A stretch of DNA of 64,000 nucleotides, taken from a virus. Each line of letters starts with the position of its first letter. Positions within the stretch are counted from its first letter, which is position 1. This document shows, piece by piece, positions 1 to 64,000 of this stretch. Location of the stretch: the IMG/VR virus record IMGVR_UViG_3300047564_002169, positions 34,587 to 98,586 of that record, one strand, 5' to 3'. A program made the position numbers and the translations under genes. Below the pieces are notes generated by a model. The model did no database searches. It saw only the letters and a list, made by a program, of their open reading frames with translations, and was not told the origin of the DNA.

Positions 1-1
1 A

Positions 2-115
2 TTTGCAAATGTTGGAGAGAATGCAGATTTTTCCAACCCAAGCAGAACGTACACAGCAGAAGGTGATGCTAGTACAGGCGCTGTGATAAACGAACAGTGG
101 TTAGACAACTTTTAA
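2..115 (+). CDS. C-terminal end of an upstream structural/packaging gene (partial)
   Basis: An open frame enters from the left edge and ends in TAA three bases before the terminase start. Its visible end reads about 37 residues and finishes INEQWLDNF. In T4-like phages the gene directly before 17 is usually 16 (small terminase) or a neck gene, so this is probably one of those. The visible tail is too short to identify it. Confidence 0.6.
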   Translation, partial: FANVGENADFSNPSRTYTAEGDASTGAVINEQWLDNF

Positions 116-117
116 CC

Positions 118-1695
118 ATGGCAGAAATTTATAATTCCAACAGTAATCTTAAAGCAGCTGGAGTTGCTGTTGAGTTCACTCCGGAGGATGTGAAAGAATA
201 TATTAAATGTTCTCAGGATCCCATTTATTTTATTGAGAACTACTGTCATATCGTAACACTAGATCATGGGTTACAGTTGTTTAAATTATATGATTGTCAG
301 AAACGAAAAATTGATATTATTCACAATAATCGTCGTGTGATATTGATGGAAGGGCGGCAACAAGGTAAGACAACTACATCTGCTGCATATATTCTTTGGT
401 ACACAGTATTTCAATCTAATAAGAATGTTGCTATTCTCGCAAACAAAAAAGACGCTGCGCGAGAAGTTTTGGATCGCTACCAGACGATGTATGAAATGCT
501 CCCAAAATGGATGCAACAAGGCGTACTGACATGGAACAAAGGTGACATTGAACTAGAAAATGGTTCAAAAGTATTCACTGCTGCAACAGGAAAGTCTGGC
601 ATTCGCGGCAAGTCTGTTAACTTGCTGTACGTTGACGAAGCTGCTATTATTCCAAACAATGTAGCTGAAGATTTTTTTACTTCTGTGTACCCAACAATTT
701 CTGCGGGGCAGACAACTAAGATTCTTTTAAGTTCTACTCCATTGGGGTACAACCATTTTTGGAAATTTTGGACTGATGCAGAAAAGGGTAGGAATGGGTT
801 TGTGCCATTATTTATCCCATACTGGGAAATTCCAGGACGCGACGAAACATGGGCAGCTGAACAAAAAGCGCAGTTAGGTGAATTGAAGTTCACCCAGGAA
901 GTATTATGTAACTTCTTAGGTTCTTCTTTAACTCTAGTTCGCGCAGACTGTATTTCCAAAATGAGCCCAGACGCTACAATCCACCAAAAAGATGGGTTGG
1001 ATATATACGTAGAACCTCAAGCCAATCATACATATTGTATTGTAGCAGATATAGCAAAAGGTGTTGGTGGTAATTATTCGGCATTTCAAATTATTGATAT
1101 AACAGATCTGCCGTATCGTATAGTAGGAAAATATCGTAATAATGAAATTAGCCCGATTCTGTATCCTAATGTAATACATAAAGTCGCAAAAGACTATAAC
1201 ATGGCATGGGTTCTACTTGAAATTAACGTGTCGGAGCAGGCAGCTCATATTCTTTATTCCGAGTTGGAATATGAAAATATTTTGTTTGTCACACGGCACA
1301 CTAATGGTCAAATTGTATCAGGCGGCTTCGGTGGAGGCAAGACTCAATTAGGTGTAGTTACTGATAAGAAAATTAAACGAATAGGATGTCATAATTTTAA
1401 AGCTCTGGTTGAAGAAAATAAATTGATTATAAATGATGCCGATACGATCTCTGAAATCTCTACGTTTATCGAAAAAAAGGGTTCTTACGAAGCTGATGAA
1501 GGATATTACGATGATTTGGTAATGCCTTTGGTTTTGTTCGGATGGTTAACCACTAACTCATATTTTAAAGACCTAAATAATGTTAATCTGCGAGAAGCAA
1601 TGTATCGTAAACAGATGCGGGCGATAGAGGAAGAATTAACACCATTTGGGTTCTATGATGACGGCAGTCCAGAAAAACCTCCGCTAAACTTCTAG
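118..1695 (+). CDS. 17: Terminase large subunit gp17 (ATPase-nuclease of the packaging motor)
   Basis: Packages concatemeric DNA into proheads by ATP hydrolysis and cuts it with a C-terminal RNase H-like nuclease. The 525-residue protein has a Walker A-like GRQQGKTT at about residues 79-86, a Walker B-like LLYVDEAA, and acidic nuclease motifs (CIVADIAKG and YYDDLVM). I prefer the ATG at 118 (MAEIYNS) to an in-frame GTG at 97, because the GTG lies inside the preceding gene. The gene heads the 17-18-19-20 block. The nuclease acidic residues look intact. Confidence 0.95.
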   Translation: MAEIYNSNSNLKAAGVAVEFTPEDVKEYIKCSQDPIYFIENYCHIVTLDHGLQLFKLYDCQKRKIDIIHNNRRVILMEGRQQGKTTTSAAYILWYTVFQSNKNVAILANKKDAAREVLDRYQTMYEMLPKWMQQGVLTWNKGDIELENGSKVFTAATGKSGIRGKSVNLLYVDEAAIIPNNVAEDFFTSVYPTISAGQTTKILLSSTPLGYNHFWKFWTDAEKGRNGFVPLFIPYWEIPGRDETWAAEQKAQLGELKFTQEVLCNFLGSSLTLVRADCISKMSPDATIHQKDGLDIYVEPQANHTYCIVADIAKGVGGNYSAFQIIDITDLPYRIVGKYRNNEISPILYPNVIHKVAKDYNMAWVLLEINVSEQAAHILYSELEYENILFVTRHTNGQIVSGGFGGGKTQLGVVTDKKIKRIGCHNFKALVEENKLIINDADTISEISTFIEKKGSYEADEGYYDDLVMPLVLFGWLTTNSYFKDLNNVNLREAMYRKQMRAIEEELTPFGFYDDGSPEKPPLNF

Positions 1696-1708
1696 AAAAC
1701 TTGCAAAA

Positions 1709-1716
1709 ACTAAATA
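1709..1716 (+). promoter_or_regulatory. Late promoter (ACTAAATA) for gene 18
   Basis: The box ACTAAATA lies in the 72-base gap between 17 and 18. It fits the gp55-type late box seen elsewhere in the window. A short inverted repeat TAGACA/TGTCTA follows, then an AAGGAG ribosome site. Confidence 0.5.
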
Positions 1717-1767
1717 AAATGTAGACATAGTTTTGTCTAGTAAAACTTATTAACAAGGAGAATTACA

Positions 1768-3696
1768 ATGCCGTTTCAATTATCTCCAGGCGTTGCAGTC
1801 GTAGAAAAAGATTTTACTTCTATCGTCCCAGCCGTATCATCTTCCATTGGTGCAGCGGTAGGCGCTTTCCCATGGGGTCCAGTTATGGAACCTATCACCG
1901 TTAGCTCAGAAAATGATCTGGTGGCGCGTTTCGGAAAACCAAATGATAGTAACTTTGACTCTTTCTTTACTGCTGCGAACTTCCTGTCATACACAAATAA
2001 CTTATTGCTAGTTCGCGCTGACGCTGGACATTTGAACGCGGTCGCTAATAGAACTGGTGGTGTGTCAAGTATCACAATCGGTAATGCCGGTTCTGGTTAT
2101 TCTTCTACGCCACCAGAAGTCACCGTTTCTGCTCCTGATCAAGAAGGTGGCGTTCAAGCAGTGATTACTGCTACTGTTTCTGGTGGTGTGGTTTCTGCGT
2201 TAAACATTGTAACTGCTGGTACTGGATATTCTTCAGCACCTACACTCACAATCGCTGCCCCTCCATCTGGCACGACTGCAACAGCAACTGCTACTGTCGC
2301 TGCTGCTGGTGTTAAAATTAAAAATGGTGAACATTATACAACAAATTTCGTGAACGGCGCTGGAGTTGTAGGTTCCTGGGCAGCAAAATATCCAGGTTCT
2401 ATTGGCAACTCGATTAAAGTTTCTGTAGCAGACTCTAATACATTTGCAGCATGGGCGTACAAAGATGAGTTTGATGCTGCGCCAGACACTTCTCCATTCG
2501 CGGCTTCTGTCGGTGGTTCTTCTGATGAAATGCACATTATCATTATTGATGAAGATGGCGCGTTCACAGGCACTCAAGGCGCTATTCTAGAAAAATTCCC
2601 ATTTGTTTCTAAAGGAAGTGACGCTAAAAAGCCAGACGGAACTAACAACTATTACAAAGACGTCATTAATTCTCGTTCACAGTATATCTGGTGGATGGAT
2701 CATTTAACCGGATTAACTAATGCAGGATCACAATGCGCTGGAACAACTTTCGCTGAATTGTCTGCTGCTAATAATGCGTCTTTAAGCGGTGGTACTGACG
2801 ATTATGCTCTTAGCGACGGAGAAAAACAAAATGCGTTTGCATTACTAGCTAACTCTGAGCAGTATGACCTTAGCTTAGTTATGGCAGGTAAAGCGTCTGC
2901 AACTGTTGCTGAATTTATTATCAATGACATCTGCGAAACTCGCCTAGATTGCGTGGCATTTATCTCTCCACAAAATATTAGCAGTGGTGATGTTATTATC
3001 GGTTCTACTTCTAGCGAAGTTGATCAAATCAACGCATATCGCAATGAGCTGCCTTCTACATCATATGCAGTGATGGATTCTGGTTACAAATATCAGTATG
3101 ATCGTTATAATGATAAATATCGCTGGGTTCCTCTGAATGGTGATGTCGCGGGTCTATGCGCTCGCACGGATTTTACTAACGATCCATGGTTCTCTCCAAG
3201 CGGTTTAAATCGCGGTCAAATTAAAAATGTTGTTCGTCTTGCGGTCAATCCAAACAAGACTCAAAGAGACACTCTTTACAAGAATGGCGTTAACCCTGTA
3301 GTAACATTCCCAGGAGAAGGCACTGTTCTATTTGGCGATAAAACTCTGCTGGCTAAACCATCTGCGTTTGATCGTATTAATGTTCGTCGCCTGTTTATTG
3401 TTATGGAAAAGGCGATCGCGACTGCTGCCAAATTCCAGCTGTTCGAATTTAACGACAGCTTCACTCGCGCGCAGTTTAAGAACTTGGTAGAGCCATTCCT
3501 TCGTGATGTTCAAGGTCGTCGCGGTATTACTGATTTCGTCGTTAAGTGCGATGAGTCTAACAACACAGGCGAAGTTATTGATCGTAACGAATTTGTTGCT
3601 GATATATTCGTTAAGCCAAATCGTTCTATCAACTTTATTACTCTGACGTTCGTTGCTGCTCGTTCTGCTATTAACTTCACAGAAATTGGCGCGTAA
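1768..3696 (+). CDS. 18: Tail sheath protein gp18
   Basis: Forms the contractile sheath around the tail tube. It has 642 residues, close to T4 gp18 (659). The N-terminus (FQLSPGVAVVEKDF) and C-terminus (NRSINFITLTFVAARS) are typical of the family. Residues about 100-182 form a low-complexity Ser/Thr/Ala/Gly insertion with two copies of a G-x-G-Y-S-S-x-P unit, at about 107 and 151, probably a surface beta domain. A strong AAGGAG site precedes the ATG. It is followed by the tube gene, as in T4. Confidence 0.96.
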   Translation: MPFQLSPGVAVVEKDFTSIVPAVSSSIGAAVGAFPWGPVMEPITVSSENDLVARFGKPNDSNFDSFFTAANFLSYTNNLLLVRADAGHLNAVANRTGGVSSITIGNAGSGYSSTPPEVTVSAPDQEGGVQAVITATVSGGVVSALNIVTAGTGYSSAPTLTIAAPPSGTTATATATVAAAGVKIKNGEHYTTNFVNGAGVVGSWAAKYPGSIGNSIKVSVADSNTFAAWAYKDEFDAAPDTSPFAASVGGSSDEMHIIIIDEDGAFTGTQGAILEKFPFVSKGSDAKKPDGTNNYYKDVINSRSQYIWWMDHLTGLTNAGSQCAGTTFAELSAANNASLSGGTDDYALSDGEKQNAFALLANSEQYDLSLVMAGKASATVAEFIINDICETRLDCVAFISPQNISSGDVIIGSTSSEVDQINAYRNELPSTSYAVMDSGYKYQYDRYNDKYRWVPLNGDVAGLCARTDFTNDPWFSPSGLNRGQIKNVVRLAVNPNKTQRDTLYKNGVNPVVTFPGEGTVLFGDKTLLAKPSAFDRINVRRLFIVMEKAIATAAKFQLFEFNDSFTRAQFKNLVEPFLRDVQGRRGITDFVVKCDESNNTGEVIDRNEFVADIFVKPNRSINFITLTFVAARSAINFTEIGA

Positions 3697-3701
3697 TTAG
3701 G

Positions 3702-3709
3702 GATAAATA
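3702..3709 (+). promoter_or_regulatory. Late promoter (GATAAATA) for gene 19
   Basis: GATAAATA lies 24 bases before the gene 19 ATG, followed by an AAGGAG ribosome site. It is one mismatch from the T4 late consensus TATAAATA. Confidence 0.55.
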
Positions 3710-3732
3710 AGAGAGAACACAAGGAGAATTAA

Positions 3733-4320
3733 ATGGCAAATATTGCTGATTTTAAATCGCAGATGATTGGGGGCGGCGCTCGCCCTAATCAATTTCGCGT
3801 GGAATTAACATTCCCGTCTTATGTAACATTGGGCGTAGTTGCTGGACAGAGAGCACAATTCTTGTGCAAAGCTGCACAGCTGCCAGCTTCCACTGTTGAG
3901 AATATACCAGTTCTTTATCGCGGTCGCCCAGTAAATTTTGCTGGCGAAAGAACTTTTCAACCATGGGCAGTATCAATTTACAATGACACCACATTCAATA
4001 TTCGTAATGCACTAGAGCAATGGCAGTCTGGGGTGCAGAACTATAATACTACTAATGGTCGCACAAATCCAACAGATTATCAAGTTGATTTGTTAGTCCA
4101 CCAATTAGACCGTAATGGCGCAACAATCAAAACGTATAAATTTGTTGATGCGTATCCAACTGCAATTTCTGCGATCGGTCTAGATTATGAACAACAAAAT
4201 TCTATTGAACAATTTGATGTAGAGTTTACATTCAACTTCTTTACTTCGACTACTGGCGCAACTCCTGGCTTCGGTGTCAATGTTTCTATCGACACTCCAG
4301 TTGGCAGTTTCCCGCTATAA
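3733..4320 (+). CDS. 19: Tail tube protein gp19
   Basis: Polymerises into the inner tube through which DNA passes. The length of 195 residues suits the family (T4 gp19 is 163). Supporting sequence includes the N-terminal RPNQFRVELTFPSYV, a central WQSGVQNYNTT and a C-terminal FDVEFTFNFFTS. It sits between sheath and portal, as in T4-like phages, with its own late promoter and an AAGGAG site. Confidence 0.92.
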   Translation: MANIADFKSQMIGGGARPNQFRVELTFPSYVTLGVVAGQRAQFLCKAAQLPASTVENIPVLYRGRPVNFAGERTFQPWAVSIYNDTTFNIRNALEQWQSGVQNYNTTNGRTNPTDYQVDLLVHQLDRNGATIKTYKFVDAYPTAISAIGLDYEQQNSIEQFDVEFTFNFFTSTTGATPGFGVNVSIDTPVGSFPL

Positions 4321-4340
4321 TCAATTAAGGTTTTTACATA

Positions 4341-6005
4341 ATGCAGATTTTTGGGTTTCAAATTAAACGTACTCAGGGGGATCAACTACCAAGCGTAGTT
4401 CCCCCTAGCCCAGCTGAGACAGGCGCTACTGTAGTAAACACTGGTGTTAATGCTGGTGGTTACTACGGTATGGTTATGGATCTTGAGGGTACGATTAAAA
4501 ACGAGAATGACCTCATTCGACGTTATCGCGAAGTTGCGCAATATTCTGACTGCGACGGTGCGATCGAAGATATTGTCAACGAAGCTATTGTTGCTGATGA
4601 AGATCGTCATTCAGTCGAGATTATTCTTGATGAAGTTGATGTTTCTGACAACATCAAAAATAAAATTCGAGAAGAATTTGCTAATGTTTTAAAACTTTTA
4701 AAATTTAATGAACGAGCGCATGAAACGTTTCGTGCTTGGTATATTGATGGTAGATTATATTACCAGATTTTAATTGACGAAAACAATATCAAAAAAGGTA
4801 TTGTAGAATTACGATATATTGACCCGCGTAAAATTCGTCGTATTAAAAACGTTAAAAAAGACAGAACTAAAGCTGGGATCGAAGTCGTTAAAGAAGTTGA
4901 AGAATATTACCTATACAACGATAAAGGAATCACTGAGCAAACGACGCATGGCGTTAAACTGGCACTAGATTCTGTAGTATATGTACCATCCGGTTTCGTA
5001 GATCCAAATACTGGTATGTCAATGTCTTATCTTCATAAGGCAATTAAACCAGTAAATCAATTAAAGATGATTGAAGATTCTTTAGTCATCTATCGAATTA
5101 GTCGAGCACCAGAACGTAGGATTTTCTACATTGATGTAGGTAATCTACCAAAATTAAAAGCAGAGCAATACGTCTCTGACATAATGAATAAGTTCCGTAA
5201 TAAAATTGTTTATGACGCGACGACTGGTGAAACGCGAGATGATCGCCGCCATTTATCAATGATGGAAGATTTCTGGATGCCTCGTCGAGAAGGCGGTAAA
5301 GGCACAGAAATCACCACACTTCCTGGTGGGCAAAATTTGGGTGAAATTCAAGACATTGAATATTTCCAGAACAAACTTTACGGTGCACTAAATGTTCCAA
5401 TTAGTCGCTTACAACAATCACAGGGATTTTCAATTGGTCGTTCGCAAGAAATTAATCGAGACGAAATTAAGTTTAATAAGTTTATCGTTAGATTACGTAA
5501 AAAGTTTTCTGCGTTATTCAACAATGCGCTTCGCGTTCAGCTAATAGCTAAAGGCGTTATCACCCCTGACGATTGGGATGATATTTGTTATAATATTAAA
5601 TACGATTATCTTGAAGATAATCATTATGCTGAACTTCGCGACGCGGAGATTATGCAATCTCGTATGAATCTTCTTCAAGCCGTTGATCCTTATGTCGGTA
5701 AATACTACTCGATGGATTGGGCTAAAAGAAACATTCTTCGTATGGACAAGGATGAAATTAAAGAGATCGATAAACAAATCGCCAAAGAACAAAAACAATT
5801 GCTCAATATTGCGAATCAACAGGGCGAGGTTCAGTTAGCGATGCAGCAACCCATGATGGACGCCCAACAAGAACAACAACAGCAAATGCAACAACAAGAC
5901 GCGCAGCAACAAGCAGATAATGCGGGCGAACAAGAAGTTGTTGACAACCAAGATTCACAACAGAAAAAAAGCAAGCCAGCGAAGTCTACTAGTTGGCCAA
6001 ATTAA
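4341..6005 (+). CDS. 20: Portal protein gp20
   Basis: Dodecameric portal at the unique capsid vertex; it nucleates head assembly and is the DNA channel and docking site for gp17. The 554-residue protein carries family signatures such as RRYREVAQYSDCDGAIEDIV near the N-terminus and the LNVPISRLQQ and FSIGRSQEI stretches around residues 350-375. The last 60 residues are a Gln-rich tail (QEQQQQMQQQ), an AT-phage-typical extension that is probably disordered. It is followed closely by the prohead core genes. Confidence 0.95.
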   Translation: MQIFGFQIKRTQGDQLPSVVPPSPAETGATVVNTGVNAGGYYGMVMDLEGTIKNENDLIRRYREVAQYSDCDGAIEDIVNEAIVADEDRHSVEIILDEVDVSDNIKNKIREEFANVLKLLKFNERAHETFRAWYIDGRLYYQILIDENNIKKGIVELRYIDPRKIRRIKNVKKDRTKAGIEVVKEVEEYYLYNDKGITEQTTHGVKLALDSVVYVPSGFVDPNTGMSMSYLHKAIKPVNQLKMIEDSLVIYRISRAPERRIFYIDVGNLPKLKAEQYVSDIMNKFRNKIVYDATTGETRDDRRHLSMMEDFWMPRREGGKGTEITTLPGGQNLGEIQDIEYFQNKLYGALNVPISRLQQSQGFSIGRSQEINRDEIKFNKFIVRLRKKFSALFNNALRVQLIAKGVITPDDWDDICYNIKYDYLEDNHYAELRDAEIMQSRMNLLQAVDPYVGKYYSMDWAKRNILRMDKDEIKEIDKQIAKEQKQLLNIANQQGEVQLAMQQPMMDAQQEQQQQMQQQDAQQQADNAGEQEVVDNQDSQQKKSKPAKSTSWPN

Positions 6006-6017
6006 TAGGAGAATATT

Positions 6018-6443
6018 ATGAACCAGTCAGTACAACATTTAGTTGATGCTATCAAAACCGGCGACGCTATTGCTACTGAAAACGCATTCGCCATTGCAAT
6101 GGCGGAAAAACTTGCGAGTAAAATTGACGATTTTCGTGTAAATATTGCGCAGAATATGTTCAATCAAGCCGAACCACAAGTGCAAGAGGATCTTTCTGAA
6201 AGCGAAGATTTAGCATTAGTGGTTGAAAACGCCACCGACGACTTTGACTCTGATGAAATTTCTCTTTCTGAAGAAGAAGTTGCTAGTTTTGTTGAGAAGT
6301 ATGAAGGGTTCAAAAAGTTATCTGGCGAGTTAGCGGCGAAAGGCGCTAAAAATCCAGCGGGACTAGCAGCATGGATTGGTCGTAAAAAATATGGCAAAGA
6401 AAAGTTTCAAGCTGCCGCTGCCGCAGACAAAAAGATGGGCTAA
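6018..6443 (+). CDS. 67: Prohead core protein, gp67-like
   Basis: A 141-residue protein between portal and protease, the position of T4 gene 67 (prohead core). The middle third is very acidic (EDLSESEDLAL; SLSEEEV). The C-terminus is basic and carries the KNPAGLAAWIGRKKYGKEKF motif common in phage head proteins. It is longer than T4 gp67 (80). The call rests on position and composition. The stop overlaps the next ATG (TAATG). Confidence 0.65.
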   Translation: MNQSVQHLVDAIKTGDAIATENAFAIAMAEKLASKIDDFRVNIAQNMFNQAEPQVQEDLSESEDLALVVENATDDFDSDEISLSEEEVASFVEKYEGFKKLSGELAAKGAKNPAGLAAWIGRKKYGKEKFQAAAAADKKMG

Positions 6444-6991
6444 TGAAATATTCTGATTTTACCAAACAATTTAAAAGATCTGGTGTTATTGAAAGCGCCA
6501 GATCCTATCTTCATCTTATTGAAAAATTAGAAAATGGTAAAGTATTGATTGATGGTATTGAGACGAAATTTGATACTGTTAATGAAGCAAGACACCACGT
6601 TAAACAAGAACACGCGAAACATAAATTAGAAGAACAAGCGTCTAAAGAACTATACGAAGAACTGTCTGATAAAACTATTGCCAATATTATTAATCAACAC
6701 CACAACATTAGGGTAACGGATACTTTGGTAGAGTCTTATAAGGAACTGGCGTCATCTCATATGTTTAGTGTGGACCCAGTTGTTCATAAAATCAGATTAA
6801 TCAATAAATTAGATCGTTTGATTGAAAATAAATTACACTATCACCTTAAAGATGGTGCAATTGTAGCAATTAATGAACAAACGCAAGAACGACTAAATAA
6901 TCTACTACAGAATCAACCAGATATTATTGATTATATGCGTCAAGATAAAAATAATTTTATGTATGTAATCAGCAAGTTACAGGAAAACTAA
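6443..6991 (+). CDS. 68: Prohead core protein, gp68-like
   Basis: A charged, mostly helical 182-residue protein in the slot of T4 gene 68, overlapping the gp67-like gene by one base. It begins MKYSDFTKQF, which resembles the short N-terminal peptide seen on other probable head proteins here. No catalytic motif is visible. Assignment is by synteny. Confidence 0.5.
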   Translation: MKYSDFTKQFKRSGVIESARSYLHLIEKLENGKVLIDGIETKFDTVNEARHHVKQEHAKHKLEEQASKELYEELSDKTIANIINQHHNIRVTDTLVESYKELASSHMFSVDPVVHKIRLINKLDRLIENKLHYHLKDGAIVAINEQTQERLNNLLQNQPDIIDYMRQDKNNFMYVISKLQEN

Positions 6992-6992
6992 G

Positions 6993-7454
6993 ATGGCAAT
7001 GACCTTCACTACCGTTAGAAACACGAATCAAGAAGCTGTGATTCATTTTGAATCTTCTGCTGCAGAAACTGGCACTATTACTATCGCCAACTTAACCGCA
7101 GAAACTCAGACTCGTAATAGTGATAATCCTAAAGTTGATATTGTTAAGTTTATTTGTACAGGCGAATTAACATCACTAATTAAAATTCAGCGTAACAGTA
7201 AAGTTGTTATTGCATGTTCCCCAGAGAACGAAGCGGTGATTGAATTTAACGCATGGGGTATACCAGTAACAAACGACAACACAAGCGACATTGTTGTAAA
7301 TAATGTTACAGCAAAAGCTGTAACGGGTTGGATTGTTCTTCGTAAACAAGCTGGATGGTCGACTAAGGTTGAGGAAGCTACTTATGGCGCATATGATGAT
7401 ACCACTCGCGTCGGCGCATCAACCACATTAAGCGGTTCACCGGATAAGGCATAA
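6993..7454 (+). CDS. Probable virion protein, paralogue of the 50,916 gene
   Basis: A 153-residue, beta-rich protein lodged between prohead core and protease genes. Its C-terminal GW-x(2)-KVE-x-A-x-(Y/F)-G-x-YD pattern matches the product of 50,916-51,404, so the two are paralogues. Position and composition suggest a head or decoration component. No known domain is recognised. Confidence 0.55.
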   Translation: MAMTFTTVRNTNQEAVIHFESSAAETGTITIANLTAETQTRNSDNPKVDIVKFICTGELTSLIKIQRNSKVVIACSPENEAVIEFNAWGIPVTNDNTSDIVVNNVTAKAVTGWIVLRKQAGWSTKVEEATYGAYDDTTRVGASTTLSGSPDKA

Positions 7455-7456
7455 CG

Positions 7457-8107
7457 ATGAAACTAATCAAAGAAGATATTTCTAATACCAGGTTAATCGT
7501 TGAAGAAAAACTTGGTAAAGGTAAAACGTATTTTATTGAAGGTATTTTCCTTCAGTCAGCAATTAAAAACCGTAACGGTCGTATGTATCCAGAATCAGTT
7601 ATGGATAAAGAAGTTGGTCGTTATATGCAAGAACAAGTTCTAAATAATCGCGCTTATGGTGAACTAGGTCATCCAGATAATCCAAGTATTAATTTGGACC
7701 GCGTTTCTCATATGATCGTTGATCTGCGTAAAGAAGGAACTAATTATATTGGTAAAGCAAAAATTCTTGAAACTCCTATGGGTATGATTGCACGAGGTCT
7801 GTTAGATGGTGGCGCGAACTTAGGAGTGTCGAGCAGAGCACTTGGAACTCTAAAAGAGTCAGACGGTGTCCAAATTGTGCAAGACGATTTTATGCTGTCA
7901 ACAGCAGCAGACATCGTTGCTGATCCCAGCGGACCGAATTGTTTTGTTCAAGGAATTCTAGAGAACGTTGACTGGGCTTATAATGCCACAACAAACTCTT
8001 GGGTTATGGCAGAAAACATTAAACAACAAATAAAAAAATCTAGCGTTAAACAAGTTGCTGAAAATCAGGCAAAGTGGTTTGAAACTTTTTTAAAAACAAT
8101 TAAATAA
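7457..8107 (+). CDS. 21: Prohead protease gp21
   Basis: Serine protease that matures the prohead by cutting core and capsid proteins after a (L/I)-x-E motif. Its 216 residues match T4 gp21 (212). Visible signatures are FLQSAIKNRNGRMYP near the start, the AYGELGHPDNPSI segment with the probable catalytic His, and GVSSRALG with the probable nucleophilic Ser. Likely targets in this window include gp23 (LFE|A after residue 52) and several late proteins that start with a similar peptide. Confidence 0.93.
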   Translation: MKLIKEDISNTRLIVEEKLGKGKTYFIEGIFLQSAIKNRNGRMYPESVMDKEVGRYMQEQVLNNRAYGELGHPDNPSINLDRVSHMIVDLRKEGTNYIGKAKILETPMGMIARGLLDGGANLGVSSRALGTLKESDGVQIVQDDFMLSTAADIVADPSGPNCFVQGILENVDWAYNATTNSWVMAENIKQQIKKSSVKQVAENQAKWFETFLKTIK

Positions 8108-8787
8108 TGTTTCATTTTACCTACATTACTGCCAGTTCCGATGGTTATTTTTATGTTGGAAGACATTCAACAAAAAATATCGACGACAAATATCAAGGTT
8201 CCGGTAAATGGGTTAAACTTTGTAAGGAGAATAATATAGAACTCCATACAAAAATATTGCAGTTTTATTCTTCGTTTGAAGAATTAACTTTAGCAGAAGA
8301 ACAACTTATTGAAAAACATATTAATAATTTTAAGAATATGAACATCAATAATAAATCTGTAGGTTTCGCGGTTGGTGTTTTAAACCCTTCTAACAATAAA
8401 GAAGTTTTAAAGAAACGCCCTCAAAACAATTCTGGATATATTTCTGAATATATGAAACACAACAACCCGAGCACTAAAGACTGTGTTAAAAAATTAAGAA
8501 GCGAATTTATGAAAGATTTGTGGAAAGATGCCGAGTACAAAGAACTTCATAGCGGCGAAAATCATTATATGAAACAGAGCCACAAAAGAAAACAATTTTC
8601 TGAAAACAACCCAATGCATAGAAAAGAGGTTGTTGACAAAATTAAGAATAGAGTTATGGAAGCCGTGAAAACTGGAACGCATAATAGCAAAATTTTATTG
8701 GAATGCCCGCATTGCAATAAATCGTGTTCCATACCAAATGCTAAAAGATGGCATTTTAACAAATGTAAAATGGTCAAAATCAAATAA
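8107..8787 (+). CDS. GIY-YIG homing endonuclease
   Basis: Free-standing mobile endonuclease gene inserted between genes 21 and 22. The 226-residue protein starts with a GIY-YIG-type core (FTYITASSDGYFYVGRHST). The middle holds NUMOD-like DNA-contact repeats (SGENHYMKQS, FSENNPMH). It ends with a CPHC-x(n)-HFNKC zinc-finger-like motif, shared with the minus-strand endonuclease at 32,385-33,041. The start overlaps the gene 21 stop (TAATG), so it is translated with the head genes. Codon use looks more AT-rich than in the neighbours, as expected for a mobile gene. Confidence 0.85.
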   Translation: MFHFTYITASSDGYFYVGRHSTKNIDDKYQGSGKWVKLCKENNIELHTKILQFYSSFEELTLAEEQLIEKHINNFKNMNINNKSVGFAVGVLNPSNNKEVLKKRPQNNSGYISEYMKHNNPSTKDCVKKLRSEFMKDLWKDAEYKELHSGENHYMKQSHKRKQFSENNPMHRKEVVDKIKNRVMEAVKTGTHNSKILLECPHCNKSCSIPNAKRWHFNKCKMVKIK

Positions 8788-8788
8788 T

Positions 8789-8796
8789 TATAAATA
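8789..8796 (+). promoter_or_regulatory. Late promoter (TATAAATA) for gene 22
   Basis: Exact T4 late consensus TATAAATA directly after the homing endonuclease stop. A TTAGGAGAAA ribosome site then precedes the gene 22 ATG at 8830. Confidence 0.75.
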
Positions 8797-8829
8797 ATTT
8801 ACTAGAACTATCCAGTTAGGAGAAACCCG

Positions 8830-9846
8830 ATGTCAATCGAACAAAAAATTGCTGAAATCCTGGCAGAGTCAAAAATCCACGGTAGCGAAGGTGGTAGCAA
8901 GTCTACTACTGAAAATGCAGCTGCTGGTGACAAAGCTGTGATTCGTAAAGGTAACCCAGTTCCAAATGGCGGTGAAATGCCTAATGCAGACAATCAGCGT
9001 AACAATGTTGATGACGAAGAAGAAGCAGCTAATGCTACTTCTAAGAAACCTAATCCAGCCACTGCTTCTAGCGTTGCTGGTGACCAAGAAGTGGTGCGTC
9101 ACGGCGCAGCAGTTAAAGGTATCAAAGAAGACGTTGATGCATTACTTCACGGTGAAGAACTTTCTGAAGAATTCCGTCAGAAAGCTGAAACTATTTTTGA
9201 AGCAGCTGTTCTTACTCGCGTTAAAGAAGAAGTTGCTCGTATTGAAGCAGAATTCGAAAGTAAACTTGCAGAGCAGGTTGAAAAGAATACAGAGGGTCTT
9301 GTTGAACAAGTTGATGGATATCTCGGCTATATTGCCGAGCAGTGGATGGCACAGAATGAAATTGCCCTTGAGCGTGGTATTAAATCTGAACTTCTTGAAA
9401 GTTTCGTTGCTGGTATGAAGTCTCTTTTCGAAGAGCACTACATCGATGTTCCAGAAGAAAAATATGATGTACTCGGTGAGATGGAAGATCACATCAGTGA
9501 TTTAGAAGCAAAACTTAACGAGCAAGTTTCTGCTAACATCGAATTGTCTAAGACAATCGCTGAAGCAAAACGAGCAGAAATCGTTAAAACCGTAAGCGAA
9601 GGTCTTACTGACATTGAAACTGAAAAGTTCTTAGGGTTAGTTGAAGAACTTTGTTACGAAGATGCTACAACTTTTAAGGCTAAAGTTAAGACTATTCGTG
9701 AAAATTATTTCACAAACAAGCAAAACACAATAGTTGAGTCTGTTGTTACTGATGCACCAGTTGAGATGATCACTGAGCAAAAGAAACCACAAGTCGACCC
9801 AGCTATGACTGCTTACTTGTCAGCACTCAACAAAATCACCAAATAA
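8830..9846 (+). CDS. 22: Prohead scaffold protein gp22
   Basis: Major component of the assembly core around which gp23 polymerises; later degraded by gp21. The 338-residue protein is acidic and strongly helical/coiled-coil from about residue 100 to 300 (for example VARIEAEFESKLAEQVEKN). It has a variable, low-complexity N-terminus. It lies between protease and capsid genes with its own late promoter. T4 gp22 has 269 residues. Confidence 0.9.
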   Translation: MSIEQKIAEILAESKIHGSEGGSKSTTENAAAGDKAVIRKGNPVPNGGEMPNADNQRNNVDDEEEAANATSKKPNPATASSVAGDQEVVRHGAAVKGIKEDVDALLHGEELSEEFRQKAETIFEAAVLTRVKEEVARIEAEFESKLAEQVEKNTEGLVEQVDGYLGYIAEQWMAQNEIALERGIKSELLESFVAGMKSLFEEHYIDVPEEKYDVLGEMEDHISDLEAKLNEQVSANIELSKTIAEAKRAEIVKTVSEGLTDIETEKFLGLVEELCYEDATTFKAKVKTIRENYFTNKQNTIVESVVTDAPVEMITEQKKPQVDPAMTAYLSALNKITK

Positions 9847-9858
9847 AGGAATTACGAT

Positions 9859-11157
9859 ATGACTACTCGTCAACAATTAATGGAAAAATGGGCACCGATT
9901 CTGAATCACGAATCTGCACCTGCAATTAAAGACAACTACCGCAAAGAAGTTACTGCAGTTCTTCTTGAGAACCAAGAACGCGAAATGCAGAAACAGCGTG
10001 AAGCTCTTTTCGAAGCTGCTCCAGCTAACGCAGTTGGCGCATATGGCGACACTGGCGGTTTTGCTAAGTTTGACCCAGTGCTTATCAGCCTAGTTCGTCG
10101 TGCAATGCCACAAATGATCGCTTATGATGTTTGCGGTGTTCAGCCAATGACTCAGCCAACTGGTCTAATTTTTGCAATGAAGTCTCGCTACAGCAACCAA
10201 GGCGGCACTGAAGCTCTGTTCAACGAAGCAGACACTGACTTCTCTGGTACTGGCACCCACTCTGGTGCATACGACTTCGGTGGTTCTGAAACCACTGGTT
10301 CTGGTCTAGCAACTGCTGACGGTGAGCGTCTTGGCCAAGGTGGTACTGGCGACGGTTCTTTCGGTCAGATGGCATTCAGCATCGAAAAGACTTCTGTTAC
10401 TGCAAAGACTCGCGCTTTGAAAGCAGAATACTCTATCGAACTCGCACAAGACATGAAATCTGTTCACGGTCTTGATGCTGAAGGCGAATTGAGCAACATT
10501 CTCTCTACTGAGATCCTTGCTGAAATCAACCGCGAAGTTATCCGTACTATCTACAAGACTGCTAAAGCAGGTGCTGCAGTTGGTACTACTACTGCTGGTA
10601 CGTTTGACCTAGACACTGACTCTAACGGTCGTTGGTCTGTTGAGAAGTTCAAAGGTCTAATGTTCCAAATCGAGCGCGAAGCGAATGCTATCGGTCAACA
10701 GACTCGTCGTGGTCGCGGTAACATCATCATCACTTCTGCAGATGTTGCATCTGCACTAGCGATGGCAGGTGTTCTTGACTATTCTTCTGGTCTAACTGGT
10801 AAGAATGACCTAACTGTTGATGACACTTCTACTACTTTTGCTGGTGTTCTAAACGGCAAGTACAAAGTGTTCGTTGACCCATATACTTCTAACGTTTCCG
10901 CAACTCAGTTCTTCGTTGTTGGTTACAAAGGTACTTCTGCGTTTGACGCTGGCTTGTTCTACTGCCCATACGTTCCTCTACAAATGGTTCGTGCGGTTGA
11001 TCCTAACAGCTTCCAGCCAAAAATTGGCTTCAAGACTCGTTACGGTCTAGTTGCTAACCCATTCGTCAACCTCGACGATGGCACTAGCGGTCAGGACAAC
11101 CTAACTGCTAACGCAAACTACTACTACCGTCGCGTCAAGGTCGTTAACTTGATGTAA
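9859..11157 (+). CDS. 23: Major capsid protein gp23
   Basis: Forms the hexamers of the head shell. The 432-residue protein has the HK97-type T4 capsid signature (YDVCGVQPMTQPTGLIFAMK) and a C-terminal KIGFKTRYGLVANPF. A probable gp21 maturation site, LFE|AAP, is seen after residue 52, giving a mature chain near 380 residues. Codon use is visibly biased to C-ending and CT-rich codons, as in highly expressed genes. A strong terminator follows. Confidence 0.97.
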   Translation: MTTRQQLMEKWAPILNHESAPAIKDNYRKEVTAVLLENQEREMQKQREALFEAAPANAVGAYGDTGGFAKFDPVLISLVRRAMPQMIAYDVCGVQPMTQPTGLIFAMKSRYSNQGGTEALFNEADTDFSGTGTHSGAYDFGGSETTGSGLATADGERLGQGGTGDGSFGQMAFSIEKTSVTAKTRALKAEYSIELAQDMKSVHGLDAEGELSNILSTEILAEINREVIRTIYKTAKAGAAVGTTTAGTFDLDTDSNGRWSVEKFKGLMFQIEREANAIGQQTRRGRGNIIITSADVASALAMAGVLDYSSGLTGKNDLTVDDTSTTFAGVLNGKYKVFVDPYTSNVSATQFFVVGYKGTSAFDAGLFYCPYVPLQMVRAVDPNSFQPKIGFKTRYGLVANPFVNLDDGTSGQDNLTANANYYYRRVKVVNLM

Positions 11158-11200
11158 TTGGTAAGTCGGTTTAATTAAACTGACGCAGAGCAGTAATTAA

Positions 11201-11234
11201 GAGGGAGACTTTAAAGTCTCCCTCTTTTTATTTT
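11201..11234 (+). terminator. Rho-independent terminator after gene 23
   Basis: A long perfect hairpin (GAGGGAGACTTT paired with AAAGTCTCCCTC) followed by TTTTTATTTT. It closes the capsid transcription unit. Confidence 0.9.
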
Positions 11235-11237
11235 GAA

Positions 11238-11244
11238 CTAAATA
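11238..11244 (+). promoter_or_regulatory. Late-type box CTAAATA directly before the gp3-like gene
   Basis: CTAAATA lies only five bases before the ATG at 11,250. If used, transcription would start at or very near the start codon, and no ribosome-binding sequence is visible between them. Confidence 0.4.
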
Positions 11245-11249
11245 ATCAT

Positions 11250-11780
11250 ATGACTACTACAATTACATGCCCATTGCCAGAGAATTTAACTCCATTATCG
11301 CCTAATGGGTTTAATTTCAGTATCACAAAACTTCCAGGAGTATCGTTCTTCTGTCAACAGGTACAGCTTCCAGCAATCACGCTTGGCGAGATTGACCAAA
11401 ATAATCCGTTCGTGAATGCTCCAATCCCAGGAGAAATTCTGACTTACGATCAATTGAATATTCAGTTTTTAATTGATAATCAGATGCTTAACTATAAATC
11501 AGTATATAATTGGATGGTTGCTCTGGGGTTCCCTGAAAATTATGATCAATATAAGAGTTTTATTGCAAACGACACTAATAACTACACAGAACTCGCAAAA
11601 AATTATTCAGACGGAGTTTTGCAAATGTTGACTGGTAACAACGTCACTGCTGCAACTGTAGCCTTTAAAGATTTATTCCCGATTAGCATTGGCTCTTTAA
11701 CGTTTCAAGCGACCAATTCAGACGTGCAGTATCTTGTAGGTGACGCATCTTTTAGATACACCAGTTACAAATTTATCTGA
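11250..11780 (+). CDS. 3: Tail completion/sheath stabiliser gp3-like protein
   Basis: A 176-residue protein with the pattern FSITKLPGVSFFCQQVQLP and a central YNWMVALGFP, seen in tube-fold tail proteins of marine T4-like phages. Its position between 23 and uvsY is where marine T4-like genomes carry gene 3, and T4 gp3 also has about 176 residues. The identity as gp3 rests on synteny and size. A gp54/gp19-like tube protein is the alternative. It lacks a visible ribosome site. Confidence 0.55.
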   Translation: MTTTITCPLPENLTPLSPNGFNFSITKLPGVSFFCQQVQLPAITLGEIDQNNPFVNAPIPGEILTYDQLNIQFLIDNQMLNYKSVYNWMVALGFPENYDQYKSFIANDTNNYTELAKNYSDGVLQMLTGNNVTAATVAFKDLFPISIGSLTFQATNSDVQYLVGDASFRYTSYKFI

Positions 11781-11836
11781 TACAAATTTGTTGTTGTGAT
11801 AATATGAAGTAACATATCACTAATTATGAGGTTATT

Positions 11837-12243
11837 ATGAATATTGAGCAAGTACAAGAAATGTGGGACATTGATTGCCAAATCGATGATAATTATCTCG
11901 GTGAAAATTCCACGCAGACCCCCAAATTACACGCCAAGTACGTCAAACTCTTGGTGCAGGTAAAACTAAAGCACACAAAACTACAATCCGTTTATATCGC
12001 GGGGAACTTTCTCGTGATGAATTAACGAGGCTTGGGTGGGATCAATGGCAAGGAGTCAAACCATTAAAAAATGAAATGGATGAGTTTCTATCAGGAGATT
12101 CTGAATTAGTTACGATTAAAATGAAAATTGATTATCTTGAAACTATGATATATCTTCTTGAATCAATTTTACAACAAATAAAAGCCAGAGACTGGCAGAT
12201 TAAAACAGCCGTGGATTATAAAAAATTCCTGGCTGGTCACTAA
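11837..12243 (+). pseudogene. uvsY: uvsY recombination mediator, apparently frameshifted
   Basis: UvsY loads the UvsX recombinase on gp32-coated single strands. The first frame (start 11,837, GAGG ribosome site) gives MNIEQVQEMWDIDCQIDD and KLHAKYVKLL, typical of marine UvsY, then stops at 12,025. The rest continues in the -1 frame (RLYRGELSRDEL, LGWDQWQGVKPLKNEM, and the end QIKTAVDYKKFLAGH) to TAA at 12,243. The join lies near 11,975-11,990. The segment between the two conserved parts seems a few residues short, which suits a small out-of-frame deletion. No classical slippery heptamer is visible. A sequencing error cannot be excluded. Confidence 0.75.
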
Positions 12244-12259
12244 AAATTCTAGCGCCGTG

Positions 12260-13738
12260 ATGATAAATGTAACAATAGAAAAATTAGACGAAGGGTTCGT
12301 TCGAGTGTTCTCTGATCCGAGCGTGGAACAAGAATTGGTCGACTTCTTTACGTATGAATATCCTGGCGCAAAATTCACCCCAAAATACAAAGCTAGATTA
12401 TGGGATGGTCTAGTCAGATTACTAGATCCTGTAAGAAAAACACTATACGTTGGTCTTGTTGAATATGTGGAACAATTTTGTGAACGTAACGGGTATAATC
12501 TAATATACAAAACCAACATTAATGTCACCAATGGATTTACTACAGATAAAATAGAGCAGTACGTGCGGTCATTAGATTTACCTAGTAAAATTGAAATTAG
12601 AGACTATCAAATTGAAGCCATCACAACTGCTCTTGATAAACAACGAACTCTGTTATTGTCTCCTACTGCGTCAGGAAAATCATTTATAATTTATAGCATT
12701 ATGAGGTGGCACGTAGAACAAGGTCGTAAATGTATTCTTATTGTTCCGACTACATCTCTTGTTGAGCAAATGTGTTCTGATTTCGAAGATTATTCATCAA
12801 TCAATAAGTGGTCTGTCGCTAAACACTGTCAGAAACTTTATTCTGGGTTTCCAAAAAACTTCCAAGCAAACGTTCTTATCACCACATGGCAATCAATCTA
12901 CCTGCAACCAAAAGCATGGTTTAATCAATTTGATGTAATGTTTGGAGATGAAGCTCACAACTTCAAAGCCAAGTCTTTAACTGGAATTATGGAAAAGATG
13001 AATACTGTTGCACATCGTATCGGCACCACTGGTACGTTGGACGACAAAAAGATTCATCGTCTTGTTCTTGAAGGTGTTTTCGGTAAAGTACACAGAGTCA
13101 CGACCACCAAGGCTCTAATGGATTCTGGTAAATTAACCAGCCTAAATATTACTTGTCTGATTCTGAAATATTCAGAAGAGACGCGTAAGGAAAGAAAAAA
13201 CAAGACTTATCAAGAAGAGATGGATTGGCTAATCGCCAACGAGAAGCGTAATAAATTTATACGCAATTTAACTGTAGCATCTAAAGGTAATACTCTTGTT
13301 CTGTTTCAATATGTTGAAAAACATGGTAAAATTCTTTACGAATTAATTAAAGGAAAAGTACACGAAAATAGAAAAATATTTTTTGTGTATGGCGGCACTG
13401 ATGTTGCAGATCGTGAACAAATCCGTCACATCACTGAATTAGAAAATGATGCTATTATTGTGGCAAGTTTTGGAACATTTTCGACTGGTATTAATATTCC
13501 ATCCATAGAGAATGTTATATTTGCGTCTCCTTCAAAATCCAAGATTCGTAATTTGCAAAGTATCGGACGTGGATTAAGGTTAAAAGACGGTAAACAAAAA
13601 TGTAATTTATACGATATAGCTGATGATTTGCATTGGAAAACGTGGAAGAATCACACGTTAAATCACGCAGCGGAGCGATATAAGACGTACGCTCAAGAAG
13701 AATTTAAAGTCAAACTTGTGGAGATTGAGATATGTTAA
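12260..13738 (+). CDS. uvsW: UvsW superfamily 2 helicase
   Basis: ATP-dependent helicase that unwinds R-loops and branched DNA, helping the switch from origin- to recombination-dependent replication. The 492-residue protein has the T4 UvsW N-terminal domain, then SPTASGKS (Walker A), GDEAHNF (motif II) and SIGRGLRLKDG (motif VI). A GTG at 12,257 directly precedes the chosen ATG, and either could be used. It lies just after uvsY, as in T4-like phages. Confidence 0.94.
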   Translation: MINVTIEKLDEGFVRVFSDPSVEQELVDFFTYEYPGAKFTPKYKARLWDGLVRLLDPVRKTLYVGLVEYVEQFCERNGYNLIYKTNINVTNGFTTDKIEQYVRSLDLPSKIEIRDYQIEAITTALDKQRTLLLSPTASGKSFIIYSIMRWHVEQGRKCILIVPTTSLVEQMCSDFEDYSSINKWSVAKHCQKLYSGFPKNFQANVLITTWQSIYLQPKAWFNQFDVMFGDEAHNFKAKSLTGIMEKMNTVAHRIGTTGTLDDKKIHRLVLEGVFGKVHRVTTTKALMDSGKLTSLNITCLILKYSEETRKERKNKTYQEEMDWLIANEKRNKFIRNLTVASKGNTLVLFQYVEKHGKILYELIKGKVHENRKIFFVYGGTDVADREQIRHITELENDAIIVASFGTFSTGINIPSIENVIFASPSKSKIRNLQSIGRGLRLKDGKQKCNLYDIADDLHWKTWKNHTLNHAAERYKTYAQEEFKVKLVEIEIC

Positions 13739-14205
13739 CTGGTAATGAACTCTATGTAATTTTAAAATTCACGTCAGGTGAACTGATAATGGCTACTCTT
13801 CAAGAAGAAGACGAGCAAAACATTATGATTGATTATCCAATAGTTATAAAAACGATTATGGATTATGAAGGCGGTAAAGAACGAGTGAGTGTAAGCCCTC
13901 TGTGTTCGTTCACTAGTGAACATTCGTATGTTATCTCAAAAAACAATGTACTTTACATTAAGAAGTTACATTATGTTTTTATTCCACATTACCAAAGGAT
14001 TGTAAAAGATCAGCAGGAAACTACATCATTTTCCTCGCTAGATTCTAACTCTGACGATTCGCTAGAATGGGATGATGAACCAACCACTCAAGAAGAATCA
14101 ATAAATATGCAAGAAATGTTAACATCTATTGAAGAACTAGATGACGATATTGATTGGGATGAGAAACTAAAGAACTTGGTTCCTGGTAACGATACACTTA
14201 ATTAA
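13732..14205 (+). CDS. Sm-like domain protein
   Basis: A 157-residue protein. Its N-terminal half (YVILKFTSGELIMATLQ) looks like the Sm/LSm beta-barrel found in small marine-phage proteins. The C-terminal half is a long acidic tail (TSIEELDDDIDWDEKL). It overlaps the uvsW end by 7 bases. A second small Sm-like protein lies at 28,592-28,909. Sm-fold proteins usually bind RNA; any phage role here is inferred. Confidence 0.6.
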   Translation: MLTGNELYVILKFTSGELIMATLQEEDEQNIMIDYPIVIKTIMDYEGGKERVSVSPLCSFTSEHSYVISKNNVLYIKKLHYVFIPHYQRIVKDQQETTSFSSLDSNSDDSLEWDDEPTTQEESINMQEMLTSIEELDDDIDWDEKLKNLVPGNDTLN

Positions 14206-14254
14206 CATCATTATCATCCCTAGACACCCTGAATTATGCCTCAAGTCAAATATA

Positions 14255-14298
14255 AAAGCAAATTTATTTTGTAAGAAATTTAAATTTGCTTTTTTTTA
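14255..14298 (+). terminator. Rho-independent terminator before gene 55
   Basis: A 12-bp stem (AAAGCAAATTTA with TAAATTTGCTTT) with an A/T-rich loop is followed by a run of T. It ends the uvsY/uvsW transcript. Confidence 0.85.
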
Positions 14299-14349
14299 TT
14301 ATGTGTTGTATACTTATGAATATATTGACCTATAGAGGAATGTTCATGT

Positions 14350-14907
14350 ATGGCACACTATGTAAATAACGCGGATCTTCTAAAAGCTCTGATAGAGTAT
14401 AGAACAAAAAAAGCTGAAGCTGCGGCTGATGGTAAATCAAAACCACTTGTGAGTGATTACATCGGCGAATGTATTCTTAAGATCGCCACCCGCCTATCTC
14501 ATAAACCCAACTTTATAAATTACTCTTATCGAGAAGACATGATTCTTGATGGTGTGGAAAATTGTATTCAGTACATTGACAACTTCAATCCCGAACGATC
14601 AAGCAATCCCTTTGCATACTTTACGCAGATTATTTACTATGCATTTCTTCGCAGGATTGCTAAAGAAAAGAAACAAAGTTACATTAAAGGCAAATTGATT
14701 CAGGACATGCCATTTGATATGTTCGAGACGCAAGAACACGATGATGATAAAGAATTTCATAATCAGTACATGGAGTTTATGCAACAAAATTATCAGGTAG
14801 ACGATTTTATTGCACGTAAAAAAGCCAACCGTAAAAAGAAGGCTCAAGTTGATTTAGATGATTTTTTAGGTGATAAAAATGACGACCTCGATACAAAAAA
14901 TGATTGA
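14350..14907 (+). CDS. 55: Late sigma factor gp55
   Basis: Directs host RNA polymerase to TATAAATA-type late promoters, several of which are visible in this window. The 185-residue protein matches T4 gp55 length. It carries a region-2-like helix pair (MILDGVENCIQYIDNFNPER, then NPFAYFTQIIYYAFLRRIAK) and a C-terminus rich in Lys/Asp where gp55 contacts its coactivators. An AGAGGAA ribosome site precedes the ATG. The end overlaps the next gene. Confidence 0.92.
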   Translation: MAHYVNNADLLKALIEYRTKKAEAAADGKSKPLVSDYIGECILKIATRLSHKPNFINYSYREDMILDGVENCIQYIDNFNPERSSNPFAYFTQIIYYAFLRRIAKEKKQSYIKGKLIQDMPFDMFETQEHDDDKEFHNQYMEFMQQNYQVDDFIARKKANRKKKAQVDLDDFLGDKNDDLDTKND

Positions 14908-16063
14908 TAAAATTAATAGTAATTACAGAATCACTTCATCTAGAACGAGGGCTAGATTAAAAAAATTAAAAAAACGCAGAAAACGGTTTCAGAACAAACT
15001 ATCTTGGGACATAACTGATAACATATTTAATTTGAATAAAATTATGGAAAATCAAACCGATAAAATTTTTCTAGGCGTTTCAGATTTTGAAGACCTAGTT
15101 ACATCTGAGATTATGCGTAAGCGCGTCAGTGATAATCTCTCCACAGTGCAGCGAGAAACAACTGTTCTCTGCAATCGATCACAATGGCAGAAGTGGGCAG
15201 AAGTACAATTCAAAGATTTTATGTTTGTTCAGACCAATTCTTCTTCTGGGTTTATTGTTGAAGAAAAGACTAACAACCTAATTAAATTTTTCGTCAACAG
15301 TAACTCTACTGAGGTTCGCGCATTCGGTGATGATGATTTCGTTAAGGATGTTATTGATGTTGTTGAATCTGCTTTTTCTGTCGTCACTTCTTACATTGAG
15401 TGGATTTATTCCAGTGATGGCAACTCGGTTAATGTGCCATTGAATCGTGATCGCCTTCCCGTTGCAGAGATGTACCCATTCTTAAATGGAGAATCTCTTG
15501 AGTCATATTATGACCGTTATATGGAATCATCTGCTAACATTCTTCTGCTGATTGGTCCTCCTGGAACTGGTAAGACAACATTCATTCGAGGATTGCTTGC
15601 GCATCGTCAATGTTCTGCAATGGTAACGTATGATGCTGGTATTCTCGAGAAAGATGCATTTTTTGCTGGCTTTATTGAGGATGATGCTTCGGTTATGGTT
15701 CTTGAAGACTCAGACACATTCCTGAAATCTCGCTCTGATGGTAACACGATGATGCATCGATTCCTTAATGTAGGAGACGGTCTGGTTACCACTAAAGGTA
15801 AGAAAATGATTTTCTCAACCAATCTTCCAAGTATCCGCGACATTGATTCTGCGTTGATTCGACCAGGAAGATGTTTTGATATCGTCTCCTTTGATCTTCT
15901 GACTGGCGATCAAGCAAATATTCTTGCTAAAAAACTTGATGTTACTTTGCCAGTTCGCCCAGGCGGTAAAGAAAACGACAAATATTCTATTGCTGAAATT
16001 TTTAATCAACAATCTCAAAAACCGCAAAACTGTACCATGAACAGAAAAGTGGGGTTCATTTAA
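14879..16063 (+). CDS. AAA+ ATPase of unknown role
   Basis: A 394-residue protein with a C-terminal AAA+ module: GPPGTGKTTFIRG (Walker A), VMVLEDSDTFL (Walker B) and IDSALIRPGRCFDIV (arginine-finger region), as in Bcs1/FtsH-type ATPases. The N-terminal ~170 residues are unrecognised. The ATG at 14,879 has an AGGTG ribosome site, inside the end of gene 55. Marine T4-like phages often carry such an ATPase between 55 and 47. Its substrate is unknown. Confidence 0.8.
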   Translation: MTTSIQKMIDKINSNYRITSSRTRARLKKLKKRRKRFQNKLSWDITDNIFNLNKIMENQTDKIFLGVSDFEDLVTSEIMRKRVSDNLSTVQRETTVLCNRSQWQKWAEVQFKDFMFVQTNSSSGFIVEEKTNNLIKFFVNSNSTEVRAFGDDDFVKDVIDVVESAFSVVTSYIEWIYSSDGNSVNVPLNRDRLPVAEMYPFLNGESLESYYDRYMESSANILLLIGPPGTGKTTFIRGLLAHRQCSAMVTYDAGILEKDAFFAGFIEDDASVMVLEDSDTFLKSRSDGNTMMHRFLNVGDGLVTTKGKKMIFSTNLPSIRDIDSALIRPGRCFDIVSFDLLTGDQANILAKKLDVTLPVRPGGKENDKYSIAEIFNQQSQKPQNCTMNRKVGFI

Positions 16064-16106
16064 TCGTGACGAATGTTAATATTAAATTTGTAAACTTGGA
16101 GATTGC

Positions 16107-17162
16107 ATGAGTAAGGTTGCCATTATAACAGATCAACATTTCGGCGCGAGATCGGACAGCATCGCTTTCTTAGATTTTTTTCAGAAGTTTTATGACAATA
16201 TCTTTTTCCCAACCATTGAGAAAGAAGGTATTGACACTGTCTTGATTCTTGGTGATACTTTCGATCGTCGCAAGTATATCAACTTCTATTCTCTGCATCG
16301 AGCAAAAGAAATGTTCTTCAACCTGCTTGCAGCTAAAGGTATTGAAGTTTATATGCTTGCTGGAAACCACGACACATACTATAAAAACACAAACGATGTA
16401 AACTCTCCTGATCTTCTACTACAGGAGTATGGCAACATAACTGTAATTGATACCCCTAGAACCATTAACGTTCATGGTGTCGATATTTGTATGATGCCAT
16501 GGATATGCCCGGAAAATTATCAAGAGTCGCTTGACCACATTAAAACCACAATCGCTGAAATCTGTATGGGACATTTTGAGATCTCTGGGTTCGCGATGTA
16601 TAGGGGGATGACATCTCATGAAGGCTTGGGTAAAGAAACATTCGGAAAGTTTGATATGGTTTTTAGTGGGCATTATCATCACAAAAGTGACGATGGTCAT
16701 ATTTACTATCTGGGAAACCCGTACGAACTCACCTGGCAAGACTTTAACGATCCCAGAGGGTTTCATCTGTTTGATGTATCAACCAGAAAACTTGAATTTA
16801 TCAGAAACCCTTATACTATGTTTGCACGAATCGAATATAACGACAGAGACCAAGAACCACTCGATTTAGATGCTTTAGATTTAAAAGAGTCATATGTAAA
16901 ATTAGTTGTTGTCAATAAAACTGACTTTTATAAATTTGATAAATTTATTCAGAAGTTGTACAATAAGGGTTGCCATGAAATTAAGATTGTTGAAGATATG
17001 TCGGAATTTCAAGAAGGTGAAATTGGAGAAGAAATTAACTTAGAAGACACTCTTTCTGTACTTTCTAATTATATCGACTCTGTTGAAACTGATGTTGATA
17101 AAGAACAAGTTAAAACGTTTATGAGAACCTTATACACAGAGGCTGTTAACTACGAAGATTAA
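16107..17162 (+). CDS. 47: Recombination nuclease subunit gp47 (Mre11/SbcD type)
   Basis: Mn-dependent nuclease that with gp46 resects DNA ends for recombination and degrades host DNA. The 351-residue protein (T4: 339) shows the calcineurin-like metal-binding motifs: ITDQHFG at residues 7-13, GDTFDRR, AGNHDT and the distal GHYHHK. It is followed, after one small gene, by gene 46. Confidence 0.95.
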   Translation: MSKVAIITDQHFGARSDSIAFLDFFQKFYDNIFFPTIEKEGIDTVLILGDTFDRRKYINFYSLHRAKEMFFNLLAAKGIEVYMLAGNHDTYYKNTNDVNSPDLLLQEYGNITVIDTPRTINVHGVDICMMPWICPENYQESLDHIKTTIAEICMGHFEISGFAMYRGMTSHEGLGKETFGKFDMVFSGHYHHKSDDGHIYYLGNPYELTWQDFNDPRGFHLFDVSTRKLEFIRNPYTMFARIEYNDRDQEPLDLDALDLKESYVKLVVVNKTDFYKFDKFIQKLYNKGCHEIKIVEDMSEFQEGEIGEEINLEDTLSVLSNYIDSVETDVDKEQVKTFMRTLYTEAVNYED

Positions 17163-17213
17163 GTTGGCAACAGTTTTAATTTGTGATTTATCTTTTATTT
17201 GGAAATACGTATA

Positions 17214-17507
17214 ATGCAACAACTTGAGATTAAATTTTTCTTTCCACTAACAGAACAAATTCCACTTGATTTGGATTTTAGTCCCTGTTATGAGTATGAA
17301 GCGAATAAACGAGCAGAAATTATTTCGCGTTCTACTCTGAGTGTCAATGGCGGCGGTATCGTGAACACGATGGCATTCACCGACTTACATCAATCATTTA
17401 GTATTAACATCGACCAAACACCATTAACAGTCGTTTCTAAAAATAAACCCAACATCTTTAGAAGATATCTCTACAAGATTCTGGGCGTAACCTGGAAAGT
17501 TAAATGA
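17214..17507 (+). CDS. Conserved small protein between 47 and 46
   Basis: A 97-residue protein (MQQLEIKFFFPLTEQIPLDL) with a basic C-terminus (RRYLYKILGVTWKVK). The ATG at 17,214 is preferred to an upstream TTG. Its stop overlaps the start of gene 46 by 4 bases, so the two are probably translationally coupled. Marine T4-like phages often have a small gene here. Function unknown. Confidence 0.7.
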   Translation: MQQLEIKFFFPLTEQIPLDLDFSPCYEYEANKRAEIISRSTLSVNGGGIVNTMAFTDLHQSFSINIDQTPLTVVSKNKPNIFRRYLYKILGVTWKVK

Positions 17508-19216
17508 TAAACTTTAAGTCTGTCAGCTGGTCTAATTTTCTTTCAACTGGTAATGTACCGAACAAGATACTGTTGAATAAGTCTCCAACCACTCTTATTA
17601 TTGGTAAGAACGGTGAAGGGAAAAGCACAATCTTAGATGCGTTGTGTTTTTCGCTATTTGGAAAACCATTCCGCAATATCAACAAGGGGCAGCTGGTAAA
17701 TTCTATCAACGGTAAAAAGTGTCTTGTTGAAGTTGAGTTTGGTGTTAATGGTAAAGAATATAAGATCGTTCGCGGCATTAAACCAAACATCTTTGAAATT
17801 TGGGTTGATGGTGTGATGATCAATCAGGACGCTGCTGTTAAAGATTATCAAAAGGTTCTTGAGCAACAAATCCTTAAACTGAATTATAAGACATTCACTC
17901 AAGTGGTTATCTTAGGGTCTGCATCATTTGTTCCATTTATGCAGCTACCGTCAACTCAACGCAGAGAAGTCATTGAAGACATTCTTGATATTCGTATCTT
18001 CTCTACGATGAATCAGTTATTAAAAGAAAAACACCAAGACACCAGAAATCAAATTCAAAAAATCGAAGCGGAACTTGCCACTGCAAAATCTAAAGTTGAT
18101 GCGCAACAAACGCTCATCAAAACTATTAGCGACGCGAAGACTGAGACGATCAAAAATATACAAACAAAGATTGAATCCAACTCTTCTCAGATATTCAACA
18201 CAACCCAAGAAATCGCAGCGATTATTTCACACATCAATAATCTTAAAGAGAGTATCGCGAACAAGGAACGGCTTGTTGAAGATATCGATAAGGCAAAGTC
18301 AATAAGAGCGAAATTAAATCAGAAAATAGAAACGTGTGAACATAACGCAGAATTCTTCACACAGAATGATGTATGTCCACAATGTAGCCAAGATATTCCG
18401 GAAGATTACAAGTCTAAAATTATCTATGACTTACAATCTAAAATTGAAGAAAGCGATAAAAAAATTGGTGACCTTGAAACAGTTTTAGACGGGCTTCAGC
18501 ATAAATTAAAAGATATTAATATTATCGTGGATCAAATCACTGATAAGAATATTGAACTGTCTACTAAAAACTCCACAGTAACATTATTGAATGCGCAAAT
18601 CGAAGAACTAAAACAAGAGATTGAAGATCATAAAGCTAATACTGCTGATGTGGACACAGAAAAGAAAAAACTGAAAGAACTAGCCAATGATGCACTAGAA
18701 AAGATAAAACAGAAAACTAATCTTCAAGAAACTCGCAACATCCAAGAAGTTGCATCAGCGTTGCTGAAAGACACTGGCATCAAGACTGCTATTATTCGCG
18801 AATATCTGCCAGTGATGAACAAGCTGATCAACAAGTATTTAAATTCTATGGATGCTTATGTTCAGTTTGAATTAGACGAAGCGTTCAATGAGACTGTTAA
18901 ATCTCGCCATCGTGATGAATTCACATACGCTAGTTTCTCAGAAGGCGAAAAGCAAAAAATAGATTTAGCGATTCTATTCACGTGGAGGCAGATCGCTAAA
19001 ATGAAAAATAGTGTTAATACCAATCTTCTGTTGATGGATGAGATATTTGACTCTAGTTTGGACGCGCAAGGCACTGATCATCTGATGAACTTGTTATCTC
19101 AAATAACCAATGACACCAATGTTTTTATAATCTCGCATAAAGGAGATCAGCTGTTTGATAAATTCAGGTCAGTTATACGGTTCGAAAAGGTGAATGAATT
19201 TTCAGTCATGAAATGA
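17504..19216 (+). CDS. 46: Recombination ATPase gp46 (Rad50/SbcC type)
   Basis: SMC-like ATPase partner of gp47. The 570-residue protein has Walker A IIGKNGEGKST at about residues 32-42, then two long coiled-coil arms separated by a zinc hook CPQC at 291-294. The C-terminal signature (SFSEGEKQKIDLAI) and Walker B (LLMDEIFDS) complete the site. It matches T4 gp46 in length (560). Confidence 0.96.
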   Translation: MINFKSVSWSNFLSTGNVPNKILLNKSPTTLIIGKNGEGKSTILDALCFSLFGKPFRNINKGQLVNSINGKKCLVEVEFGVNGKEYKIVRGIKPNIFEIWVDGVMINQDAAVKDYQKVLEQQILKLNYKTFTQVVILGSASFVPFMQLPSTQRREVIEDILDIRIFSTMNQLLKEKHQDTRNQIQKIEAELATAKSKVDAQQTLIKTISDAKTETIKNIQTKIESNSSQIFNTTQEIAAIISHINNLKESIANKERLVEDIDKAKSIRAKLNQKIETCEHNAEFFTQNDVCPQCSQDIPEDYKSKIIYDLQSKIEESDKKIGDLETVLDGLQHKLKDINIIVDQITDKNIELSTKNSTVTLLNAQIEELKQEIEDHKANTADVDTEKKKLKELANDALEKIKQKTNLQETRNIQEVASALLKDTGIKTAIIREYLPVMNKLINKYLNSMDAYVQFELDEAFNETVKSRHRDEFTYASFSEGEKQKIDLAILFTWRQIAKMKNSVNTNLLLMDEIFDSSLDAQGTDHLMNLLSQITNDTNVFIISHKGDQLFDKFRSVIRFEKVNEFSVMK

Positions 19217-19260
19217 TGTGCGCCTAGTCACGTAAGTTGTTGATTTTACAAGTAAAAAAT

Positions 19261-19284
19261 AAACCCTACTAAATGTAGGGTTTT
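19261..19284 (+). terminator. Rho-independent terminator after gene 46
   Basis: The stem AAACCCTAC/GTAGGGTTT with a 5-base loop is followed by a T-run. It ends the 47-46 transcript just before a new promoter. Confidence 0.85.
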
Positions 19285-19296
19285 TGCATTTAATGC

Positions 19297-19325
19297 TTGC
19301 CTTTTATTCAGATTTGGGGCATAAT
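19297..19325 (+). promoter_or_regulatory. Early-type promoter for the VWA metalloprotease gene
   Basis: TTGCCT, 17 bases, CATAAT. It begins directly after the gene 46 terminator and 26 bases before the ATG at 19,351. Confidence 0.7.
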
Positions 19326-19350
19326 TACGTTATTGATTATGGAGAATGTG

Positions 19351-21468
19351 ATGGAAATAAAAGCAACTGACTTATCTGCTCGACTTCTGGCGAATGAAAA
19401 TCTTTCAATCGTGCGCGCTCGTGCACGCACTGCATCCTTTGACATTAAGAGTCGTGTTCTGACTCTGCCGATTTGGAAAGAGATGACGCCTGAAGTTGAA
19501 GATATGCTTGTCGGGCATGAAGTTGGTCATGCTCTTTACACGACTGAAGATTACATCAAACCTATCGAAGAAAATCATAAACTTATGAGTTATATGAACG
19601 TCATTGAAGACGTTCGAATCGAAAAATTAATCAAACGTAAATACCCTGGTCTGCGCAAGCGTATGAACGAGGGTTATAAACAATTAAATGACCGCGACTT
19701 TTTTGGTGTAAAAACTATTCAGGACTTTGACGATCTTCTTCTCATTGACAAGATTAATCTTTATTTCAAAGTAGGATTTGACTGTGGCGTTAAATTCACG
19801 TCAGAAGAAAAGGTGTTTGTCACTCGCGCAGAGCAATGCGAAACTATTGATGACGTTATCTCGCTGGCGAAAGATGTCTATGAGTTCTCCAAACAGAAAG
19901 CAGAAGAGCGTGAGCAGCGCATGGGCGACCAGGGTTTAGAAGAAACTGATGAAGAAGATGAAGTGTATGATGTAGTTTCAACACACGATGACGAAGAATG
20001 GGATTTAGATGATATTGGAGATAATTCTACAGACGGCTCAAGTAATTCAAAACAAGGCTCTGATCCTTCTGAAGAAAATTTGGAATCTAAAACTGATCGT
20101 GCGTTCAAAATCAAACTTGATGCATTGGCTGATGAAAACACTAAGTACAATTATTGGAAATTTCATCATTCTTCTTTTGACGAAACTGTCATTGATTACA
20201 AAAGAATACTTAATGAGACCAAATCACCAGCAGAATGGGCTGATATCAGCCCATTCGATGCGCCGCGGGTTATATCAAAAGAGTTTGATCAATTCAAAGT
20301 TGAAACTGCTCGTACCGTGAATTATCTCGTTAAAGAATTCGAGATGAAAAAATCTGCTCAACTCTACAAACGTTCACAGATTTCTAAAGTTGGTTCTATT
20401 GATATGCGTAAAGTTTATGCATATAAACTTAAAGATGATTTATTTAAGCGTGTTACTGCATTGCCCCAAGGTAAAAATCATGGTATGGTCATGCTCGTTG
20501 ATTGGTCTGGTTCTATGGACAACGTTCTTATTGATACTATCAAACAGGTCATCAATTTGGCACAATTCTGTAATCGCGTTCAGATTCCATATCGCGTGTA
20601 TGCTTTTACTAGTGGATATTTTGATCGCGCGAGATCTCGCAAAGATTACAATGAACTATACACTCGACACGAAGCGGCGAGAAAAAAAGTCGGAAACTGG
20701 CTCAATGTCAGCGCGACTCAATTTCGTCTATTGGAATTGTTCTCCAGTAAAATGACCAATAGCGAGTTTAATGCTATGTCTGCTCGTCTTGTGCATCATC
20801 GTTTCACTCACAATAAAGGCTATGCCACACACGGAACTCCATTGAATGAGGCTCTCGCTTTCGTATATGAAAACCTTGGAGATTTCATCAAGACCAACAA
20901 TATTGAAAAAACTACATTCATCACTCTGACTGACGGTGCAGGTGCGCAGCTGCAAGGCGTTAATACTCGTCCACCGCTTTCTCCCACGGCTTATGAAGGT
21001 GATGGTCAGCACTTTAAGTATATTAAACAAAAACATTTTATTAAAGAGGAAACAACACAAAAAACATACGAATTGAATAATTATTCGACTAATCAAACTG
21101 ATGTTATTTTGCGTATGATTAAAGATCGTTACAAAGTTTCTGTTGTAGGATTCCACATATGCAGCAACAACAAACGCGATTTGAAAAATGTGATCGAAGC
21201 TAACATTCCAAATTACACCGGAGATATCCTCGGACTTATCGAAAATTGGAAAATGCAATTTCGCAAAAACAGTTTTGTGTCTATTAAGAACACTGCTCGT
21301 GATGAGTTGTTTATTATTCCCCAGTCCTCTACAAAAATTGAAGAAGGAGAACTTGAGGTCACAACCGACGCGACTGTAAAAACAATCGCGAAAAACTTTA
21401 GTAAATATCTAAATGTGAAAAAGACTAGCAGAGTACTTCTGAATCGATTCGTGGCACTTGTGGCATAA
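19351..21468 (+). CDS. CobT-like VWA-domain protein with HExxH metalloprotease motif
   Basis: A 705-residue protein. Residues 56-60 are HEVGH, a zinc-peptidase helix, with a possible third ligand in VIEDVRIE near 85. An acidic low-complexity linker follows at about residues 190-250. The C-terminal half is a von Willebrand A domain with an intact MIDAS DWSGSMD at 384-390. The layout resembles CobT and other VWA partners of MoxR/CobS AAA+ ATPases, and just such an ATPase is the next gene. Role in the phage unknown; protein remodelling or metal handling is inferred. The ATG at 19,351 follows a TTATGGAG ribosome site. Confidence 0.8.
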   Translation: MEIKATDLSARLLANENLSIVRARARTASFDIKSRVLTLPIWKEMTPEVEDMLVGHEVGHALYTTEDYIKPIEENHKLMSYMNVIEDVRIEKLIKRKYPGLRKRMNEGYKQLNDRDFFGVKTIQDFDDLLLIDKINLYFKVGFDCGVKFTSEEKVFVTRAEQCETIDDVISLAKDVYEFSKQKAEEREQRMGDQGLEETDEEDEVYDVVSTHDDEEWDLDDIGDNSTDGSSNSKQGSDPSEENLESKTDRAFKIKLDALADENTKYNYWKFHHSSFDETVIDYKRILNETKSPAEWADISPFDAPRVISKEFDQFKVETARTVNYLVKEFEMKKSAQLYKRSQISKVGSIDMRKVYAYKLKDDLFKRVTALPQGKNHGMVMLVDWSGSMDNVLIDTIKQVINLAQFCNRVQIPYRVYAFTSGYFDRARSRKDYNELYTRHEAARKKVGNWLNVSATQFRLLELFSSKMTNSEFNAMSARLVHHRFTHNKGYATHGTPLNEALAFVYENLGDFIKTNNIEKTTFITLTDGAGAQLQGVNTRPPLSPTAYEGDGQHFKYIKQKHFIKEETTQKTYELNNYSTNQTDVILRMIKDRYKVSVVGFHICSNNKRDLKNVIEANIPNYTGDILGLIENWKMQFRKNSFVSIKNTARDELFIIPQSSTKIEEGELEVTTDATVKTIAKNFSKYLNVKKTSRVLLNRFVALVA

Positions 21469-21502
21469 CCACCACATCTTTCTAAATTGCTGCAAAAAAT
21501 GC

Positions 21503-21531
21503 TTGCCTTTTATTGCATTTTAATGTATAAT
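21503..21531 (+). promoter_or_regulatory. Early-type promoter for the CobS-like gene
   Basis: TTGCCT, 17 bases, TATAAT, 34 bases before the ATG at 21,565. The -35 and upstream sequence closely copy the promoter at 19,297. Confidence 0.8.
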
Positions 21532-21564
21532 ATTATTATTGAAACTTGATTATGGAGATTTGTG

Positions 21565-22728
21565 ATGGCAAAAATTGATACACAGTTCCGCGAGAAATTT
21601 GAACAAAAATTGTTCGAGATGTATCCTGACGTTCAGACTAAATGCGTCGTGAGTCGCCCTCAACTTGTAGAAGTTATGGAGCGTTTAAATACTGATAAAT
21701 TTCCTTTGTGGCTTATGAAAGAAAAAGTTGGTCGCGGATTATATGCAGTCAGCAATGCGGTGTCTGTTGATACCCGCGCTACAGTGAAAGATAAACCTGT
21801 GAAACAAGAATCGTTCGTGGTGGATTACACCGACACTAAATCACTCATTCCCGTTAAAGACGCGAGTTTTGTACCTTTTGGTAATTATAATGACTTGGAA
21901 AATATCATTAAATCTGGTATTTTCTATCCAGCGTATATCTCTGGTCCAACTGGTAATGGTAAATCGACGATGGTCGAGCAAATTTGCGCGAAACATAAAC
22001 GTCCTTTGATTCGAGTAAATTTGAACATGATGACGGATGAAGAACAACTCATCGGTTCTAAAACTCTTATTGACGGTAATGTGCAAATTGTTGAAGGTCC
22101 AGTGCTCATCGCCATGCGAACTGGAACGACGATGCTACTTGACGAAATTGATGCGGGAGCAGCAAACACCCTTCTCTGTTTGCAGCCGATTCTTGAGGGT
22201 AAGCCATACTACTTCAAACTCAAAAACGAGATGATTGTTCCTGCGCCTGGGTTCAATGTGATTGCTACAGCAAACACTAAAGGTAAGGGATCAGACGATG
22301 GTCGTTACATCGGCACTAATGTGTTGAACGAAGCATTCCTGGAGCGTTTTGCTGTCACGTTTGAACAGGATTATCCTGCTGCAAAGGTAGAGATTAAGAT
22401 TATCAAGAATTTGATGCAAACTTATCAGTGCGTTGATGATGAGTTTGCAGAAACTCTCGTCAAATGGGCTGAAGCAATTCGTCGCACTTTTGCTGATGGT
22501 GGCGTAGACGAAACAATCACAACTCGTCGTATGATTCACATCGTTAGAGCATTTGCCATCTTTAAGAACCGCTCAAAGGCTGTAGAGCTTTGCTGCAATC
22601 GATTCGATGCCGCGACTAAGTCTGCTTTCATTGATTTATATGATAAGGTGGCGACCCCACAACCAGAAGTTGTGTCCGATGATATACTAACGGTAAATCC
22701 TGCCGGGAACCAAGAAATTCCGTTTTAA
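21565..22728 (+). CDS. cobS: CobS/MoxR-like AAA+ ATPase
   Basis: A 387-residue protein with Walker A GPTGNGKST at about 127-135, Walker B TTMLLDEIDAG, sensor-1 FNVIATANTKG and the LERFAVTFEQDYP arginine region. It belongs to the AAA+ group annotated as CobS in marine phages, though no cobalamin pathway is seen here. The N-terminal ~60 residues form a separate module ending FPLWLMKEKVGRGLY, which recurs in the next gene. The preceding gene supplies the VWA/HExxH partner. Confidence 0.85.
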   Translation: MAKIDTQFREKFEQKLFEMYPDVQTKCVVSRPQLVEVMERLNTDKFPLWLMKEKVGRGLYAVSNAVSVDTRATVKDKPVKQESFVVDYTDTKSLIPVKDASFVPFGNYNDLENIIKSGIFYPAYISGPTGNGKSTMVEQICAKHKRPLIRVNLNMMTDEEQLIGSKTLIDGNVQIVEGPVLIAMRTGTTMLLDEIDAGAANTLLCLQPILEGKPYYFKLKNEMIVPAPGFNVIATANTKGKGSDDGRYIGTNVLNEAFLERFAVTFEQDYPAAKVEIKIIKNLMQTYQCVDDEFAETLVKWAEAIRRTFADGGVDETITTRRMIHIVRAFAIFKNRSKAVELCCNRFDAATKSAFIDLYDKVATPQPEVVSDDILTVNPAGNQEIPF

Positions 22729-22787
22729 CCGGAGAAACTAGGTGGAGAAACTGCTCCATACGCCTCGTAAAAAGTTGCAAAAAAGTG

Positions 22788-22816
22788 TTGTCTTTAATTT
22801 GTAATTAAGGTATAAT
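22788..22816 (+). promoter_or_regulatory. Early-type promoter for the 161-residue gene
   Basis: TTGTCT, 17 bases, TATAAT. The -10 lies in a perfect dyad GGTATA-A-TATACC (22,809-22,821). Confidence 0.8.
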
Positions 22817-22860
22817 ATACCTGTGGTACTTGTGAAACTTCTTGAAAAAGGAAATATACT

Positions 22861-23346
22861 ATGTTGAAATTTACAAATCTGTCCTTGGCACAAAAACGTT
22901 TCGTGGTTGCCGTGATTGAATCTAACCCGCACTACAAAAAAGATCCTCAGATCACTCTGAAAGAATGTGCTGCCATTTATAACGCTCTCCGCGATCAACG
23001 AACTGGTTCGAAACACGAGAAAATCGGTTACCCTAACTGGCTGTTCAATAAAAATAAAGTTGAACGGGGTGTGTATCAACTACCTATTCCAACACCTCAA
23101 CAACTTTCTGAATATCAACAAGAACTTAGCGGCAAGATGTCGCCCGTCGCTAAGGCTAAAGCTAAGGTTGCGAAAGTTCAGAAAGCTAAACCTGTTATGG
23201 TTAAGAACACTACCGTAGATAGTGCAGAGAAAGAAGAACAGTTGGAAGCATCTCGTTTACAACAGATTGTAGATGAGTCGGTTGAATACGACGCCGATAT
23301 TGAAGACTTCAATCAGATTCTTAAAGATAATGGTATTGAAATTTAA
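22861..23346 (+). CDS. Small protein sharing the CobS-like N-terminal module
   Basis: A 161-residue protein. Residues about 38-75, ending YPNWLFNKNKVERGVYQLP, match the N-terminal module of the preceding AAA+ protein (FPLWLMKEKVGRGLYAV). A Lys/Ala/Val-rich linker and an acidic tail follow (DADIEDFNQIL). It may be a stand-alone adaptor or competitor for whatever that module binds; this is inference. It has its own early-type promoter. Confidence 0.7.
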   Translation: MLKFTNLSLAQKRFVVAVIESNPHYKKDPQITLKECAAIYNALRDQRTGSKHEKIGYPNWLFNKNKVERGVYQLPIPTPQQLSEYQQELSGKMSPVAKAKAKVAKVQKAKPVMVKNTTVDSAEKEEQLEASRLQQIVDESVEYDADIEDFNQILKDNGIEI

Positions 23347-23364
23347 TGCACAACTATCATCCGT

Positions 23365-23400
23365 CGCTGGAAGGTACGCCATCGCCTTCCAGCGATTCTT
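23365..23400 (+). terminator. Terminator-like hairpin
   Basis: A 10-bp stem CGCTGGAAGG/CCTTCCAGCG with a 10-base loop is followed by ATTCTTTTC. It lies between the 161-residue gene and the next. Confidence 0.7.
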
Positions 23401-23436
23401 TTCATTCGATGGCATTACATAATGGAGATATCATTT

Positions 23437-23697
23437 ATGTCGAAACAAGCAAAACTACTCAATTACCTAAACACTGGTGCTGAAGTGACTGCTCGTCAGA
23501 TCTCTGGATCTTTTGGTTTGAAAAACCCTCATGGCGCAATCTATGAACTGCGCAATCAAGGTCACTGCATTTACAGCAACAAGGCTAAACTAGCTAACGG
23601 TACTGAAACTACTAAGTACCGTATTGGTCGCCCAACCAAGCGTATGGTCGCCATCGCCAATGCTGTTGCTGGCTCTCAGCTATTCACTCGTAGCTAA
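23437..23697 (+). CDS. Small helix-turn-helix protein
   Basis: An 86-residue basic protein. The first 45 residues (LLNYLNTGAEVTARQISGSF, then NPHGAIYELRNQG) look like a winged-helix unit, followed by YRIGRPTKR. An AATGGAGAT ribosome site supports the ATG at 23,437. It could be a DNA-binding regulator; the target is unknown. Confidence 0.65.
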   Translation: MSKQAKLLNYLNTGAEVTARQISGSFGLKNPHGAIYELRNQGHCIYSNKAKLANGTETTKYRIGRPTKRMVAIANAVAGSQLFTRS

Positions 23698-23703
23698 TCA
23701 GCC

Positions 23704-23728
23704 AATGGGTACTCTTTGAGTATCCATT
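23704..23728 (+). terminator. Hairpin after the HTH gene
   Basis: Near-perfect inverted repeat AATGGGTACTC/GAGTATCCATT with a 3-base loop. No clear T-run follows, so it could be a weak terminator or an RNA-processing or stability element. Confidence 0.5.
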
Positions 23729-23750
23729 AACGGTTTCGTTAGGAGATAAC

Positions 23751-24131
23751 ATGAATACTACCGATAGAAAAAAACAAATTGATGAAATTATAGCCAGTCA
23801 GAAAGTTGACTGGTCAGCCGGTCACAATGCTACGACTGGCGGTAGAAAGTTTGATGGTGGCAAACTACAGTATGGTCTACTTCCACCACTTGCCTTGGCA
23901 GAAACCGTAAAGGTGCTGACTTTCGGCGCAGAGAAATATGAACCCGATAACTGGAAGTTCGTACCAGATTCCAAACGCAGATACTTTGATGCGCTGCAAC
24001 GACATTTGTGGGCATGGAAACAGGGTGAAGTATTGGACTCAGAATCCGGAGTTCATCACCTAGCTCACGCAATGTGTTGTTTAATGTTCCTCTATGAACA
24101 TGATGTGAAATACTCTAAAGATGAAAAATGA
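23751..24131 (+). CDS. dATP/dGTP diphosphohydrolase-like protein (DUF5664 type)
   Basis: A 126-residue protein with the family pattern GGRKFDGGKLQYGLLPPLAL, then VLTFGAEKYEPDNW, RYFDALQRHLWAW and ESGVHHLAHAMCCLMFL. Proteins of this type resemble the N-terminal dATP/dGTP diphosphohydrolase domain and MazG-like helical nucleotide pyrophosphatases. Its role here may be shaping the dNTP pool. The enzyme activity is not proven by sequence alone. Confidence 0.7.
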   Translation: MNTTDRKKQIDEIIASQKVDWSAGHNATTGGRKFDGGKLQYGLLPPLALAETVKVLTFGAEKYEPDNWKFVPDSKRRYFDALQRHLWAWKQGEVLDSESGVHHLAHAMCCLMFLYEHDVKYSKDEK

Positions 24132-24142
24132 TTAAAATGTTT

Positions 24143-24171
24143 TTGACGTTTAGCCGTTTTTAGCGTATAAT
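24143..24171 (+). promoter_or_regulatory. Early-type promoter for gene 45
   Basis: TTGACG, 17 bases, TATAAT. The -10 is embedded in the dyad GTATAAT-GT-ATTATAC (24,165-24,180). Confidence 0.85.
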
Positions 24172-24213
24172 GTATTATACATAGTGATGTAGTTTAAATT
24201 GACAGGAGAAATA

Positions 24214-24873
24214 ATGAAACTTAGTAAAGAAACCTTGGCATTGTTTAAGAATTTTGCGAGTATTAACCAGAATCTTCTTTTGAAAAATGGTAATAAACTT
24301 GCCACTATTTCTTCACAAAAGAACGTGATGGCAGACGCGACCGTCGCCGAAACATTCCCAGATTTTGCAATCTATGACTTGAATGAATTTCTTGGCGCCA
24401 TGTCGTTGTTTGATGACCCCGATCTGGGTTTTCAAGAAAAGTTTGTGTCTATCAGTCAGGGTAGTATGAAGATTAAATTCTTTGCAGCTGACGCTTCTGT
24501 TCTCGTCGCTCCACAGAAAGCGATCACATTCCCTGAAGCAGAAATCAACTTTAGTTTGTCTGCTGCGAATCTGAATATGATTAATAAGACTGCTTCTGTT
24601 CTTCGAGCAGCAGATGTGTCAATCGTTGGTGATGGGTCTACCGTCACTGCAGTTGTAGGCGACAAGAAGAATGCTAGTGGAAACTCTTTCAGTGAACCAG
24701 TTGGCACCACTGACAAGACATTTAAAGTTAATCTGAAAGTAGAAAATTTGAAGATGTTGCCTGGAGATTACGCGGTATCAATCTCAAGCAAGAAAATCTC
24801 TCGTTTCAAGTCCCCAAACAGCGATCTAGTTTATTATGTAGCGGTTGAAGCTGATTCCTCATTCGAGTTCTAA
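24214..24873 (+). CDS. 45: Sliding clamp gp45
   Basis: Trimeric ring that tethers the DNA polymerase and, in T4, also activates late transcription through gp55/gp33. The 219-residue protein (T4: 228) starts MKLSKETLALFKNFASIN and ends YYVAVEADSSFEF, both typical. The ATG at 24,214 has an ACAGGAGAA ribosome site. It leads the 45-44-62-regA replication block. Confidence 0.94.
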   Translation: MKLSKETLALFKNFASINQNLLLKNGNKLATISSQKNVMADATVAETFPDFAIYDLNEFLGAMSLFDDPDLGFQEKFVSISQGSMKIKFFAADASVLVAPQKAITFPEAEINFSLSAANLNMINKTASVLRAADVSIVGDGSTVTAVVGDKKNASGNSFSEPVGTTDKTFKVNLKVENLKMLPGDYAVSISSKKISRFKSPNSDLVYYVAVEADSSFEF

Positions 24874-24874
24874 T

Positions 24875-25066
24875 ATGGAAGACCCATTTAAAAAAATGGT
24901 TGAGGATTTGTGTTCCGTTCAACCAATGGATTCTAATATTATGAAGAATCTATATCAAGCAGGTGAAACTAAAGAGGAATTGGAGAAACAGGGATATAAA
25001 CCTGTTTCTCGTATTGGTTTGTTGTGGATTAAAGACGAATCCCTTCCTGATCCACCTGCGCCTTAA
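24875..25066 (+). CDS. Small protein between 45 and 44
   Basis: A 63-residue protein (MEDPFKKMVEDLCSV) starting just after the gene 45 stop. It has an acidic N-terminus and a Pro-rich end (SLPDPPAP). Small genes at this site are common in T4-like phages. Function unknown. Confidence 0.65.
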   Translation: MEDPFKKMVEDLCSVQPMDSNIMKNLYQAGETKEELEKQGYKPVSRIGLLWIKDESLPDPPAP

Positions 25067-25086
25067 CTTGTGAATGGAGTTTTATT

Positions 25087-26040
25087 ATGATTGAATCTCG
25101 TGATGACCAGTTTTTGTGGGTTGAAAAATATCGACCACAAAACATTGATGCGTGTGTTCTTCCGGAAGGGTTGAAAAAAACCTTCAAAGAATATATTGCT
25201 CAAGGAGAACTTCCCACATTTATGTTCACTGGCACTGCAGGCGTAGGTAAAACTACTGTAGCCAAAGCACTGTGTAATGAAATTGGTGCTGAATATATTA
25301 TGATTAACGGTTCGGACGAAGGTCGTTCGATAGACATCCTACGCACTACCATTCGCGGGTTTGCATCAACAGTTTCGCTCACTGATTCTAAAAAGGTCGT
25401 CATCATTGACGAGGCTGATTATATGAACCCGCAATCAGTTCAACCTGCGTTGCGATCATTTATTGAAGAATTTTCTGCAAACTGTCGATTCCTCTTCACG
25501 TGTAATTTTAAAAACCGCATCATTGAGCCGCTTCATTCTCGGTGTGCTGTTATTGAATTTAAGATTGACAATTCTGAGAAACAAGCCATCGCTGCAACTT
25601 TCTTCAAGAGAGCGACGCAGATTCTCAAACAAGAAGATGTACAATTTGATCCTAAAGTTGTAGCTGAACTTGTCACTAAACACTTTCCTGATTATCGGCG
25701 TATTCTTAATGAACTACAACGATACTCCGTGAATGGTAAGATTGATTCTGGCATTCTGGTGAATATGTCCGAAGAATCTTTCAAGAGTCTCGTCAAACTG
25801 ATGAAAGAGAAAGATTTCACGGAAGTGCGTAAATGGGTAGCTAAACAATCTGATGCGGACACTACTACTCTTTTTCGCGAACTTTACGATTCTTCTGCAC
25901 AACACATTGAAGCGAACAGCATTCCTCAGCTAGTTCTTATTCTAGCTGATTATCAGTATAAGGCAGCATTTGTGGCTGATCACGAACTAAATATTATGGC
26001 AGCACTTACTGAAATTATGGGTAATTGCAAATTTAAGTGA
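25087..26040 (+). CDS. 44: Clamp loader large subunit gp44
   Basis: AAA+ ATPase that with gp62 opens the gp45 clamp and loads it on primed DNA. The 317-residue protein matches T4 gp44 (319). It has Walker A GTAGVGKTT at 49-57, Walker B VVIIDEADYM and the SRC arginine finger (LHSRCAVIEF). It has its own ribosome site and belongs to the 45-44-62-regA block. Confidence 0.96.
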   Translation: MIESRDDQFLWVEKYRPQNIDACVLPEGLKKTFKEYIAQGELPTFMFTGTAGVGKTTVAKALCNEIGAEYIMINGSDEGRSIDILRTTIRGFASTVSLTDSKKVVIIDEADYMNPQSVQPALRSFIEEFSANCRFLFTCNFKNRIIEPLHSRCAVIEFKIDNSEKQAIAATFFKRATQILKQEDVQFDPKVVAELVTKHFPDYRRILNELQRYSVNGKIDSGILVNMSEESFKSLVKLMKEKDFTEVRKWVAKQSDADTTTLFRELYDSSAQHIEANSIPQLVLILADYQYKAAFVADHELNIMAALTEIMGNCKFK

Positions 26041-26047
26041 GGGTACA

Positions 26048-26377
26048 ATGGAATTCTTTTTAGTTTTTTGTGTGTGTCTTTTCTTTTGGTTACACGGTGT
26101 ATTTACTGGGTGGAACCTACACAAACAATATACCAAGAACGGATCGCAACAGCCCGTCCTTCCGGATGATGATGAAAAGAACGAACAAGAAGATCTTGTA
26201 CGAATCACCATCGAAGAACACCATGGTGTATTTTATGTCTACAATAAAAAAGACAATACATTCATGGCACAAGGTAAAAATAGGCAAGAAATAGAAGAAG
26301 TATTGAGTTCTCGTTTTCCGGGAAAACGCTTTGCAGCGACTTTAGAAGAGCTGCAAAAACTAGGTGTGCATGCGTGA
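26048..26377 (+). CDS. Small membrane-anchored protein
   Basis: A 109-residue protein with one N-terminal membrane segment (residues 2-20, FFLVFCVCLFFWLHGVF). A soluble part follows with the pattern RITIEEHHGVFYVYNKKD, then FMAQGKNRQEIEEVL. Between genes 44 and 62. Similar proteins occur in marine T4-like phages. Function unknown. Confidence 0.65.
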   Translation: MEFFLVFCVCLFFWLHGVFTGWNLHKQYTKNGSQQPVLPDDDEKNEQEDLVRITIEEHHGVFYVYNKKDNTFMAQGKNRQEIEEVLSSRFPGKRFAATLEELQKLGVHA

Positions 26378-26418
26378 CTACCGCGATATAGCGATTAACC
26401 TTTTTATTATGGAAATTT

Positions 26419-26805
26419 ATGTCTTTATCACCATTTGACTTTATTAATGCTATTAGTCTAACTAAGAAAGATCTGATGGCAGACGACGAACTGGCGCATA
26501 AAGACTATGTACCATTTATCGTAAATCGTGGTTTGTCATATTTTCCAGACACGATATTATATGCCAATGAAATGAATCTTAAGGCAGGTATACCTAATGA
26601 TTGGCAGTTCTCTTTTTACCTAAATAGTATACCAAAGAAAAAAAGATTCAGTAAATGGCATAAAAAAGACACTGAGACTGAATCTTTTCGAATGGTCAAA
26701 GAGTACTACGGTTATTCTGATGAGAAATGTAAAGAAGCCTTAACTGTTCTCACAGATCACCATTTGACTATGATAAAAGAAAAATTGTTTAAAGGTGGAA
26801 AATAA
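26419..26805 (+). CDS. 62: Clamp loader small subunit gp62
   Basis: Partner of gp44 in the clamp loader. The 128-residue protein is shorter than T4 gp62 (187) but typical of marine relatives. Signatures are the N-terminal SPFDFINAISLTKKDL, the central YVPFIVNRGLSYFPDTILYA and KKRFSKWHK. Its stop overlaps the regA start (TAATG), indicating coupling. Confidence 0.9.
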   Translation: MSLSPFDFINAISLTKKDLMADDELAHKDYVPFIVNRGLSYFPDTILYANEMNLKAGIPNDWQFSFYLNSIPKKKRFSKWHKKDTETESFRMVKEYYGYSDEKCKEALTVLTDHHLTMIKEKLFKGGK

Positions 26806-27230
26806 TGACTATAGAAATGGTTTACTACGACTGGACACCAGAGTCGATGCTTGAAGTGAGTCTGCCAGAACCAGACAACTTTCTAAAAATCCGAGAGACT
26901 CTAACTCGGATTGGCATTGCCTCCAGAAAAGAAAATAAGCTATATCAATCTTGCCATATTTTACATAAACAAGGTAGATATTTCATCGTACACTTCAAAG
27001 AATTGTTCGCTCTTGATGGTAAAGAATCTAACATCACGAGTGGCGATATTGAAAGAAGAAACGCTATTGCCAGTCTGTTGGCTGACTGGGATCTTTTAAA
27101 AATACTAAATACTGCACAAGCAGAACAAAAGGCATCTTTATCTCAAATCAAGGTAGTTTCTTATAAAGAAAAAGACCAGTGGGAATTGGTGCCCAAGTAT
27201 AATATTGGGGCTAAAGTTAGGCGCTCCTAA
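26805..27230 (+). CDS. regA: Translational repressor RegA
   Basis: Binds start regions of early mRNAs (in T4 including 44, 45 and its own) to block translation. The 141-residue protein (T4: 122) has the typical RIGIASRKENKLYQSCHILHK and FKELFALDGK segments. Located directly after gene 62, as in T4. Probable targets here are the early transcripts 45-62. Confidence 0.92.
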   Translation: MTIEMVYYDWTPESMLEVSLPEPDNFLKIRETLTRIGIASRKENKLYQSCHILHKQGRYFIVHFKELFALDGKESNITSGDIERRNAIASLLADWDLLKILNTAQAEQKASLSQIKVVSYKEKDQWELVPKYNIGAKVRRS

Positions 27231-27235
27231 ATTTG

Positions 27236-27253
27236 AGGTATTTTAAAATACCT
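27236..27253 (+). repeat. Perfect 18-base palindrome after regA
   Basis: AGGTATTTT/AAAATACCT, a perfect dyad just behind the regA stop and 34 bases before the next gene. It may be a protein-binding site or a weak hairpin. No T-run follows. Confidence 0.5.
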
Positions 27254-27286
27254 ATATCATCACTTATAACATTGAAAGGAAATACA

Positions 27287-27511
27287 ATGACACAATTGAC
27301 ATTTGAATTGAGCGTAGAAGAGGCAAACACTATTCTTCGTGTTTTGGGCAAACATCCGTTCGACGAAGTCGTTACGTTGATCCAAAAAATTAAATCTCAA
27401 GGTGAACCACAAGTAGCTTCTCTTGCTGCAGCACCTGCTGCAGAAGAACCTGCTGCGGAAAATACTGTCGCACAAGAGCCTCCAACCAAGAGCCAGAAAG
27501 CTCAAAAATAA
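27287..27511 (+). CDS. Small protein with Ala/Pro/Glu-rich tail
   Basis: A 74-residue protein. The first 35 residues (TFELSVEEANTILRVLGKHP) look structured and helical. The rest is a low-complexity AAPAAEEPAAE tail. An AAAGGAA ribosome site precedes the ATG. Similar small proteins with this N-terminus are common in marine T4-like phages. Function unknown. Confidence 0.65.
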   Translation: MTQLTFELSVEEANTILRVLGKHPFDEVVTLIQKIKSQGEPQVASLAAAPAAEEPAAENTVAQEPPTKSQKAQK

Positions 27512-27520
27512 TTTATCCTT

Positions 27521-27538
27521 CCGCACAAATTTGTGCGG
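27521..27538 (+). repeat. Perfect palindrome CCGCACAAA/TTTGTGCGG
   Basis: A perfect 18-base dyad 10 bases after the preceding stop, just before the terminator. It may add to the terminator structure or be a protein site. Confidence 0.55.
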
Positions 27539-27541
27539 GTG

Positions 27542-27569
27542 AAAACAAGGTCTATTCGACCTTGTTTTT
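27542..27569 (+). terminator. Rho-independent terminator after the regA block
   Basis: An 11-bp stem (AAAACAAGGTC with GACCTTGTTTT) with a 5-base loop, ending in a T-run. The T-run also forms the 5' arm of the next long hairpin, so the two structures compete. Confidence 0.85.
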
Positions 27570-27740
27570 ATCGGTTGTTATCGTCCCGCATCTGGTCAGT
27601 AGAGTCAGTTCTTGCCGTGATGACAACCGATAAAAACAAATCTTAAGTCCCACTACCTTGGGAGCGTTGAAGCCACGGCATAAGGCGTCCGAGAAATTTC
27701 ACTGTCCCTCGTTAGTGGACCCCGTATAAAGTAAGCGGGA
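27566..27740 (+). ncRNA. Candidate structured RNA between the regA block and hsp20
   Basis: No ORF is seen in 27,512-27,804, but several nested inverted repeats are. A 13-bp perfect stem (27,566-27,578 with 27,623-27,635) closes a 70-base hairpin. Bases 27,647-27,655 pair with 27,713-27,720 across 74 bases, with an inner GGGA/TCCC pair. CCCG/CGGG follows at 27,721-27,738. CATAAGGC (near 27,680) is complementary to GCCTTATG further down (near 27,764). This could be a stable phage RNA or a leader element. No known RNA family is recognised. Confidence 0.4.
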
Positions 27741-27742
27741 TT

Positions 27743-27750
27743 TATAAATA
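27743..27750 (+). promoter_or_regulatory. Late promoter (TATAAATA) for hsp20
   Basis: Exact TATAAATA, 55 bases before the hsp20 ATG, which has an AAAAGGAGAA ribosome site. Confidence 0.75.
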
Positions 27751-27804
27751 CAACAGTAGATGCCTTATGGGTCTACATTTTTAACTCGCTGAAAAGGAGA
27801 ATAT

Positions 27805-28335
27805 ATGCCAAACTTGCAATTTCCACACACATTCGCGTCACTGGGTAAAGACTTCGACAAATTTTTTGTTGGATTCGACGACCAATTCAATCGTCTAGCA
27901 AAAATGCACGACGACTTGACAAAAAATATTCCTAACTATCCTCCATATAACATCAAGAAAGTTGATGACAACAAGTACGTCATCGAGTTGGCTGTTGCTG
28001 GCTTTAGTCAGTCAGAAATCGAGATAGAGTTTGTAGATGACAAACTAATCGTAAAAGGCAACGCTAAAGAAGACGAAACGCAAGACTATCTGTTTAAAGG
28101 TATTGCAACTCGTAACTTCACTCGCGCATTCGCGCTCAATGACCAAATCGAAATCAAAGGTGCTGGTCTTTTGAATGGTATGCTTCAGATTGTTCTTGAG
28201 CGTATTATTCCTGAGCACAAAAAACCGCGAAAGATTGAGGTTTCCGATGGAGTGTCTGACTTTGGCGATATAAACCAAAAATCAGATCCTGAATTGTTAT
28301 TGGAAAAGAAATTAGGAAAGAAAAAAATATTCTAA
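27805..28335 (+). CDS. hsp20: Small heat-shock protein Hsp20
   Basis: Alpha-crystallin-type chaperone often carried by marine T4-like phages as a late gene. It has 176 residues. The crystallin domain spans about residues 45-145 (YPPYNIKKVDDNKYVIELAV, KLIVKGNAKEDE, then ARNFTRAF-like and GMLQIVLER). The typical G-x-L motif is read as NGMLQI. It may assist head/tail folding or protect host proteins; this is inferred. Confidence 0.92.
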   Translation: MPNLQFPHTFASLGKDFDKFFVGFDDQFNRLAKMHDDLTKNIPNYPPYNIKKVDDNKYVIELAVAGFSQSEIEIEFVDDKLIVKGNAKEDETQDYLFKGIATRNFTRAFALNDQIEIKGAGLLNGMLQIVLERIIPEHKKPRKIEVSDGVSDFGDINQKSDPELLLEKKLGKKKIF

Positions 28336-28352
28336 TTTTCATAAATTGTTTG

Positions 28353-28380
28353 GGGGAGAGCTTCGTTTCTCCCCTAAATA
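28353..28380 (+). promoter_or_regulatory. Hairpin overlapping a late-type box (CCTAAATA)
   Basis: The stem GGGGAGA/TCTCCCC (28,353-28,374) follows the hsp20 stop but lacks a T-run. Its end overlaps CCTAAATA (28,373-28,380), a late-type box six bases before the next ATG. It may both bound hsp20 mRNA and start the next transcript. Confidence 0.5.
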
Positions 28381-28385
28381 CATTT

Positions 28386-28595
28386 ATGATGAGAGCAAAA
28401 ATCACAAAAGACATGATTTCATTTATCCCTGTTCGCCGGGGAGATTGGATATTCAAAATATCAGTTTGGAGAACTAAACATGTAGTAGTGATTGCGCAGA
28501 ATGTTATTGATTTGCATATGATACATGTTGAGTGTTTTCAAAACGAAGAAGATGCAGCAGATTTTATTGAACGATTAACACGTGAGGAATTATGA
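28386..28595 (+). CDS. Small unknown protein
   Basis: A 69-residue protein (MMRAKITKDMISFIPVRRGD) with a WIFKISVWRTKHVVVIAQ beta segment and a helical end (EDAADFIERLT). It overlaps the next gene by 4 bases (ATGA). Function unknown. The ATG at 28,386 is chosen over an upstream in-frame TTG inside the hairpin. Confidence 0.6.
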   Translation: MMRAKITKDMISFIPVRRGDWIFKISVWRTKHVVVIAQNVIDLHMIHVECFQNEEDAADFIERLTREEL

Positions 28596-28909
28596 AACCA
28601 GGAAGTATTATAGTATTTAAATTGGTTAGTGGTGAGGAAATGATTGCGGAAATTTTTAACGTGTCTGATTCTCATTATGATGTAAAAAACCCGTCAGTTA
28701 TTATGCTGCAGAGAACTGAACACGGCGTTGGTGTTGCATTAATGCCGTACATGCCATATTGCGATGGCGCTGTTACGTTTTACAAACAATCAATAGTCGC
28801 GCTCGCCGAACCTAGCCAGAATATGATCAATGAATATAATAGATTATATGGATCCGGCATTCAAGTAGCACCAGCTTCGGCTCTCGCCGGTCTACATCTA
28901 GCGTCTTAA
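28592..28909 (+). CDS. Small Sm-like domain protein
   Basis: A 105-residue protein. The first 80 residues fit a short Sm-like barrel (GSIIVFKLVSGEEMIAEIFN). The end is flexible and Ala/Ser-rich. It resembles the Sm-like half of the 13,732-14,205 protein. RNA binding is possible but not shown. Confidence 0.6.
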   Translation: MKPGSIIVFKLVSGEEMIAEIFNVSDSHYDVKNPSVIMLQRTEHGVGVALMPYMPYCDGAVTFYKQSIVALAEPSQNMINEYNRLYGSGIQVAPASALAGLHLAS

Positions 28910-28935
28910 CGGCTTAAAATAATAGCTTTATCCAT

Positions 28936-28960
28936 AAACCTTCTCTAGTAGAAGGTTTTC
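28936..28960 (+). terminator. Rho-independent terminator
   Basis: Stem AAACCTTCT/AGAAGGTTT with a 5-base loop and a short T-run. A second small repeat (CCCTTGTATTTACAGGG) follows nearby. Confidence 0.75.
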
Positions 28961-29009
28961 ATGCTTCTAAACCCTTGTATTTACAGGGATTTCAGCCTCC
29001 AGAAAGTTG

Positions 29010-29038
29010 TTGCCTTTAATTGTGAATTAAAGTATAAT
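29010..29038 (+). promoter_or_regulatory. Early-type promoter for the ligase operon
   Basis: TTGCCT, 17 bases, TATAAT, 68 bases before the ATG at 29,106. Confidence 0.8.
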
Positions 29039-29105
29039 ATAGTTATAATGAGATAGGAAATATAATTTTGTGTTAACAGTTTGTTATCAGTTGAGGCGAT
29101 AAACT

Positions 29106-29471
29106 ATGATCCTTGTTAAAGAAATTACATCAGATTGGGTTGGAGTTGTGCGCCCTCCCAATCACACATATTTGATGGATGATAGAATGACTTCCGTGAT
29201 TGGTTACTTCAAACAGCATAATCCAAATACCTTTCATTTGCTTAAAAACCCTCTGACCATAGACACCCGACGCCGTAAATTTAAAGTGTTGCAGACCGGC
29301 TATAAATTTGTGGGCGATAAAGAAGCCGCGCCACACTGGGTGATTGAAGGCTCCAGTGGTCACAAATATGTTGTCTCGCAAGATAAAATGGGGTATAATT
29401 GTTCCTGCGTTGGATTCAAATATCACGGTAAGTGCAAACATATTGATGGGGTTGTGAATGAACTTAAATGA
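29106..29471 (+). CDS. SWIM zinc-finger protein
   Basis: A 121-residue protein ending in a SWIM finger: NCSCVGFKYHGKCKHIDG gives C-x-C-x(n)-C-x-H. SWIM domains bind DNA or proteins, often near recombination or repair factors. It overlaps the DNA ligase start by 14 bases, so the products may work together. Specific function unknown. Confidence 0.75.
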   Translation: MILVKEITSDWVGVVRPPNHTYLMDDRMTSVIGYFKQHNPNTFHLLKNPLTIDTRRRKFKVLQTGYKFVGDKEAAPHWVIEGSSGHKYVVSQDKMGYNCSCVGFKYHGKCKHIDGVVNELK

Positions 29472-30765
29472 ATTTTTTAACGATCTTGCGGCAAACAGTT
29501 CTCGTAACTATAAAATCGAACAACTGGAAAAAAATCGTGACAACCAACTGCTCATGCACGTTGTGCGATTGGCTCTTGATCCATTCACTCAATTCTATCA
29601 GCGTAAGATTCCATCGTACACTCCAGCGAAAGCTAATCAGGCTGACTCACTGGGTGCTGTGATGGATAGCTTGTACATGTTATTCAGTCGTGAAGTGACA
29701 GGTAATGCTGCAATCGAATACCTAACCAAACTTCTTAGCTCACTTACTGAAGATGATGCTAAGGTTCTTGAACGAATTATTCAAAAGGATTTGAAATGTG
29801 GGGTGCAAGTATCTACAGCAAACGCAGTTTGGACTGGCTTGGTGAACGAATATCCGGTTATGTTGTGCAGCCAGTTCGAACAGAAACTCGTGGACAAAAT
29901 TCAGTTTCCAGCATACGCGCAGCTAAAGATGGACGGGATGCGCTTCAACGCTATCGTCAGAAGTGGTAAGGTAGAATTTCGTAGCAGAAATGGTAAAGAG
30001 ATTCTACTTCTGGGTAATCTCGAGAAAGAATTTGCTGCTCTTGCTGGTGATGTTGATTGCGTGTTTGATGGTGAACTTATGGTTATGGATCCTGATGGAT
30101 ACCAATTCCTAGATCGTCAAACGGGTAATGGTATTCTTAATAAAGCGAACAAAGGTACAATCTCTACCAAAGAAGCTGCTATGGTGCACGCCACTGTTTG
30201 GGATGTGATTCCATATATTTATTTTGTTGAAGGTCACTGCCCCATTCCTTACAGTACTAGGTTTGCCACTGTTAAAACATTGATCGAGAAACAACCTAGT
30301 GAAGATAAAAAGATTTGGTTGGTGACTAGCGATGTTGTCAATACGCTTGATGATGCAAAAGAAATATTTGAAAAATACCTTGCAGAAGGGCTTGAAGGTA
30401 TCATTCTGAAAGACGGCTCTGGTGTTTGGGAAGATAAACGCGCGAAACATCAAATCAAATTCAAAGGTGAGTTGGAATGCGACCTCAAGATTGTTGCAGT
30501 TGAAGAAGGTGCTGGCAAATATGCAGGAATGCTTGGGGCAATTATTTGCGAGTCGGCTGATGGTGTTGTGAAGGTTAATGTTGGGTCTGGGTTCACCGAT
30601 GATCATCGCAAGAATATGGGAAAAGAAATAATTGGTAAAATAGTTGCGGTGAAGTATAATATGAGAATCAAAAATAAGCAAGGTGAAGAAAGTCTGTTTC
30701 TTCCAATATTTGTAGAAATTCGTGATGATAAAGATGTCGCAGACTCTAGTGGAGATATCAAATGA
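29458..30765 (+). CDS. 30: ATP-dependent DNA ligase gp30
   Basis: Seals nicks in replication and recombination. The 435-residue protein (T4: 487) has the nucleotidyl-lysine motif KMDGMR with Lys about 157, then FRSRNGKE (motif III region), CVFDGELMV, EGIILKDG (motif IV) and HQIKFKGE (motif V). Overlaps the SWIM gene before it and a small gene after it. Confidence 0.94.
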   Translation: MNLNEFFNDLAANSSRNYKIEQLEKNRDNQLLMHVVRLALDPFTQFYQRKIPSYTPAKANQADSLGAVMDSLYMLFSREVTGNAAIEYLTKLLSSLTEDDAKVLERIIQKDLKCGVQVSTANAVWTGLVNEYPVMLCSQFEQKLVDKIQFPAYAQLKMDGMRFNAIVRSGKVEFRSRNGKEILLLGNLEKEFAALAGDVDCVFDGELMVMDPDGYQFLDRQTGNGILNKANKGTISTKEAAMVHATVWDVIPYIYFVEGHCPIPYSTRFATVKTLIEKQPSEDKKIWLVTSDVVNTLDDAKEIFEKYLAEGLEGIILKDGSGVWEDKRAKHQIKFKGELECDLKIVAVEEGAGKYAGMLGAIICESADGVVKVNVGSGFTDDHRKNMGKEIIGKIVAVKYNMRIKNKQGEESLFLPIFVEIRDDKDVADSSGDIK

Positions 30766-31001
30766 TTTTAAATAAACCGCAGAAACGATTTTTTGATCCG
30801 CAATCAAAGAAAGACATGATGGTCGCTAAAATGTTTTTCAAATCTCATACATGGGGTGACGGTGGGTGTCCTTTCTTTTTGGAATTTCCTTATAGCACAG
30901 TTCCGGATATGATGAAGGATAAAATAATTCACAAAGCATTTGCGATGACGTTTGATAAGTTTCACCATGTTTACGGAGATGATCATGAAAGTGGTAATTA
31001 A
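30762..31001 (+). CDS. Small conserved protein after the ligase
   Basis: A 79-residue protein (MILNKPQKRFFDPQSKKDMM), overlapping the ligase stop by ATGA and the next gene by 17 bases. It contains a WGDGGCPFFLEFPYSTVPDM core. Function unknown. Confidence 0.65.
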   Translation: MILNKPQKRFFDPQSKKDMMVAKMFFKSHTWGDGGCPFFLEFPYSTVPDMMKDKIIHKAFAMTFDKFHHVYGDDHESGN

Positions 31002-31404
31002 TAATTGTTATGGCGGCTTCTCTCTTTCAAAAGAAGCCTGTCAAAGATATTTTGATATCAAAGGGCAACAAGTTTGGATAGAAGATGATACCCATTCTAA
31101 TTTTTTTACTGTTTGGTTAGTCTCGCCAGAGAATAGAATGGTTCTAAGAAAAAATAACTTCTATGAAATGTCTATGGAAGATCGTAAATCATACAACAAA
31201 CAGTATTCAGAACAGACTTGGCATTTTTCTGATGTGAACCGCGCAGACCCTATACTCGTTCAAGTTGTTGAAGAACTTGGGAAATCTGCAGCTGGTCGCC
31301 ACTCTAATCTAAAAATTGTACAAATTCCTGATGGTGTTCAGTGGACGATTGACGAGTATGATGGCAATGAACATGTGGCTGAAGTTCATCGCACTTGGAG
31401 TTAA
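30985..31404 (+). CDS. Conserved phage protein of unknown function
   Basis: A 139-residue protein. It starts MKVVINNCYGGFSLSKEAC and ends with a basic/acidic mix (GVQWTIDEYDGNEHVAEVHR). Similar proteins are frequent in large phages, but the role is unclear. The ATG at 30,985 has a GGAGAT ribosome site and lies inside the end of the preceding gene. Confidence 0.7.
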   Translation: MKVVINNCYGGFSLSKEACQRYFDIKGQQVWIEDDTHSNFFTVWLVSPENRMVLRKNNFYEMSMEDRKSYNKQYSEQTWHFSDVNRADPILVQVVEELGKSAAGRHSNLKIVQIPDGVQWTIDEYDGNEHVAEVHRTWS

Positions 31405-31416
31405 TAATTAACAGAC

Positions 31417-31445
31417 TTGAAGCGCATGAAGCAGAATACTGATAA
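31417..31445 (+). promoter_or_regulatory. Possible weak early promoter
   Basis: TTGAAG, 17 bases, TGATAA, 30 bases before the next gene. The spacing fits the other early promoters but the -10 is poor. Confidence 0.35.
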
Positions 31446-31475
31446 AATGTGTTAAGACAAAAATCGGAGAAGACA

Positions 31476-31784
31476 ATGAGTAAATTGGTATTAGTTGAAA
31501 CAGTTTCTATGTTTCGTATGCGATATATGATCGAAACTCCTGATGATCACCCTGAAGATGCGATTGATGCAGTGATGATCGAAGACGCGAAAGAGTTTTC
31601 TCAGAAGTGGGTTGGTGAGACAGTTGTGAGTCATCGCGTTTTGACTGAAGATGAAGCACTAAATCTTTGTGATGTAGATAATGAATACTTAAAATCGTGG
31701 ACAACTGAACAGAAGAAAACAAGTCTGTTCACTACCTTGCGCGACCAAGAATATGGGGATCATCCAGATTCTTACAATAAATGA
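31476..31784 (+). CDS. Small conserved protein
   Basis: A 102-residue acidic protein (MSKLVLVETVSMFRMRYMIE) with a predicted helix near EDAIDAVMIEDAKEFSQKW. A CGGAGAAG ribosome site precedes the ATG. It resembles small early proteins in other T4-like phages. Function unknown. Confidence 0.65.
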   Translation: MSKLVLVETVSMFRMRYMIETPDDHPEDAIDAVMIEDAKEFSQKWVGETVVSHRVLTEDEALNLCDVDNEYLKSWTTEQKKTSLFTTLRDQEYGDHPDSYNK

Positions 31785-31837
31785 CGGTTATTAAAAACGC
31801 ATTCGATCTTTTATAATAAGCGTTTGGGAGAATTAAA

Positions 31838-32413
31838 ATTTTTATATTCGACGTAGAAACTTTGGGAGTAGAATCCAATGCTGTCGTTTTATCGGCAGCA
31901 TTGATTCATTTTGATCCAGAATCGCAACCCACCTACCAAGATCTTTTAGACGCTGCGTGTTTTGTCAAATTTAATGCCAAACAACAGATGGATTCCGGTC
32001 GCACGGTTTCCAAATCTACTCTACAGTGGTGGAAAACACAACATGAATATGTGCGCAAAGTTTCTCTTGAGCCTAGTCATGAAGATGTTTCTGTTGAAAC
32101 TGGAATGCAAATGTTCTACGATTACATGGCGAAGTACCCAAATGCAAAATCGCAAACTATGTGGGCACGAGGCTCGCTCGACCAACTCGCGATTGATTCT
32201 CTCGCAGTTAAATTTGGCTTAGAAGAAATTACAGGGTATAATGTATGGCGTGATGTGAGAACTGCTATTGATATTTTGTATGGCACTTCCAATGGCTATG
32301 TAGACGTAGAGCACCCTCTCTTCTTGAGGCATGAAGTTATTAAACATATGCCCGTACATGATGCGGCTTATGACGCAATGATGCTTATGTACGGAGTTCC
32401 TTACAAGAATTAA
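31838..32413 (+). CDS. dexA: DexA-type 3'-5' DEDDh exonuclease with AUU start
   Basis: Exonuclease of the DnaQ/DexA fold. The catalytic first motif, F-D-V-E-T (residues 4-8), lies upstream of any ATG, GTG or TTG in this frame. A stop at 31,817 blocks further extension. The best start is ATT at 31,838, preceded by GGGAG at 7-base spacing, giving [10 protein letters not shown] and 191 residues. Another ATT at 31,832 sits too close to the GGGAG. Later motifs include [10 protein letters not shown] and the C-terminal HDAAYDA of DEDDh enzymes. The 3' end overlaps the minus-strand endonuclease gene. Confidence 0.8.
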
Positions 32414-33041
32414 AATGAAACCTAATCATAGTCGGCTTTCCTCCTGTCTTACCGCAGTGTGGGCAAGTTACCGCTGGTTTGGGGTTTCTTAATTTCTGCT
32501 TATGTTCTTCTGAGAAAACTCTACCTCTTAAGTATTCGCTAATCTTGCGCTGTCTTTCAATAATTGCTTCTGAAGTCATATTCTCTTTGAAGTTTTTACC
32601 ATACATAGGATTCTTTTCTCCAGATACATTTTCGCTTATTTTTTTACGCGTTTCTGGAGAAGATGGAATTCCTCTGTTTGTTGCAGGTTTACCTGTTCTT
32701 TGATTGTTCTTTTTAATTTTGGCTTTGGATTCTTCAGTGTGCGTCATGCCATAAACACCATCTCCTCCATCAGTCAGATTTATGAGAATACCAGAACCGA
32801 CATTTTTACGACCATACCAACGGATATAAAATCTTTCTAATGCTAAAGAACCAAGTTCAGTTAAGTTTGTTTCTAGAATTGCAATTCTATGTATATCTTT
32901 GGGAATAGGTAAAAATTTGCGATGAATCGCCCATGCTCTTGTACCTTTACCTTTACCGATGTAGTAAGGCGTACCGTCTTCTCTGAGGTAGGCGTAAACG
33001 TAAAATCCTGGTGGAATGTTATTTCTACTATAAATATTCAT
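32385..33041 (-). CDS. GIY-YIG homing endonuclease on the minus strand
   Basis: The only minus-strand gene in the window. The 218-residue protein begins [20 protein letters not shown], with a GIY-YIG core (YVYAYL...YYIGKGKG), NUMOD3-like repeats ([26 protein letters not shown]) and a C-terminal CPHC-x(n)-HFNSC finger. It sits between dexA and polymerase gene 43. Its start codon is about 65 bases from the gene 43 promoter, and its end overlaps dexA by 29 bases. Its AGGAGTATC ribosome site is on the same strand. Confidence 0.88.
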
Positions 33042-33105
33042 GCTGATACTCCTTAACAGTATTAGAGTCCTTGGAGATTGCCGTCTCGTGAAGGACACTT
33101 TTATT

Positions 33106-33134
33106 TTGACATTACCCATCCCTTAGGGTATAAT
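33106..33134 (+). promoter_or_regulatory. Early-type promoter for gene 43
   Basis: TTGACA, 17 bases, TATAAT, 28 bases before the start of gene 43. The -10 begins a dyad TATAATA-GTATT-TATTATA (33,129-33,147). Confidence 0.85.
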
Positions 33135-33162
33135 AGTATTTATTATATTTGGAGTTTCAATT

Positions 33163-35661
33163 TTGGAATTTTACACATCTGCACAATCCTGGGGCGACAA
33201 AATCCTCGTTCGAGGTTATGAAAACGGTAGACCGTATATGCGTAGGGTAGATTTCTACCCTACGCTTTTTGTCACGTCTAAAGAACCAAGCACATATAGT
33301 ACTCTTGAAGGTCAATGGGTGGATGAAGTTAAACCTGGAACCATCAAAGAAACAAAAGAATTTGTTAAAAAGTACGAGGATGTGGCAGGGTTTGCTATCT
33401 ACGGTAACACCAATTATGCATACCAGTACATCAGCGATACATATCAAGATGATGTCAACTGGGACATGGAACAGATCAAAGTCTTTACAATTGACATCGA
33501 GACTGAAACCGAGTATGGTTTTCCAGATATCCGTAGCGCCAACGAAGAAGTTTTGCTAATCACTGTCAAAGATCTTATTCAGAAAAAGATCGTTACATTT
33601 GCTCAAACAAAATATGGTGTGTATAACACTCAGCGTAAAAATGTTACGATGATTAACTGTCGTGACGAGCAACAACTTCTTAAAGAGTTTATGATATGGT
33701 GGCAACAAAACTATCCAGATGTAATCACTGGATGGAACACCGACTTCTTCGATGCACCCTATCTCATCAAGAGAATCTATAACCAACTTGGAGAGGCGTT
33801 TGCCAAGAAGATTAGCCCATGGGGTATCATCAACGAACGCAATACATTTATCAAGGGTAGTGAAGAACTGCACTACGATATTTCTGGTATTAGTCAGCTT
33901 GATTATCTGCAGTTGTATAAAAAGTATACCTACACAAAACAAGAATCTTATCGTCTTGACTACATCGCTCAAGAAGAACTAGGTGACAAGAAGAAAGAAA
34001 ATCCTGGAACAGATTTCCGTGATTTCTATACCAATTATTGGGACCATTTCGTTGAGTATAACATTCATGACGCAGAGTTGGTTGACCAACTTGAAGACAA
34101 GATGCGTCTGCTTGAACTGCATCTAACTATGGCATACAATGCCAAGATTAATTTCGAGGATGTTTATTCACAGGTTCGTATGTGGGATACGATTATCTAC
34201 AATCACCTACGTAAGAAGAACATTGTGATTCCAATGAAGGTTTCTAATGGTGGTAAGTTTGAGCAATTCGAAGGCGCTTATGTTAAAGATCCAATCATTG
34301 GTCAACATAAGTGGATGGCATCTTTTGATTTGAACAGCCTATATCCGCACTTGATTATGCAGTATAACATCAGTCCAGAAACTTTGACTAGCGAGAAACT
34401 CTCCGTGACTGTTGATAAACTGCTCAACAAAGAGATTGATACATCTCACGCAAAACAGAGAGATCTTTGCCTCACTGCTAATGGTTGGACATATCGCAAA
34501 GACATCAAAGGATTTATGCCTGAGTTGATGGAACAGATGTACGTCAACCGTAGTAAGTATAAGAAGCAGATGTTGAAGGTTGAACAAGAATATCAAAATG
34601 ACAAAAGCAAGAAGCACTTATTGAAAGAAATTAGCAGACTGAACAACCTGCAGATGGCTATGAAGATTGCGCTGAACTCAGCTTACGGCGCAATGGGTAA
34701 CCAATATTTTCGTTACTTTGATATCCGTATGGCTGAGGGTATTACCACTTCTGGTCAATTGTCAATCCGTTGGATGGCAAACAAACTTAATGCCATGCTT
34801 AACAAGACGCTTAAAACTCAAGACAGAGACTTTGTTGTGGCGATTGACACTGACTCGATCTATCTGACGTTGGAAGAACTTGTCGAGAAAGTTGTCAAGG
34901 ATAAAGATACCGAAGGTAAGATCAAATACATGGACCGTATTTGTGAAGAGGTAATTCAACCATTCATCGACCAAGGTTATCAAGAGTTGGCTGAGTATAT
35001 GAATGCTTACTCGCAGAAGATGCAGATGAAGCGAGAGGTTCTAGCTGATAAAGCTATTTGGACGGCAAAGAAACGCTATGTTATTAATGTGCATAATTCT
35101 GAAGGTGTTCAGTATGCAAAACCTAAAGTGAAAGTCATGGGGTTGGAGATGGTTAAGTCTTCAACTCCAGCTGTCATTCGCGATAAGTTGCGCGACTCAC
35201 TGCAGGTTATTCTTCATGGAACAGAGAAAGACCTTCACAAGTATGTCATGTCGTTTAAACAAGAATTTGACAAAATGCCAGTGGAAGATATTGCGTTTCC
35301 CCGTTCTTGTAATGGGCTAAAAACCTATGCTGGTACTCCGATCTATGTTAAAGGCACCCCCATTCAAGTTCGTGGCGCGTTGCTTTACAATCATCACCTG
35401 AAGCGTCTTGGATTGAATAAAAAGTATCAAGCAATTCGTGATGGTGATAAGATTAAGTTTGTTTATCTGAGAACACCAAATCCAATTCAGGAAGATGTTA
35501 TTGCATTCAGCCAGAGACTGCCGAAAGAACTAAATTTAGAAGCATACATAGATTACGATAAACAATTTGAAAAGGTTTTCCTTGATGCTTTACAAATTGT
35601 CATCGAATCGCTGGGGTGGAAAACACAAGAGGAAACTTCTTTGGAAGACTTCTTTGGATAA
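33163..35661 (+). CDS. 43: DNA polymerase gp43 (family B)
   Basis: Replicative polymerase with proofreading. The 832-residue protein has Exo I DIE at 111-113, motif A DLNSLYPHLI at about 389-398 and motif C DTDS at 562-565. All are intact. It is one continuous gene, unlike the split versions in some relatives. The reading frame opens with TTG at 33,163 (MEFYTSAQ), preceded by TTTGGAG. An in-frame ATT at 33,160 is the only close alternative and no ATG is available. A poor start could limit its synthesis. Confidence 0.96.
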   Translation: MEFYTSAQSWGDKILVRGYENGRPYMRRVDFYPTLFVTSKEPSTYSTLEGQWVDEVKPGTIKETKEFVKKYEDVAGFAIYGNTNYAYQYISDTYQDDVNWDMEQIKVFTIDIETETEYGFPDIRSANEEVLLITVKDLIQKKIVTFAQTKYGVYNTQRKNVTMINCRDEQQLLKEFMIWWQQNYPDVITGWNTDFFDAPYLIKRIYNQLGEAFAKKISPWGIINERNTFIKGSEELHYDISGISQLDYLQLYKKYTYTKQESYRLDYIAQEELGDKKKENPGTDFRDFYTNYWDHFVEYNIHDAELVDQLEDKMRLLELHLTMAYNAKINFEDVYSQVRMWDTIIYNHLRKKNIVIPMKVSNGGKFEQFEGAYVKDPIIGQHKWMASFDLNSLYPHLIMQYNISPETLTSEKLSVTVDKLLNKEIDTSHAKQRDLCLTANGWTYRKDIKGFMPELMEQMYVNRSKYKKQMLKVEQEYQNDKSKKHLLKEISRLNNLQMAMKIALNSAYGAMGNQYFRYFDIRMAEGITTSGQLSIRWMANKLNAMLNKTLKTQDRDFVVAIDTDSIYLTLEELVEKVVKDKDTEGKIKYMDRICEEVIQPFIDQGYQELAEYMNAYSQKMQMKREVLADKAIWTAKKRYVINVHNSEGVQYAKPKVKVMGLEMVKSSTPAVIRDKLRDSLQVILHGTEKDLHKYVMSFKQEFDKMPVEDIAFPRSCNGLKTYAGTPIYVKGTPIQVRGALLYNHHLKRLGLNKKYQAIRDGDKIKFVYLRTPNPIQEDVIAFSQRLPKELNLEAYIDYDKQFEKVFLDALQIVIESLGWKTQEETSLEDFFG

Positions 35662-35663
35662 AT

Positions 35664-35692
35664 TTGCTTTGTAACAATAACTGTTGTATAAT
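35664..35692 (+). promoter_or_regulatory. Early-type promoter for thioredoxin/uvsX operon
   Basis: TTGCTT, 17 bases, TATAAT, beginning just after the gene 43 stop. It probably drives thioredoxin, uvsX, 41 and perhaps the modification operon. Confidence 0.75.
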
Positions 35693-35702
35693 AGGAGTAC
35701 AT

Positions 35703-35954
35703 ATGAAAGTACTAAAGTTTTATGCGGAATGGTGTGGACCGTGCAAAGAATTGACGCAAATCATTAAACAAGCAGGTGATAAAATCACGGTTCCAATTGA
35801 AAATGTGAACATTAATGATAATATTTTTATGATTCAAACATTTCAAATCAATTCTGTACCTACTATGGTTCTCGTTGATGATAAAGAAAATGAAATCAGA
35901 CGACGCGTTGGTCTAATCAATGAAGAAAAATTACTAGAGTTTTTGAAAGGCTAA
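35703..35954 (+). CDS. Thioredoxin-like protein
   Basis: An 83-residue protein with the active site WCGPC at residues 10-14 and the cis-Pro loop SVPTMV. It may reduce ribonucleotide reductase (nrdA/nrdB at 58,015-61,899) or other proteins. An ATAGGAG ribosome site precedes the ATG at 35,703. One base separates its stop from uvsX. Confidence 0.88.
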   Translation: MKVLKFYAEWCGPCKELTQIIKQAGDKITVPIENVNINDNIFMIQTFQINSVPTMVLVDDKENEIRRRVGLINEEKLLEFLKG

Positions 35955-35955
35955 T

Positions 35956-37029
35956 ATGAGTATTTTAGATAAGATTAAAAAGAATAGCACCATTAAAGAT
36001 TCAGCGATTCTTTCTGAATCAAAATTCTTCAAGAAGAAGGATATGATTCCTACTTCTGTTCCGATCATCAACGTGGCTTTGTCTGGTCGTTTGGACGGTG
36101 GGTTAACCCCAGGAATTACAATGTGGGCTGGTCCAAGTAAACATTTTAAAACAGCATTCTCTTTGTTGATGGCGAAGTCCTACATGGACAAGTATGAAGA
36201 CGCTGCTCTTTTATTTTATGACTCTGAGTTCGGTACTCCGCAGTCTTATTTTGACACTTTCGGTATTGACACCAAACGAGTTGTTCATACCCCATTGACT
36301 GACGTTGAGCAATTGAAGTTTGATATCATGCAACAATTGCAAAACGTAGAACGCGGTGACCATCTCATTATTGTTATTGATTCTATCGGAAACCTTGCGT
36401 CTAAGAAAGAAGTTGAGGATGCGCTGGAAGGTAAGTCTGCGGCAGACATGACTCGCGCAAAACAAATGAAGTCGTTATTTCGAATGATCACACCCCATTT
36501 GAATCTTAAAGACATTCCATTGGTTGTAGTCAATCATACATATATGGAAATTGGTATGTTTCCCAAAGCTATCGTCGGCGGGGGAACTGGTGCGATGTAT
36601 TCGGCTGACAATGTTTATATTCTTGGTCGTCAACAAGAAAAAGAAGGAACAGAAATTGTTGGTTACAATTTTATCATCAACGTAGAAAAGAGCCGTTATG
36701 TTAAAGAAAAATCTAAAATTCCTGTTAGCGTATCTTTTGATGGTGGTCTTAGTAAGTGGAGCGGCTTATTGGATCTCGCTCTTGAATCCAAGCATGTGAT
36801 CAAACCAAGTAATGGGTGGTATTCCAAATGTGATCCCGATACTGGTGAAGTAGAAGATAAGAAATATCGTATTAAAGAAACAGAAACAAAGGATTTCTGG
36901 ATGAGTATTCTAACAAGCAAATCATTTTATGATTTTATTAAGAGTAAATACTCGATTGGTCAGAACGGGCAAATGTTGCAAGAAGATGACCTGAATAAAG
37001 CATTAGAGGATTTGGAATTTGATGAGTGA
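35956..37029 (+). CDS. uvsX: UvsX recombinase (RecA-like)
   Basis: Strand-exchange recombinase for recombination-dependent replication; UvsY is its mediator. The 357-residue protein (T4: 391) has a T4-type Walker A GPSKHFKT at 59-66, Walker B LIIVIDSIGNL and the VVVNHTY segment. The C-terminus is acidic (ALEDLEFDE). It overlaps the next gene by 8 bases. Confidence 0.95.
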   Translation: MSILDKIKKNSTIKDSAILSESKFFKKKDMIPTSVPIINVALSGRLDGGLTPGITMWAGPSKHFKTAFSLLMAKSYMDKYEDAALLFYDSEFGTPQSYFDTFGIDTKRVVHTPLTDVEQLKFDIMQQLQNVERGDHLIIVIDSIGNLASKKEVEDALEGKSAADMTRAKQMKSLFRMITPHLNLKDIPLVVVNHTYMEIGMFPKAIVGGGTGAMYSADNVYILGRQQEKEGTEIVGYNFIINVEKSRYVKEKSKIPVSVSFDGGLSKWSGLLDLALESKHVIKPSNGWYSKCDPDTGEVEDKKYRIKETETKDFWMSILTSKSFYDFIKSKYSIGQNGQMLQEDDLNKALEDLEFDE

Positions 37030-37351
37030 TCATTATGTAATTCTTGAACATAAACACCATGGTCTGCAGACAATAAAATTGACTGCAGGACCATTTTCAG
37101 GTATAATCTATACTTACGGTAAGATTCAATTTCAGGAAGACGAACAACATGATTGTGTTCGTCTTAAGTTTCAATATGACATTATAGATTATGCTGATAA
37201 AGTTTTGCATGATGCGGCTAGTTTTGAGTCATACATAGGTAGTATTCTTGAAGAATTAATTTATATTGGCGTTAAAGAAAACAGTATTACATACACAGGT
37301 GGAATTGATGAGAATAGAGCAGAAGATTCTAACCAATCTTATACACGATGA
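37022..37351 (+). CDS. Small unknown protein between uvsX and 41
   Basis: A 109-residue protein (MSDHYVILEHKHHGLQTIKL) with predicted beta strands, then a helix. It overlaps uvsX by 8 bases and gene 41 by 44, so translation is coupled. Marine T4-like phages often have a gene of this size here. Function unknown. Confidence 0.7.
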   Translation: MSDHYVILEHKHHGLQTIKLTAGPFSGIIYTYGKIQFQEDEQHDCVRLKFQYDIIDYADKVLHDAASFESYIGSILEELIYIGVKENSITYTGGIDENRAEDSNQSYTR

Positions 37352-38696
37352 GCAATATTGCCGGAAGGTGGTTCCTTTCATCAAGAAAGAATATTTTGCA
37401 GATAAAAAAGATTTAGTCGTAGCATCAGAGATTATTAAATTTTTTAACAAGTATAATAAAACTGCAACAAAAGAAATTCTTCAGATTGAAGTTCAAAACC
37501 GTAAAGATTTAACTGACAAAGAATTGGCTGATGTTATTCAGTTTATAGGTTCGTTGGAAAATCAACCTGTCAATCAAGACTGGATGCTCGAAAATACTGA
37601 GAAGTTTTGTAAGGATCGCGCAGTTTATAATGCGATCCTTAATTCTATTTCGATCATTGACGGACGAGATAAGGAACACACTAAAGATGCTATTCCTACT
37701 ATTTTATCTGATGCTCTTGCCGTGTCTTTTGATAGTCACGTCGGTCACGATTATCTTGATGACTACGAATCTCGTTATGAGTTTTACCATCGCGTTGAGG
37801 AGAAAATTGCTTTTGATTTGGAGATGTTTAACAAAATCACCAAAGGTGGATTGAGTAAGAAAACTCTGAACATCGCATTAGCTGGTACTGGCGTTGGAAA
37901 ATCTCTGTTCATGTGCCACGTTGCTGGTTCCTGTTTGACGCAAGGTAAAAATGTATTATACATAACGATGGAAATGGCAGAAGAACGAATCGCAGAACGT
38001 ATTGACGCGAACAAGTTGAATCTGACCATGGACGAACTGAAGGTGATAGACAAAGACATTTTTGACAATCGTATCGCTAAGATTCGCGAAAAAACTCAAG
38101 GTAAATTGATAATTAAGGAATATCCAACTGCCAGCGCACACGCTGGACATTTTCGAGCCTTGCTTGAAGAATTGAAATTAAAAAGAGAATTTACTCCTGA
38201 TATTATTTTCATTGACTATCTTAATATTTGCGCCAGCCAACGAATGAAGCAAGGTGCTAATGTAAACTCTTATACATATGTGAAGGCGATTGCTGAAGAA
38301 CTACGTGGTTTGGCAGTTGAATATAATGTACCGATTGTTAGCGCGACTCAAACAACTCGATCTGGATACACAAATTCAGACCCAGGGCTTGAGGATACTT
38401 CTGAATCTTTTGGTCTACCTGCCACAGCAGATTTCATGTTTGCGCTGGTCAGCAACGAAGAATTGCAATCATTGAATCAAATTATTGTTAAACAGTTAAA
38501 GAATCGTTACAATGATCCAAATTTCTATAAACGATTTGTGATAGGAATTGATAGAGCGAAGATGAAACTGTATGATGTTGAATCATCTGCGCAAGACAAT
38601 CTATCCGACGCGGGACAAGATGATGAGCCCATGTTTGATAAATCTTCATTCGGGCGCAGACAAAAAACAGAATCATTTGAGGGATTTAAGTTTTAG
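37308..38696 (+). CDS. 41: Replicative helicase gp41 (DnaB family)
   Basis: Hexameric 5'-3' helicase of the replication fork, partner of primase gp61. The 462-residue protein (T4: 475) has Walker A AGTGVGKSL at 192-200, Walker B IIFIDYLNIC and the VSATQTTRSG sensor. I place the start at ATG 37,308 (MRIEQKIL) with an AGGTGG ribosome site. Confidence 0.94.
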   Translation: MRIEQKILTNLIHDEQYCRKVVPFIKKEYFADKKDLVVASEIIKFFNKYNKTATKEILQIEVQNRKDLTDKELADVIQFIGSLENQPVNQDWMLENTEKFCKDRAVYNAILNSISIIDGRDKEHTKDAIPTILSDALAVSFDSHVGHDYLDDYESRYEFYHRVEEKIAFDLEMFNKITKGGLSKKTLNIALAGTGVGKSLFMCHVAGSCLTQGKNVLYITMEMAEERIAERIDANKLNLTMDELKVIDKDIFDNRIAKIREKTQGKLIIKEYPTASAHAGHFRALLEELKLKREFTPDIIFIDYLNICASQRMKQGANVNSYTYVKAIAEELRGLAVEYNVPIVSATQTTRSGYTNSDPGLEDTSESFGLPATADFMFALVSNEELQSLNQIIVKQLKNRYNDPNFYKRFVIGIDRAKMKLYDVESSAQDNLSDAGQDDEPMFDKSSFGRRQKTESFEGFKF

Positions 38697-38702
38697 GAGA
38701 AA

Positions 38703-40070
38703 ATGATGGTAAAGGTAATAGTAGCAAAACAAAAATATGACGCTTCACATTTATTGGGACAATTCGTTGATGAACGACATTATGATGTCCTGGTTGAAGA
38801 AGACTGCGATGTTTATGCTCCACCTGACTGCGATCTTGGTACTCAGACTTCATGCTCGAATACATGCAATACTTGTGATAAGGGTATGGATGAGAAAAAG
38901 ATTATATTCAAGTTTCGTAAAAATTACTTTTCAAAAGAACTTCAAGAACAAGCGTACCTTGGTCTAAAAGAAGCCGCGACTGAAACACAGAATCGCGGTC
39001 TTGCTGCTGGTCCACGCGAAGGCAAACTTGGTAATCGTGAATGGGTTACTGATTATGAATTTGATGTTATTGATTACTTCAGTAACCCAAAGTCAAATCT
39101 ATTCGGCGCAGACCCTATTGAAGAAATAAAAGAATTGCATAAGAATAAACCTGCGCAACCATCCAATAAAAATAACGTGTGGTCTATCCAAGCAGTTAAA
39201 CAAGATGAGTTTGACTTCGAACGTTGGATTGAGATGGTTAAGCAGATGGAACCAGAAGATCAGAAAGCAGAAACCCGCAGGATGGTTCAGAGATATATCT
39301 GTCAAACCACATATGCTAATGGCGTTATGTCTGGTATCGCTGGGTGGTTCGACCGATATCCTCGTATCCCCTATGGTCGAGCGACATCATACACTGCCAA
39401 TAATTATGACAAATTCAAACAGTCCTTCCCATTTTTACAGCATCTTGCTGAGGGTTTTAAAGAGTTGTTACCTTGGCGGTATGGTAATCAGATGAAAGCG
39501 GCGAAAAAGTTGGACCCATCATTCTTGGTTCCTGGAACTCCATTTACTACGATCACAGTGAACAAAACCTTTCGAACTGCCGCACATTATGATGCAGGTG
39601 ATCTGGATACAGGTTTGTCCAATCTTTTAGTCCTTTCCAATAATGGTAATTACAGGGGTGGGTATTTAATAGCACCAGAATATCGAATTGCTGTCAATGT
39701 GCGCCCCGGCGATTTGTTATTGATTAATAATCATGAAGTTATGCATGGTAATACACCAATTGAATTGCTTGATGACCAAGCAGAACGTGTTTCATTGGTA
39801 TGTTACTTCCGCGAGAAGATGCTTGAGTTGGGTAGCAAACAATATGAAGATTGTCGTAGAGAATATGTTGAATCGCGCAGACTTAATAAAGACCACCCAG
39901 GGCACAAACATGAAGATGGTACAGAACGTCATTTGTGGAATGGCGTCAGTATTGGGATGTGGGAAGACAAAGAATGGTATGATTACTGTGAAGCTAAAAT
40001 CGGGCGCGAAGAAATGCTGAAGATGCATCCGGAAGCGAATAAAACTTCATTAGAGGAGTTTTTCGGATAA
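38703..40070 (+). CDS. TET/JBP-type 2-oxoglutarate/Fe(II) dioxygenase
   Basis: A 455-residue protein. The dioxygenase core has the facial triad in TFRTAAHYDAGD (His ~295, Asp ~297) and NHEVMHGNTP (distal His ~348), with the 2-oxoglutarate-binding Arg in AERVSLVCYF (~362). This arrangement, with the long HYDAGDL...GGYLIAPEY stretch between, is that of TET/JBP enzymes, which hydroxylate thymine or 5-methylcytosine in DNA. A Cys cluster at residues 35, 43, 51, 55 and 58 may bind zinc. First gene of an overlapping seven-gene operon with modification enzymes. Substrate base is inferred, not seen. Confidence 0.82.
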   Translation: MMVKVIVAKQKYDASHLLGQFVDERHYDVLVEEDCDVYAPPDCDLGTQTSCSNTCNTCDKGMDEKKIIFKFRKNYFSKELQEQAYLGLKEAATETQNRGLAAGPREGKLGNREWVTDYEFDVIDYFSNPKSNLFGADPIEEIKELHKNKPAQPSNKNNVWSIQAVKQDEFDFERWIEMVKQMEPEDQKAETRRMVQRYICQTTYANGVMSGIAGWFDRYPRIPYGRATSYTANNYDKFKQSFPFLQHLAEGFKELLPWRYGNQMKAAKKLDPSFLVPGTPFTTITVNKTFRTAAHYDAGDLDTGLSNLLVLSNNGNYRGGYLIAPEYRIAVNVRPGDLLLINNHEVMHGNTPIELLDDQAERVSLVCYFREKMLELGSKQYEDCRREYVESRRLNKDHPGHKHEDGTERHLWNGVSIGMWEDKEWYDYCEAKIGREEMLKMHPEANKTSLEEFFG

Positions 40071-40747
40071 TGTGTGCTATCGTAGGAGCAATCCTTATTG
40101 AACCTTCGAAAGAAGATTTGTTAATGTTGCATCGGGTTTTCCTCGAATCTAAAATTAGAGGAAAACACGCAACAGGAATCGCTTATGTCAAACATGATAA
40201 AGTTATTATTGAGAAGCATCCAGTGTCTGCTGATAAATTTCCTTTTAACTTCTCGAAATATATCAATGAAGATGGAAATCTTTACTTAATTGGACATTGT
40301 CGTTACAGCACTTCTGATCTTGAGTATAACCAACCAATTGGTGATGACGATTCTGCAATAGTTCATAATGGTGTCATCACTCAAGAATTGCCAGAAAATT
40401 GGAAAAACATTTATGGTTACGAGACTACAACTAAAAATGATAGTGAGTTAGTGCTACATTCTCCGGATCCACTGCGTGAGTTTAGTCATATGTCGATGGG
40501 CGTCTGCAAGATAACAAAAGATAAAAGATTGCAATTTTATCGCAATGGTAAGCGCCCATTATATTTGTCTTATGTTCCGAATGGGAGTATAATTACTTCT
40601 ACTAGAGATATAGCAAACCGTTCCGGAATCAATGGGAAGCATATTGAAATCCTGATGAACCACTATATCACATTTGATGAAAAACTTGTGATGATGATCG
40701 AAAAAGTCAACGTTGCGCATGCCGTGGATTACCAAATTGGAGTTTGA
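40070..40747 (+). CDS. Class II glutamine amidotransferase (Ntn-type)
   Basis: A 225-residue protein with Cys2 as N-terminal nucleophile (MCAIVGAIL) after Met removal. It also has GHCRYSTSD and IVHNGVIT, the glutamine-binding and oxyanion motifs of class II amidotransferases. It has no synthetase domain, so it probably passes ammonia or handles a glutamine side chain for the next gene's amidoligase. Its start overlaps the dioxygenase stop by one base (TAATG). Confidence 0.85.
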   Translation: MCAIVGAILIEPSKEDLLMLHRVFLESKIRGKHATGIAYVKHDKVIIEKHPVSADKFPFNFSKYINEDGNLYLIGHCRYSTSDLEYNQPIGDDDSAIVHNGVITQELPENWKNIYGYETTTKNDSELVLHSPDPLREFSHMSMGVCKITKDKRLQFYRNGKRPLYLSYVPNGSIITSTRDIANRSGINGKHIEILMNHYITFDEKLVMMIEKVNVAHAVDYQIGV

Positions 40748-41719
40748 ATGAAATATAATACTGATGAGTTTAGCTACGGAGTTGAGCTAGAGTATGGTGA
40801 TTGCTATCGCTTCTGCGAATTGCCGGATGGTGCTCAGTGGAATGATAAAGACAATACCTGTGTTAGCAGTACAGGTATTGCTAACGATCCAACTGGTAAG
40901 ATTTATGCTTATGGTGGCGAGATCAACACCCGTCCAACAATGACGATTGCTGAGCAAATTGAACACATTGCCAAGATTAATGCGGCATTATATCCTGCTC
41001 CGATTGTTAATTACCGGAGCAACCTTCATATTCACATTCGTGTACCAAATCTTCATAATAATCTCGAGGATTGTAAGAATCTGTTACGCTATATTGAATG
41101 CTACCAGCAACAGGCATTTGATATCGTTGAAACCATTCCTGTCCCAAACAAAAATGTTCTGCCGCCAGAACAATACGAGTGGGCACTGAAGCGTATGAAG
41201 CGCCGTAAGAAGTCACATCAGCATAAGTTACCCCCTGCTCGAGTTGCAGAGATGTTAGCCTCAGATAATACCTACGACTTCTATGTTAAACACGCGCACA
41301 AAGATGCCAAGGGCGAACCTTCATGGTTCCAATGCCCGCGAGCAGGCATCAATCTGCGTCAGATGTGGGAAGAAACAAACACAATCGAGTTTCGCCACTT
41401 CCCAGGAACGCTCGATATGGTTGAGATGGAATCATGTATTCGTTGGTGCAAAGAGTTTCTCAATGCGGCATTGAACGAAGAAGATGTCTCTCCACGCGAA
41501 TTCCATGCTGAAAGCGTGTGGAAGTTTCCTGACTTTCAACCATATGAGTTTGAGACTGAACAAGTATATCAGTGGACCAACTTTGATGGTAATACAAAGA
41601 AGGATATTGAGAAGCGTATTGCTGCGCTCAGAAAAGAAATAGACATCGATGCAATCGGTAAAGTTACATCCCTTGATGTATTTCCTATCATGCGTCGTTT
41701 ACAATCAGAGGGTTTATGA
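40748..41719 (+). CDS. Amidoligase (COOH-NH2 ligase, glutamine-synthetase fold)
   Basis: A 323-residue protein of the phage amidoligase type. Signatures are YGVELEYGD at residues 10-18, SNLHIHIRVPN and INLRQMWEETNTIEFRHFPG, which carry the Glu/His/Arg residues of the ATP site. Such enzymes join a carboxyl and an amine using ATP. The pairing with a class II amidotransferase is characteristic. In this operon the target may be a modified base or a cofactor; this is inference. The stop overlaps the next ATG. Confidence 0.8.
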   Translation: MKYNTDEFSYGVELEYGDCYRFCELPDGAQWNDKDNTCVSSTGIANDPTGKIYAYGGEINTRPTMTIAEQIEHIAKINAALYPAPIVNYRSNLHIHIRVPNLHNNLEDCKNLLRYIECYQQQAFDIVETIPVPNKNVLPPEQYEWALKRMKRRKKSHQHKLPPARVAEMLASDNTYDFYVKHAHKDAKGEPSWFQCPRAGINLRQMWEETNTIEFRHFPGTLDMVEMESCIRWCKEFLNAALNEEDVSPREFHAESVWKFPDFQPYEFETEQVYQWTNFDGNTKKDIEKRIAALRKEIDIDAIGKVTSLDVFPIMRRLQSEGL

Positions 41720-42138
41720 AAGTATTGTTCCTTTGCCATGGCAATGTAAATCGCAGCGCAGCTGCGGAGATTATCACTAAGCAAGACTATCCTCACATTG
41801 AAGTTAAGTCAGCTGGGCTTAAGACTACAGATGGTAGGATCACTGCCAAGAAGATGCGTGAGGTTCTTAATCATCATGGTTACAAGACAGAGGGCATTCG
41901 TTCCACTGCAGTCACTCAAGAGTTGGTTGATTGGGCAGATGAAATTTTCTATATGGACGATGCGAATAAAAAGAGATTTGTCGATAAATTCGGAGACTTA
42001 TCGAAGGCACAGAAGCTGTCTAATTTAATTCCTGGAGTTAACAAGATTCCAGATCCAGCATTTGCCGATGGTACTGATATGCACCATGAAGTTGTTAACC
42101 TAATTAAGACTGCTCTGAATACATGGACTACCGCTTAA
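41716..42138 (+). CDS. Low-molecular-weight tyrosine phosphatase-like protein
   Basis: A 140-residue protein with the C-x5-R loop CHGNVNRS (Cys7, Arg13) near the N-terminus and a general-acid DP in KIPDPAF. The fold is that of LMW-PTP and arsenate-reductase-like phosphatases. In this operon it may remove a phosphate from a pathway intermediate, or regulate by dephosphorylation; both are inference. Overlaps the amidoligase by 4 bases and the next gene by 16. Confidence 0.85.
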   Translation: MKVLFLCHGNVNRSAAAEIITKQDYPHIEVKSAGLKTTDGRITAKKMREVLNHHGYKTEGIRSTAVTQELVDWADEIFYMDDANKKRFVDKFGDLSKAQKLSNLIPGVNKIPDPAFADGTDMHHEVVNLIKTALNTWTTA

Positions 42139-43139
42139 CAGACAATCGTAGAGAAGCATTTATACGCTGGTACGCATGGTCGTTAAAATATGATGATTGC
42201 GACCCTGCTGTTTGGGCTACGAATTATCTAAACAAACGCTATGAGCACAATGACGAACAGCGTCTATGGCTCTGCTGGTTATATGGTAACACATATTATC
42301 TGCCAACATCATGGATTCTCATGAATGAATTTCCAGACTTTGAGTTGGCTACGGTAGATCGTATGGAGCAATGGAACACTGCTAATTATAAACGACTGCG
42401 GTATCAAACAGACACGAAGTGGAATAAAGGACATCTCCCATCCATGTTCGCGTCTTATCAAACATTTATTGGAAATAAAACACAACGAGAATTGTTAGAG
42501 TCATATTATGGACACAATGAGGAAGAAAATTTTGATAACTTGTGGAAAAGCGTTAAAAGTGGTTTGCATAAATTCGGGCGTTACAGCACTTGGTTTTATC
42601 TTCAGCATCTTAAGCACACCGCTAATATTCGGATCAATCCTACTTCTCTTATGTTGGACGATTTTGATGGTTCTCGTTCTCATCGTAATGGGCTTCTGTT
42701 CGCCCTCGCACAAGAGCACAATGTGGATAGAAAACTCACTGCTGGAGAGTATTCGAATCTTGAGTCTCAAGCCTATGACATTCTTTGTGAGACGAAAACT
42801 AGATTTCCAGAACTCGCGAAATCTATAGATTATTTTACTATGGAAACTTGTCTGTGTTCATTCAAAAAAGTTTTTCGTGAACGTCACGGTCGCTATCTCG
42901 GGTATTACCTAGATCGTCAGGCTGAAGAAATTATGCAGTGTGAACAAGATGGATGGTATGGTATCGATTGGGATGTTTTATGGCAAGCGCGTGAAGAAAC
43001 GATTGACTCCAGGCTAGACCATAAACGAGGTATTGATAAAGAAAAGTTTTCTTGGTTTTTACACACTGGTAAATTTCAAAATTTAGAATGGATGTTTAAT
43101 GATGAGTGCGCGGTTTTAATTGGATTGGAGAATTTTTAA
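42123..43139 (+). CDS. Putative alpha-glutamyl/putrescinyl-thymine pyrophosphorylase-like protein
   Basis: A 338-residue helical protein. It shows LWLCWLYGNTYYLPTSW at about residue 46, a middle KFGRYSTWFYLQHLK near 160, then LDDFDGSRSHRNG. These resemble the aGPT-Pplase group, helical proteins (related to DNA glycosylase folds) found with base hypermodification genes and fused or paired with P-loop DNA kinases. The match is by eye, so family membership is moderate. Overlaps the phosphatase gene and abuts the next by TAATG. Confidence 0.6.
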   Translation: MDYRLTDNRREAFIRWYAWSLKYDDCDPAVWATNYLNKRYEHNDEQRLWLCWLYGNTYYLPTSWILMNEFPDFELATVDRMEQWNTANYKRLRYQTDTKWNKGHLPSMFASYQTFIGNKTQRELLESYYGHNEEENFDNLWKSVKSGLHKFGRYSTWFYLQHLKHTANIRINPTSLMLDDFDGSRSHRNGLLFALAQEHNVDRKLTAGEYSNLESQAYDILCETKTRFPELAKSIDYFTMETCLCSFKKVFRERHGRYLGYYLDRQAEEIMQCEQDGWYGIDWDVLWQAREETIDSRLDHKRGIDKEKFSWFLHTGKFQNLEWMFNDECAVLIGLENF

Positions 43140-43453
43140 TGATAACTACTACTTATTATAATGATGCAGACGCAATTGATCACTTGATATCGAAATGGAA
43201 CTTCAATCGCCTTGTCATCAAACATAGCGTATCAGAATTACAGATAGCGTCTCTTGGAATGGAGCATTCAAATTCATATACTACTGCGATTAAAGAAATG
43301 CTGTCGAAGCGCGCTGCTCAAGCTCTGGTGAGTAAAATCGCGTTCACCAGAAGATATGATTATAACAGTTTCACTCATGAATTTATAGGGCGTGTTTGGT
43401 GTTTCACTGAGCAGGAATTGCAACAACTAATTAAGGAAGCTCGAAATGTTTAA
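43139..43453 (+). CDS. Unknown small protein in the modification operon
   Basis: A 104-residue protein (MITTTYYNDADAIDHLISKW) with helix-rich content and a basic patch (RRYDYNSFTHEF). It overlaps both neighbours, so it is made in step with the kinase and the aGPT-Pplase-like protein. No known domain recognised; it may be an accessory subunit. Confidence 0.65.
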   Translation: MITTTYYNDADAIDHLISKWNFNRLVIKHSVSELQIASLGMEHSNSYTTAIKEMLSKRAAQALVSKIAFTRRYDYNSFTHEFIGRVWCFTEQELQQLIKEARNV

Positions 43454-44051
43454 TGATAAGTTAGGTACTTCGGACAGCGTCAATATTCAGAAAGTGACCA
43501 ACTCTATGAAAGTTCGCAAACTTATTGCAGTTGGTGGTAGCCCAGGAACAGGTAAAACTACTCTTTTTCGTAAATTTATGGAGGGTAAATCTTGGATTCA
43601 AGTCGAGCCAGCCAAACTGATTTCTGCTATGTATAATGCAGAACTAGATCTATATGTCCTAGGTAAATACGAAGAAGGTGAAACCTTCGCCGGAACTGAT
43701 CGCCTTTCTATGGCAGTTCAGCCGCCAATGCAAGAATGGATCGCTTCCCACAACTGCAACATTCTTTTTGAGGGTGACCGAATTTTTAATCAGTCTTTTC
43801 TAGAATTCGCTATGGGGCTTCCGCATACTGACCTACAGGTAGTTATCTTAACTGCACCCAAAGAACTCTTAGAACAACGCTATAAAGACCGTGGTTCAGA
43901 GCAATCTGAACAATTTCTAAGAGGGCGAGAAACCAAATACAGTAAAATTCAATCAAACTTTGACTTGATGTCATATATCACTGAGTTTAAAAACACCAAT
44001 TTAGACGATCAGGCGAAGGTTCTTACATTTCTGAATAAACATTTAGGGTGA
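43446..44051 (+). CDS. P-loop kinase, candidate 5-hydroxymethyl-pyrimidine DNA kinase
   Basis: A 201-residue protein with P-loop GGSPGTGKTTLF near residue 28 and a later ILFEGDRIF (Walker B) and ERYKDRG-type lid (LEQRYKDRG). It has the size of nucleoside or polynucleotide kinases. In phage thymine-hypermodification pathways a P-loop kinase phosphorylates 5-hydroxymethyl-dU in DNA, and its place beside TET/JBP and aGPT-Pplase-like genes suggests the same. An internal Met (residue 21) just before the P-loop is an alternative start. Last gene of the operon. Confidence 0.65.
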   Translation: MFNDKLGTSDSVNIQKVTNSMKVRKLIAVGGSPGTGKTTLFRKFMEGKSWIQVEPAKLISAMYNAELDLYVLGKYEEGETFAGTDRLSMAVQPPMQEWIASHNCNILFEGDRIFNQSFLEFAMGLPHTDLQVVILTAPKELLEQRYKDRGSEQSEQFLRGRETKYSKIQSNFDLMSYITEFKNTNLDDQAKVLTFLNKHLG

Positions 44052-44081
44052 ATGCGAAAGAAGTATCGAGGAATACAAAGA

Positions 44082-44089
44082 CCTAAATA
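44082..44089 (+). promoter_or_regulatory. Late promoter (CCTAAATA)
   Basis: CCTAAATA lies between the kinase gene and the late head-protein block, 26 bases before the next ATG. Late-type box. Confidence 0.55.
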
Positions 44090-44115
44090 GTAGATTATTT
44101 TAGGGATTCGCAGAT

Positions 44116-44916
44116 ATGGCTCAAGAAGGGTTTCTTTATGAAGAAAAGGCTTATGCCGCTCTTCACAAATATAATATAACTACAGGTGGAACTGCAAGAG
44201 CATCCCACGACAAACCAGATTTGACCATACAAAAAGGTAAGACTAAAATTGGTTGTGAATTAAAAAATTCACCAACTGCAGCAGGTTCATTGGTTTTAAA
44301 ATATATAAACGGTAGCTGGGAATATGGGGACACAGGCGATGAAGATTCTCCAGAAAAAGATTTTCTAAAAGCTCTTGGTGTTTCTGCTAGATTATTACAA
44401 ACAATGACCAGTAAATGGAAGGGTAAAACACCCATGCTTCAAAATGAGCCTTCCGGTAAGAAAAAACTTGCTATTGGTAGTTGGAGTGTTTTAGCTGATA
44501 AAGATAGAGCGTATAAGCATGACTTGGCTATGTTCGGTGGACAAAATGAGGTGCATATTGATGTAGGCGCAAAGGCAGTTTGCGATTATTATTTAACTAA
44601 AAAATGTTCATATATCAATATTGGTACTCATGGATTTTTTACCTTAAATGGTAAAGACGCGCTGGGATTGAATAAAAAACTTAGAGACTTAAAACATCCA
44701 CTTATTCCTAATTTTGCCAACAGTGCTTCTTGTAAAATTAGAGTTAGGGTTCAAGTTAAAAGCACTTCTAAAAAAGACTATCAGTTTGTTATGACATTGC
44801 AGTTTAGTAATGTCATAAAGTCACCATATAATATCGCCCCTTTAAAAACAGGTTCAAAATCTGATATTGACTTAACTAAACTTAACGCAGACCCTATACT
44901 AATGGCATTTACATAA
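44116..44916 (+). CDS. PD-(D/E)xK nuclease-like late protein
   Basis: A 266-residue protein. Residues about 30-60 read DKPDLTIQKGKTKIGCELK, the spacing of a PD-(D/E)xK nuclease core. The remainder is unrecognised. It starts the block of late, probably head-associated proteins. Nuclease activity is inferred from one motif only. Confidence 0.5.
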   Translation: MAQEGFLYEEKAYAALHKYNITTGGTARASHDKPDLTIQKGKTKIGCELKNSPTAAGSLVLKYINGSWEYGDTGDEDSPEKDFLKALGVSARLLQTMTSKWKGKTPMLQNEPSGKKKLAIGSWSVLADKDRAYKHDLAMFGGQNEVHIDVGAKAVCDYYLTKKCSYINIGTHGFFTLNGKDALGLNKKLRDLKHPLIPNFANSASCKIRVRVQVKSTSKKDYQFVMTLQFSNVIKSPYNIAPLKTGSKSDIDLTKLNADPILMAFT

Positions 44917-44939
44917 AAATGAAGAACCTTGGTAAAAAT

Positions 44940-46304
44940 ATGTTAACGTTTAATGCGTTTTTAAAAGAAGTGGTTCAACCCCAAACTTTGTTGTGGGAGG
45001 AGCTACTAATAGAAGCAAAAAACGCTCGTGAGAACGATGACATGGGTAAATTCAACGAACTGCGTTTAGCATATCATTTATCGCATGAGGATTCCTCCCA
45101 AAAACGTATGCCAGAACATCATCGTTCTAAAAATAAAGAAGACCCATTACATAATGGCGACCCGCAAACAGTACACGACAACATTCTTGGTAGATTGGAT
45201 CCTAAAAAAGCTAACATGATCGATGTTGGCGCAGATGATTCTGCTAATGCTTGGAGAAAACAAACTCTTAAACCTGGTGAAAAAGTTGGTAAAGTTTACT
45301 GGACATCTAATCGTGACACAGTTAAAAAAAATGGAGATCTAACTCCTGGAGATCATTTTAAAACTACTGGTGTTCATGACCCAAACTCTAACGCTGATTT
45401 GATGGCGCAGATAGTTCATCACAAAACTGGTGATCATATTAGATGGGAACCGATCTCTGCTAAGATTGGTAAGAATGATCCTAATCTATCAAATCCTGGA
45501 ATATCTTCTCTTGAGAAAATGTCAAATCATGAAGCTGGGCATTTTTCAAATATGGAAACTCCTCACACAGATCATGTCGTTAGCTTGGGTTATCATCCGG
45601 ATAGCCGCGATGACCGTCATGCTCAGTGGAAAATTGACGCATTAGCCACCAATCAAAAAGAAGGCGGTATTGATGCAGTTCGTAAAGAAGTCGCTGATTT
45701 AAAATCAAGACATGAACGCGGAGAAAAGTTAGAATCCAATCATAAGAAGTATATTGCGCACGGTGAAACGTGGTTGAATACTTATGATAGTTTAAAACCA
45801 GAGCAACAACAAGAAATGATGGCTAAAGCTAAACACCGCGCTCAGTCTGCTGTTGATTCTTCATTACATATTAGAAAAGCGATCACACAAAAGATTTCTG
45901 ACGGCTTGAATGCTCGCGTTAAAAAGAATGAAGATGGAACATTTGACGATTCTGACTTAAGAGCTACTCTTTATAAGAGTTACGCTCCAGAAACTAGATT
46001 CAAACATAAGATTGTTCATTCCAGAATTTCTTCAGATGGTAATACTATCACCCCAGAAGTTCATGATGCAGACGGATATGCAAAAGATCATTTCAATCGT
46101 TTTGCTAATTTAAGAGTTGTCGCTGGCGATGGCATTACGTCATATGTTAAAGGACACCTAAAAGACGAGAAAGGTGATATTGTTAAAGATAAAAATGGTA
46201 ATCCTAAAGAAATGTCTGTCGCGCAAATTGCTATCAAGGGTACTTCCGGTCCAATGATGGGTAATGCTGGCTCAATGAGTCTTATCAATCGTAAGGATGA
46301 ATAA
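44940..46304 (+). CDS. Late head-associated protein with a capsid-targeting-like N-terminus
   Basis: A 454-residue protein. I choose the ATG at 44,940 (MLTFNAFLKE) over 44,919 because it matches the other N-terminal peptides and has a CCTTGG ahead. MLTFNAFLKE|V resembles the T4 internal-protein targeting peptide (MKTYQEFIAE|A) with a gp21-type cut after Glu. The body is rich in His/Asp/Lys (HHRSKNKEDPLHNGDPQTVHD) with no recognised domain. The stop overlaps the next ATG. Confidence 0.6.
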   Translation: MLTFNAFLKEVVQPQTLLWEELLIEAKNARENDDMGKFNELRLAYHLSHEDSSQKRMPEHHRSKNKEDPLHNGDPQTVHDNILGRLDPKKANMIDVGADDSANAWRKQTLKPGEKVGKVYWTSNRDTVKKNGDLTPGDHFKTTGVHDPNSNADLMAQIVHHKTGDHIRWEPISAKIGKNDPNLSNPGISSLEKMSNHEAGHFSNMETPHTDHVVSLGYHPDSRDDRHAQWKIDALATNQKEGGIDAVRKEVADLKSRHERGEKLESNHKKYIAHGETWLNTYDSLKPEQQQEMMAKAKHRAQSAVDSSLHIRKAITQKISDGLNARVKKNEDGTFDDSDLRATLYKSYAPETRFKHKIVHSRISSDGNTITPEVHDADGYAKDHFNRFANLRVVAGDGITSYVKGHLKDEKGDIVKDKNGNPKEMSVAQIAIKGTSGPMMGNAGSMSLINRKDE

Positions 46305-48067
46305 TGATAGCGTTTCATCAATTTCTTCTGGTTGAATCTGATGACGGTGATGGTAAACTAAAACACATCCATCACGCTGAAGATCGACCATTGTTCCACG
46401 GAAAACCAGGGTTTGAACATGCATACGGCGCTCTTATGGCGTCGCATATGCATATAAAAAATCGCGCACAATCTAATGCTCTCACTACAAAGTATGATGG
46501 TTCACCATCAATAGTTTTTGGCCACGATGAACAAGGTAAATTTTTTGTATCGTCAAAGTCGGCGTTTAATAAAAATCCGAAGATTAATTATACGCCTGAA
46601 GACATTGATAAAAATCATGGTCATGCTCCAGGTCTTGCAGAAAAATTAAAACACGCTCTTGAACATTTACCAAAAGTCGCTCCAAAGGAAGGAACTTTCC
46701 AAGGAGACTTAATGTATAGCGGCGACGATGTTCAAAAGAGTAAAGATGGTTCTGTATCATTCACGCCAAACACGATCACATATACAGCTAAAGGTGACAC
46801 TGCTAAAAAGATTAGTAAATCAAAACTAGGCGTTGTTGTTCATACTCAATACAATGACAAGGGTAGAGCAGAACCGCTTAGTAAAGATAACGAAAATGCG
46901 TTTGGTCGCCATCCAGATGTACATTGGCATTCAGCCAATTACGATGCTGGTAAAGCAAAGTATGAAGCCGCAGCCCAAACGCAGTTTATTAAACATATGT
47001 CTGCAGCGAAAGCAATCCATGATAAACATGGAGATACAATGTACGCAGCTGCTGAGCCTCATATTGGAGAAGCCGGTCATCTTGGTACATATATCAATCA
47101 AACAGTTCGTGATGGTTCTAAACCAACTTCAGCAGGATTACAAAAACACATTGCTGGTAAATACCAGAAAATGGTTGAAAAACTAAAGACTGAAAAATCA
47201 CAGAATGCTAAATTAGAAGAATTGCGTGGGCATGTAGAGCATATTAAAAATAATGCTGAACATTATACTAATTTGTTGTCTATGCATCACCATTTGCAAC
47301 AAGCAAAAAATGGGCTTGTTTCTTCTCTAGAATCTAACGAGGGTGAATATGCGCACTCTATTGGCGGTATCGCCTCGAAACCAGAAGGTTTTGTGTTTAG
47401 TCATAAAGGCGAACCCACTAAGCTAGTCAATCGCGCAGAGTTCGCTCGCCAAAACTTACTAAAGGTAAGAACTCAATCTGCGGCGACTACTGAAAAAGAC
47501 AAACATCATGTTATTGCTTTTGGTCGTATGAACCCACCAACTGCTGGACACGAACAGGTCGTAAATACGTTAAAAGATAAAGCAAAAGAAGTTGGTGGTG
47601 ATCATACTCTTATTCTGTCTCATTCTCATGCAACCAAAGATGGTAAGAATCCATTAAGCCCAGAGCAAAAATTAAAACACGCTCGCAATGCGTTTCCTAA
47701 AACTAATATTGAAGTTGCTTCCAAGGATAAGCCAACTCTACTGCACCACGCTGTCGATTTATACAACAAAGGAGTCACACATCTACACTTCATCGGCGGT
47801 TCTGACCGCGCGAGTATGGCTGATATGCTTAAGAAATATAACGGTCAGAAATCTGCGCATGGTTATTATAACTTTAAAAACATTGAGTTCCATTCCTCTG
47901 GGCAGCGCGAAGAAGGAGCTACGGGTGTAACTGGTATTTCTGGAACCAAACTACGTCATCTCGCTGCAACTGGTGAAAAGAAAGAGTTCCACTCAAACTT
48001 ACCATCAAAGATGAAACCAGAACATAAAGATGCCTTGTACAACGATCTGAGAAAGGCGATGCCATGA
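46304..48067 (+). CDS. Fusion of ligase-like nucleotidyltransferase and HxGH cytidylyltransferase-like domains
   Basis: A 587-residue protein. The N-terminus MIAFHQFLLVE|S fits a gp21-cleaved capsid-targeting peptide. Residues about 55-180 have a nucleic-acid-ligase-like pattern: KYDGSPSIVFG (K-x-D-G), EGTFQGDLMY and KLGVVVHTQY. Residues about 400-570 form a HxGH nucleotidyltransferase (VIAFGRMNPPTAGHE, later GVTGISGTKLRHLAA). Both active sites look complete. If packaged, it may act in the infected cell. Substrates unknown. Confidence 0.75.
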   Translation: MIAFHQFLLVESDDGDGKLKHIHHAEDRPLFHGKPGFEHAYGALMASHMHIKNRAQSNALTTKYDGSPSIVFGHDEQGKFFVSSKSAFNKNPKINYTPEDIDKNHGHAPGLAEKLKHALEHLPKVAPKEGTFQGDLMYSGDDVQKSKDGSVSFTPNTITYTAKGDTAKKISKSKLGVVVHTQYNDKGRAEPLSKDNENAFGRHPDVHWHSANYDAGKAKYEAAAQTQFIKHMSAAKAIHDKHGDTMYAAAEPHIGEAGHLGTYINQTVRDGSKPTSAGLQKHIAGKYQKMVEKLKTEKSQNAKLEELRGHVEHIKNNAEHYTNLLSMHHHLQQAKNGLVSSLESNEGEYAHSIGGIASKPEGFVFSHKGEPTKLVNRAEFARQNLLKVRTQSAATTEKDKHHVIAFGRMNPPTAGHEQVVNTLKDKAKEVGGDHTLILSHSHATKDGKNPLSPEQKLKHARNAFPKTNIEVASKDKPTLLHHAVDLYNKGVTHLHFIGGSDRASMADMLKKYNGQKSAHGYYNFKNIEFHSSGQREEGATGVTGISGTKLRHLAATGEKKEFHSNLPSKMKPEHKDALYNDLRKAMP

Positions 48068-48408
48068 AATTATTGTTAGTTTATATTACATTTCTATTAA
48101 GTGGATGCACAATCATACCTCCAAAACTCCACGATCCAGTCATGTTCGACCAAATTATTTTTATTAAAATTAAATTTAATAAATTGTCCTGTTCTGATAA
48201 AGATTGGGGCGCTTTGCTTGATAAAGTTCATCATCTAACAGTATACTCTGCTTCTCGCGAAGATCCGCAAGCTGAGAATATCGCTCAGTTGGAGGAATCG
48301 CTATTACAAGCATATAATTCTAAAAATGAAACATTCTGCAGTTCTATTTTAACTATTAATAAAACTCGTATCGAAGTCATTGAAGATGCGTGGAAAGGGA
48401 GAAAATGA
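48064..48408 (+). CDS. Small lipoprotein
   Basis: A 114-residue protein with a short signal peptide ending in the lipobox LLSGC (Cys 15), so it is probably lipid-anchored to the cell envelope. It overlaps the preceding gene by ATGA and the next gene by four bases. It may be an outer-membrane spanin-like or superinfection protein. Role unknown. Confidence 0.65.
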   Translation: MKLLLVYITFLLSGCTIIPPKLHDPVMFDQIIFIKIKFNKLSCSDKDWGALLDKVHHLTVYSASREDPQAENIAQLEESLLQAYNSKNETFCSSILTINKTRIEVIEDAWKGRK

Positions 48409-48641
48409 GTATCGCGAACGAACTACGAGAGCATGTAGGATTGGCGGGTCCAGCTTCCATATTGGCCAATGAACTTCTAGTGATCCGTGATGAATATGAA
48501 CGGGGAAATTTAACCGTAGAAGAATATCAATACCTTCTGCGCGAAATTGCTGAGGTGCGTTCTCATCAACAACTAGCTTCTGATGAGATTGCCTGTAGAT
48601 GGATCGTCGATGCGGCACTCGCTCTTGCCTCAGCCATTTGA
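48405..48641 (+). CDS. Small helical protein
   Basis: A 78-residue protein (MSIANELREHVGLAGPASIL) with amphipathic helices and an Ala-rich end. Overlaps the lipoprotein stop. Function unknown. Confidence 0.6.
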   Translation: MSIANELREHVGLAGPASILANELLVIRDEYERGNLTVEEYQYLLREIAEVRSHQQLASDEIACRWIVDAALALASAI

Positions 48642-48645
48642 TATT

Positions 48646-48653
48646 CCTAAATA
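48646..48653 (+). promoter_or_regulatory. Late promoter (CCTAAATA)
   Basis: CCTAAATA, 33 bases before the next ATG at 48,686. Confidence 0.55.
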
Positions 48654-48685
48654 AAGGTAGCATAATTACTTAATTAATGGGTCAC

Positions 48686-50509
48686 ATGAAAGATTATAAA
48701 CAATTAATAAAAGAACTTCCGTCTAACACATTTGTTTGCGCTCTAGGTGAATTTAATCCACCAACCACAGCGCATGAACTTTTGGTTAAGACAGTCAAGG
48801 TAGTAGCCGAGCAATATCGCGCCGATCACTCTATCTACATCTCCCCATCCGATCTAATCAGCGAAGATAAAAAAGCGCAGTTTCTGCAACTAATGTTCCC
48901 AAGAGCTAAATTTCACTCGTTGGGCGAAACCTTTTTTACTTCTACAATTAAACAATTAACCGAAAAGTATCGTAAGGTTATTATTGTAGCTGGCGCGGAC
49001 CAGTTCGCAGAATTTAAGAAACTTAAAGAATCTGCTAAAGTCGAGATTATCTCCATCGGCACAAAAGATCCAGAAATAAACGACGCTAAGATGAGACAGT
49101 TTGCTTCTAAGGGTGTTTATGAAGACTTCAAAACACTTCTGCCATCTACTATCCGAGAGATTGATGGTAAGCGTCTAATGAATGAGATGCGCATCGGTAT
49201 GAATTTAGAACCAATCAAAGAACAGTTAGTCTTGGTCAAAGACAAACTGCGCGAAAAATATTTTAAAGGGCAAATTTTTAATGAAGGTGAGCTAGTTGAA
49301 TCTAACGATAAACTATATACGATCGTTAAACGCGGAGCCAATCATCTATTATTAAAAGAAGAAAGCGGAGAATTGGTATCAAAGTGGATTCACGATGTCA
49401 AACCAGTAAAACAGAATATTAAATTAGAAGAAGCAGTTATTCAGCCTAATGGTACTGATAAAATTGATGTGAATGCTCCTGAATCAGACACCGGCGCGAA
49501 ACAATCACCAGCACCAAAGGGCACCAAAAAGGGCTTTCTAACTTTCTATAACATGGACACTAAAGAAAATGGTGATGCCATGCAGGAAGAAGTTATGGTG
49601 AGTTCAAAGTCCAATGATCCTATACAAAAGGCTAAAACCAAAGCTGCACTTATTTTAAAGCAAACAAAGGAAACGGGTGCTTTAAAAACAAAACATGAGC
49701 GAGAGAAACGCTCTTTATCACAAGAAGAAACACAAAATCAGCAAGGCTCTCTAAAGGACGCGTGTTGGAAAGGCTATACCGCCATCGGCATGAAGAATAA
49801 AAATGGTAAGAAAGTTCCTAATTGCGTGCCTGTTAAAGAAGACTTAGATGAGCAACAAGACGATCGTAAAAAACAACTAAAGCCGTTCAAGGCACACACC
49901 GAGAAAATGCAAAAACCAGAGGGCGGCGCGATCCACGAACCAACACAAAGTTTACCAGCATCGCAAAGACCATTTGATCCATTTTTTAAAGAAGAAAAAG
50001 ATTTTGATTTAACTGAAGAAGAAATTAACCGCATGGTTGATTCTGTGACAGATGAAGAGATCTTCGATCTTTACGAAGAACACGAAATTTCTTTAGTGTA
50101 TGAAGACACTGGCGAAGAAGTTGAGGCACATCCAGAAGAATATAAAATGGATTTGATGGAAGTTTTATCTCGCCAAGAAAGATTAAAAGGAAAGATTCGC
50201 TTGCGTAAAACTGCAGCAAAACGCAGCCGTTCCACCAAAATTGCATTAAAAAGATATTCACCAACATCTACAATTAATAAACGCGCTCGTCGTCTTGCGA
50301 TTAAACTAATGAAGAAACGTCTGTTACGCGGTAGAGATCCCGCAAAAGTTTCTGTCGGTGAGAAAGAACGCATCGAAAGGATGATGGCAAAACGTAAAGA
50401 TATTATTAATCGTTTGGCGCAAAAATTGGTCGCTCGTGTTCGTAAAATTGAGAAGACAAGAATGTCTCATGATAAAGTCACAAAGAGCAGTACGCCTAGT
50501 GTATTTTAA
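48686..50509 (+). CDS. Large late protein with an HxGH nucleotidyltransferase-like N-terminus
   Basis: A 607-residue protein. MKDYKQLIKE at the N-terminus closely resembles the T4 internal-protein targeting peptide, favouring the ATG at 48,686 over 48,677. Residues 10-160 look like a HxGH-type nucleotidyltransferase (CALGEFNPPTTAHELLVK; the second His position is PTTAH, like the partner domain in the 46,304 protein). The middle has CWKGYTAIGMKNKNG, and the C-terminal ~130 residues are very basic (RLRKTAAKRSRSTKIALK), suggesting DNA contact. Substrate unknown. Confidence 0.65.
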   Translation: MKDYKQLIKELPSNTFVCALGEFNPPTTAHELLVKTVKVVAEQYRADHSIYISPSDLISEDKKAQFLQLMFPRAKFHSLGETFFTSTIKQLTEKYRKVIIVAGADQFAEFKKLKESAKVEIISIGTKDPEINDAKMRQFASKGVYEDFKTLLPSTIREIDGKRLMNEMRIGMNLEPIKEQLVLVKDKLREKYFKGQIFNEGELVESNDKLYTIVKRGANHLLLKEESGELVSKWIHDVKPVKQNIKLEEAVIQPNGTDKIDVNAPESDTGAKQSPAPKGTKKGFLTFYNMDTKENGDAMQEEVMVSSKSNDPIQKAKTKAALILKQTKETGALKTKHEREKRSLSQEETQNQQGSLKDACWKGYTAIGMKNKNGKKVPNCVPVKEDLDEQQDDRKKQLKPFKAHTEKMQKPEGGAIHEPTQSLPASQRPFDPFFKEEKDFDLTEEEINRMVDSVTDEEIFDLYEEHEISLVYEDTGEEVEAHPEEYKMDLMEVLSRQERLKGKIRLRKTAAKRSRSTKIALKRYSPTSTINKRARRLAIKLMKKRLLRGRDPAKVSVGEKERIERMMAKRKDIINRLAQKLVARVRKIEKTRMSHDKVTKSSTPSVF

Positions 50510-50519
50510 GGATAATAAG

Positions 50520-50882
50520 ATGCTTTCATTTAAACAGTTTCTAGAAGAAAAATGTAACTGCTGGGACGGGTACAAACGTAAACCTGGAACGAAACCATGC
50601 GCAGAAGATTCTTGTGTTAAAGAAGAAACTGAACTAGAAGAAGCAACGTATCAAGGTAAGGAAGTTCCTCTTAACAAACCAATGGCTGGCGATGTCAAAA
50701 AATCTAAAGTTTTTGTAGACCCGGACGGTGATGGTATTGCTAAGAAAGTTAATTTCGGCGACAAAAAAATGGCTATTAAAAAACATATTCCTGCTCGTCG
50801 TAAAAGTTTCCGCGCACGACACAACTGCGCCACTGCCAAAGACAAAACAACTCCAAGATACTGGAGCTGCCGTGCGTGGTAA
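50520..50882 (+). CDS. Cys-rich late protein with a Ca-loop and capsid-targeting-like start
   Basis: A 120-residue protein starting MLSFKQFLEE|K. It shows CNCWDGYKRKPGTKPC (related to CWKGY in the preceding protein), a D-x-D-G-D-G loop (FVDPDGDGIAKKV) like a calcium site, and a basic Cys-containing C-terminus (FRARHNCATAKDKTTPRYWS). Likely a small packaged or decoration protein. Function unknown. Confidence 0.6.
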   Translation: MLSFKQFLEEKCNCWDGYKRKPGTKPCAEDSCVKEETELEEATYQGKEVPLNKPMAGDVKKSKVFVDPDGDGIAKKVNFGDKKMAIKKHIPARRKSFRARHNCATAKDKTTPRYWSCRAW

Positions 50883-50915
50883 ATATAAACAGAACTGCAA
50901 GGTATGGTGATATAA

Positions 50916-51404
50916 ATGGCACTTAAACATGTACTTAAACACACTGAGACGGAGATCGTGTTCAAGTGTTATATTACTGATTCATCTGGTGGTACTATTG
51001 ATATTAGCGTTCAAAACGATTGCACCAAATCTACTCAAGAATATGTAACCCCAGCTTCTATTCCAGACGAGACAGGCGGTGGGTTGGTTAATTACGTTGG
51101 ATCTAGAGTTTACATTAGTGGGATTTGGTGGGGTCTTAAGAAAGATAAACAATTAGACATCACTAGAATCATTAATCCAGTTGGTCCAGTTCTTCACGGT
51201 CATTATTACCTGATAAACTCTGGATTTTATGATTACCAAAACTTGGGTGATTTTACAGATCGCGTTTATGCCAATAAAGACATACGTTTAACGTTTGATG
51301 GTGCGGGACATTGTATTATTCGTCTAAGAAAAGAAGGATGGAATCCTAAAGTTGAGACCGCAGTATTTGGTCCATATGATAACGAATCTGTTGTAGGAAG
51401 TTAA
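50916..51404 (+). CDS. Probable virion protein, paralogue of the 6,993 gene
   Basis: A 162-residue beta-rich protein. The end GWNPKVETAVFGPYDNESV aligns with the 6,993-7,454 product (GWSTKVEEATYGAYDDTTR). The copy here lies in the late head-protein block, so both may be structural. No domain recognised. Confidence 0.6.
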   Translation: MALKHVLKHTETEIVFKCYITDSSGGTIDISVQNDCTKSTQEYVTPASIPDETGGGLVNYVGSRVYISGIWWGLKKDKQLDITRIINPVGPVLHGHYYLINSGFYDYQNLGDFTDRVYANKDIRLTFDGAGHCIIRLRKEGWNPKVETAVFGPYDNESVVGS

Positions 51405-51405
51405 T

Positions 51406-51837
51406 ATGATTGAAGCAAGAATTGCACTAGCCGACACCTTCTTTATGTATATGAAGGCACATTCTTACCACTGGAACGTGGAGGGAATGTTCTTTCCTCA
51501 GTTACATAATTTCTTTGGCGATTTGTATGAAGAATTACATGACTCTATTGACCCGATGGCAGAACAAATTCGCGCTATGGGTGAATATGCTCCAAGAAGC
51601 GTTGAAGAAATGTATAGTGATAAAACTGTTGACTGTAAAAATCTAGCACATTCTGCTACAGATATGGTTTCCGACTTATTACGAACTAATGATGAAGTAA
51701 TTGTTAGCCTAAATATATTATTCAAGAAGTTAGAAGAATCTGACGATCAAGGTTTTATGGATTTCGTCGCAGGTAGATTAAACGCACATAAAAAACACGG
51801 ATGGATGTTAAAATCTATCCTTAAGAACGGAGAATAA
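51406..51837 (+). CDS. Dps/ferritin-like protein
   Basis: A 143-residue four-helix protein with the Dps pattern YMKAHSYHWNVEGMFFPQLH, then FFGDLYEELHDSIDPMAEQI and ALG-like MGEYAP. The His/Asp/Glu positions of the inter-subunit iron site look present. Dps proteins protect DNA by binding and by iron oxidation. It lies among head-associated genes, so it may be packaged or may protect DNA in the cell; this is inference. Confidence 0.8.
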   Translation: MIEARIALADTFFMYMKAHSYHWNVEGMFFPQLHNFFGDLYEELHDSIDPMAEQIRAMGEYAPRSVEEMYSDKTVDCKNLAHSATDMVSDLLRTNDEVIVSLNILFKKLEESDDQGFMDFVAGRLNAHKKHGWMLKSILKNGE

Positions 51838-51839
51838 AA

Positions 51840-53585
51840 ATGCAATTTAAATCGTTCATGGAAATGTTGAAGGGTAAACAGCATAAACTTGATAAAAATA
51901 AAAATGGAAAGCTAGATGCTGAAGATTTCAAGGCTCTTCGTAAAGAAGAAACAGAACAAACTGAAGAATCTTACGATTTTAATCGCGCAGCACTGGCGAA
52001 GCAGCGTCTAATGAACTTGCGTAAAGCTGGTGGTAGAGTTCGCGGGGCAACTCTCGCTAATTTGATGCGCGCTGCTGGTATTCGTGAAGAAGAATTGGAT
52101 GATCAAGATCTGGATCAGTTAGATGAAGTTCTTGGTAAAGATGCTACTGCTTCTGACTGGATTAGCGATTTTGTTCATAGCGACAACCCCAAGTTTGAGG
52201 GTAAGTCTAAAAAGGAGCGCATTAAAATGGCTCTTGGTGCTTACTATAATACCACTAAGAAGAAAGATGGTATTAGTGAAGATCGCGTTATAGAAGAAGT
52301 TTCGCAGATTGATGAAACACCAAAAGTTGATCGGGGACTTTCTGATGACCAAAAAATTGCTGCCAGAGCAAAAAGAGGAACTAATAAGCGTGGTTTTAAA
52401 ATAGGAAATACTACTGGCGGTCAATGGTGGGGGAAAACTGAACCATCACCATTTAAAGATAGTAGTGTTGAGAAGTCTGGCGAGCGCAAAGGTATGATTA
52501 CTAAATCTGCTATTAATCAAACCAAAGATGCTATTAGATCTAGATTAAACAAAGAAGAAGTTGAATCTTTACATTCTTATGTCCAAGGTGAAGATCGTCG
52601 CTCTGGAATGAAAGAAGAAACTGATACTTCTGAAAAACATGAGATGGCTGAAACTCAGTTACACTTTATCAAGTATGCTGCAGAAGAAATTCTAGAATAT
52701 ATCAAGATGGGTGGCGAGATCGAAGAATGGTATCAAAACAAACTTTCTAAAGTACAAAGCGAACTTGAATCTTTACATTCTTATGTCGAAGGCGAATCTC
52801 GTCGCACTGGAATGAAAGAGGAAACCGATAAGTTACTGGAATATACAACAGGTCCAGGTGGTGTTACTCGTATACAAGGGCGTGGTTACGGCGCTGCAAA
52901 GGGTGCCAAATATGGTAGTACTGATTATGATCGCGAATCTCTAGACAAGAATGATGATGAATCCGAAACGAGTCAACCACAAAAACGAGGTCGCGGCAGA
53001 CCAGCAGGATCAAAGTCTGGTGCTCGTGGACCTAGAATCAAAGAACAATATGACGAAGATTTTTCTTTAGATGAAGCAAAAAGTACTCGTTGGTTTCATT
53101 ATGCAGTTATGAAAAATGCTGACACAGGAAAATATCACTCAAGTTCAGTAAATGCATACGGCAACACCGTTGCACATAAAACAGGGTTTGATAGCGCAGA
53201 AGAAGCAGAACAGCACGGCAAGAAAATTTCTAGTATCGGCGGTGGTAGAACTCAAGCGTTTCATGATTCTGATGTAACGCATAAAAACTTCAAAAAAGTG
53301 GTCAAAGAACAATATGACGAAGAAGGTAATATTTCGTATTCTAAACTTTCATACAAAGACTTCGTGGATCAATTGCTGGAATACACAACAGGTCCAGGTG
53401 GCGTGACTCGCATACAAGGTCGCGGTTATGGTAATGCAAAGGGCGCGAAATACGGTAGCACTGATTACGACCGAGAAAACTTAGACAAGAATGATGATGA
53501 AGGTGAATCATCTCAACCACAAAAACGAGGTCGTGGTAGACCAGCAGGATCAAAGTCTGGCGCTCGTGGACCTAGAATCAAATAA
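51840..53585 (+). CDS. Repeat-rich protein with AT-hooks and an EF-hand-like loop
   Basis: A 581-residue protein. It starts MQFKSFME, like the other targeting peptides, then has an EF-hand loop DKNKNGKLDAED near residue 19. Two near-identical 70-residue units (coding 52,833-53,042 and 53,373-53,582) each contain RGRGRPAGSK, an AT-hook for minor-groove binding. A shorter SLHSYV-x-GE-x-RR-x-GMKEE unit also occurs twice. Probably binds packaged DNA; role inferred. Confidence 0.7.
   Translation: MQFKSFMEMLKGKQHKLDKNKNGKLDAEDFKALRKEETEQTEESYDFNRAALAKQRLMNLRKAGGRVRGATLANLMRAAGIREEELDDQDLDQLDEVLGKDATASDWISDFVHSDNPKFEGKSKKERIKMALGAYYNTTKKKDGISEDRVIEEVSQIDETPKVDRGLSDDQKIAARAKRGTNKRGFKIGNTTGGQWWGKTEPSPFKDSSVEKSGERKGMITKSAINQTKDAIRSRLNKEEVESLHSYVQGEDRRSGMKEETDTSEKHEMAETQLHFIKYAAEEILEYIKMGGEIEEWYQNKLSKVQSELESLHSYVEGESRRTGMKEETDKLLEYTTGPGGVTRIQGRGYGAAKGAKYGSTDYDRESLDKNDDESETSQPQKRGRGRPAGSKSGARGPRIKEQYDEDFSLDEAKSTRWFHYAVMKNADTGKYHSSSVNAYGNTVAHKTGFDSAEEAEQHGKKISSIGGGRTQAFHDSDVTHKNFKKVVKEQYDEEGNISYSKLSYKDFVDQLLEYTTGPGGVTRIQGRGYGNAKGAKYGSTDYDRENLDKNDDEGESSQPQKRGRGRPAGSKSGARGPRIK
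52563..52625 (+). repeat. Short internal coding repeat, copy 1
   Basis: 63-base unit coding ESLHSYVQGEDRRSGMKEE. It recurs at 52,767-52,829 with substitutions but in the same frame. Confidence 0.85.
52767..52829 (+). repeat. Short internal coding repeat, copy 2
   Basis: Second copy of the SLHSYV unit (here SLHSYVEGESRRTGMKEE), 204 bases after copy 1. Confidence 0.85.
52833..53042 (+). repeat. AT-hook repeat unit, copy 1
   Basis: 210-base in-frame unit from LLEYTTGPGGVTRIQGRGYG through the AT-hook RGRGRPAGSK to ARGPRIK. Copy 2 lies exactly 540 bases on. Mostly synonymous and a few coding differences separate them. Confidence 0.9.
53373..53582 (+). repeat. AT-hook repeat unit, copy 2
   Basis: Second 210-base copy of the AT-hook unit, ending at the gene stop. 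Confidence 0.9.
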
Positions 53586-53603
53586 TTTTAAGGAGAAATA
53601 AAA

Positions 53604-54125
53604 ATGGCACTATGGTCAAATACTGACGCCGACGGCAGCAAACCAAAGAATTTATCAACAGATGAGAAAACCGCTACTGTTGGTATTGATCCGGTCGAAG
53701 CTGCTGCTAATGGTTTAACTGCTGGATGGAATTTAAAAACAACTGGTTCTGGTGGACGCGCTGGTCGTGTGTTCCATGAAGTTCTAGTAGCAATGGGTTC
53801 AATGACTGGCGATAACGATACTGTTGCTCCAGAAATTACTATTTCTGCGCAGCCATCTAATGCATCTGTTGTTGAAGGTAATACTGCAACGTTCTCTGTT
53901 ACAGCAACTCGCACTGGTACTGGTAGTCTCGCGTATCAATGGCAGAAACAAGAGTCTGGAGCAGGAGCATGGGCTGATATTTCTGGTGCAACCAGCGCGT
54001 CTTACACGACTGGTGCTCTATCGGTCGCTGCAGATAATACTGACAAATATCGCGTTATCGTATCGCTGGTTGGCGCAGAGTCTGTCACTTCTAATTCAGC
54101 AACATTGACTGTTACTTTGGCATAA
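53604..54125 (+). CDS. Ig-like domain late protein
   Basis: A 173-residue protein. The N-terminal 75 residues (MALWSNTDADGSKPKNLSTD) form a small unit seen in phage structural proteins. The C-terminal ~95 residues are an immunoglobulin-like domain (ASVVEGNTATFSVTATRTGT, then YQWQKQESGAG). Such domains often decorate phage heads or tails and bind surfaces. It has an AAGGAGAA ribosome site. Confidence 0.8.
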   Translation: MALWSNTDADGSKPKNLSTDEKTATVGIDPVEAAANGLTAGWNLKTTGSGGRAGRVFHEVLVAMGSMTGDNDTVAPEITISAQPSNASVVEGNTATFSVTATRTGTGSLAYQWQKQESGAGAWADISGATSASYTTGALSVAADNTDKYRVIVSLVGAESVTSNSATLTVTLA

Positions 54126-54141
54126 TAAATAAATCATGTAA

Positions 54142-54163
54142 AGAGGGGGACTTCTCCCCCTCT
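54142..54163 (+). terminator. Strong GC hairpin after the Ig-like gene
   Basis: The stem AGAGGGGG/CCCCCTCT with a 6-base loop is followed by ACTTTCG. An AATAAATA late-type box lies just upstream (54,124-54,131). Confidence 0.7.
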
Positions 54164-54179
54164 ACTTTCGTGGAATGTT

Positions 54180-54560
54180 ATGGTTAGTGAAAAGCTAAAT
54201 GAGAATAACTTTGTGCTTTATGCGATGCATCATTATGATAATCCGCAATGCCACAGCGTGCAAGAGTTTGAAGAAGATTTAAAAAAATTTCTGTATTTGA
54301 AAAAACTCTTATCTCGTTATAACACTACCGGCGAGCTAAGAGAACGCCTGATACTAAATCATATTATCGTAATATACAATATTTTTGGTGATGCCGCAAC
54401 TCGTATGTTATTTTATAGAATTGACAAATCTTGTTGGGAATCGCTAACAACTTTTCTGGTATATTTAAATAGAATGCCGGAAAATTTACCAGAATTTGGG
54501 ATTGTTTCTTCAGATATAAAGCTAGACGAAACAATCATTTCTGTGCTAAGGAATATTTAA
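54180..54560 (+). CDS. Conserved unknown late protein
   Basis: A 126-residue helical protein (NENNFVLYAMHHYDNPQCHS) of a type found in marine T4-like phages next to the following gene. No domain recognised. Overlaps the next start by one base (TAATG). Confidence 0.65.
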   Translation: MVSEKLNENNFVLYAMHHYDNPQCHSVQEFEEDLKKFLYLKKLLSRYNTTGELRERLILNHIIVIYNIFGDAATRMLFYRIDKSCWESLTTFLVYLNRMPENLPEFGIVSSDIKLDETIISVLRNI

Positions 54561-55099
54561 TGGGCAGAACAGTAGACAATTTAATTGCATTAAAAATACT
54601 TAAAATGCTGGTCACCCAATTCGTCGATACCGATGCATATAAACTTGGTATAATTGATGCCACCGGCAAAAATATTAGAAAAGCCAATAGTTTACAGACC
54701 GCTAAAGAAAAAGATGCATATAGTTATCTGACCCGTTTAGTTTTCAATATTAAAAAAATTATCAATCGCTTACCCGGTGGTGAAAACAACATAAAATCTT
54801 TGGTTGCTGCGCTGTGGTTAATCAAAGAGCAATATCAATCCAATAATAAACTCACCAATTCTTTGTTGGAAGAAAAATTTGCTGACCTAATGAAATTGAT
54901 GGATAATAGGGTTTCGTTGGTTGAAGAAGAGATCATCGTTAAAAAGTTTCTAAAAGAAGATGCCGTTGCCAACGTTACAGGAGCAGCTGTCTCTACCAAT
55001 GAACCAAAAATTCATTCAAAAGACATTAAGAAATATAAACAGGGACAATCGTCCACTATTAGCGGTATGGTCCGTCGCCCCAACCCTTTGGTGAAATGA
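54560..55099 (+). CDS. Conserved late structural-type protein
   Basis: A 179-residue protein starting MGRTVDNLIALKILKMLVTQ with a central LVFNIKKIINRLPGG, a pattern shared with conserved marine T4-like phage proteins of unknown or structural role. The tail is basic (KDIKKYKQGQ). Confidence 0.6.
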   Translation: MGRTVDNLIALKILKMLVTQFVDTDAYKLGIIDATGKNIRKANSLQTAKEKDAYSYLTRLVFNIKKIINRLPGGENNIKSLVAALWLIKEQYQSNNKLTNSLLEEKFADLMKLMDNRVSLVEEEIIVKKFLKEDAVANVTGAAVSTNEPKIHSKDIKKYKQGQSSTISGMVRRPNPLVK

Positions 55100-55100
55100 C

Positions 55101-55556
55101 ATGTGGTTGTTATCGTTTATTCCAGAAGAGCTTGTGATGTGGGTAGTGAATACTCTCATTATTATTGGTGTTGCTGGATTTGGTATAACCAGTTTCTTTG
55201 GTTTTGTGACAAGCTGGTTCCCAGCAATCGCGCCATATCGTTCGTTGATACAAATTATCAGTGTTATTTTACTAATAGCTGGAGTTTACTTTAAAGGTGC
55301 ATATTCTGTTGAAATAGACTGGAGAGCAAAAGTTGCTAAATTAGAAGCAAAAGTTAAACTCGCTGAAGAAAAAACAAAAACCGCTAATGTTGAAATTCGA
55401 ACTGTATATGTCGATAAAGTGAGAGTTGTCAAAGAAACACAAGTTGTCATTAAAGAAAAGATTAAAAAAGATGCCGCCAAAATTGATTCTCAATGTAAGG
55501 TTGCTCCTGAAGTGATTTCTATCCTTAACGATGCGGCGACTGGGGTTCCCAAATGA
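55101..55556 (+). CDS. Inner-membrane spanin-like protein (Rz-like)
   Basis: A 151-residue protein with two N-terminal membrane segments (about residues 10-35 and 48-68) followed by a charged coiled coil (VAKLEAKVKLAEEKTKTANV). A short outer lipoprotein gene overlaps its end, as in Rz/Rz1 pairs. It probably disrupts the outer membrane at lysis together with that partner. Confidence 0.65.
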   Translation: MWLLSFIPEELVMWVVNTLIIIGVAGFGITSFFGFVTSWFPAIAPYRSLIQIISVILLIAGVYFKGAYSVEIDWRAKVAKLEAKVKLAEEKTKTANVEIRTVYVDKVRVVKETQVVIKEKIKKDAAKIDSQCKVAPEVISILNDAATGVPK

Positions 55557-55816
55557 AACGGGCAATTTTTTTAATTCCTATATTATTACTGAGTGGATGT
55601 TTTACAGCACCAGTGAATAATTCTTTTCCAGAAGTTCCTACAGAATTACTGGAAGCATGTCCTGATCTTAAGATCACGCCAGAAACTGAACAGTTGTCTG
55701 AAGTTCTTACGGTTGTCGTTGATAATTATGGCCAGTATCACGAATGTAAAATTAAAGTTGATGCTTGGGTGAAGTGGTATAAAATTCAAAAACAAATTTT
55801 TAATAGTGTGAACTGA
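55553..55816 (+). CDS. Outer-membrane lipoprotein spanin-like protein (Rz1-like)
   Basis: An 87-residue lipoprotein with lipobox LLSGC (Cys 16) and the pattern LEACPDLKITPETEQLSEVL, then NYGQYHECKIKVDAWVKW. Overlaps the membrane/coil gene before it by 4 bases. Likely the outer spanin of a lysis pair. No endolysin was recognised in this window. Confidence 0.7.
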   Translation: MKRAIFLIPILLLSGCFTAPVNNSFPEVPTELLEACPDLKITPETEQLSEVLTVVVDNYGQYHECKIKVDAWVKWYKIQKQIFNSVN

Positions 55817-55863
55817 CCCTACTGTGGGCACTATTTATAAAAGGATGTCACGAAAAGATAACC

Positions 55864-56217
55864 ATGGAACAAGAAAGAATCGCTAAATTGGAAGCCCAAG
55901 TAGAATCCATCAAAGAAGATGTGAAAGAAGCCAGAGATGACATCAAAGAACTTCATTCTCGTATCACAACTCAGACAAGAGAGATTGTTGATAAAATGGA
56001 TGATATGCAAACTCGCCTGGAACAAAAAATGAACGCGCAAGCCGAAATTTCCGCGACACAACATAAATCCATTCAACAAGAAATTCGCGACGATGTTCAA
56101 AACATTGAAAATAGAGTTTCTTCTTTAGAAAAATGGAAGTGGTATGTTATTGGCGCTGCAGGAGCAGTGGGCTACATGATCGCTCATATTGTTATGTTTG
56201 CAAAGTTTATAAAATAA
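55864..56217 (+). CDS. Coiled-coil protein with C-terminal membrane anchor (XhlA/holin-like)
   Basis: A 117-residue protein. Residues 1-90 are a long charged coiled coil. Trp93/Trp95 and a single membrane segment (WYVIGAAGAVGYMIAHIVMF) end it. The layout resembles XhlA-type holin accessory proteins, and it sits next to spanin-like genes. The function is inferred from layout. Confidence 0.6.
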   Translation: MEQERIAKLEAQVESIKEDVKEARDDIKELHSRITTQTREIVDKMDDMQTRLEQKMNAQAEISATQHKSIQQEIRDDVQNIENRVSSLEKWKWYVIGAAGAVGYMIAHIVMFAKFIK

Positions 56218-56219
56218 AC

Positions 56220-56248
56220 TTGCTTTGCAAAAACGAATAGAGTATACT
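56220..56248 (+). promoter_or_regulatory. Early-type promoter for primase with operator-like dyad
   Basis: TTGCTT, 17 bases, TATACT. The -10 lies in a 10-bp inverted repeat AATAGAGTAT-ACTT-ATACTCTATT (56,236-56,259), a candidate repressor site. Confidence 0.75.
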
Positions 56249-56273
56249 TATACTCTATTTGTGGAGATTTGTC

Positions 56274-57299
56274 ATGTTATTCATTGATGTAAAATACACC
56301 AACATGCTTGGTGCTCGTTTACGCAACTTCAAACAAAAAAACGAATACCTCTGGAACTACTCGTGTCCAGTTTGCGGGGATTCTTCGCGCAACAAACTTA
56401 AAGCGCGTGGCTACATCTATCGCGCAAAACAGGATTTGTTTGCGAAGTGCCACAATTGTGGGTATTCTACCAACATTGGTAATCTTATCAAACACGTTGA
56501 CGTTAATTTATATGATCAGTATGTTCTTGAACGCTACAAAGCTGGTGCAACGAAGCATAATGCCCACAAAGACGTAGCGCCTCTTATCCCAGAGCCTAAA
56601 AAAGTAGAACTGCTTGAGGATGAGGTACTCTCCTCACTAAAAAGATTGGACGCGTTGGATGTTTCTCATCCAGCTGTGAAATATGTATTGGAAAGAAAAA
56701 TTCCGCGTGATAAATGGCATCTTCTTTACTTTGCGCCTAAGTTTAAAAAGTTCACCAATTCAATCACGCCAAAGTTTGCAGAGCCTATTGTTGATGACCA
56801 CCCAAGGATGATTATTCCTTTTTTCAACAGAGCAGGTAAATGTTTCGCGTTTCAAGCTAGAGCATATGGTAACGAGGAGCCTAAGTATTATACCATCAAG
56901 GTGGATGAGACAGAAGAAAAGATTTATGGTTTAGACAGAGTTGATTTTGGAAAAAGAATCTATGTTGTAGAAGGTCCAATTGATAGTTTGTTTCTACCAA
57001 ACGCTATTGCAGTATCCGGTTCTAGTTTCGACACCCCTACTATCCGTCAGTTGCTCACTAATGCAACCATTGTGATGGACAACGAACCGCGAAACAAAGA
57101 GATCGTTAAACAGTTACAAAAATATATTGAGTTAGGCTATTCTGTCTGCATGTTCCCATCGAGTGTACAACAGAAAGACATTAATGATATGATTTCACAC
57201 AGTGGAATGACACCAGACCAAATTGTAGAACTCATAAATACAAACACTTATACTGGTATGGAAGCAAAATTGCAGTTTATACATTGGAGAAAAATTTGA
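56274..57299 (+). CDS. 61: DNA primase gp61
   Basis: Makes RNA primers at the fork together with helicase gp41. The 341-residue protein (T4: 342) has an N-terminal zinc ribbon (CPVCGDS and CHNCG at about 34-66), then TOPRIM-like YVVEGPIDSLFLPNAI. The ATG at 56,274 is preferred over an upstream in-frame start, and has a GTGGAGAT ribosome site. Confidence 0.93.
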   Translation: MLFIDVKYTNMLGARLRNFKQKNEYLWNYSCPVCGDSSRNKLKARGYIYRAKQDLFAKCHNCGYSTNIGNLIKHVDVNLYDQYVLERYKAGATKHNAHKDVAPLIPEPKKVELLEDEVLSSLKRLDALDVSHPAVKYVLERKIPRDKWHLLYFAPKFKKFTNSITPKFAEPIVDDHPRMIIPFFNRAGKCFAFQARAYGNEEPKYYTIKVDETEEKIYGLDRVDFGKRIYVVEGPIDSLFLPNAIAVSGSSFDTPTIRQLLTNATIVMDNEPRNKEIVKQLQKYIELGYSVCMFPSSVQQKDINDMISHSGMTPDQIVELINTNTYTGMEAKLQFIHWRKI

Positions 57300-57316
57300 A
57301 CAAAAGGAATGGTGAT

Positions 57317-57997
57317 ATGAAAGTTAGACTAATATCATATAGCAAACCAACAGAAGCACTTGAGGATAGTAACATTTCCGATATCCAAGAATTAGTAGCA
57401 TTTTGCGCTAGAGTTTCTAATCCTAACAATCAATATAATAATACTACGTCATCAAAATTAGTAAAGTATTTAATCGCCAATAAACACTTTAGTCCACTAG
57501 AAATGGTGAATGCATGCATTGAGATTGAAACGACTCGCGATATTGCTCGACAGATTCTAAGACATCGTTCTTTTTCATTTCAAGAATTCTCTCAACGATA
57601 TGCTGATCCGACTAAGGATCTCTCATTTGTTCTACGTGAAGCGCGTTTACAAGACGAAAAGAATCGACAAAATAGTATTGAGATGGAACCCACCATCGGT
57701 AACGTGATGATCCAAGATGAGTGGAAACAACGTCAACAAGATCTTCTTCGTATGGTCGCTGACACATACAACTGGGCTATTAGTAAAGGCATCGCCAAAG
57801 AACAGGCAAGAGTGGTACTTCCAGAAGGGCTCACTGTGTCTCGTCTTTATATGAACGGCACATTGCGTAGCTGGATACACTACTGCGAATTAAGAATGGC
57901 GAATGGAACACAAAAAGAACACGCTGATATTGCTAAAGAAATTGCCAAGGTAATTGCTGAAGTGTTTCCATTGGCTAATGAATTTGTAAATCAATAA
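57317..57997 (+). CDS. thyX: Flavin-dependent thymidylate synthase ThyX
   Basis: Converts dUMP to dTMP using FAD and methylene-tetrahydrofolate. The 226-residue protein has the ThyX motif RHRSFSFQEFSQRY at about residues 84-97. Its dTMP supply would feed T-containing DNA, the likely substrate of the TET/JBP-type enzyme. The ATG at 57,317 follows an in-frame stop-free stretch and lies 17 bases after the primase stop. Confidence 0.95.
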   Translation: MKVRLISYSKPTEALEDSNISDIQELVAFCARVSNPNNQYNNTTSSKLVKYLIANKHFSPLEMVNACIEIETTRDIARQILRHRSFSFQEFSQRYADPTKDLSFVLREARLQDEKNRQNSIEMEPTIGNVMIQDEWKQRQQDLLRMVADTYNWAISKGIAKEQARVVLPEGLTVSRLYMNGTLRSWIHYCELRMANGTQKEHADIAKEIAKVIAEVFPLANEFVNQ

Positions 57998-58014
57998 AAA
58001 TAATCGGAGAAAAG

Positions 58015-59814
58015 ATGGAAGAAATTGTGCACGGCATAAGGGTTGACTATTCTCGTGATAACTTGTTTGATGAACTCGGAAAGATACGTCTAAAAGAAAG
58101 TTACATGAAAGACGAAGAAACTTCTCCACAAGAAAGGTTCGCGTATGTTTCGTCTAAGTTTGGTAGTAATCCTGCTCATGCTCAACGGTTGTACGACTAC
58201 TCCAGTAAGCACTGGTTGTCGTATTCAACCCCGATTTTATCTTTTGGGCGTAGCAAACGCGGATTGCCGATTAGCTGTTTTCTTAACTATATCGAAGACA
58301 CCGCAGAAGGTCTAGTCGATAATCTTTCTGAAACTAATTGGCTGTCAATGCTCGGTGGTGGTGTCGGAGTTGGATTCGGTATTCGTTCAGCGGATGACAA
58401 ATCCACTGGAGTCATGCCACACTTGAAAATGTACGACGCATCTTCTTTGGCATACCGTCAGGGGCGCACTCGTCGTGGAAGTTATGCTGCGTATCTAGAT
58501 ATTTCTCATCCAGATATTATCTCATTTTTAGAAATGAGAAAACCGACTGGTGATCAAAACATGCGATGTTTAAACCTGCATCATGGAGTGAACATTCCAG
58601 ATTCTTTCATGGAAATTATAGAAAAATCTATGATTGATTCTGACTTTGATGATTCTTGGGAATTAAAAGACCCACATAGTGGCGAGATTCGAGAAAAAGT
58701 TTCTGCCAAAGAATTGTGGCAGCGTATTCTTGAGATGCGCATGACTACTGGTGAACCATATCTACATTTTATTGATGAATCAAATAGACAATTACCGCAT
58801 TGGTTAAAAGATAAAGGATTGAAAGTTCATCAATCTAATCTATGTTCTGAGATTATTCTTCCAACAAATGAAGAAAGAACAGCTGTGTGTTGCCTTTCTT
58901 CTTTAAATGTAGAGTATTATGACGAGTGGAAGAATGAACCATTGTTCTTACGCGATGTGGCTGAGATGTTAGATAATGTTCTTCAATTCTTTATTGAAAA
59001 CGCACCATCTAGTATTAAACGCGCACAATATTCTGCGATGAGAGAAAGAAGCATCGGCGTTGGCGCGTTGGGGTGGCATGCTTTCTTACAAAGGAATAAT
59101 ATTCCATGGCAATCATCGTTGGCAGTTGGTAGAAATAAACAAATCTTTAAACACATAAGAGAAGGTTTAGATCGCGCGAATAAAGAACTTGGATCAGAAA
59201 GAGGTGAAGCTCCGGACGCTGAGGGTACTGGTAATAGATTTTCTCATTTAATGGCGATAGCACCAAATGCGTCAAGTTCCATTCTTATGGGTAACACTTC
59301 CCCTAGTATTGAACCTTACAGAGCAAACTGTTATCGTCAAGACACATTATCGGGATCGCACCTAAACAAGAATAGGTATTTGGACAAAATTATTCAAAAA
59401 GAAGCTGAGAAACATCATGAAGGATGGGCTGAAGATGTGTGGCGTTCGATTATTGCGAATGATGGTAGCGTTCAGCACATTGATTGGATGGACGACTGGA
59501 CAAAAGATGTATTCAAGACTTCTATGGAAATTGACCAGCGTTGGGTCATTCAACACGCCGCAGATCGTCAAGAATTCATCGATCAAGCGCAATCGTTAAA
59601 TGTATTCTTTAGACCAGATTCTCATATTAAATACATACACGCGGTTCACTTTATGGCATGGCAGAAAAAATTAAAAACGATGTATTACTGCCGTTCTGAT
59701 AAAATCGCTAAAGCTGACAAAGTGTCGAAGCGAATTGAAAGAGAAGTCATCAAAGAAATTGATCTGAAATCTCTTGCTGGTGGGGAGTCCGATTGTTTAT
59801 CTTGCGAAGGTTGA
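58015..59814 (+). CDS. nrdA: Ribonucleotide reductase large subunit NrdA
   Basis: Class Ia large subunit reducing ribonucleoside diphosphates. The 599-residue protein is short for NrdA (T4: ~754) because the N-terminal ATP-cone regulatory domain is absent. Core motifs remain: GGGVGVGFG loop, NLCSEI, CCLSSLNVE, and the C-terminal redox Cys pair CLSCEG. Paired with nrdB downstream, with an HNH gene and a nuclease gene in between. Confidence 0.94.
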   Translation: MEEIVHGIRVDYSRDNLFDELGKIRLKESYMKDEETSPQERFAYVSSKFGSNPAHAQRLYDYSSKHWLSYSTPILSFGRSKRGLPISCFLNYIEDTAEGLVDNLSETNWLSMLGGGVGVGFGIRSADDKSTGVMPHLKMYDASSLAYRQGRTRRGSYAAYLDISHPDIISFLEMRKPTGDQNMRCLNLHHGVNIPDSFMEIIEKSMIDSDFDDSWELKDPHSGEIREKVSAKELWQRILEMRMTTGEPYLHFIDESNRQLPHWLKDKGLKVHQSNLCSEIILPTNEERTAVCCLSSLNVEYYDEWKNEPLFLRDVAEMLDNVLQFFIENAPSSIKRAQYSAMRERSIGVGALGWHAFLQRNNIPWQSSLAVGRNKQIFKHIREGLDRANKELGSERGEAPDAEGTGNRFSHLMAIAPNASSSILMGNTSPSIEPYRANCYRQDTLSGSHLNKNRYLDKIIQKEAEKHHEGWAEDVWRSIIANDGSVQHIDWMDDWTKDVFKTSMEIDQRWVIQHAADRQEFIDQAQSLNVFFRPDSHIKYIHAVHFMAWQKKLKTMYYCRSDKIAKADKVSKRIEREVIKEIDLKSLAGGESDCLSCEG

Positions 59815-59844
59815 ATATGTGAGGGATTGTGAAGTATAGGATTT

Positions 59845-59852
59845 TATAAATA
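59845..59852 (+). promoter_or_regulatory. Late promoter (TATAAATA) for the HNH endonuclease
   Basis: Exact TATAAATA followed by an AAAAGGAGG ribosome site for the HNH gene. Homing endonuclease genes in T4 often have their own late promoters. Confidence 0.7.
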
Positions 59853-59871
59853 GTCTAAAAGGAGGCTGTTT

Positions 59872-60456
59872 ATGAATTATCAAAAAATTTATCAATCCCT
59901 AACTAAATCTAGACAAGAAATCAGAGAATCAACCAGATGTGTAGGGTTTGAATTGCATCATATAGTTCCAAAATGTATGGGTGGTTCGAATGAAAAGGAA
60001 AATTTAGTTCTGTTGACGTACAGAGAACATTTTATTGCACATTGGTTATTGACAAAGATCTATCCAGATAACCCTAAAGTTCATTATGGCTTTTTGTGTA
60101 TGGTGCGAGATCCTCATGGAGACAGAAAGTTAACTTCTAGAATGGTTGAAACTATTAAGAAAAATTACTCTGAGTTCAAAAAATGGCATTCAAAAATCAA
60201 CAATCCTGGAAGATCTGAAACCTCAAGAGATGCAGCAAGAAAAAGAATGACGGAAAGAAATCCAAATCAAGGCGGCGCAACTAATCATACAGCATACCCA
60301 GTAGAAGTCACCTTCTCTGATGGTAGGGTGGAAACGTTCGAATATATGAAGCAAGTATCTGAAAAACTAAATGTTCCTTATAGTTCCCTGAAAGTCGCTA
60401 ATAGAAATAGAACAGAAATGAGAAAATATAACATTAAAGGTATCAAGAAAATATGA
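59872..60456 (+). CDS. HNH homing endonuclease
   Basis: A 194-residue protein with an HNH core ELHHIVPKCMGGSNEKENLV (His, Asn, His) and later DNA-binding-like segments (KRMTERNPNQGG; KQVSEKLNVPYSSLK). It is inserted between nrdA and the next gene. A typical mobile gene in phage nrd regions. The stop overlaps the SNase-like start by four bases. Confidence 0.88.
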   Translation: MNYQKIYQSLTKSRQEIRESTRCVGFELHHIVPKCMGGSNEKENLVLLTYREHFIAHWLLTKIYPDNPKVHYGFLCMVRDPHGDRKLTSRMVETIKKNYSEFKKWHSKINNPGRSETSRDAARKRMTERNPNQGGATNHTAYPVEVTFSDGRVETFEYMKQVSEKLNVPYSSLKVANRNRTEMRKYNIKGIKKI

Positions 60457-60875
60457 AAAACATTATAATTGCATTATCAATGGTTTTAGTTAGCGCGGCA
60501 GTCAATGCTGAAACTTATTCTTGGAAGGTTAACCGCGTCAACGATGGCGATACTGTGGTTTTTAATGTTGATTTTCTTCCTCCACCGTTGAAACCACAGT
60601 TGGCTGTGCGGGTTGCCGGGATTGATACTCCAGAAAAAGGTCATTTAGCTAAGTGCGACAAAGAACGAGAACTATCAGCCAAAGCGACTGAGTTTACTAA
60701 AGCATTTATCAAAAATGGTAAAAATATCTTAGTTAAGTTAATTGGTTGGGATAAATACGGTGGGCGTGTACTAGGCGATATCATCGTTGATGGTAACTCT
60801 CTATCAGCTAACTTGCTATCCAATGGTTATGCTAGAGAATATGACGGTGGTACCAAAAAAGGTTGGTGTAATTAA
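60453..60875 (+). CDS. Secreted staphylococcal-nuclease-like protein
   Basis: A 140-residue protein with a signal peptide (MKNIIIALSMVLVSAAVNA|ET) and an SNase fold: NDGDTVVFNVD, RVAGIDTPEKG and DGNSLSANLLSNGYAREYDGG. Acidic and Arg positions of the active site seem present. It would act in the periplasm or outside the cell, for example on incoming or released DNA; this is inference. Unusual as a phage gene inside the nrd cluster. Confidence 0.8.
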   Translation: MKNIIIALSMVLVSAAVNAETYSWKVNRVNDGDTVVFNVDFLPPPLKPQLAVRVAGIDTPEKGHLAKCDKERELSAKATEFTKAFIKNGKNILVKLIGWDKYGGRVLGDIIVDGNSLSANLLSNGYAREYDGGTKKGWCN

Positions 60876-60903
60876 ACGCATGCCTACGAAATAAGGTAAA
60901 AAT

Positions 60904-61899
60904 ATGAGAAAAACACATAATCAATTAAAGCTAACAGATGAGCGTAGTTATTTTCGTCCATTTTCTTATCCGTGGGCATATGATGCTTGGCTGAAACATG
61001 AACAAGCTCATTGGTTACACACAGAAGTTCCTATGGCAGAGGATGTTAAAGATTGGAAAAAGAAATTAAGTAAAGAAGAGAAAGATTTTTTAACAAACAT
61101 CTTTCGTTTCTTTACACAAGGTGATATTGATGTAGCCGGGGGATATGTAAAAAATTATCTTCCGCATTTTCCTCAACCAGAAGTTCGTATGATGTTGATG
61201 GGCTTTGCTGCTCGCGAAGCATTACACATTGCTGCGTATAGTCATTTGATTGAAACGTTAGGGTTGCCAGAAAGCACATATAATCAATTTCTTGAGTATC
61301 AGGCAATGAGAGACAAACATGATTATGTTCTAGATGTTAGTTCCAAGAGTGGTACTCTTGAATCAACTGCTACTCATATCGCAGTGTTTTCTGCATTCAC
61401 CGAGGGTATGCAATTGTTTTCTTCTTTTATCATGCTTTTGAATTTCCCGCGCCATGGTATTATGAAGGGTATGGGGCAGATTGTTACTTGGTCTATCGTT
61501 GATGAAACTATGCATGCAGAGTCAATGATGCGTCTGTTCAAAGAGTATATTAAAGAGACGCCAGAAATTTGGAACGATTCGTTGAAAAGTAGAATTTATA
61601 CCATTGCTGAAAAGATGGTTGAGTTGGAAGATAAATTTATCGACCTGGCGTTTGCTAATGGCGACATGCGTGACTTACGGTCAGAAGATGTTAAACATTA
61701 CATTCGTTATATTGCAGATCGCCGCTTAATTGGTCTTGGTATGAGAGGGGTGTTCAAAGTTAAAAAGAACCCACTACCGTGGGTTGAAGAAATGATCAAT
61801 GCGCCAATCCACGGAAATTTCTTCGAAGGGAGAGTCACGGATTACGCTAAAGGTGCATTGTCTGGTTCTTGGGATGACGTTTGGGGGAAAGCATCATGA
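60904..61899 (+). CDS. nrdB: Ribonucleotide reductase small subunit NrdB
   Basis: Radical-generating small subunit. The 331-residue protein keeps iron ligands and the radical tyrosine in REALHIAAYSHLIE (E-x2-H-x3-Y) plus FTQGDIDV and EGMQLFSSF/DETMHAESM. Works with NrdA. The end overlaps the next gene by four bases. Confidence 0.95.
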   Translation: MRKTHNQLKLTDERSYFRPFSYPWAYDAWLKHEQAHWLHTEVPMAEDVKDWKKKLSKEEKDFLTNIFRFFTQGDIDVAGGYVKNYLPHFPQPEVRMMLMGFAAREALHIAAYSHLIETLGLPESTYNQFLEYQAMRDKHDYVLDVSSKSGTLESTATHIAVFSAFTEGMQLFSSFIMLLNFPRHGIMKGMGQIVTWSIVDETMHAESMMRLFKEYIKETPEIWNDSLKSRIYTIAEKMVELEDKFIDLAFANGDMRDLRSEDVKHYIRYIADRRLIGLGMRGVFKVKKNPLPWVEEMINAPIHGNFFEGRVTDYAKGALSGSWDDVWGKAS

Positions 61900-62120
61900 T
61901 ATCAGTAGAACAATTAGTTGAACTTGCGAGAGAGGTAGAAAGCGAAGACCCAATTGATTGGGGTATGCTTTCTATTGACGAGGATACGGCGTATCGCCTT
62001 ATTGCGTCTCAGGTTATTGAATTATATAACACAAACGATCAACTGACTATGTTGGCAAGTATAACAAAGTTAATTGTAGAAAACTTTGTGCTCAATCTTA
62101 AACTACGAGGTATGAAATAA
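61896..62120 (+). CDS. Small conserved protein after nrdB
   Basis: A 74-residue acidic helical protein (MISVEQLVELAREVESEDPI). Overlaps nrdB by ATGA and the next gene by one base. Function unknown; similar proteins follow nrdB in several T4-like phages. Confidence 0.6.
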   Translation: MISVEQLVELAREVESEDPIDWGMLSIDEDTAYRLIASQVIELYNTNDQLTMLASITKLIVENFVLNLKLRGMK

Positions 62121-62269
62121 TGGCTACAAAATACTTTGAGTGTGATGAATGTGGCGCGAGAGGGAAAATTATTCTCAAGGGCGAAGATCACAGTATAGAA
62201 GATTGTGTGTATTGCCCAATTTGCTCAGCAGACATTTATGAAGAAGAAGATATTGAAGATGACGAGTAA
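62120..62269 (+). CDS. Small zinc-ribbon-like protein
   Basis: A 49-residue protein starting MATKYFECDECGARGKIILK, with two C-x2-C pairs (CDEC and CPIC) and an acidic tail (EEEDIEDDE). Overlaps the preceding stop by one base (TAATG). Probably a zinc ribbon; role unknown. Confidence 0.75.
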   Translation: MATKYFECDECGARGKIILKGEDHSIEDCVYCPICSADIYEEEDIEDDE

Positions 62270-62296
62270 TTCGAAATATTGGAAGAATAGAATATA

Positions 62297-62695
62297 ATGT
62301 CTTGGATATATCAAGGAATTCCGCTGACTGAAATTCCAGAAGGCTATGCTGCTTTTGTTTATCTTATCACAAACAAAATAAACAATAAAAAGTACATTGG
62401 TAAAAAACTATTTTATTTTTCAAAAACTAAAATATTGAAAGGTAAAAGGAAACGAATTAAAGTTGAATCGGATTGGAAAGATTACTGGTCATCTTCTGAA
62501 GATGTTAAAAAAGATGTTAAGGAATTGGGCGAAGAGAACTTCGAAAGAACTATATTAAAGTTGTGTATAAATAAAGGCAGTGCTTCTTATTTTGAGGCAA
62601 AGGAACAATTTATCAACGAAGTTTTGGAAAACCCTGACCTGTGGTATAACGGTCAAATACACGTAAGGGTGCACCGCTCACATATTAAAAAATGA
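62297..62695 (+). CDS. GIY-YIG endonuclease-like protein
   Basis: A 132-residue protein with a GIY-YIG-type segment (YAAFVYLITNKINNKKYIGK) and Lys-rich region. It is smaller than the other two GIY-YIG genes and may be a Seg-like nuclease without extra DNA-binding parts. Such genes are common in marine T4-like phages. Confidence 0.7.
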   Translation: MSWIYQGIPLTEIPEGYAAFVYLITNKINNKKYIGKKLFYFSKTKILKGKRKRIKVESDWKDYWSSSEDVKKDVKELGEENFERTILKLCINKGSASYFEAKEQFINEVLENPDLWYNGQIHVRVHRSHIKK

Positions 62696-63804
62696 CTTAT
62701 CTATTATTTGCAGTCGCTCTATCTTTATCCGCAGTCGCCGCATGGTACGCGATAGCTGGACTTGTAGCTATTTTCGCTGGATCTACGATCGCGATTATAA
62801 TTATGGGGTCATTGCTGGAAGCGTCAAAATTGGTAGTGGCTTCTTGGCTTTACAGAAATTGGAAAGAAATTCCAAAGCTGCTAAAAACCTATTTTGTTTT
62901 CGCCCTGATTATTCTGATGTTACTCACGTCGATGGGTATTTTTGGATTTTTATCAAAAGCGCATCTTGACCATGGAATCCCACTTGGAGATGTCCAAGCT
63001 AAACTGGCATTGCTTGACGAAAAAATTAAAACAGAAAAAGAAAATATAAATGCATCTCGCGCAGCACTTGCTCAATTAGATAAACAGGTTGACCAAACTA
63101 TTGCCAGAACCGATACGGTGAAAGGTGCTGAACGTTCCATCACTATCCGTAGAGCGCAACAAACAGAACGAACAAAACTACTCAATGAAATAAGCGCGGC
63201 TCAAGTCAAAATCACCAAATATCAAGAAGACCGCGCACCACTGGCTGCAGAATTCCGTAAAGTCGAAGCAGACGTAGGACCGCTGAAATACATCGCAGCA
63301 TTAATTTATGGTGATAATACAGATTCTGCTTTATTAGAGAAAGCTGTTCGTTGGGTTATTATCATGATAGTTATCGTGTTTGATCCATTAGCGGTTTTAA
63401 TGTTAGTGGCAGCTAATTGGCAATTAAAATATGGAGAGAAAAAAGATGAGTTTCGGAAATTGCCCCTCGTGTCCAAAGAAGCTGCCACAACCACAGAAAC
63501 AAAGACCGCCGAAACCAAAAAAGAGATAGTGCTTCAAGATGTAGTTGATGTGGATGAAGACCATCTTCTAACTCAACGAGAAGAACGAGTTCTAAAAGAG
63601 TCCAGTGATATTGAGATTCCAGAGATCAAAGTTGACGAACACAATAAAGACTGGGAGCCTAATCTATTTGATAGAATTGAGTCAAACAAGCAAGTTGGTC
63701 GATACATGGCGGAGACTGGTAAAAAGCCTCCAAAGGTTCAAATATTCCTTAATAAAGTGCAATCGTTGTTTGCAGATAATAATCAAGACCCACAACAGAA
63801 ATAA
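62692..63804 (+). CDS. Membrane protein with a central coiled coil
   Basis: A 370-residue protein. Three membrane segments near the N-terminus (about 3-22, 23-50, 66-88) precede a coiled coil at 105-190 (LLDEKIKTEKENINASRAAL), a further membrane segment near 220-242 and an acidic tail. Similar proteins occur in marine T4-like phages, sometimes near structural genes. Role unknown. Confidence 0.65.
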   Translation: MTYLLFAVALSLSAVAAWYAIAGLVAIFAGSTIAIIIMGSLLEASKLVVASWLYRNWKEIPKLLKTYFVFALIILMLLTSMGIFGFLSKAHLDHGIPLGDVQAKLALLDEKIKTEKENINASRAALAQLDKQVDQTIARTDTVKGAERSITIRRAQQTERTKLLNEISAAQVKITKYQEDRAPLAAEFRKVEADVGPLKYIAALIYGDNTDSALLEKAVRWVIIMIVIVFDPLAVLMLVAANWQLKYGEKKDEFRKLPLVSKEAATTTETKTAETKKEIVLQDVVDVDEDHLLTQREERVLKESSDIEIPEIKVDEHNKDWEPNLFDRIESNKQVGRYMAETGKKPPKVQIFLNKVQSLFADNNQDPQQK

Positions 63805-63812
63805 AGGTTATT

Positions 63813-63820
63813 CCTAAATA
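63813..63820 (+). promoter_or_regulatory. Late promoter (CCTAAATA)
   Basis: CCTAAATA, 54 bases before a very small membrane-peptide gene. Confidence 0.5.
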
Positions 63821-63874
63821 AAGAATTGATCAAATAGTTATATTATTAAAACTGTAACCAAATAAGGGTTTTAA

Positions 63875-63955
63875 ATGGCAAATTTTTTCGACTTCTGGAT
63901 GTGGTTCATGGTGCAGTTCTATTTTTCATTTTACAGAGTGTCTGGTAACGCATAA
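63875..63955 (+). CDS. Very small hydrophobic peptide
   Basis: A 26-residue peptide (MANFFDFWMWFMVQFYFSFY, ending RVSGNA), rich in Phe/Trp/Tyr, preceded by a weak AAGGG site and a late-type box. It would insert in membranes. It is followed by a perfect terminator, which supports a real transcript end. Function unknown. Confidence 0.5.
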   Translation: MANFFDFWMWFMVQFYFSFYRVSGNA

Positions 63956-63972
63956 ACCAGCATCGTTTTTGC

Positions 63973-63999
63973 AAAACCCCTGTATACAGGGGTTTTTTT
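63973..63999 (+). terminator. Rho-independent terminator
   Basis: The stem AAAACCCCTG/CAGGGGTTTT with a 4-base loop, ending in T7. Confidence 0.9.
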
Positions 64000-64000
64000 C

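Follow-up and report, generated by a model that had tools for sequence, protein, structure and literature searches.

A seven-gene cluster in a T4-like virus and its proposed part in thymine hypermodification of DNA

The gene cluster and its products

The stretch of DNA that we have analyzed (the window) has 64,000 nucleotides, positions 34,587 to 98,586 of the IMG/VR record IMGVR_UViG_3300047564_002169. The source is a T4-like virus of bacteria, known as a contig of 98,586 bases. A cluster of seven genes is found on the plus strand, and adjacent genes abut or overlap by 1–16 bases. Directly upstream lies a gp41-type replicative helicase (37266..38696, plus strand, Pfam DnaB_C 2.1e-21): the start codon of the first cluster gene is 6 nt past the helicase stop at 38696. 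The position of the cluster is anchored by a UvsX recombinase (35956..37029, plus strand, Pfam T4_UVSX_C and RecA), and this order is kept in relatives. A preliminary description of the sequence had reported an operon of seven overlapping or abutting genes. All seven open reading frames were confirmed by their coordinates and Pfam searches, and profile searches place six of the seven proteins in the families then named, including the dioxygenase and the aGPT-Pplase-like protein, called ADDT below.

The first gene (38703..40070, plus strand, as for all genes of the cluster) codes for a TET/JBP-type Fe(II)/2-oxoglutarate dioxygenase of 455 amino acids (Pfam Tet_JBP 1.7e-25). Its profile matches human TET2, its best solved relative, with an E value of 6e-9, and the HxD motif, the distal H and the R are aligned. 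The protein has the HxD..H iron ligands and the 2OG-binding Arg of a Tet_JBP domain: H295, D297, H348 and R362 are invariant in all 94 sequences. The pocket position equivalent to TET2 His1904 is occupied by Arg370 in 91 of the 94. We rejected the TET active site as a guide to base specificity: this Arg stands in place of the TET2 His, and the few other TETs differ too, so TET2 offers no guide to the base pocket.

The second gene (40070..40747) codes for a stand-alone class II (Ntn) glutamine amidotransferase of 225 amino acids (Pfam GATase_6 1.1e-8). It has the N-terminal nucleophile Cys and the glutamine-binding residues of this class, and Cys2, Arg78, Asn100, Gly101 and Asp124 are invariant (82 of 82 sequences). 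No synthase domain that could use the ammonia is found in this single-domain chain, so the partner must be another protein. An amidoligase of 323 amino acids follows (40748..41719, Pfam Amidoligase_2 9.6e-6), with a score of 26.1 bits, above the curated cut-off of 22; its residues E13, E15, E58, H94, H96, N202, E214 and R216 are invariant in seven sequences. The next gene (41716..42138) codes for a low-molecular-weight (LMW) phosphatase of 140 amino acids (Pfam LMWPc 2.8e-17). The CX5R(S/T) loop and the DP general-acid motif of this family (C7, R13, S14, D113 and P114) are present, and the CX5R and DP motifs are intact in all five sequences.

The fifth protein (42123..43139, 338 amino acids) is a DNA-base transferase of the ADDT or aGPT-Pplase type (Pfam ADDT, PF18724, 1.2e-21); ADDT stands for amino acid:DNA transferase, and aGPT-Pplase is its older name. 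A structure model, built with the window and IMG/VR rows only, has a pLDDT of 92. Its best fold matches in the PDB are the 5-PmdU glycinyltransferase entries 8z2m and 8z2n (probability 1.00, TM 0.51–0.55). Sequence searches of the PDB with the profiles of ADDT and of the amidoligase returned no convincing match.

The last two genes code for a small protein of 104 amino acids (43139..43453), which has no family at significance, and for a P-loop kinase of 201 amino acids (43446..44051, Pfam Ploopntkinase3, PF18751, 1.6e-7). Generic AAA models are also among the profile matches of the kinase. Its Walker A Lys37 is invariant in 61 of 61 sequences, as are the DR and lid Arg residues. Although it is Ploopntkinase3 in Pfam, it belongs to phrog_800, which is common to HMUDKs and includes the 5-hmdU DNA kinase of phage Simon. 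This kinase family also adjoins a TET gene and a C5-methyltransferase gene in the Melnitz phage, so the kinase by itself is no proof of thymine. The HMUDK_hel domain (PF18723) has no match in the 98.6-kb record, in a search where no positive control responded. The 104-amino-acid protein has 99 relatives in the fetched loci, beside the kinase, and its structure model is poor (pLDDT 64). Possibly it partners the kinase and takes the place of the HMUDK helical domain.

Distribution of the cluster and of first-step enzymes

The TET-amidotransferase-ADDT-kinase core is syntenic in many IMG/VR contigs. Since the gene order recurs so widely, the arrangement is not due to chance. A survey of co-occurrence in other phages had been proposed as a check, and it bears out the association: amidotransferase, ADDT and kinase are found in every one of the 17 TET-seeded loci that extend 6 kb or more downstream, none of which contains a TS or C5-methyltransferase gene. 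These locus counts are not dereplicated, and the relatives share ancestry. We have detected no locus with TET and TS together in one cluster, and none with the amidotransferase and DAO together.

The slot that the amidoligase fills in the window varies in content. A GNAT acetyltransferase is found in 94 loci and the amidoligase in about 59, with both present in one locus (counts not dereplicated). The amidoligase has 83 relatives in IMG/VR, nearly all within hypermodification clusters. The LMW phosphatase adjoins it not only in TET-type clusters such as this one, but also in TS-type clusters of the M6/YuA kind, which contain ADDT, DAO, a 5-hmdU DNA kinase, HMUDK_hel and a TS-family enzyme. The second layout occurs in phage Simon, and we find it in 14 full-context loci. 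The amidoligase-phosphatase pair appears to be an exchangeable cassette and not a one-off combination. The TS-type clusters contain the amidoligase but no amidotransferase; this, together with the replacement of the amidoligase by GNAT, indicates that amidotransferase and amidoligase are separable. The preliminary description had treated these two enzymes as a pair: both families are confirmed, but judging from gene content the amidotransferase seems to go with ADDT more than with the amidoligase.

The TS-family enzymes of the M6/YuA-kind clusters appear to be of the uracil type. An Asn or an Asp at one TS position sets the choice between dUMP and dCMP (PMC8670742), and all readable TS proteins of these clusters have Asn, not Asp. 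The TS-family enzyme of Simon shares 50% identity with YuA gp17, whose annotation is putative deoxyuridylate hydroxymethyltransferase. Two contigs form a bridge between the layouts, with amidotransferase, ADDT, amidoligase and phosphatase genes of the window type together with a 5-hmdU DNA kinase and a TS-family enzyme. In one of them (L216), the identity to the window proteins is 39% for the amidotransferase, 47% for ADDT and 39% for the amidoligase, and an LMW phosphatase, a 5-hmdU DNA kinase 2 (PF18747, 8.9e-27), HMUDK_hel, a dUTPase and a uracil-type TS are also present. The other bridge contig is L214.

The absence of a dUMP or dCMP hydroxymethylase, noted earlier for the window, extends to the whole record of 98,586 bases, in which neither PF00303 (the TS family of these enzymes) nor PF00145 (C5-methyltransferase) was found. 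Neither family was found in five relatives of 161–171 kb, nor in a 166.8-kb relative which carries the amidoligase. The Melnitz phage, used as a positive control, matches PF00145. Caulobacter phage Cr30 has a PF00303 protein, which we rejected as a hydroxymethylase: it looks like an ordinary thymidylate synthase (3.9e-113, Asn motif).

A proposed pathway and its alternatives

We consider it likely, from family assignments and gene order, that the cluster codes for a post-replicative pathway of thymine hypermodification with TET, kinase, ADDT and amidoligase steps. The general scheme suggested in the preliminary description, in which a dioxygenase makes a hydroxyl on DNA, a kinase activates it and a nitrogenous group replaces it, has withstood the tests of families, residues and synteny and may be kept. 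The TET enzyme would hydroxylate thymine in DNA at its methyl group and so give 5-hydroxymethyluracil, replacing the nucleotide-level dUMP hydroxymethylase of phages such as M6, YuA and ViI. The P-loop kinase, a putative 5-hydroxymethyl-pyrimidine DNA kinase, would phosphorylate the hydroxyl to 5-phosphomethyl-dU. The structure model points to ADDT as the enzyme which would displace this phosphate and so swap out the activated hydroxyl. It would probably use ammonia from glutamine, supplied by the class II amidotransferase, and give 5-aminomethyl-dU directly; the pairing of the two genes is what suggests this. Such a step would stand in for the glycine transfer and the flavin (DAO-type) enzyme of TS-type clusters. 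The amidoligase may then acylate the base-linked amine with a carboxylic acid or an amino acid, or else make the donor; in most relatives the GNAT acetyltransferase of the same slot would be the alternative. The LMW phosphatase would remove a phosphate from the substrate or the product of the amidoligase. Protection from host nucleases is the likely purpose. A PADLOC search for an anti-phage defence function gave no convincing match. For a widespread group of T4-like phages, we suggest only tentatively that JBP-like hydroxylation of thymine in finished DNA and direct amination by ADDT and amidotransferase, with ammonia from glutamine, are followed by addition of an amide-linked amino acid or peptide-like group.

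We take thymine, and not 5mC, to be the most likely base, because no C5-methyltransferase or hydroxymethylase was found in the record, the cassette is shared with uracil-type TS clusters, the bridge contigs join both layouts and the fold of ADDT resembles that of a 5-PmdU enzyme. The missing part of the genome could still encode a C5-methyltransferase or hydroxymethylase; the near-complete relatives argue against this. The record also has a ThyX thymidylate synthase (57284..57997, plus strand, Pfam Thy1 1.2e-41), which makes dTMP; this fits a phage that replicates its DNA with ordinary thymine and modifies it afterwards. A cytosine route is improbable. A C5-methyltransferase, either an off-contig phage gene or a host one, would make 5mC, TET would convert it to 5-hmC, and kinase, ADDT and amidoligase would build on cytosine. 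The phage TETs studied so far reportedly act on 5mC, a finding ascribed to Burke et al. 2021, and in the Melnitz phage an HhaI-like C5-methyltransferase is paired with TET and a related kinase, just before UvsX. Nevertheless, we found no ADDT in that phage, no near-complete relative of the window has a C5-methyltransferase, and the shared tailoring genes co-occur with 5-hmdU kinases as well as uracil-type TS enzymes.

Another order of steps would keep thymine: the amidoligase and amidotransferase would make a small amine or amino-acid amide, ADDT would couple it to the activated base and the phosphatase would finish the small molecule. We regard this as rather unlikely. The amidoligase gene directly follows the amidotransferase gene, and ADDTs characterized elsewhere transfer whole amino acids, as the glycinyltransferase 8z2m does; but most relatives keep amidotransferase and ADDT with GNAT in place of the amidoligase, and the amidotransferase is dispensed with in TS-type clusters. 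There is even less reason to believe that amidotransferase, amidoligase and phosphatase form a separate cassette of amide chemistry, which happens to sit in a DNA-modification operon and has a protein, a peptide or the cell surface as its target. PaP3-type phages do carry GATase_6, Amidoligase_2 and a COOH-NH2 ligase with neither TET nor ADDT nearby, but nearly all full-context relatives of the amidoligase belong to clusters with ADDT and kinase, which have two unrelated layouts, and only 4 of 50 full-context loci lack such neighbors. Nucleotide-pool or RNA chemistry, with the kinase acting on dNMPs and the TET-like enzyme on RNA or a free nucleotide, is very unlikely: many P-loop kinases phosphorylate nucleotides, and generic AAA models are among the matches, but the closeness of the oxygenase to TET2 speaks against it, and in the phages studied 5-hmdU DNA kinases and the subsequent transferases act on DNA (PMC6449724).

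Comparison with known systems

Several known systems resemble parts of the cluster. In the base J system of kinetoplastids, JBP1/2, TET/JBP enzymes described in PMC6449724, hydroxylate thymine in DNA, as proposed here; the product is then glucosylated, while in the window a kinase, ADDT and amidoligase come next. The cytosine clusters of phages combine a C5-methyltransferase, TET and a TET-associated glycosyltransferase. Their TET hydroxylates polymer DNA, as proposed for that of the window, but in the window no TAGT glycosyltransferase is found in the cluster, which has ADDT instead, and no C5-methyltransferase is co-encoded in the 98.6-kb record or the relatives. In Synechococcus phage S-B43, the CmoX/CmoY system makes 5-carboxymethylcytosine-glycine with an ATP-dependent ligase which builds an amide bond on a DNA base (PMC12783734). 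This is similar to our proposal, although the base is cytosine, the chemistry uses Cx-SAM and the ligase is homologous to asparagine synthetase, not Amidoligase_2. The PaP3-type module has GATase_6 and Amidoligase_2 in one phage operon, as in the window. In this case, no TET, ADDT or DNA kinase is seen nearby, and the amidotransferase domain is part of a longer protein of 517 amino acids. We set aside, as indirect evidence, the restriction test of DLP6 with a reported panel of 18 enzymes; no ADDT was found in DLP6.

The Coopervirus mycobacteriophages are closer. In Bane1, gp2-gp4 are an adjacent Tet_JBP protein (below the curated cut-off), ADDT and Ploopntkinase3, and neither PF00145 nor PF00303 is found in its 69.3-kb genome. 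Both the window and Bane1 thus have a TET-ADDT-Ploopntkinase3 cluster with no TS or C5-methyltransferase. Bane1 is of an unrelated phage type. Its ADDT is only 27–28% identical to that of the window, and no amidotransferase, amidoligase or LMW phosphatase was detected in 7.8 kb around the three genes. The earlier suggestion that the combination may be new must be restricted accordingly. TET-ADDT-kinase clusters of this kind are said to have been predicted by Iyer et al. in 2009/2013. We know of no description of the version with TET, class II amidotransferase, amidoligase and LMW phosphatase. If our proposal is correct, it would to our knowledge be the first case of a phage TET with thymine as its substrate, of an ADDT using ammonia and of an Amidoligase_2 enzyme acting on a DNA base, and these enzymes could serve to attach defined amine and amide handles to thymine within ordinary DNA. 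The action of a prokaryotic TET/JBP enzyme on thymine becomes a directly testable question in the culturable Caulobacter phage Cr30 and in the Coopervirus mycobacteriophages.

The thymidine clusters of M6, YuA and ViI, which work by way of 5-hmdU, 5-PmdU and amino acid transfer, share with the window ADDT, a P-loop kinase of phrog_800 and genes for amino-group tailoring, and the YuA-like phage Simon has the same amidoligase-phosphatase pair. They start from a TS enzyme of the dUMP-hydroxymethylase type, which is found neither in the 98.6-kb record nor in six near-complete relatives; in the window, TET would take the first step, and a class II amidotransferase is encoded as well. HMUDK_hel is part of the M6/YuA/ViI clusters, and their later steps employ DAO, PLP or radical SAM enzymes. 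Exchanges of genes (TET for TS, amidotransferase for the flavin enzyme, amidoligase for GNAT) give predictions gene by gene. If the proposed pathway is correct, a nucleotide hydroxymethylase of the TS family and a polymer oxygenase of the TET type, whose chemistries are unrelated, both supply a single thymine tailoring line, which would explain how phages could gain thymine hypermodification and keep their nucleotide pool.

Gene cluster and genomic setting

The window, bases 34587–98586 of the 98,586-base virus record, is a fragment of a T4-like phage. It codes for a family B DNA polymerase (33163–35661), UvsX (35956–37029) and a gp41-type helicase (37266–38696). The cluster starts 6 nt past the helicase stop and has seven plus-strand genes (38703–44051), neighbouring genes overlap by 1–16 bases or abut, which confirms the arrangement given in the preliminary description. 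A Pfam search of each protein places six of the seven in Tet_JBP (TET), GATase_6 (amidotransferase), Amidoligase_2, LMWPc (phosphatase), ADDT and Ploopntkinase3, in agreement with the families proposed there (ADDT is the current name for the aGPT-Pplase-like family); no family is found for the 104-aa protein. The overall interpretation, a DNA-base hypermodification pathway, is also supported.

The kinase belongs to phrog_800, as does phage Simon's 5-hmdU DNA kinase. A 5-hmdU DNA kinase phosphorylates 5-hmdU in DNA, and transferases then modify the product (PMC6449724). For a family that is home to 5-hmdU-type DNA kinases, the database name of phrog_800, "terminase small subunit", is misleading. 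Directly past the cluster, the gene at 44116–44916 shows 51–57% identity to similarly placed genes in several relatives, with a weak phrog_26930 match and no Pfam family. Homing-endonuclease-like genes (NUMOD3, weak HNH, SegE GIY-YIG) are found at 32385–33119 (minus strand), 59872–60456 and 62297–62695, near the DNA polymerase and ribonucleotide reductase genes.

Catalytic residues are conserved. A profile built from ten phage TET domains matches human TET2 (E 6e-9), with the HxD pair, distal His and Arg in register; these residues are invariant across 94 sequences. Cys2 and the glutamine-binding residues are retained in 82/82 amidotransferases, the Walker A Lys, DR and lid arginines in all 61 kinases (61/61), and the phosphatase keeps its CX5R and DP motifs.

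Conservation and the variable slot

IMG/VR scans detected 255 ADDT and 318 TET relatives. When all window proteins are mapped onto the fetched loci, nearly all show the order UvsX, 110-aa protein, helicase, TET, amidotransferase, a variable slot, ADDT, small protein, kinase, so the core recurs in other phages. Where a TET-seeded locus extends 6 kb or more downstream, amidotransferase, ADDT and kinase are all present (17/17 loci); a thymidylate-synthase-family (TS) or C5-methyltransferase gene is found in 0/17.

The slot contains a GNAT acetyltransferase (PF00583) in 94 loci or an amidoligase in about 59 (counts not dereplicated). The amidoligase is accompanied by the LMW phosphatase (26 loci), by phosphatase and a GT4-type glycosyltransferase (18) or by a ParB_N-like protein (9), and stands alone in 5; one locus, L174, has both GNAT and amidoligase. 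The ParB_N-like cases (L126:4921-6276, L064, L066, L086 and others) have a diverged amidoligase and no LMW phosphatase.

Extra genes in some relatives code for another 2OG oxygenase, for a B12-type radical SAM protein or for a flavoprotein resembling tryptophan halogenase. The B12-binding radical SAM protein is inserted between ADDT and kinase (L102:12870-14393, also L083 and L098). The same place holds a full-length halogenase-like gene in locus L030:10139-11614 (PF04820, 8e-93), where a halogenated base is conceivable. In Caulobacter phage Cr30 (L001:12027-17894) it holds a myo-inositol-1-phosphate synthase and a protein that weakly matches the TET-associated glycosyltransferase, which suggests that the modified base is decorated with a sugar or an inositol-derived group. 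The TET/JBP-related proteins of Cr30, DLP6, S-CBWM1 and HTVC112P (L001, L002, L004, L005) are misleadingly annotated as "SNF2 DNA repair protein". In phage C48C1 (L003:8938-12385) the TET gene is followed by a 344-aa protein without assignment and a UDP-galactopyranose mutase; a glycosylated variant is conceivable, since no ADDT was found in its genome.

Probable target base

The TET pocket gives no base identity, because Arg370 stands where TET2 has a His. In Methylophilales phage Melnitz-1 (L158:2758-6838), an HhaI-like C5-methyltransferase, a TET/JBP protein, a 427-aa protein without assignment and a kinase related to the window's are consecutive. This row, which precedes UvsX, looks like a cytosine version of the window pathway with an unassigned third enzyme. 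The kinase alone cannot settle the base, since this related kinase is paired with TET and a C5-methyltransferase. Neither PF00145 (C5-methyltransferase) nor PF00303 (TS) finds a match in the window's own record (98,586 bases, an incomplete contig), in five relatives of 161–171 kb each or in a 166.8-kb relative bearing the amidoligase. As a positive control, the PF00145 search matches Melnitz at 2e-56, and the Melnitz methyltransferase as query has no match in ten relatives. The window phage makes ordinary dTMP, because it encodes ThyX, beside ribonucleotide reductase genes.

The strongest lead on base identity is the context of the amidoligase. Its alignment was used to scan for loci, whose context was then determined with profiles; counts refer to full-context loci. 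In 27 of these, TET, amidotransferase, window-type ADDT and kinase are found, without TS or the flavoprotein DAO. The other layout (14 loci) combines a TS-family enzyme with an ADDT of a second type and with 5-hmdU-kinase domains; TET and amidotransferase are lacking, and DAO is present in 12 of the 14. A C5-methyltransferase is found in no full-context locus, and no such locus combines TET with TS or amidotransferase with DAO. The TS-bearing layout is of the M6/YuA kind: Simon has ADDT, DAO, Amidoligase_2, LMWPc, HMUDK_HMUD1, HMUDK_hel and Thymidylat_synt (its amidoligase and HMUDK matches score under their curated cut-offs), and YuA has ADDT, PALP, radical SAM, HMUDK and HMUDK_hel together with a TS-family gene. 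That gene is annotated as putative deoxyuridylate hydroxymethyltransferase and is 50% identical to its Simon counterpart. In TS-family enzymes, Asn versus Asp at one residue sets dUMP versus dCMP (PMC8670742); in such clusters every TS protein that could be read has Asn, none Asp. Four contigs of 58–133 kb (L231, L232, L226, L234) carry amidoligase relatives with no nearby member of any partner family searched for; there the enzyme may serve another purpose.

Two contigs bridge both layouts. L216 has a row with 5-hmdU DNA kinase 2 (PF18747) and, all of window type, amidotransferase (39% identity), ADDT (47%) and amidoligase (39%); the row also includes an LMW phosphatase, HMUDK_hel and a TS of the uracil type, and a dUTPase is nearby. 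In L214 an HMUDK-type kinase is found together with amidotransferase, ADDT, phosphatase and amidoligase, and a TS-family gene with the Asn lies several kb upstream. On the 50.6 kb fragment of a third such contig, L213, neither TET nor TS is seen, a result that weighs on neither side. Window-type tailoring enzymes therefore occur in 5-hmdU pathways too, and TET would most simply replace the TS enzyme as hydroxymethyl source.

Proposed chemistry and known systems

The predicted ADDT model is confident (pLDDT 92). Its sole strong PDB matches are 8z2m and 8z2n, a 5-phosphomethyl-dU glycinyltransferase from a Pseudomonas phage (probability 1.00, TM 0.51–0.55, E-values 0.015–0.036), followed by weak matches to AGOG DNA glycosylases; viral-library matches include ADDTs from Mycobacterium and Salmonella phages. 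According to Lee et al. 2022, glycine transfer is reportedly followed by a flavin-dependent lyase to give 5-aminomethyl-dU, which can be acetylated. Because the amidotransferase is present where DAO is absent, and vice versa, comparison of gene content suggests that amidotransferase and ADDT may yield this same amine directly. GNAT and amidoligase alternate in one slot, which suggests two alternative ways in which the amine might be acylated. Both layouts pair the phosphatase with the amidoligase.

Judging from its genes, the cluster appears to work like the M6/YuA kind of thymidine hypermodification, and it is not a strict member of that class, because the TS-family first step required there was looked for and not found in the record. 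PaP3-type phages have amidotransferase and amidoligase proteins without window-type partners nearby; in Pseudomonas phage PaP3 (L160:3436-7554), a COOH-NH2 ligase, Amidoligase_2 and GATase_6 are found in one stretch, TET and ADDT are not nearby. CmoY makes an amide bond on a phage DNA base, cytosine (PMC12783734), a precedent for a base-linked amide, but this ligase is unrelated to the window's. The TET-ADDT-Ploopntkinase3 layout of Coopervirus phages is also found in the window cluster, which adds to it the amidotransferase and the amidoligase-phosphatase cassette.
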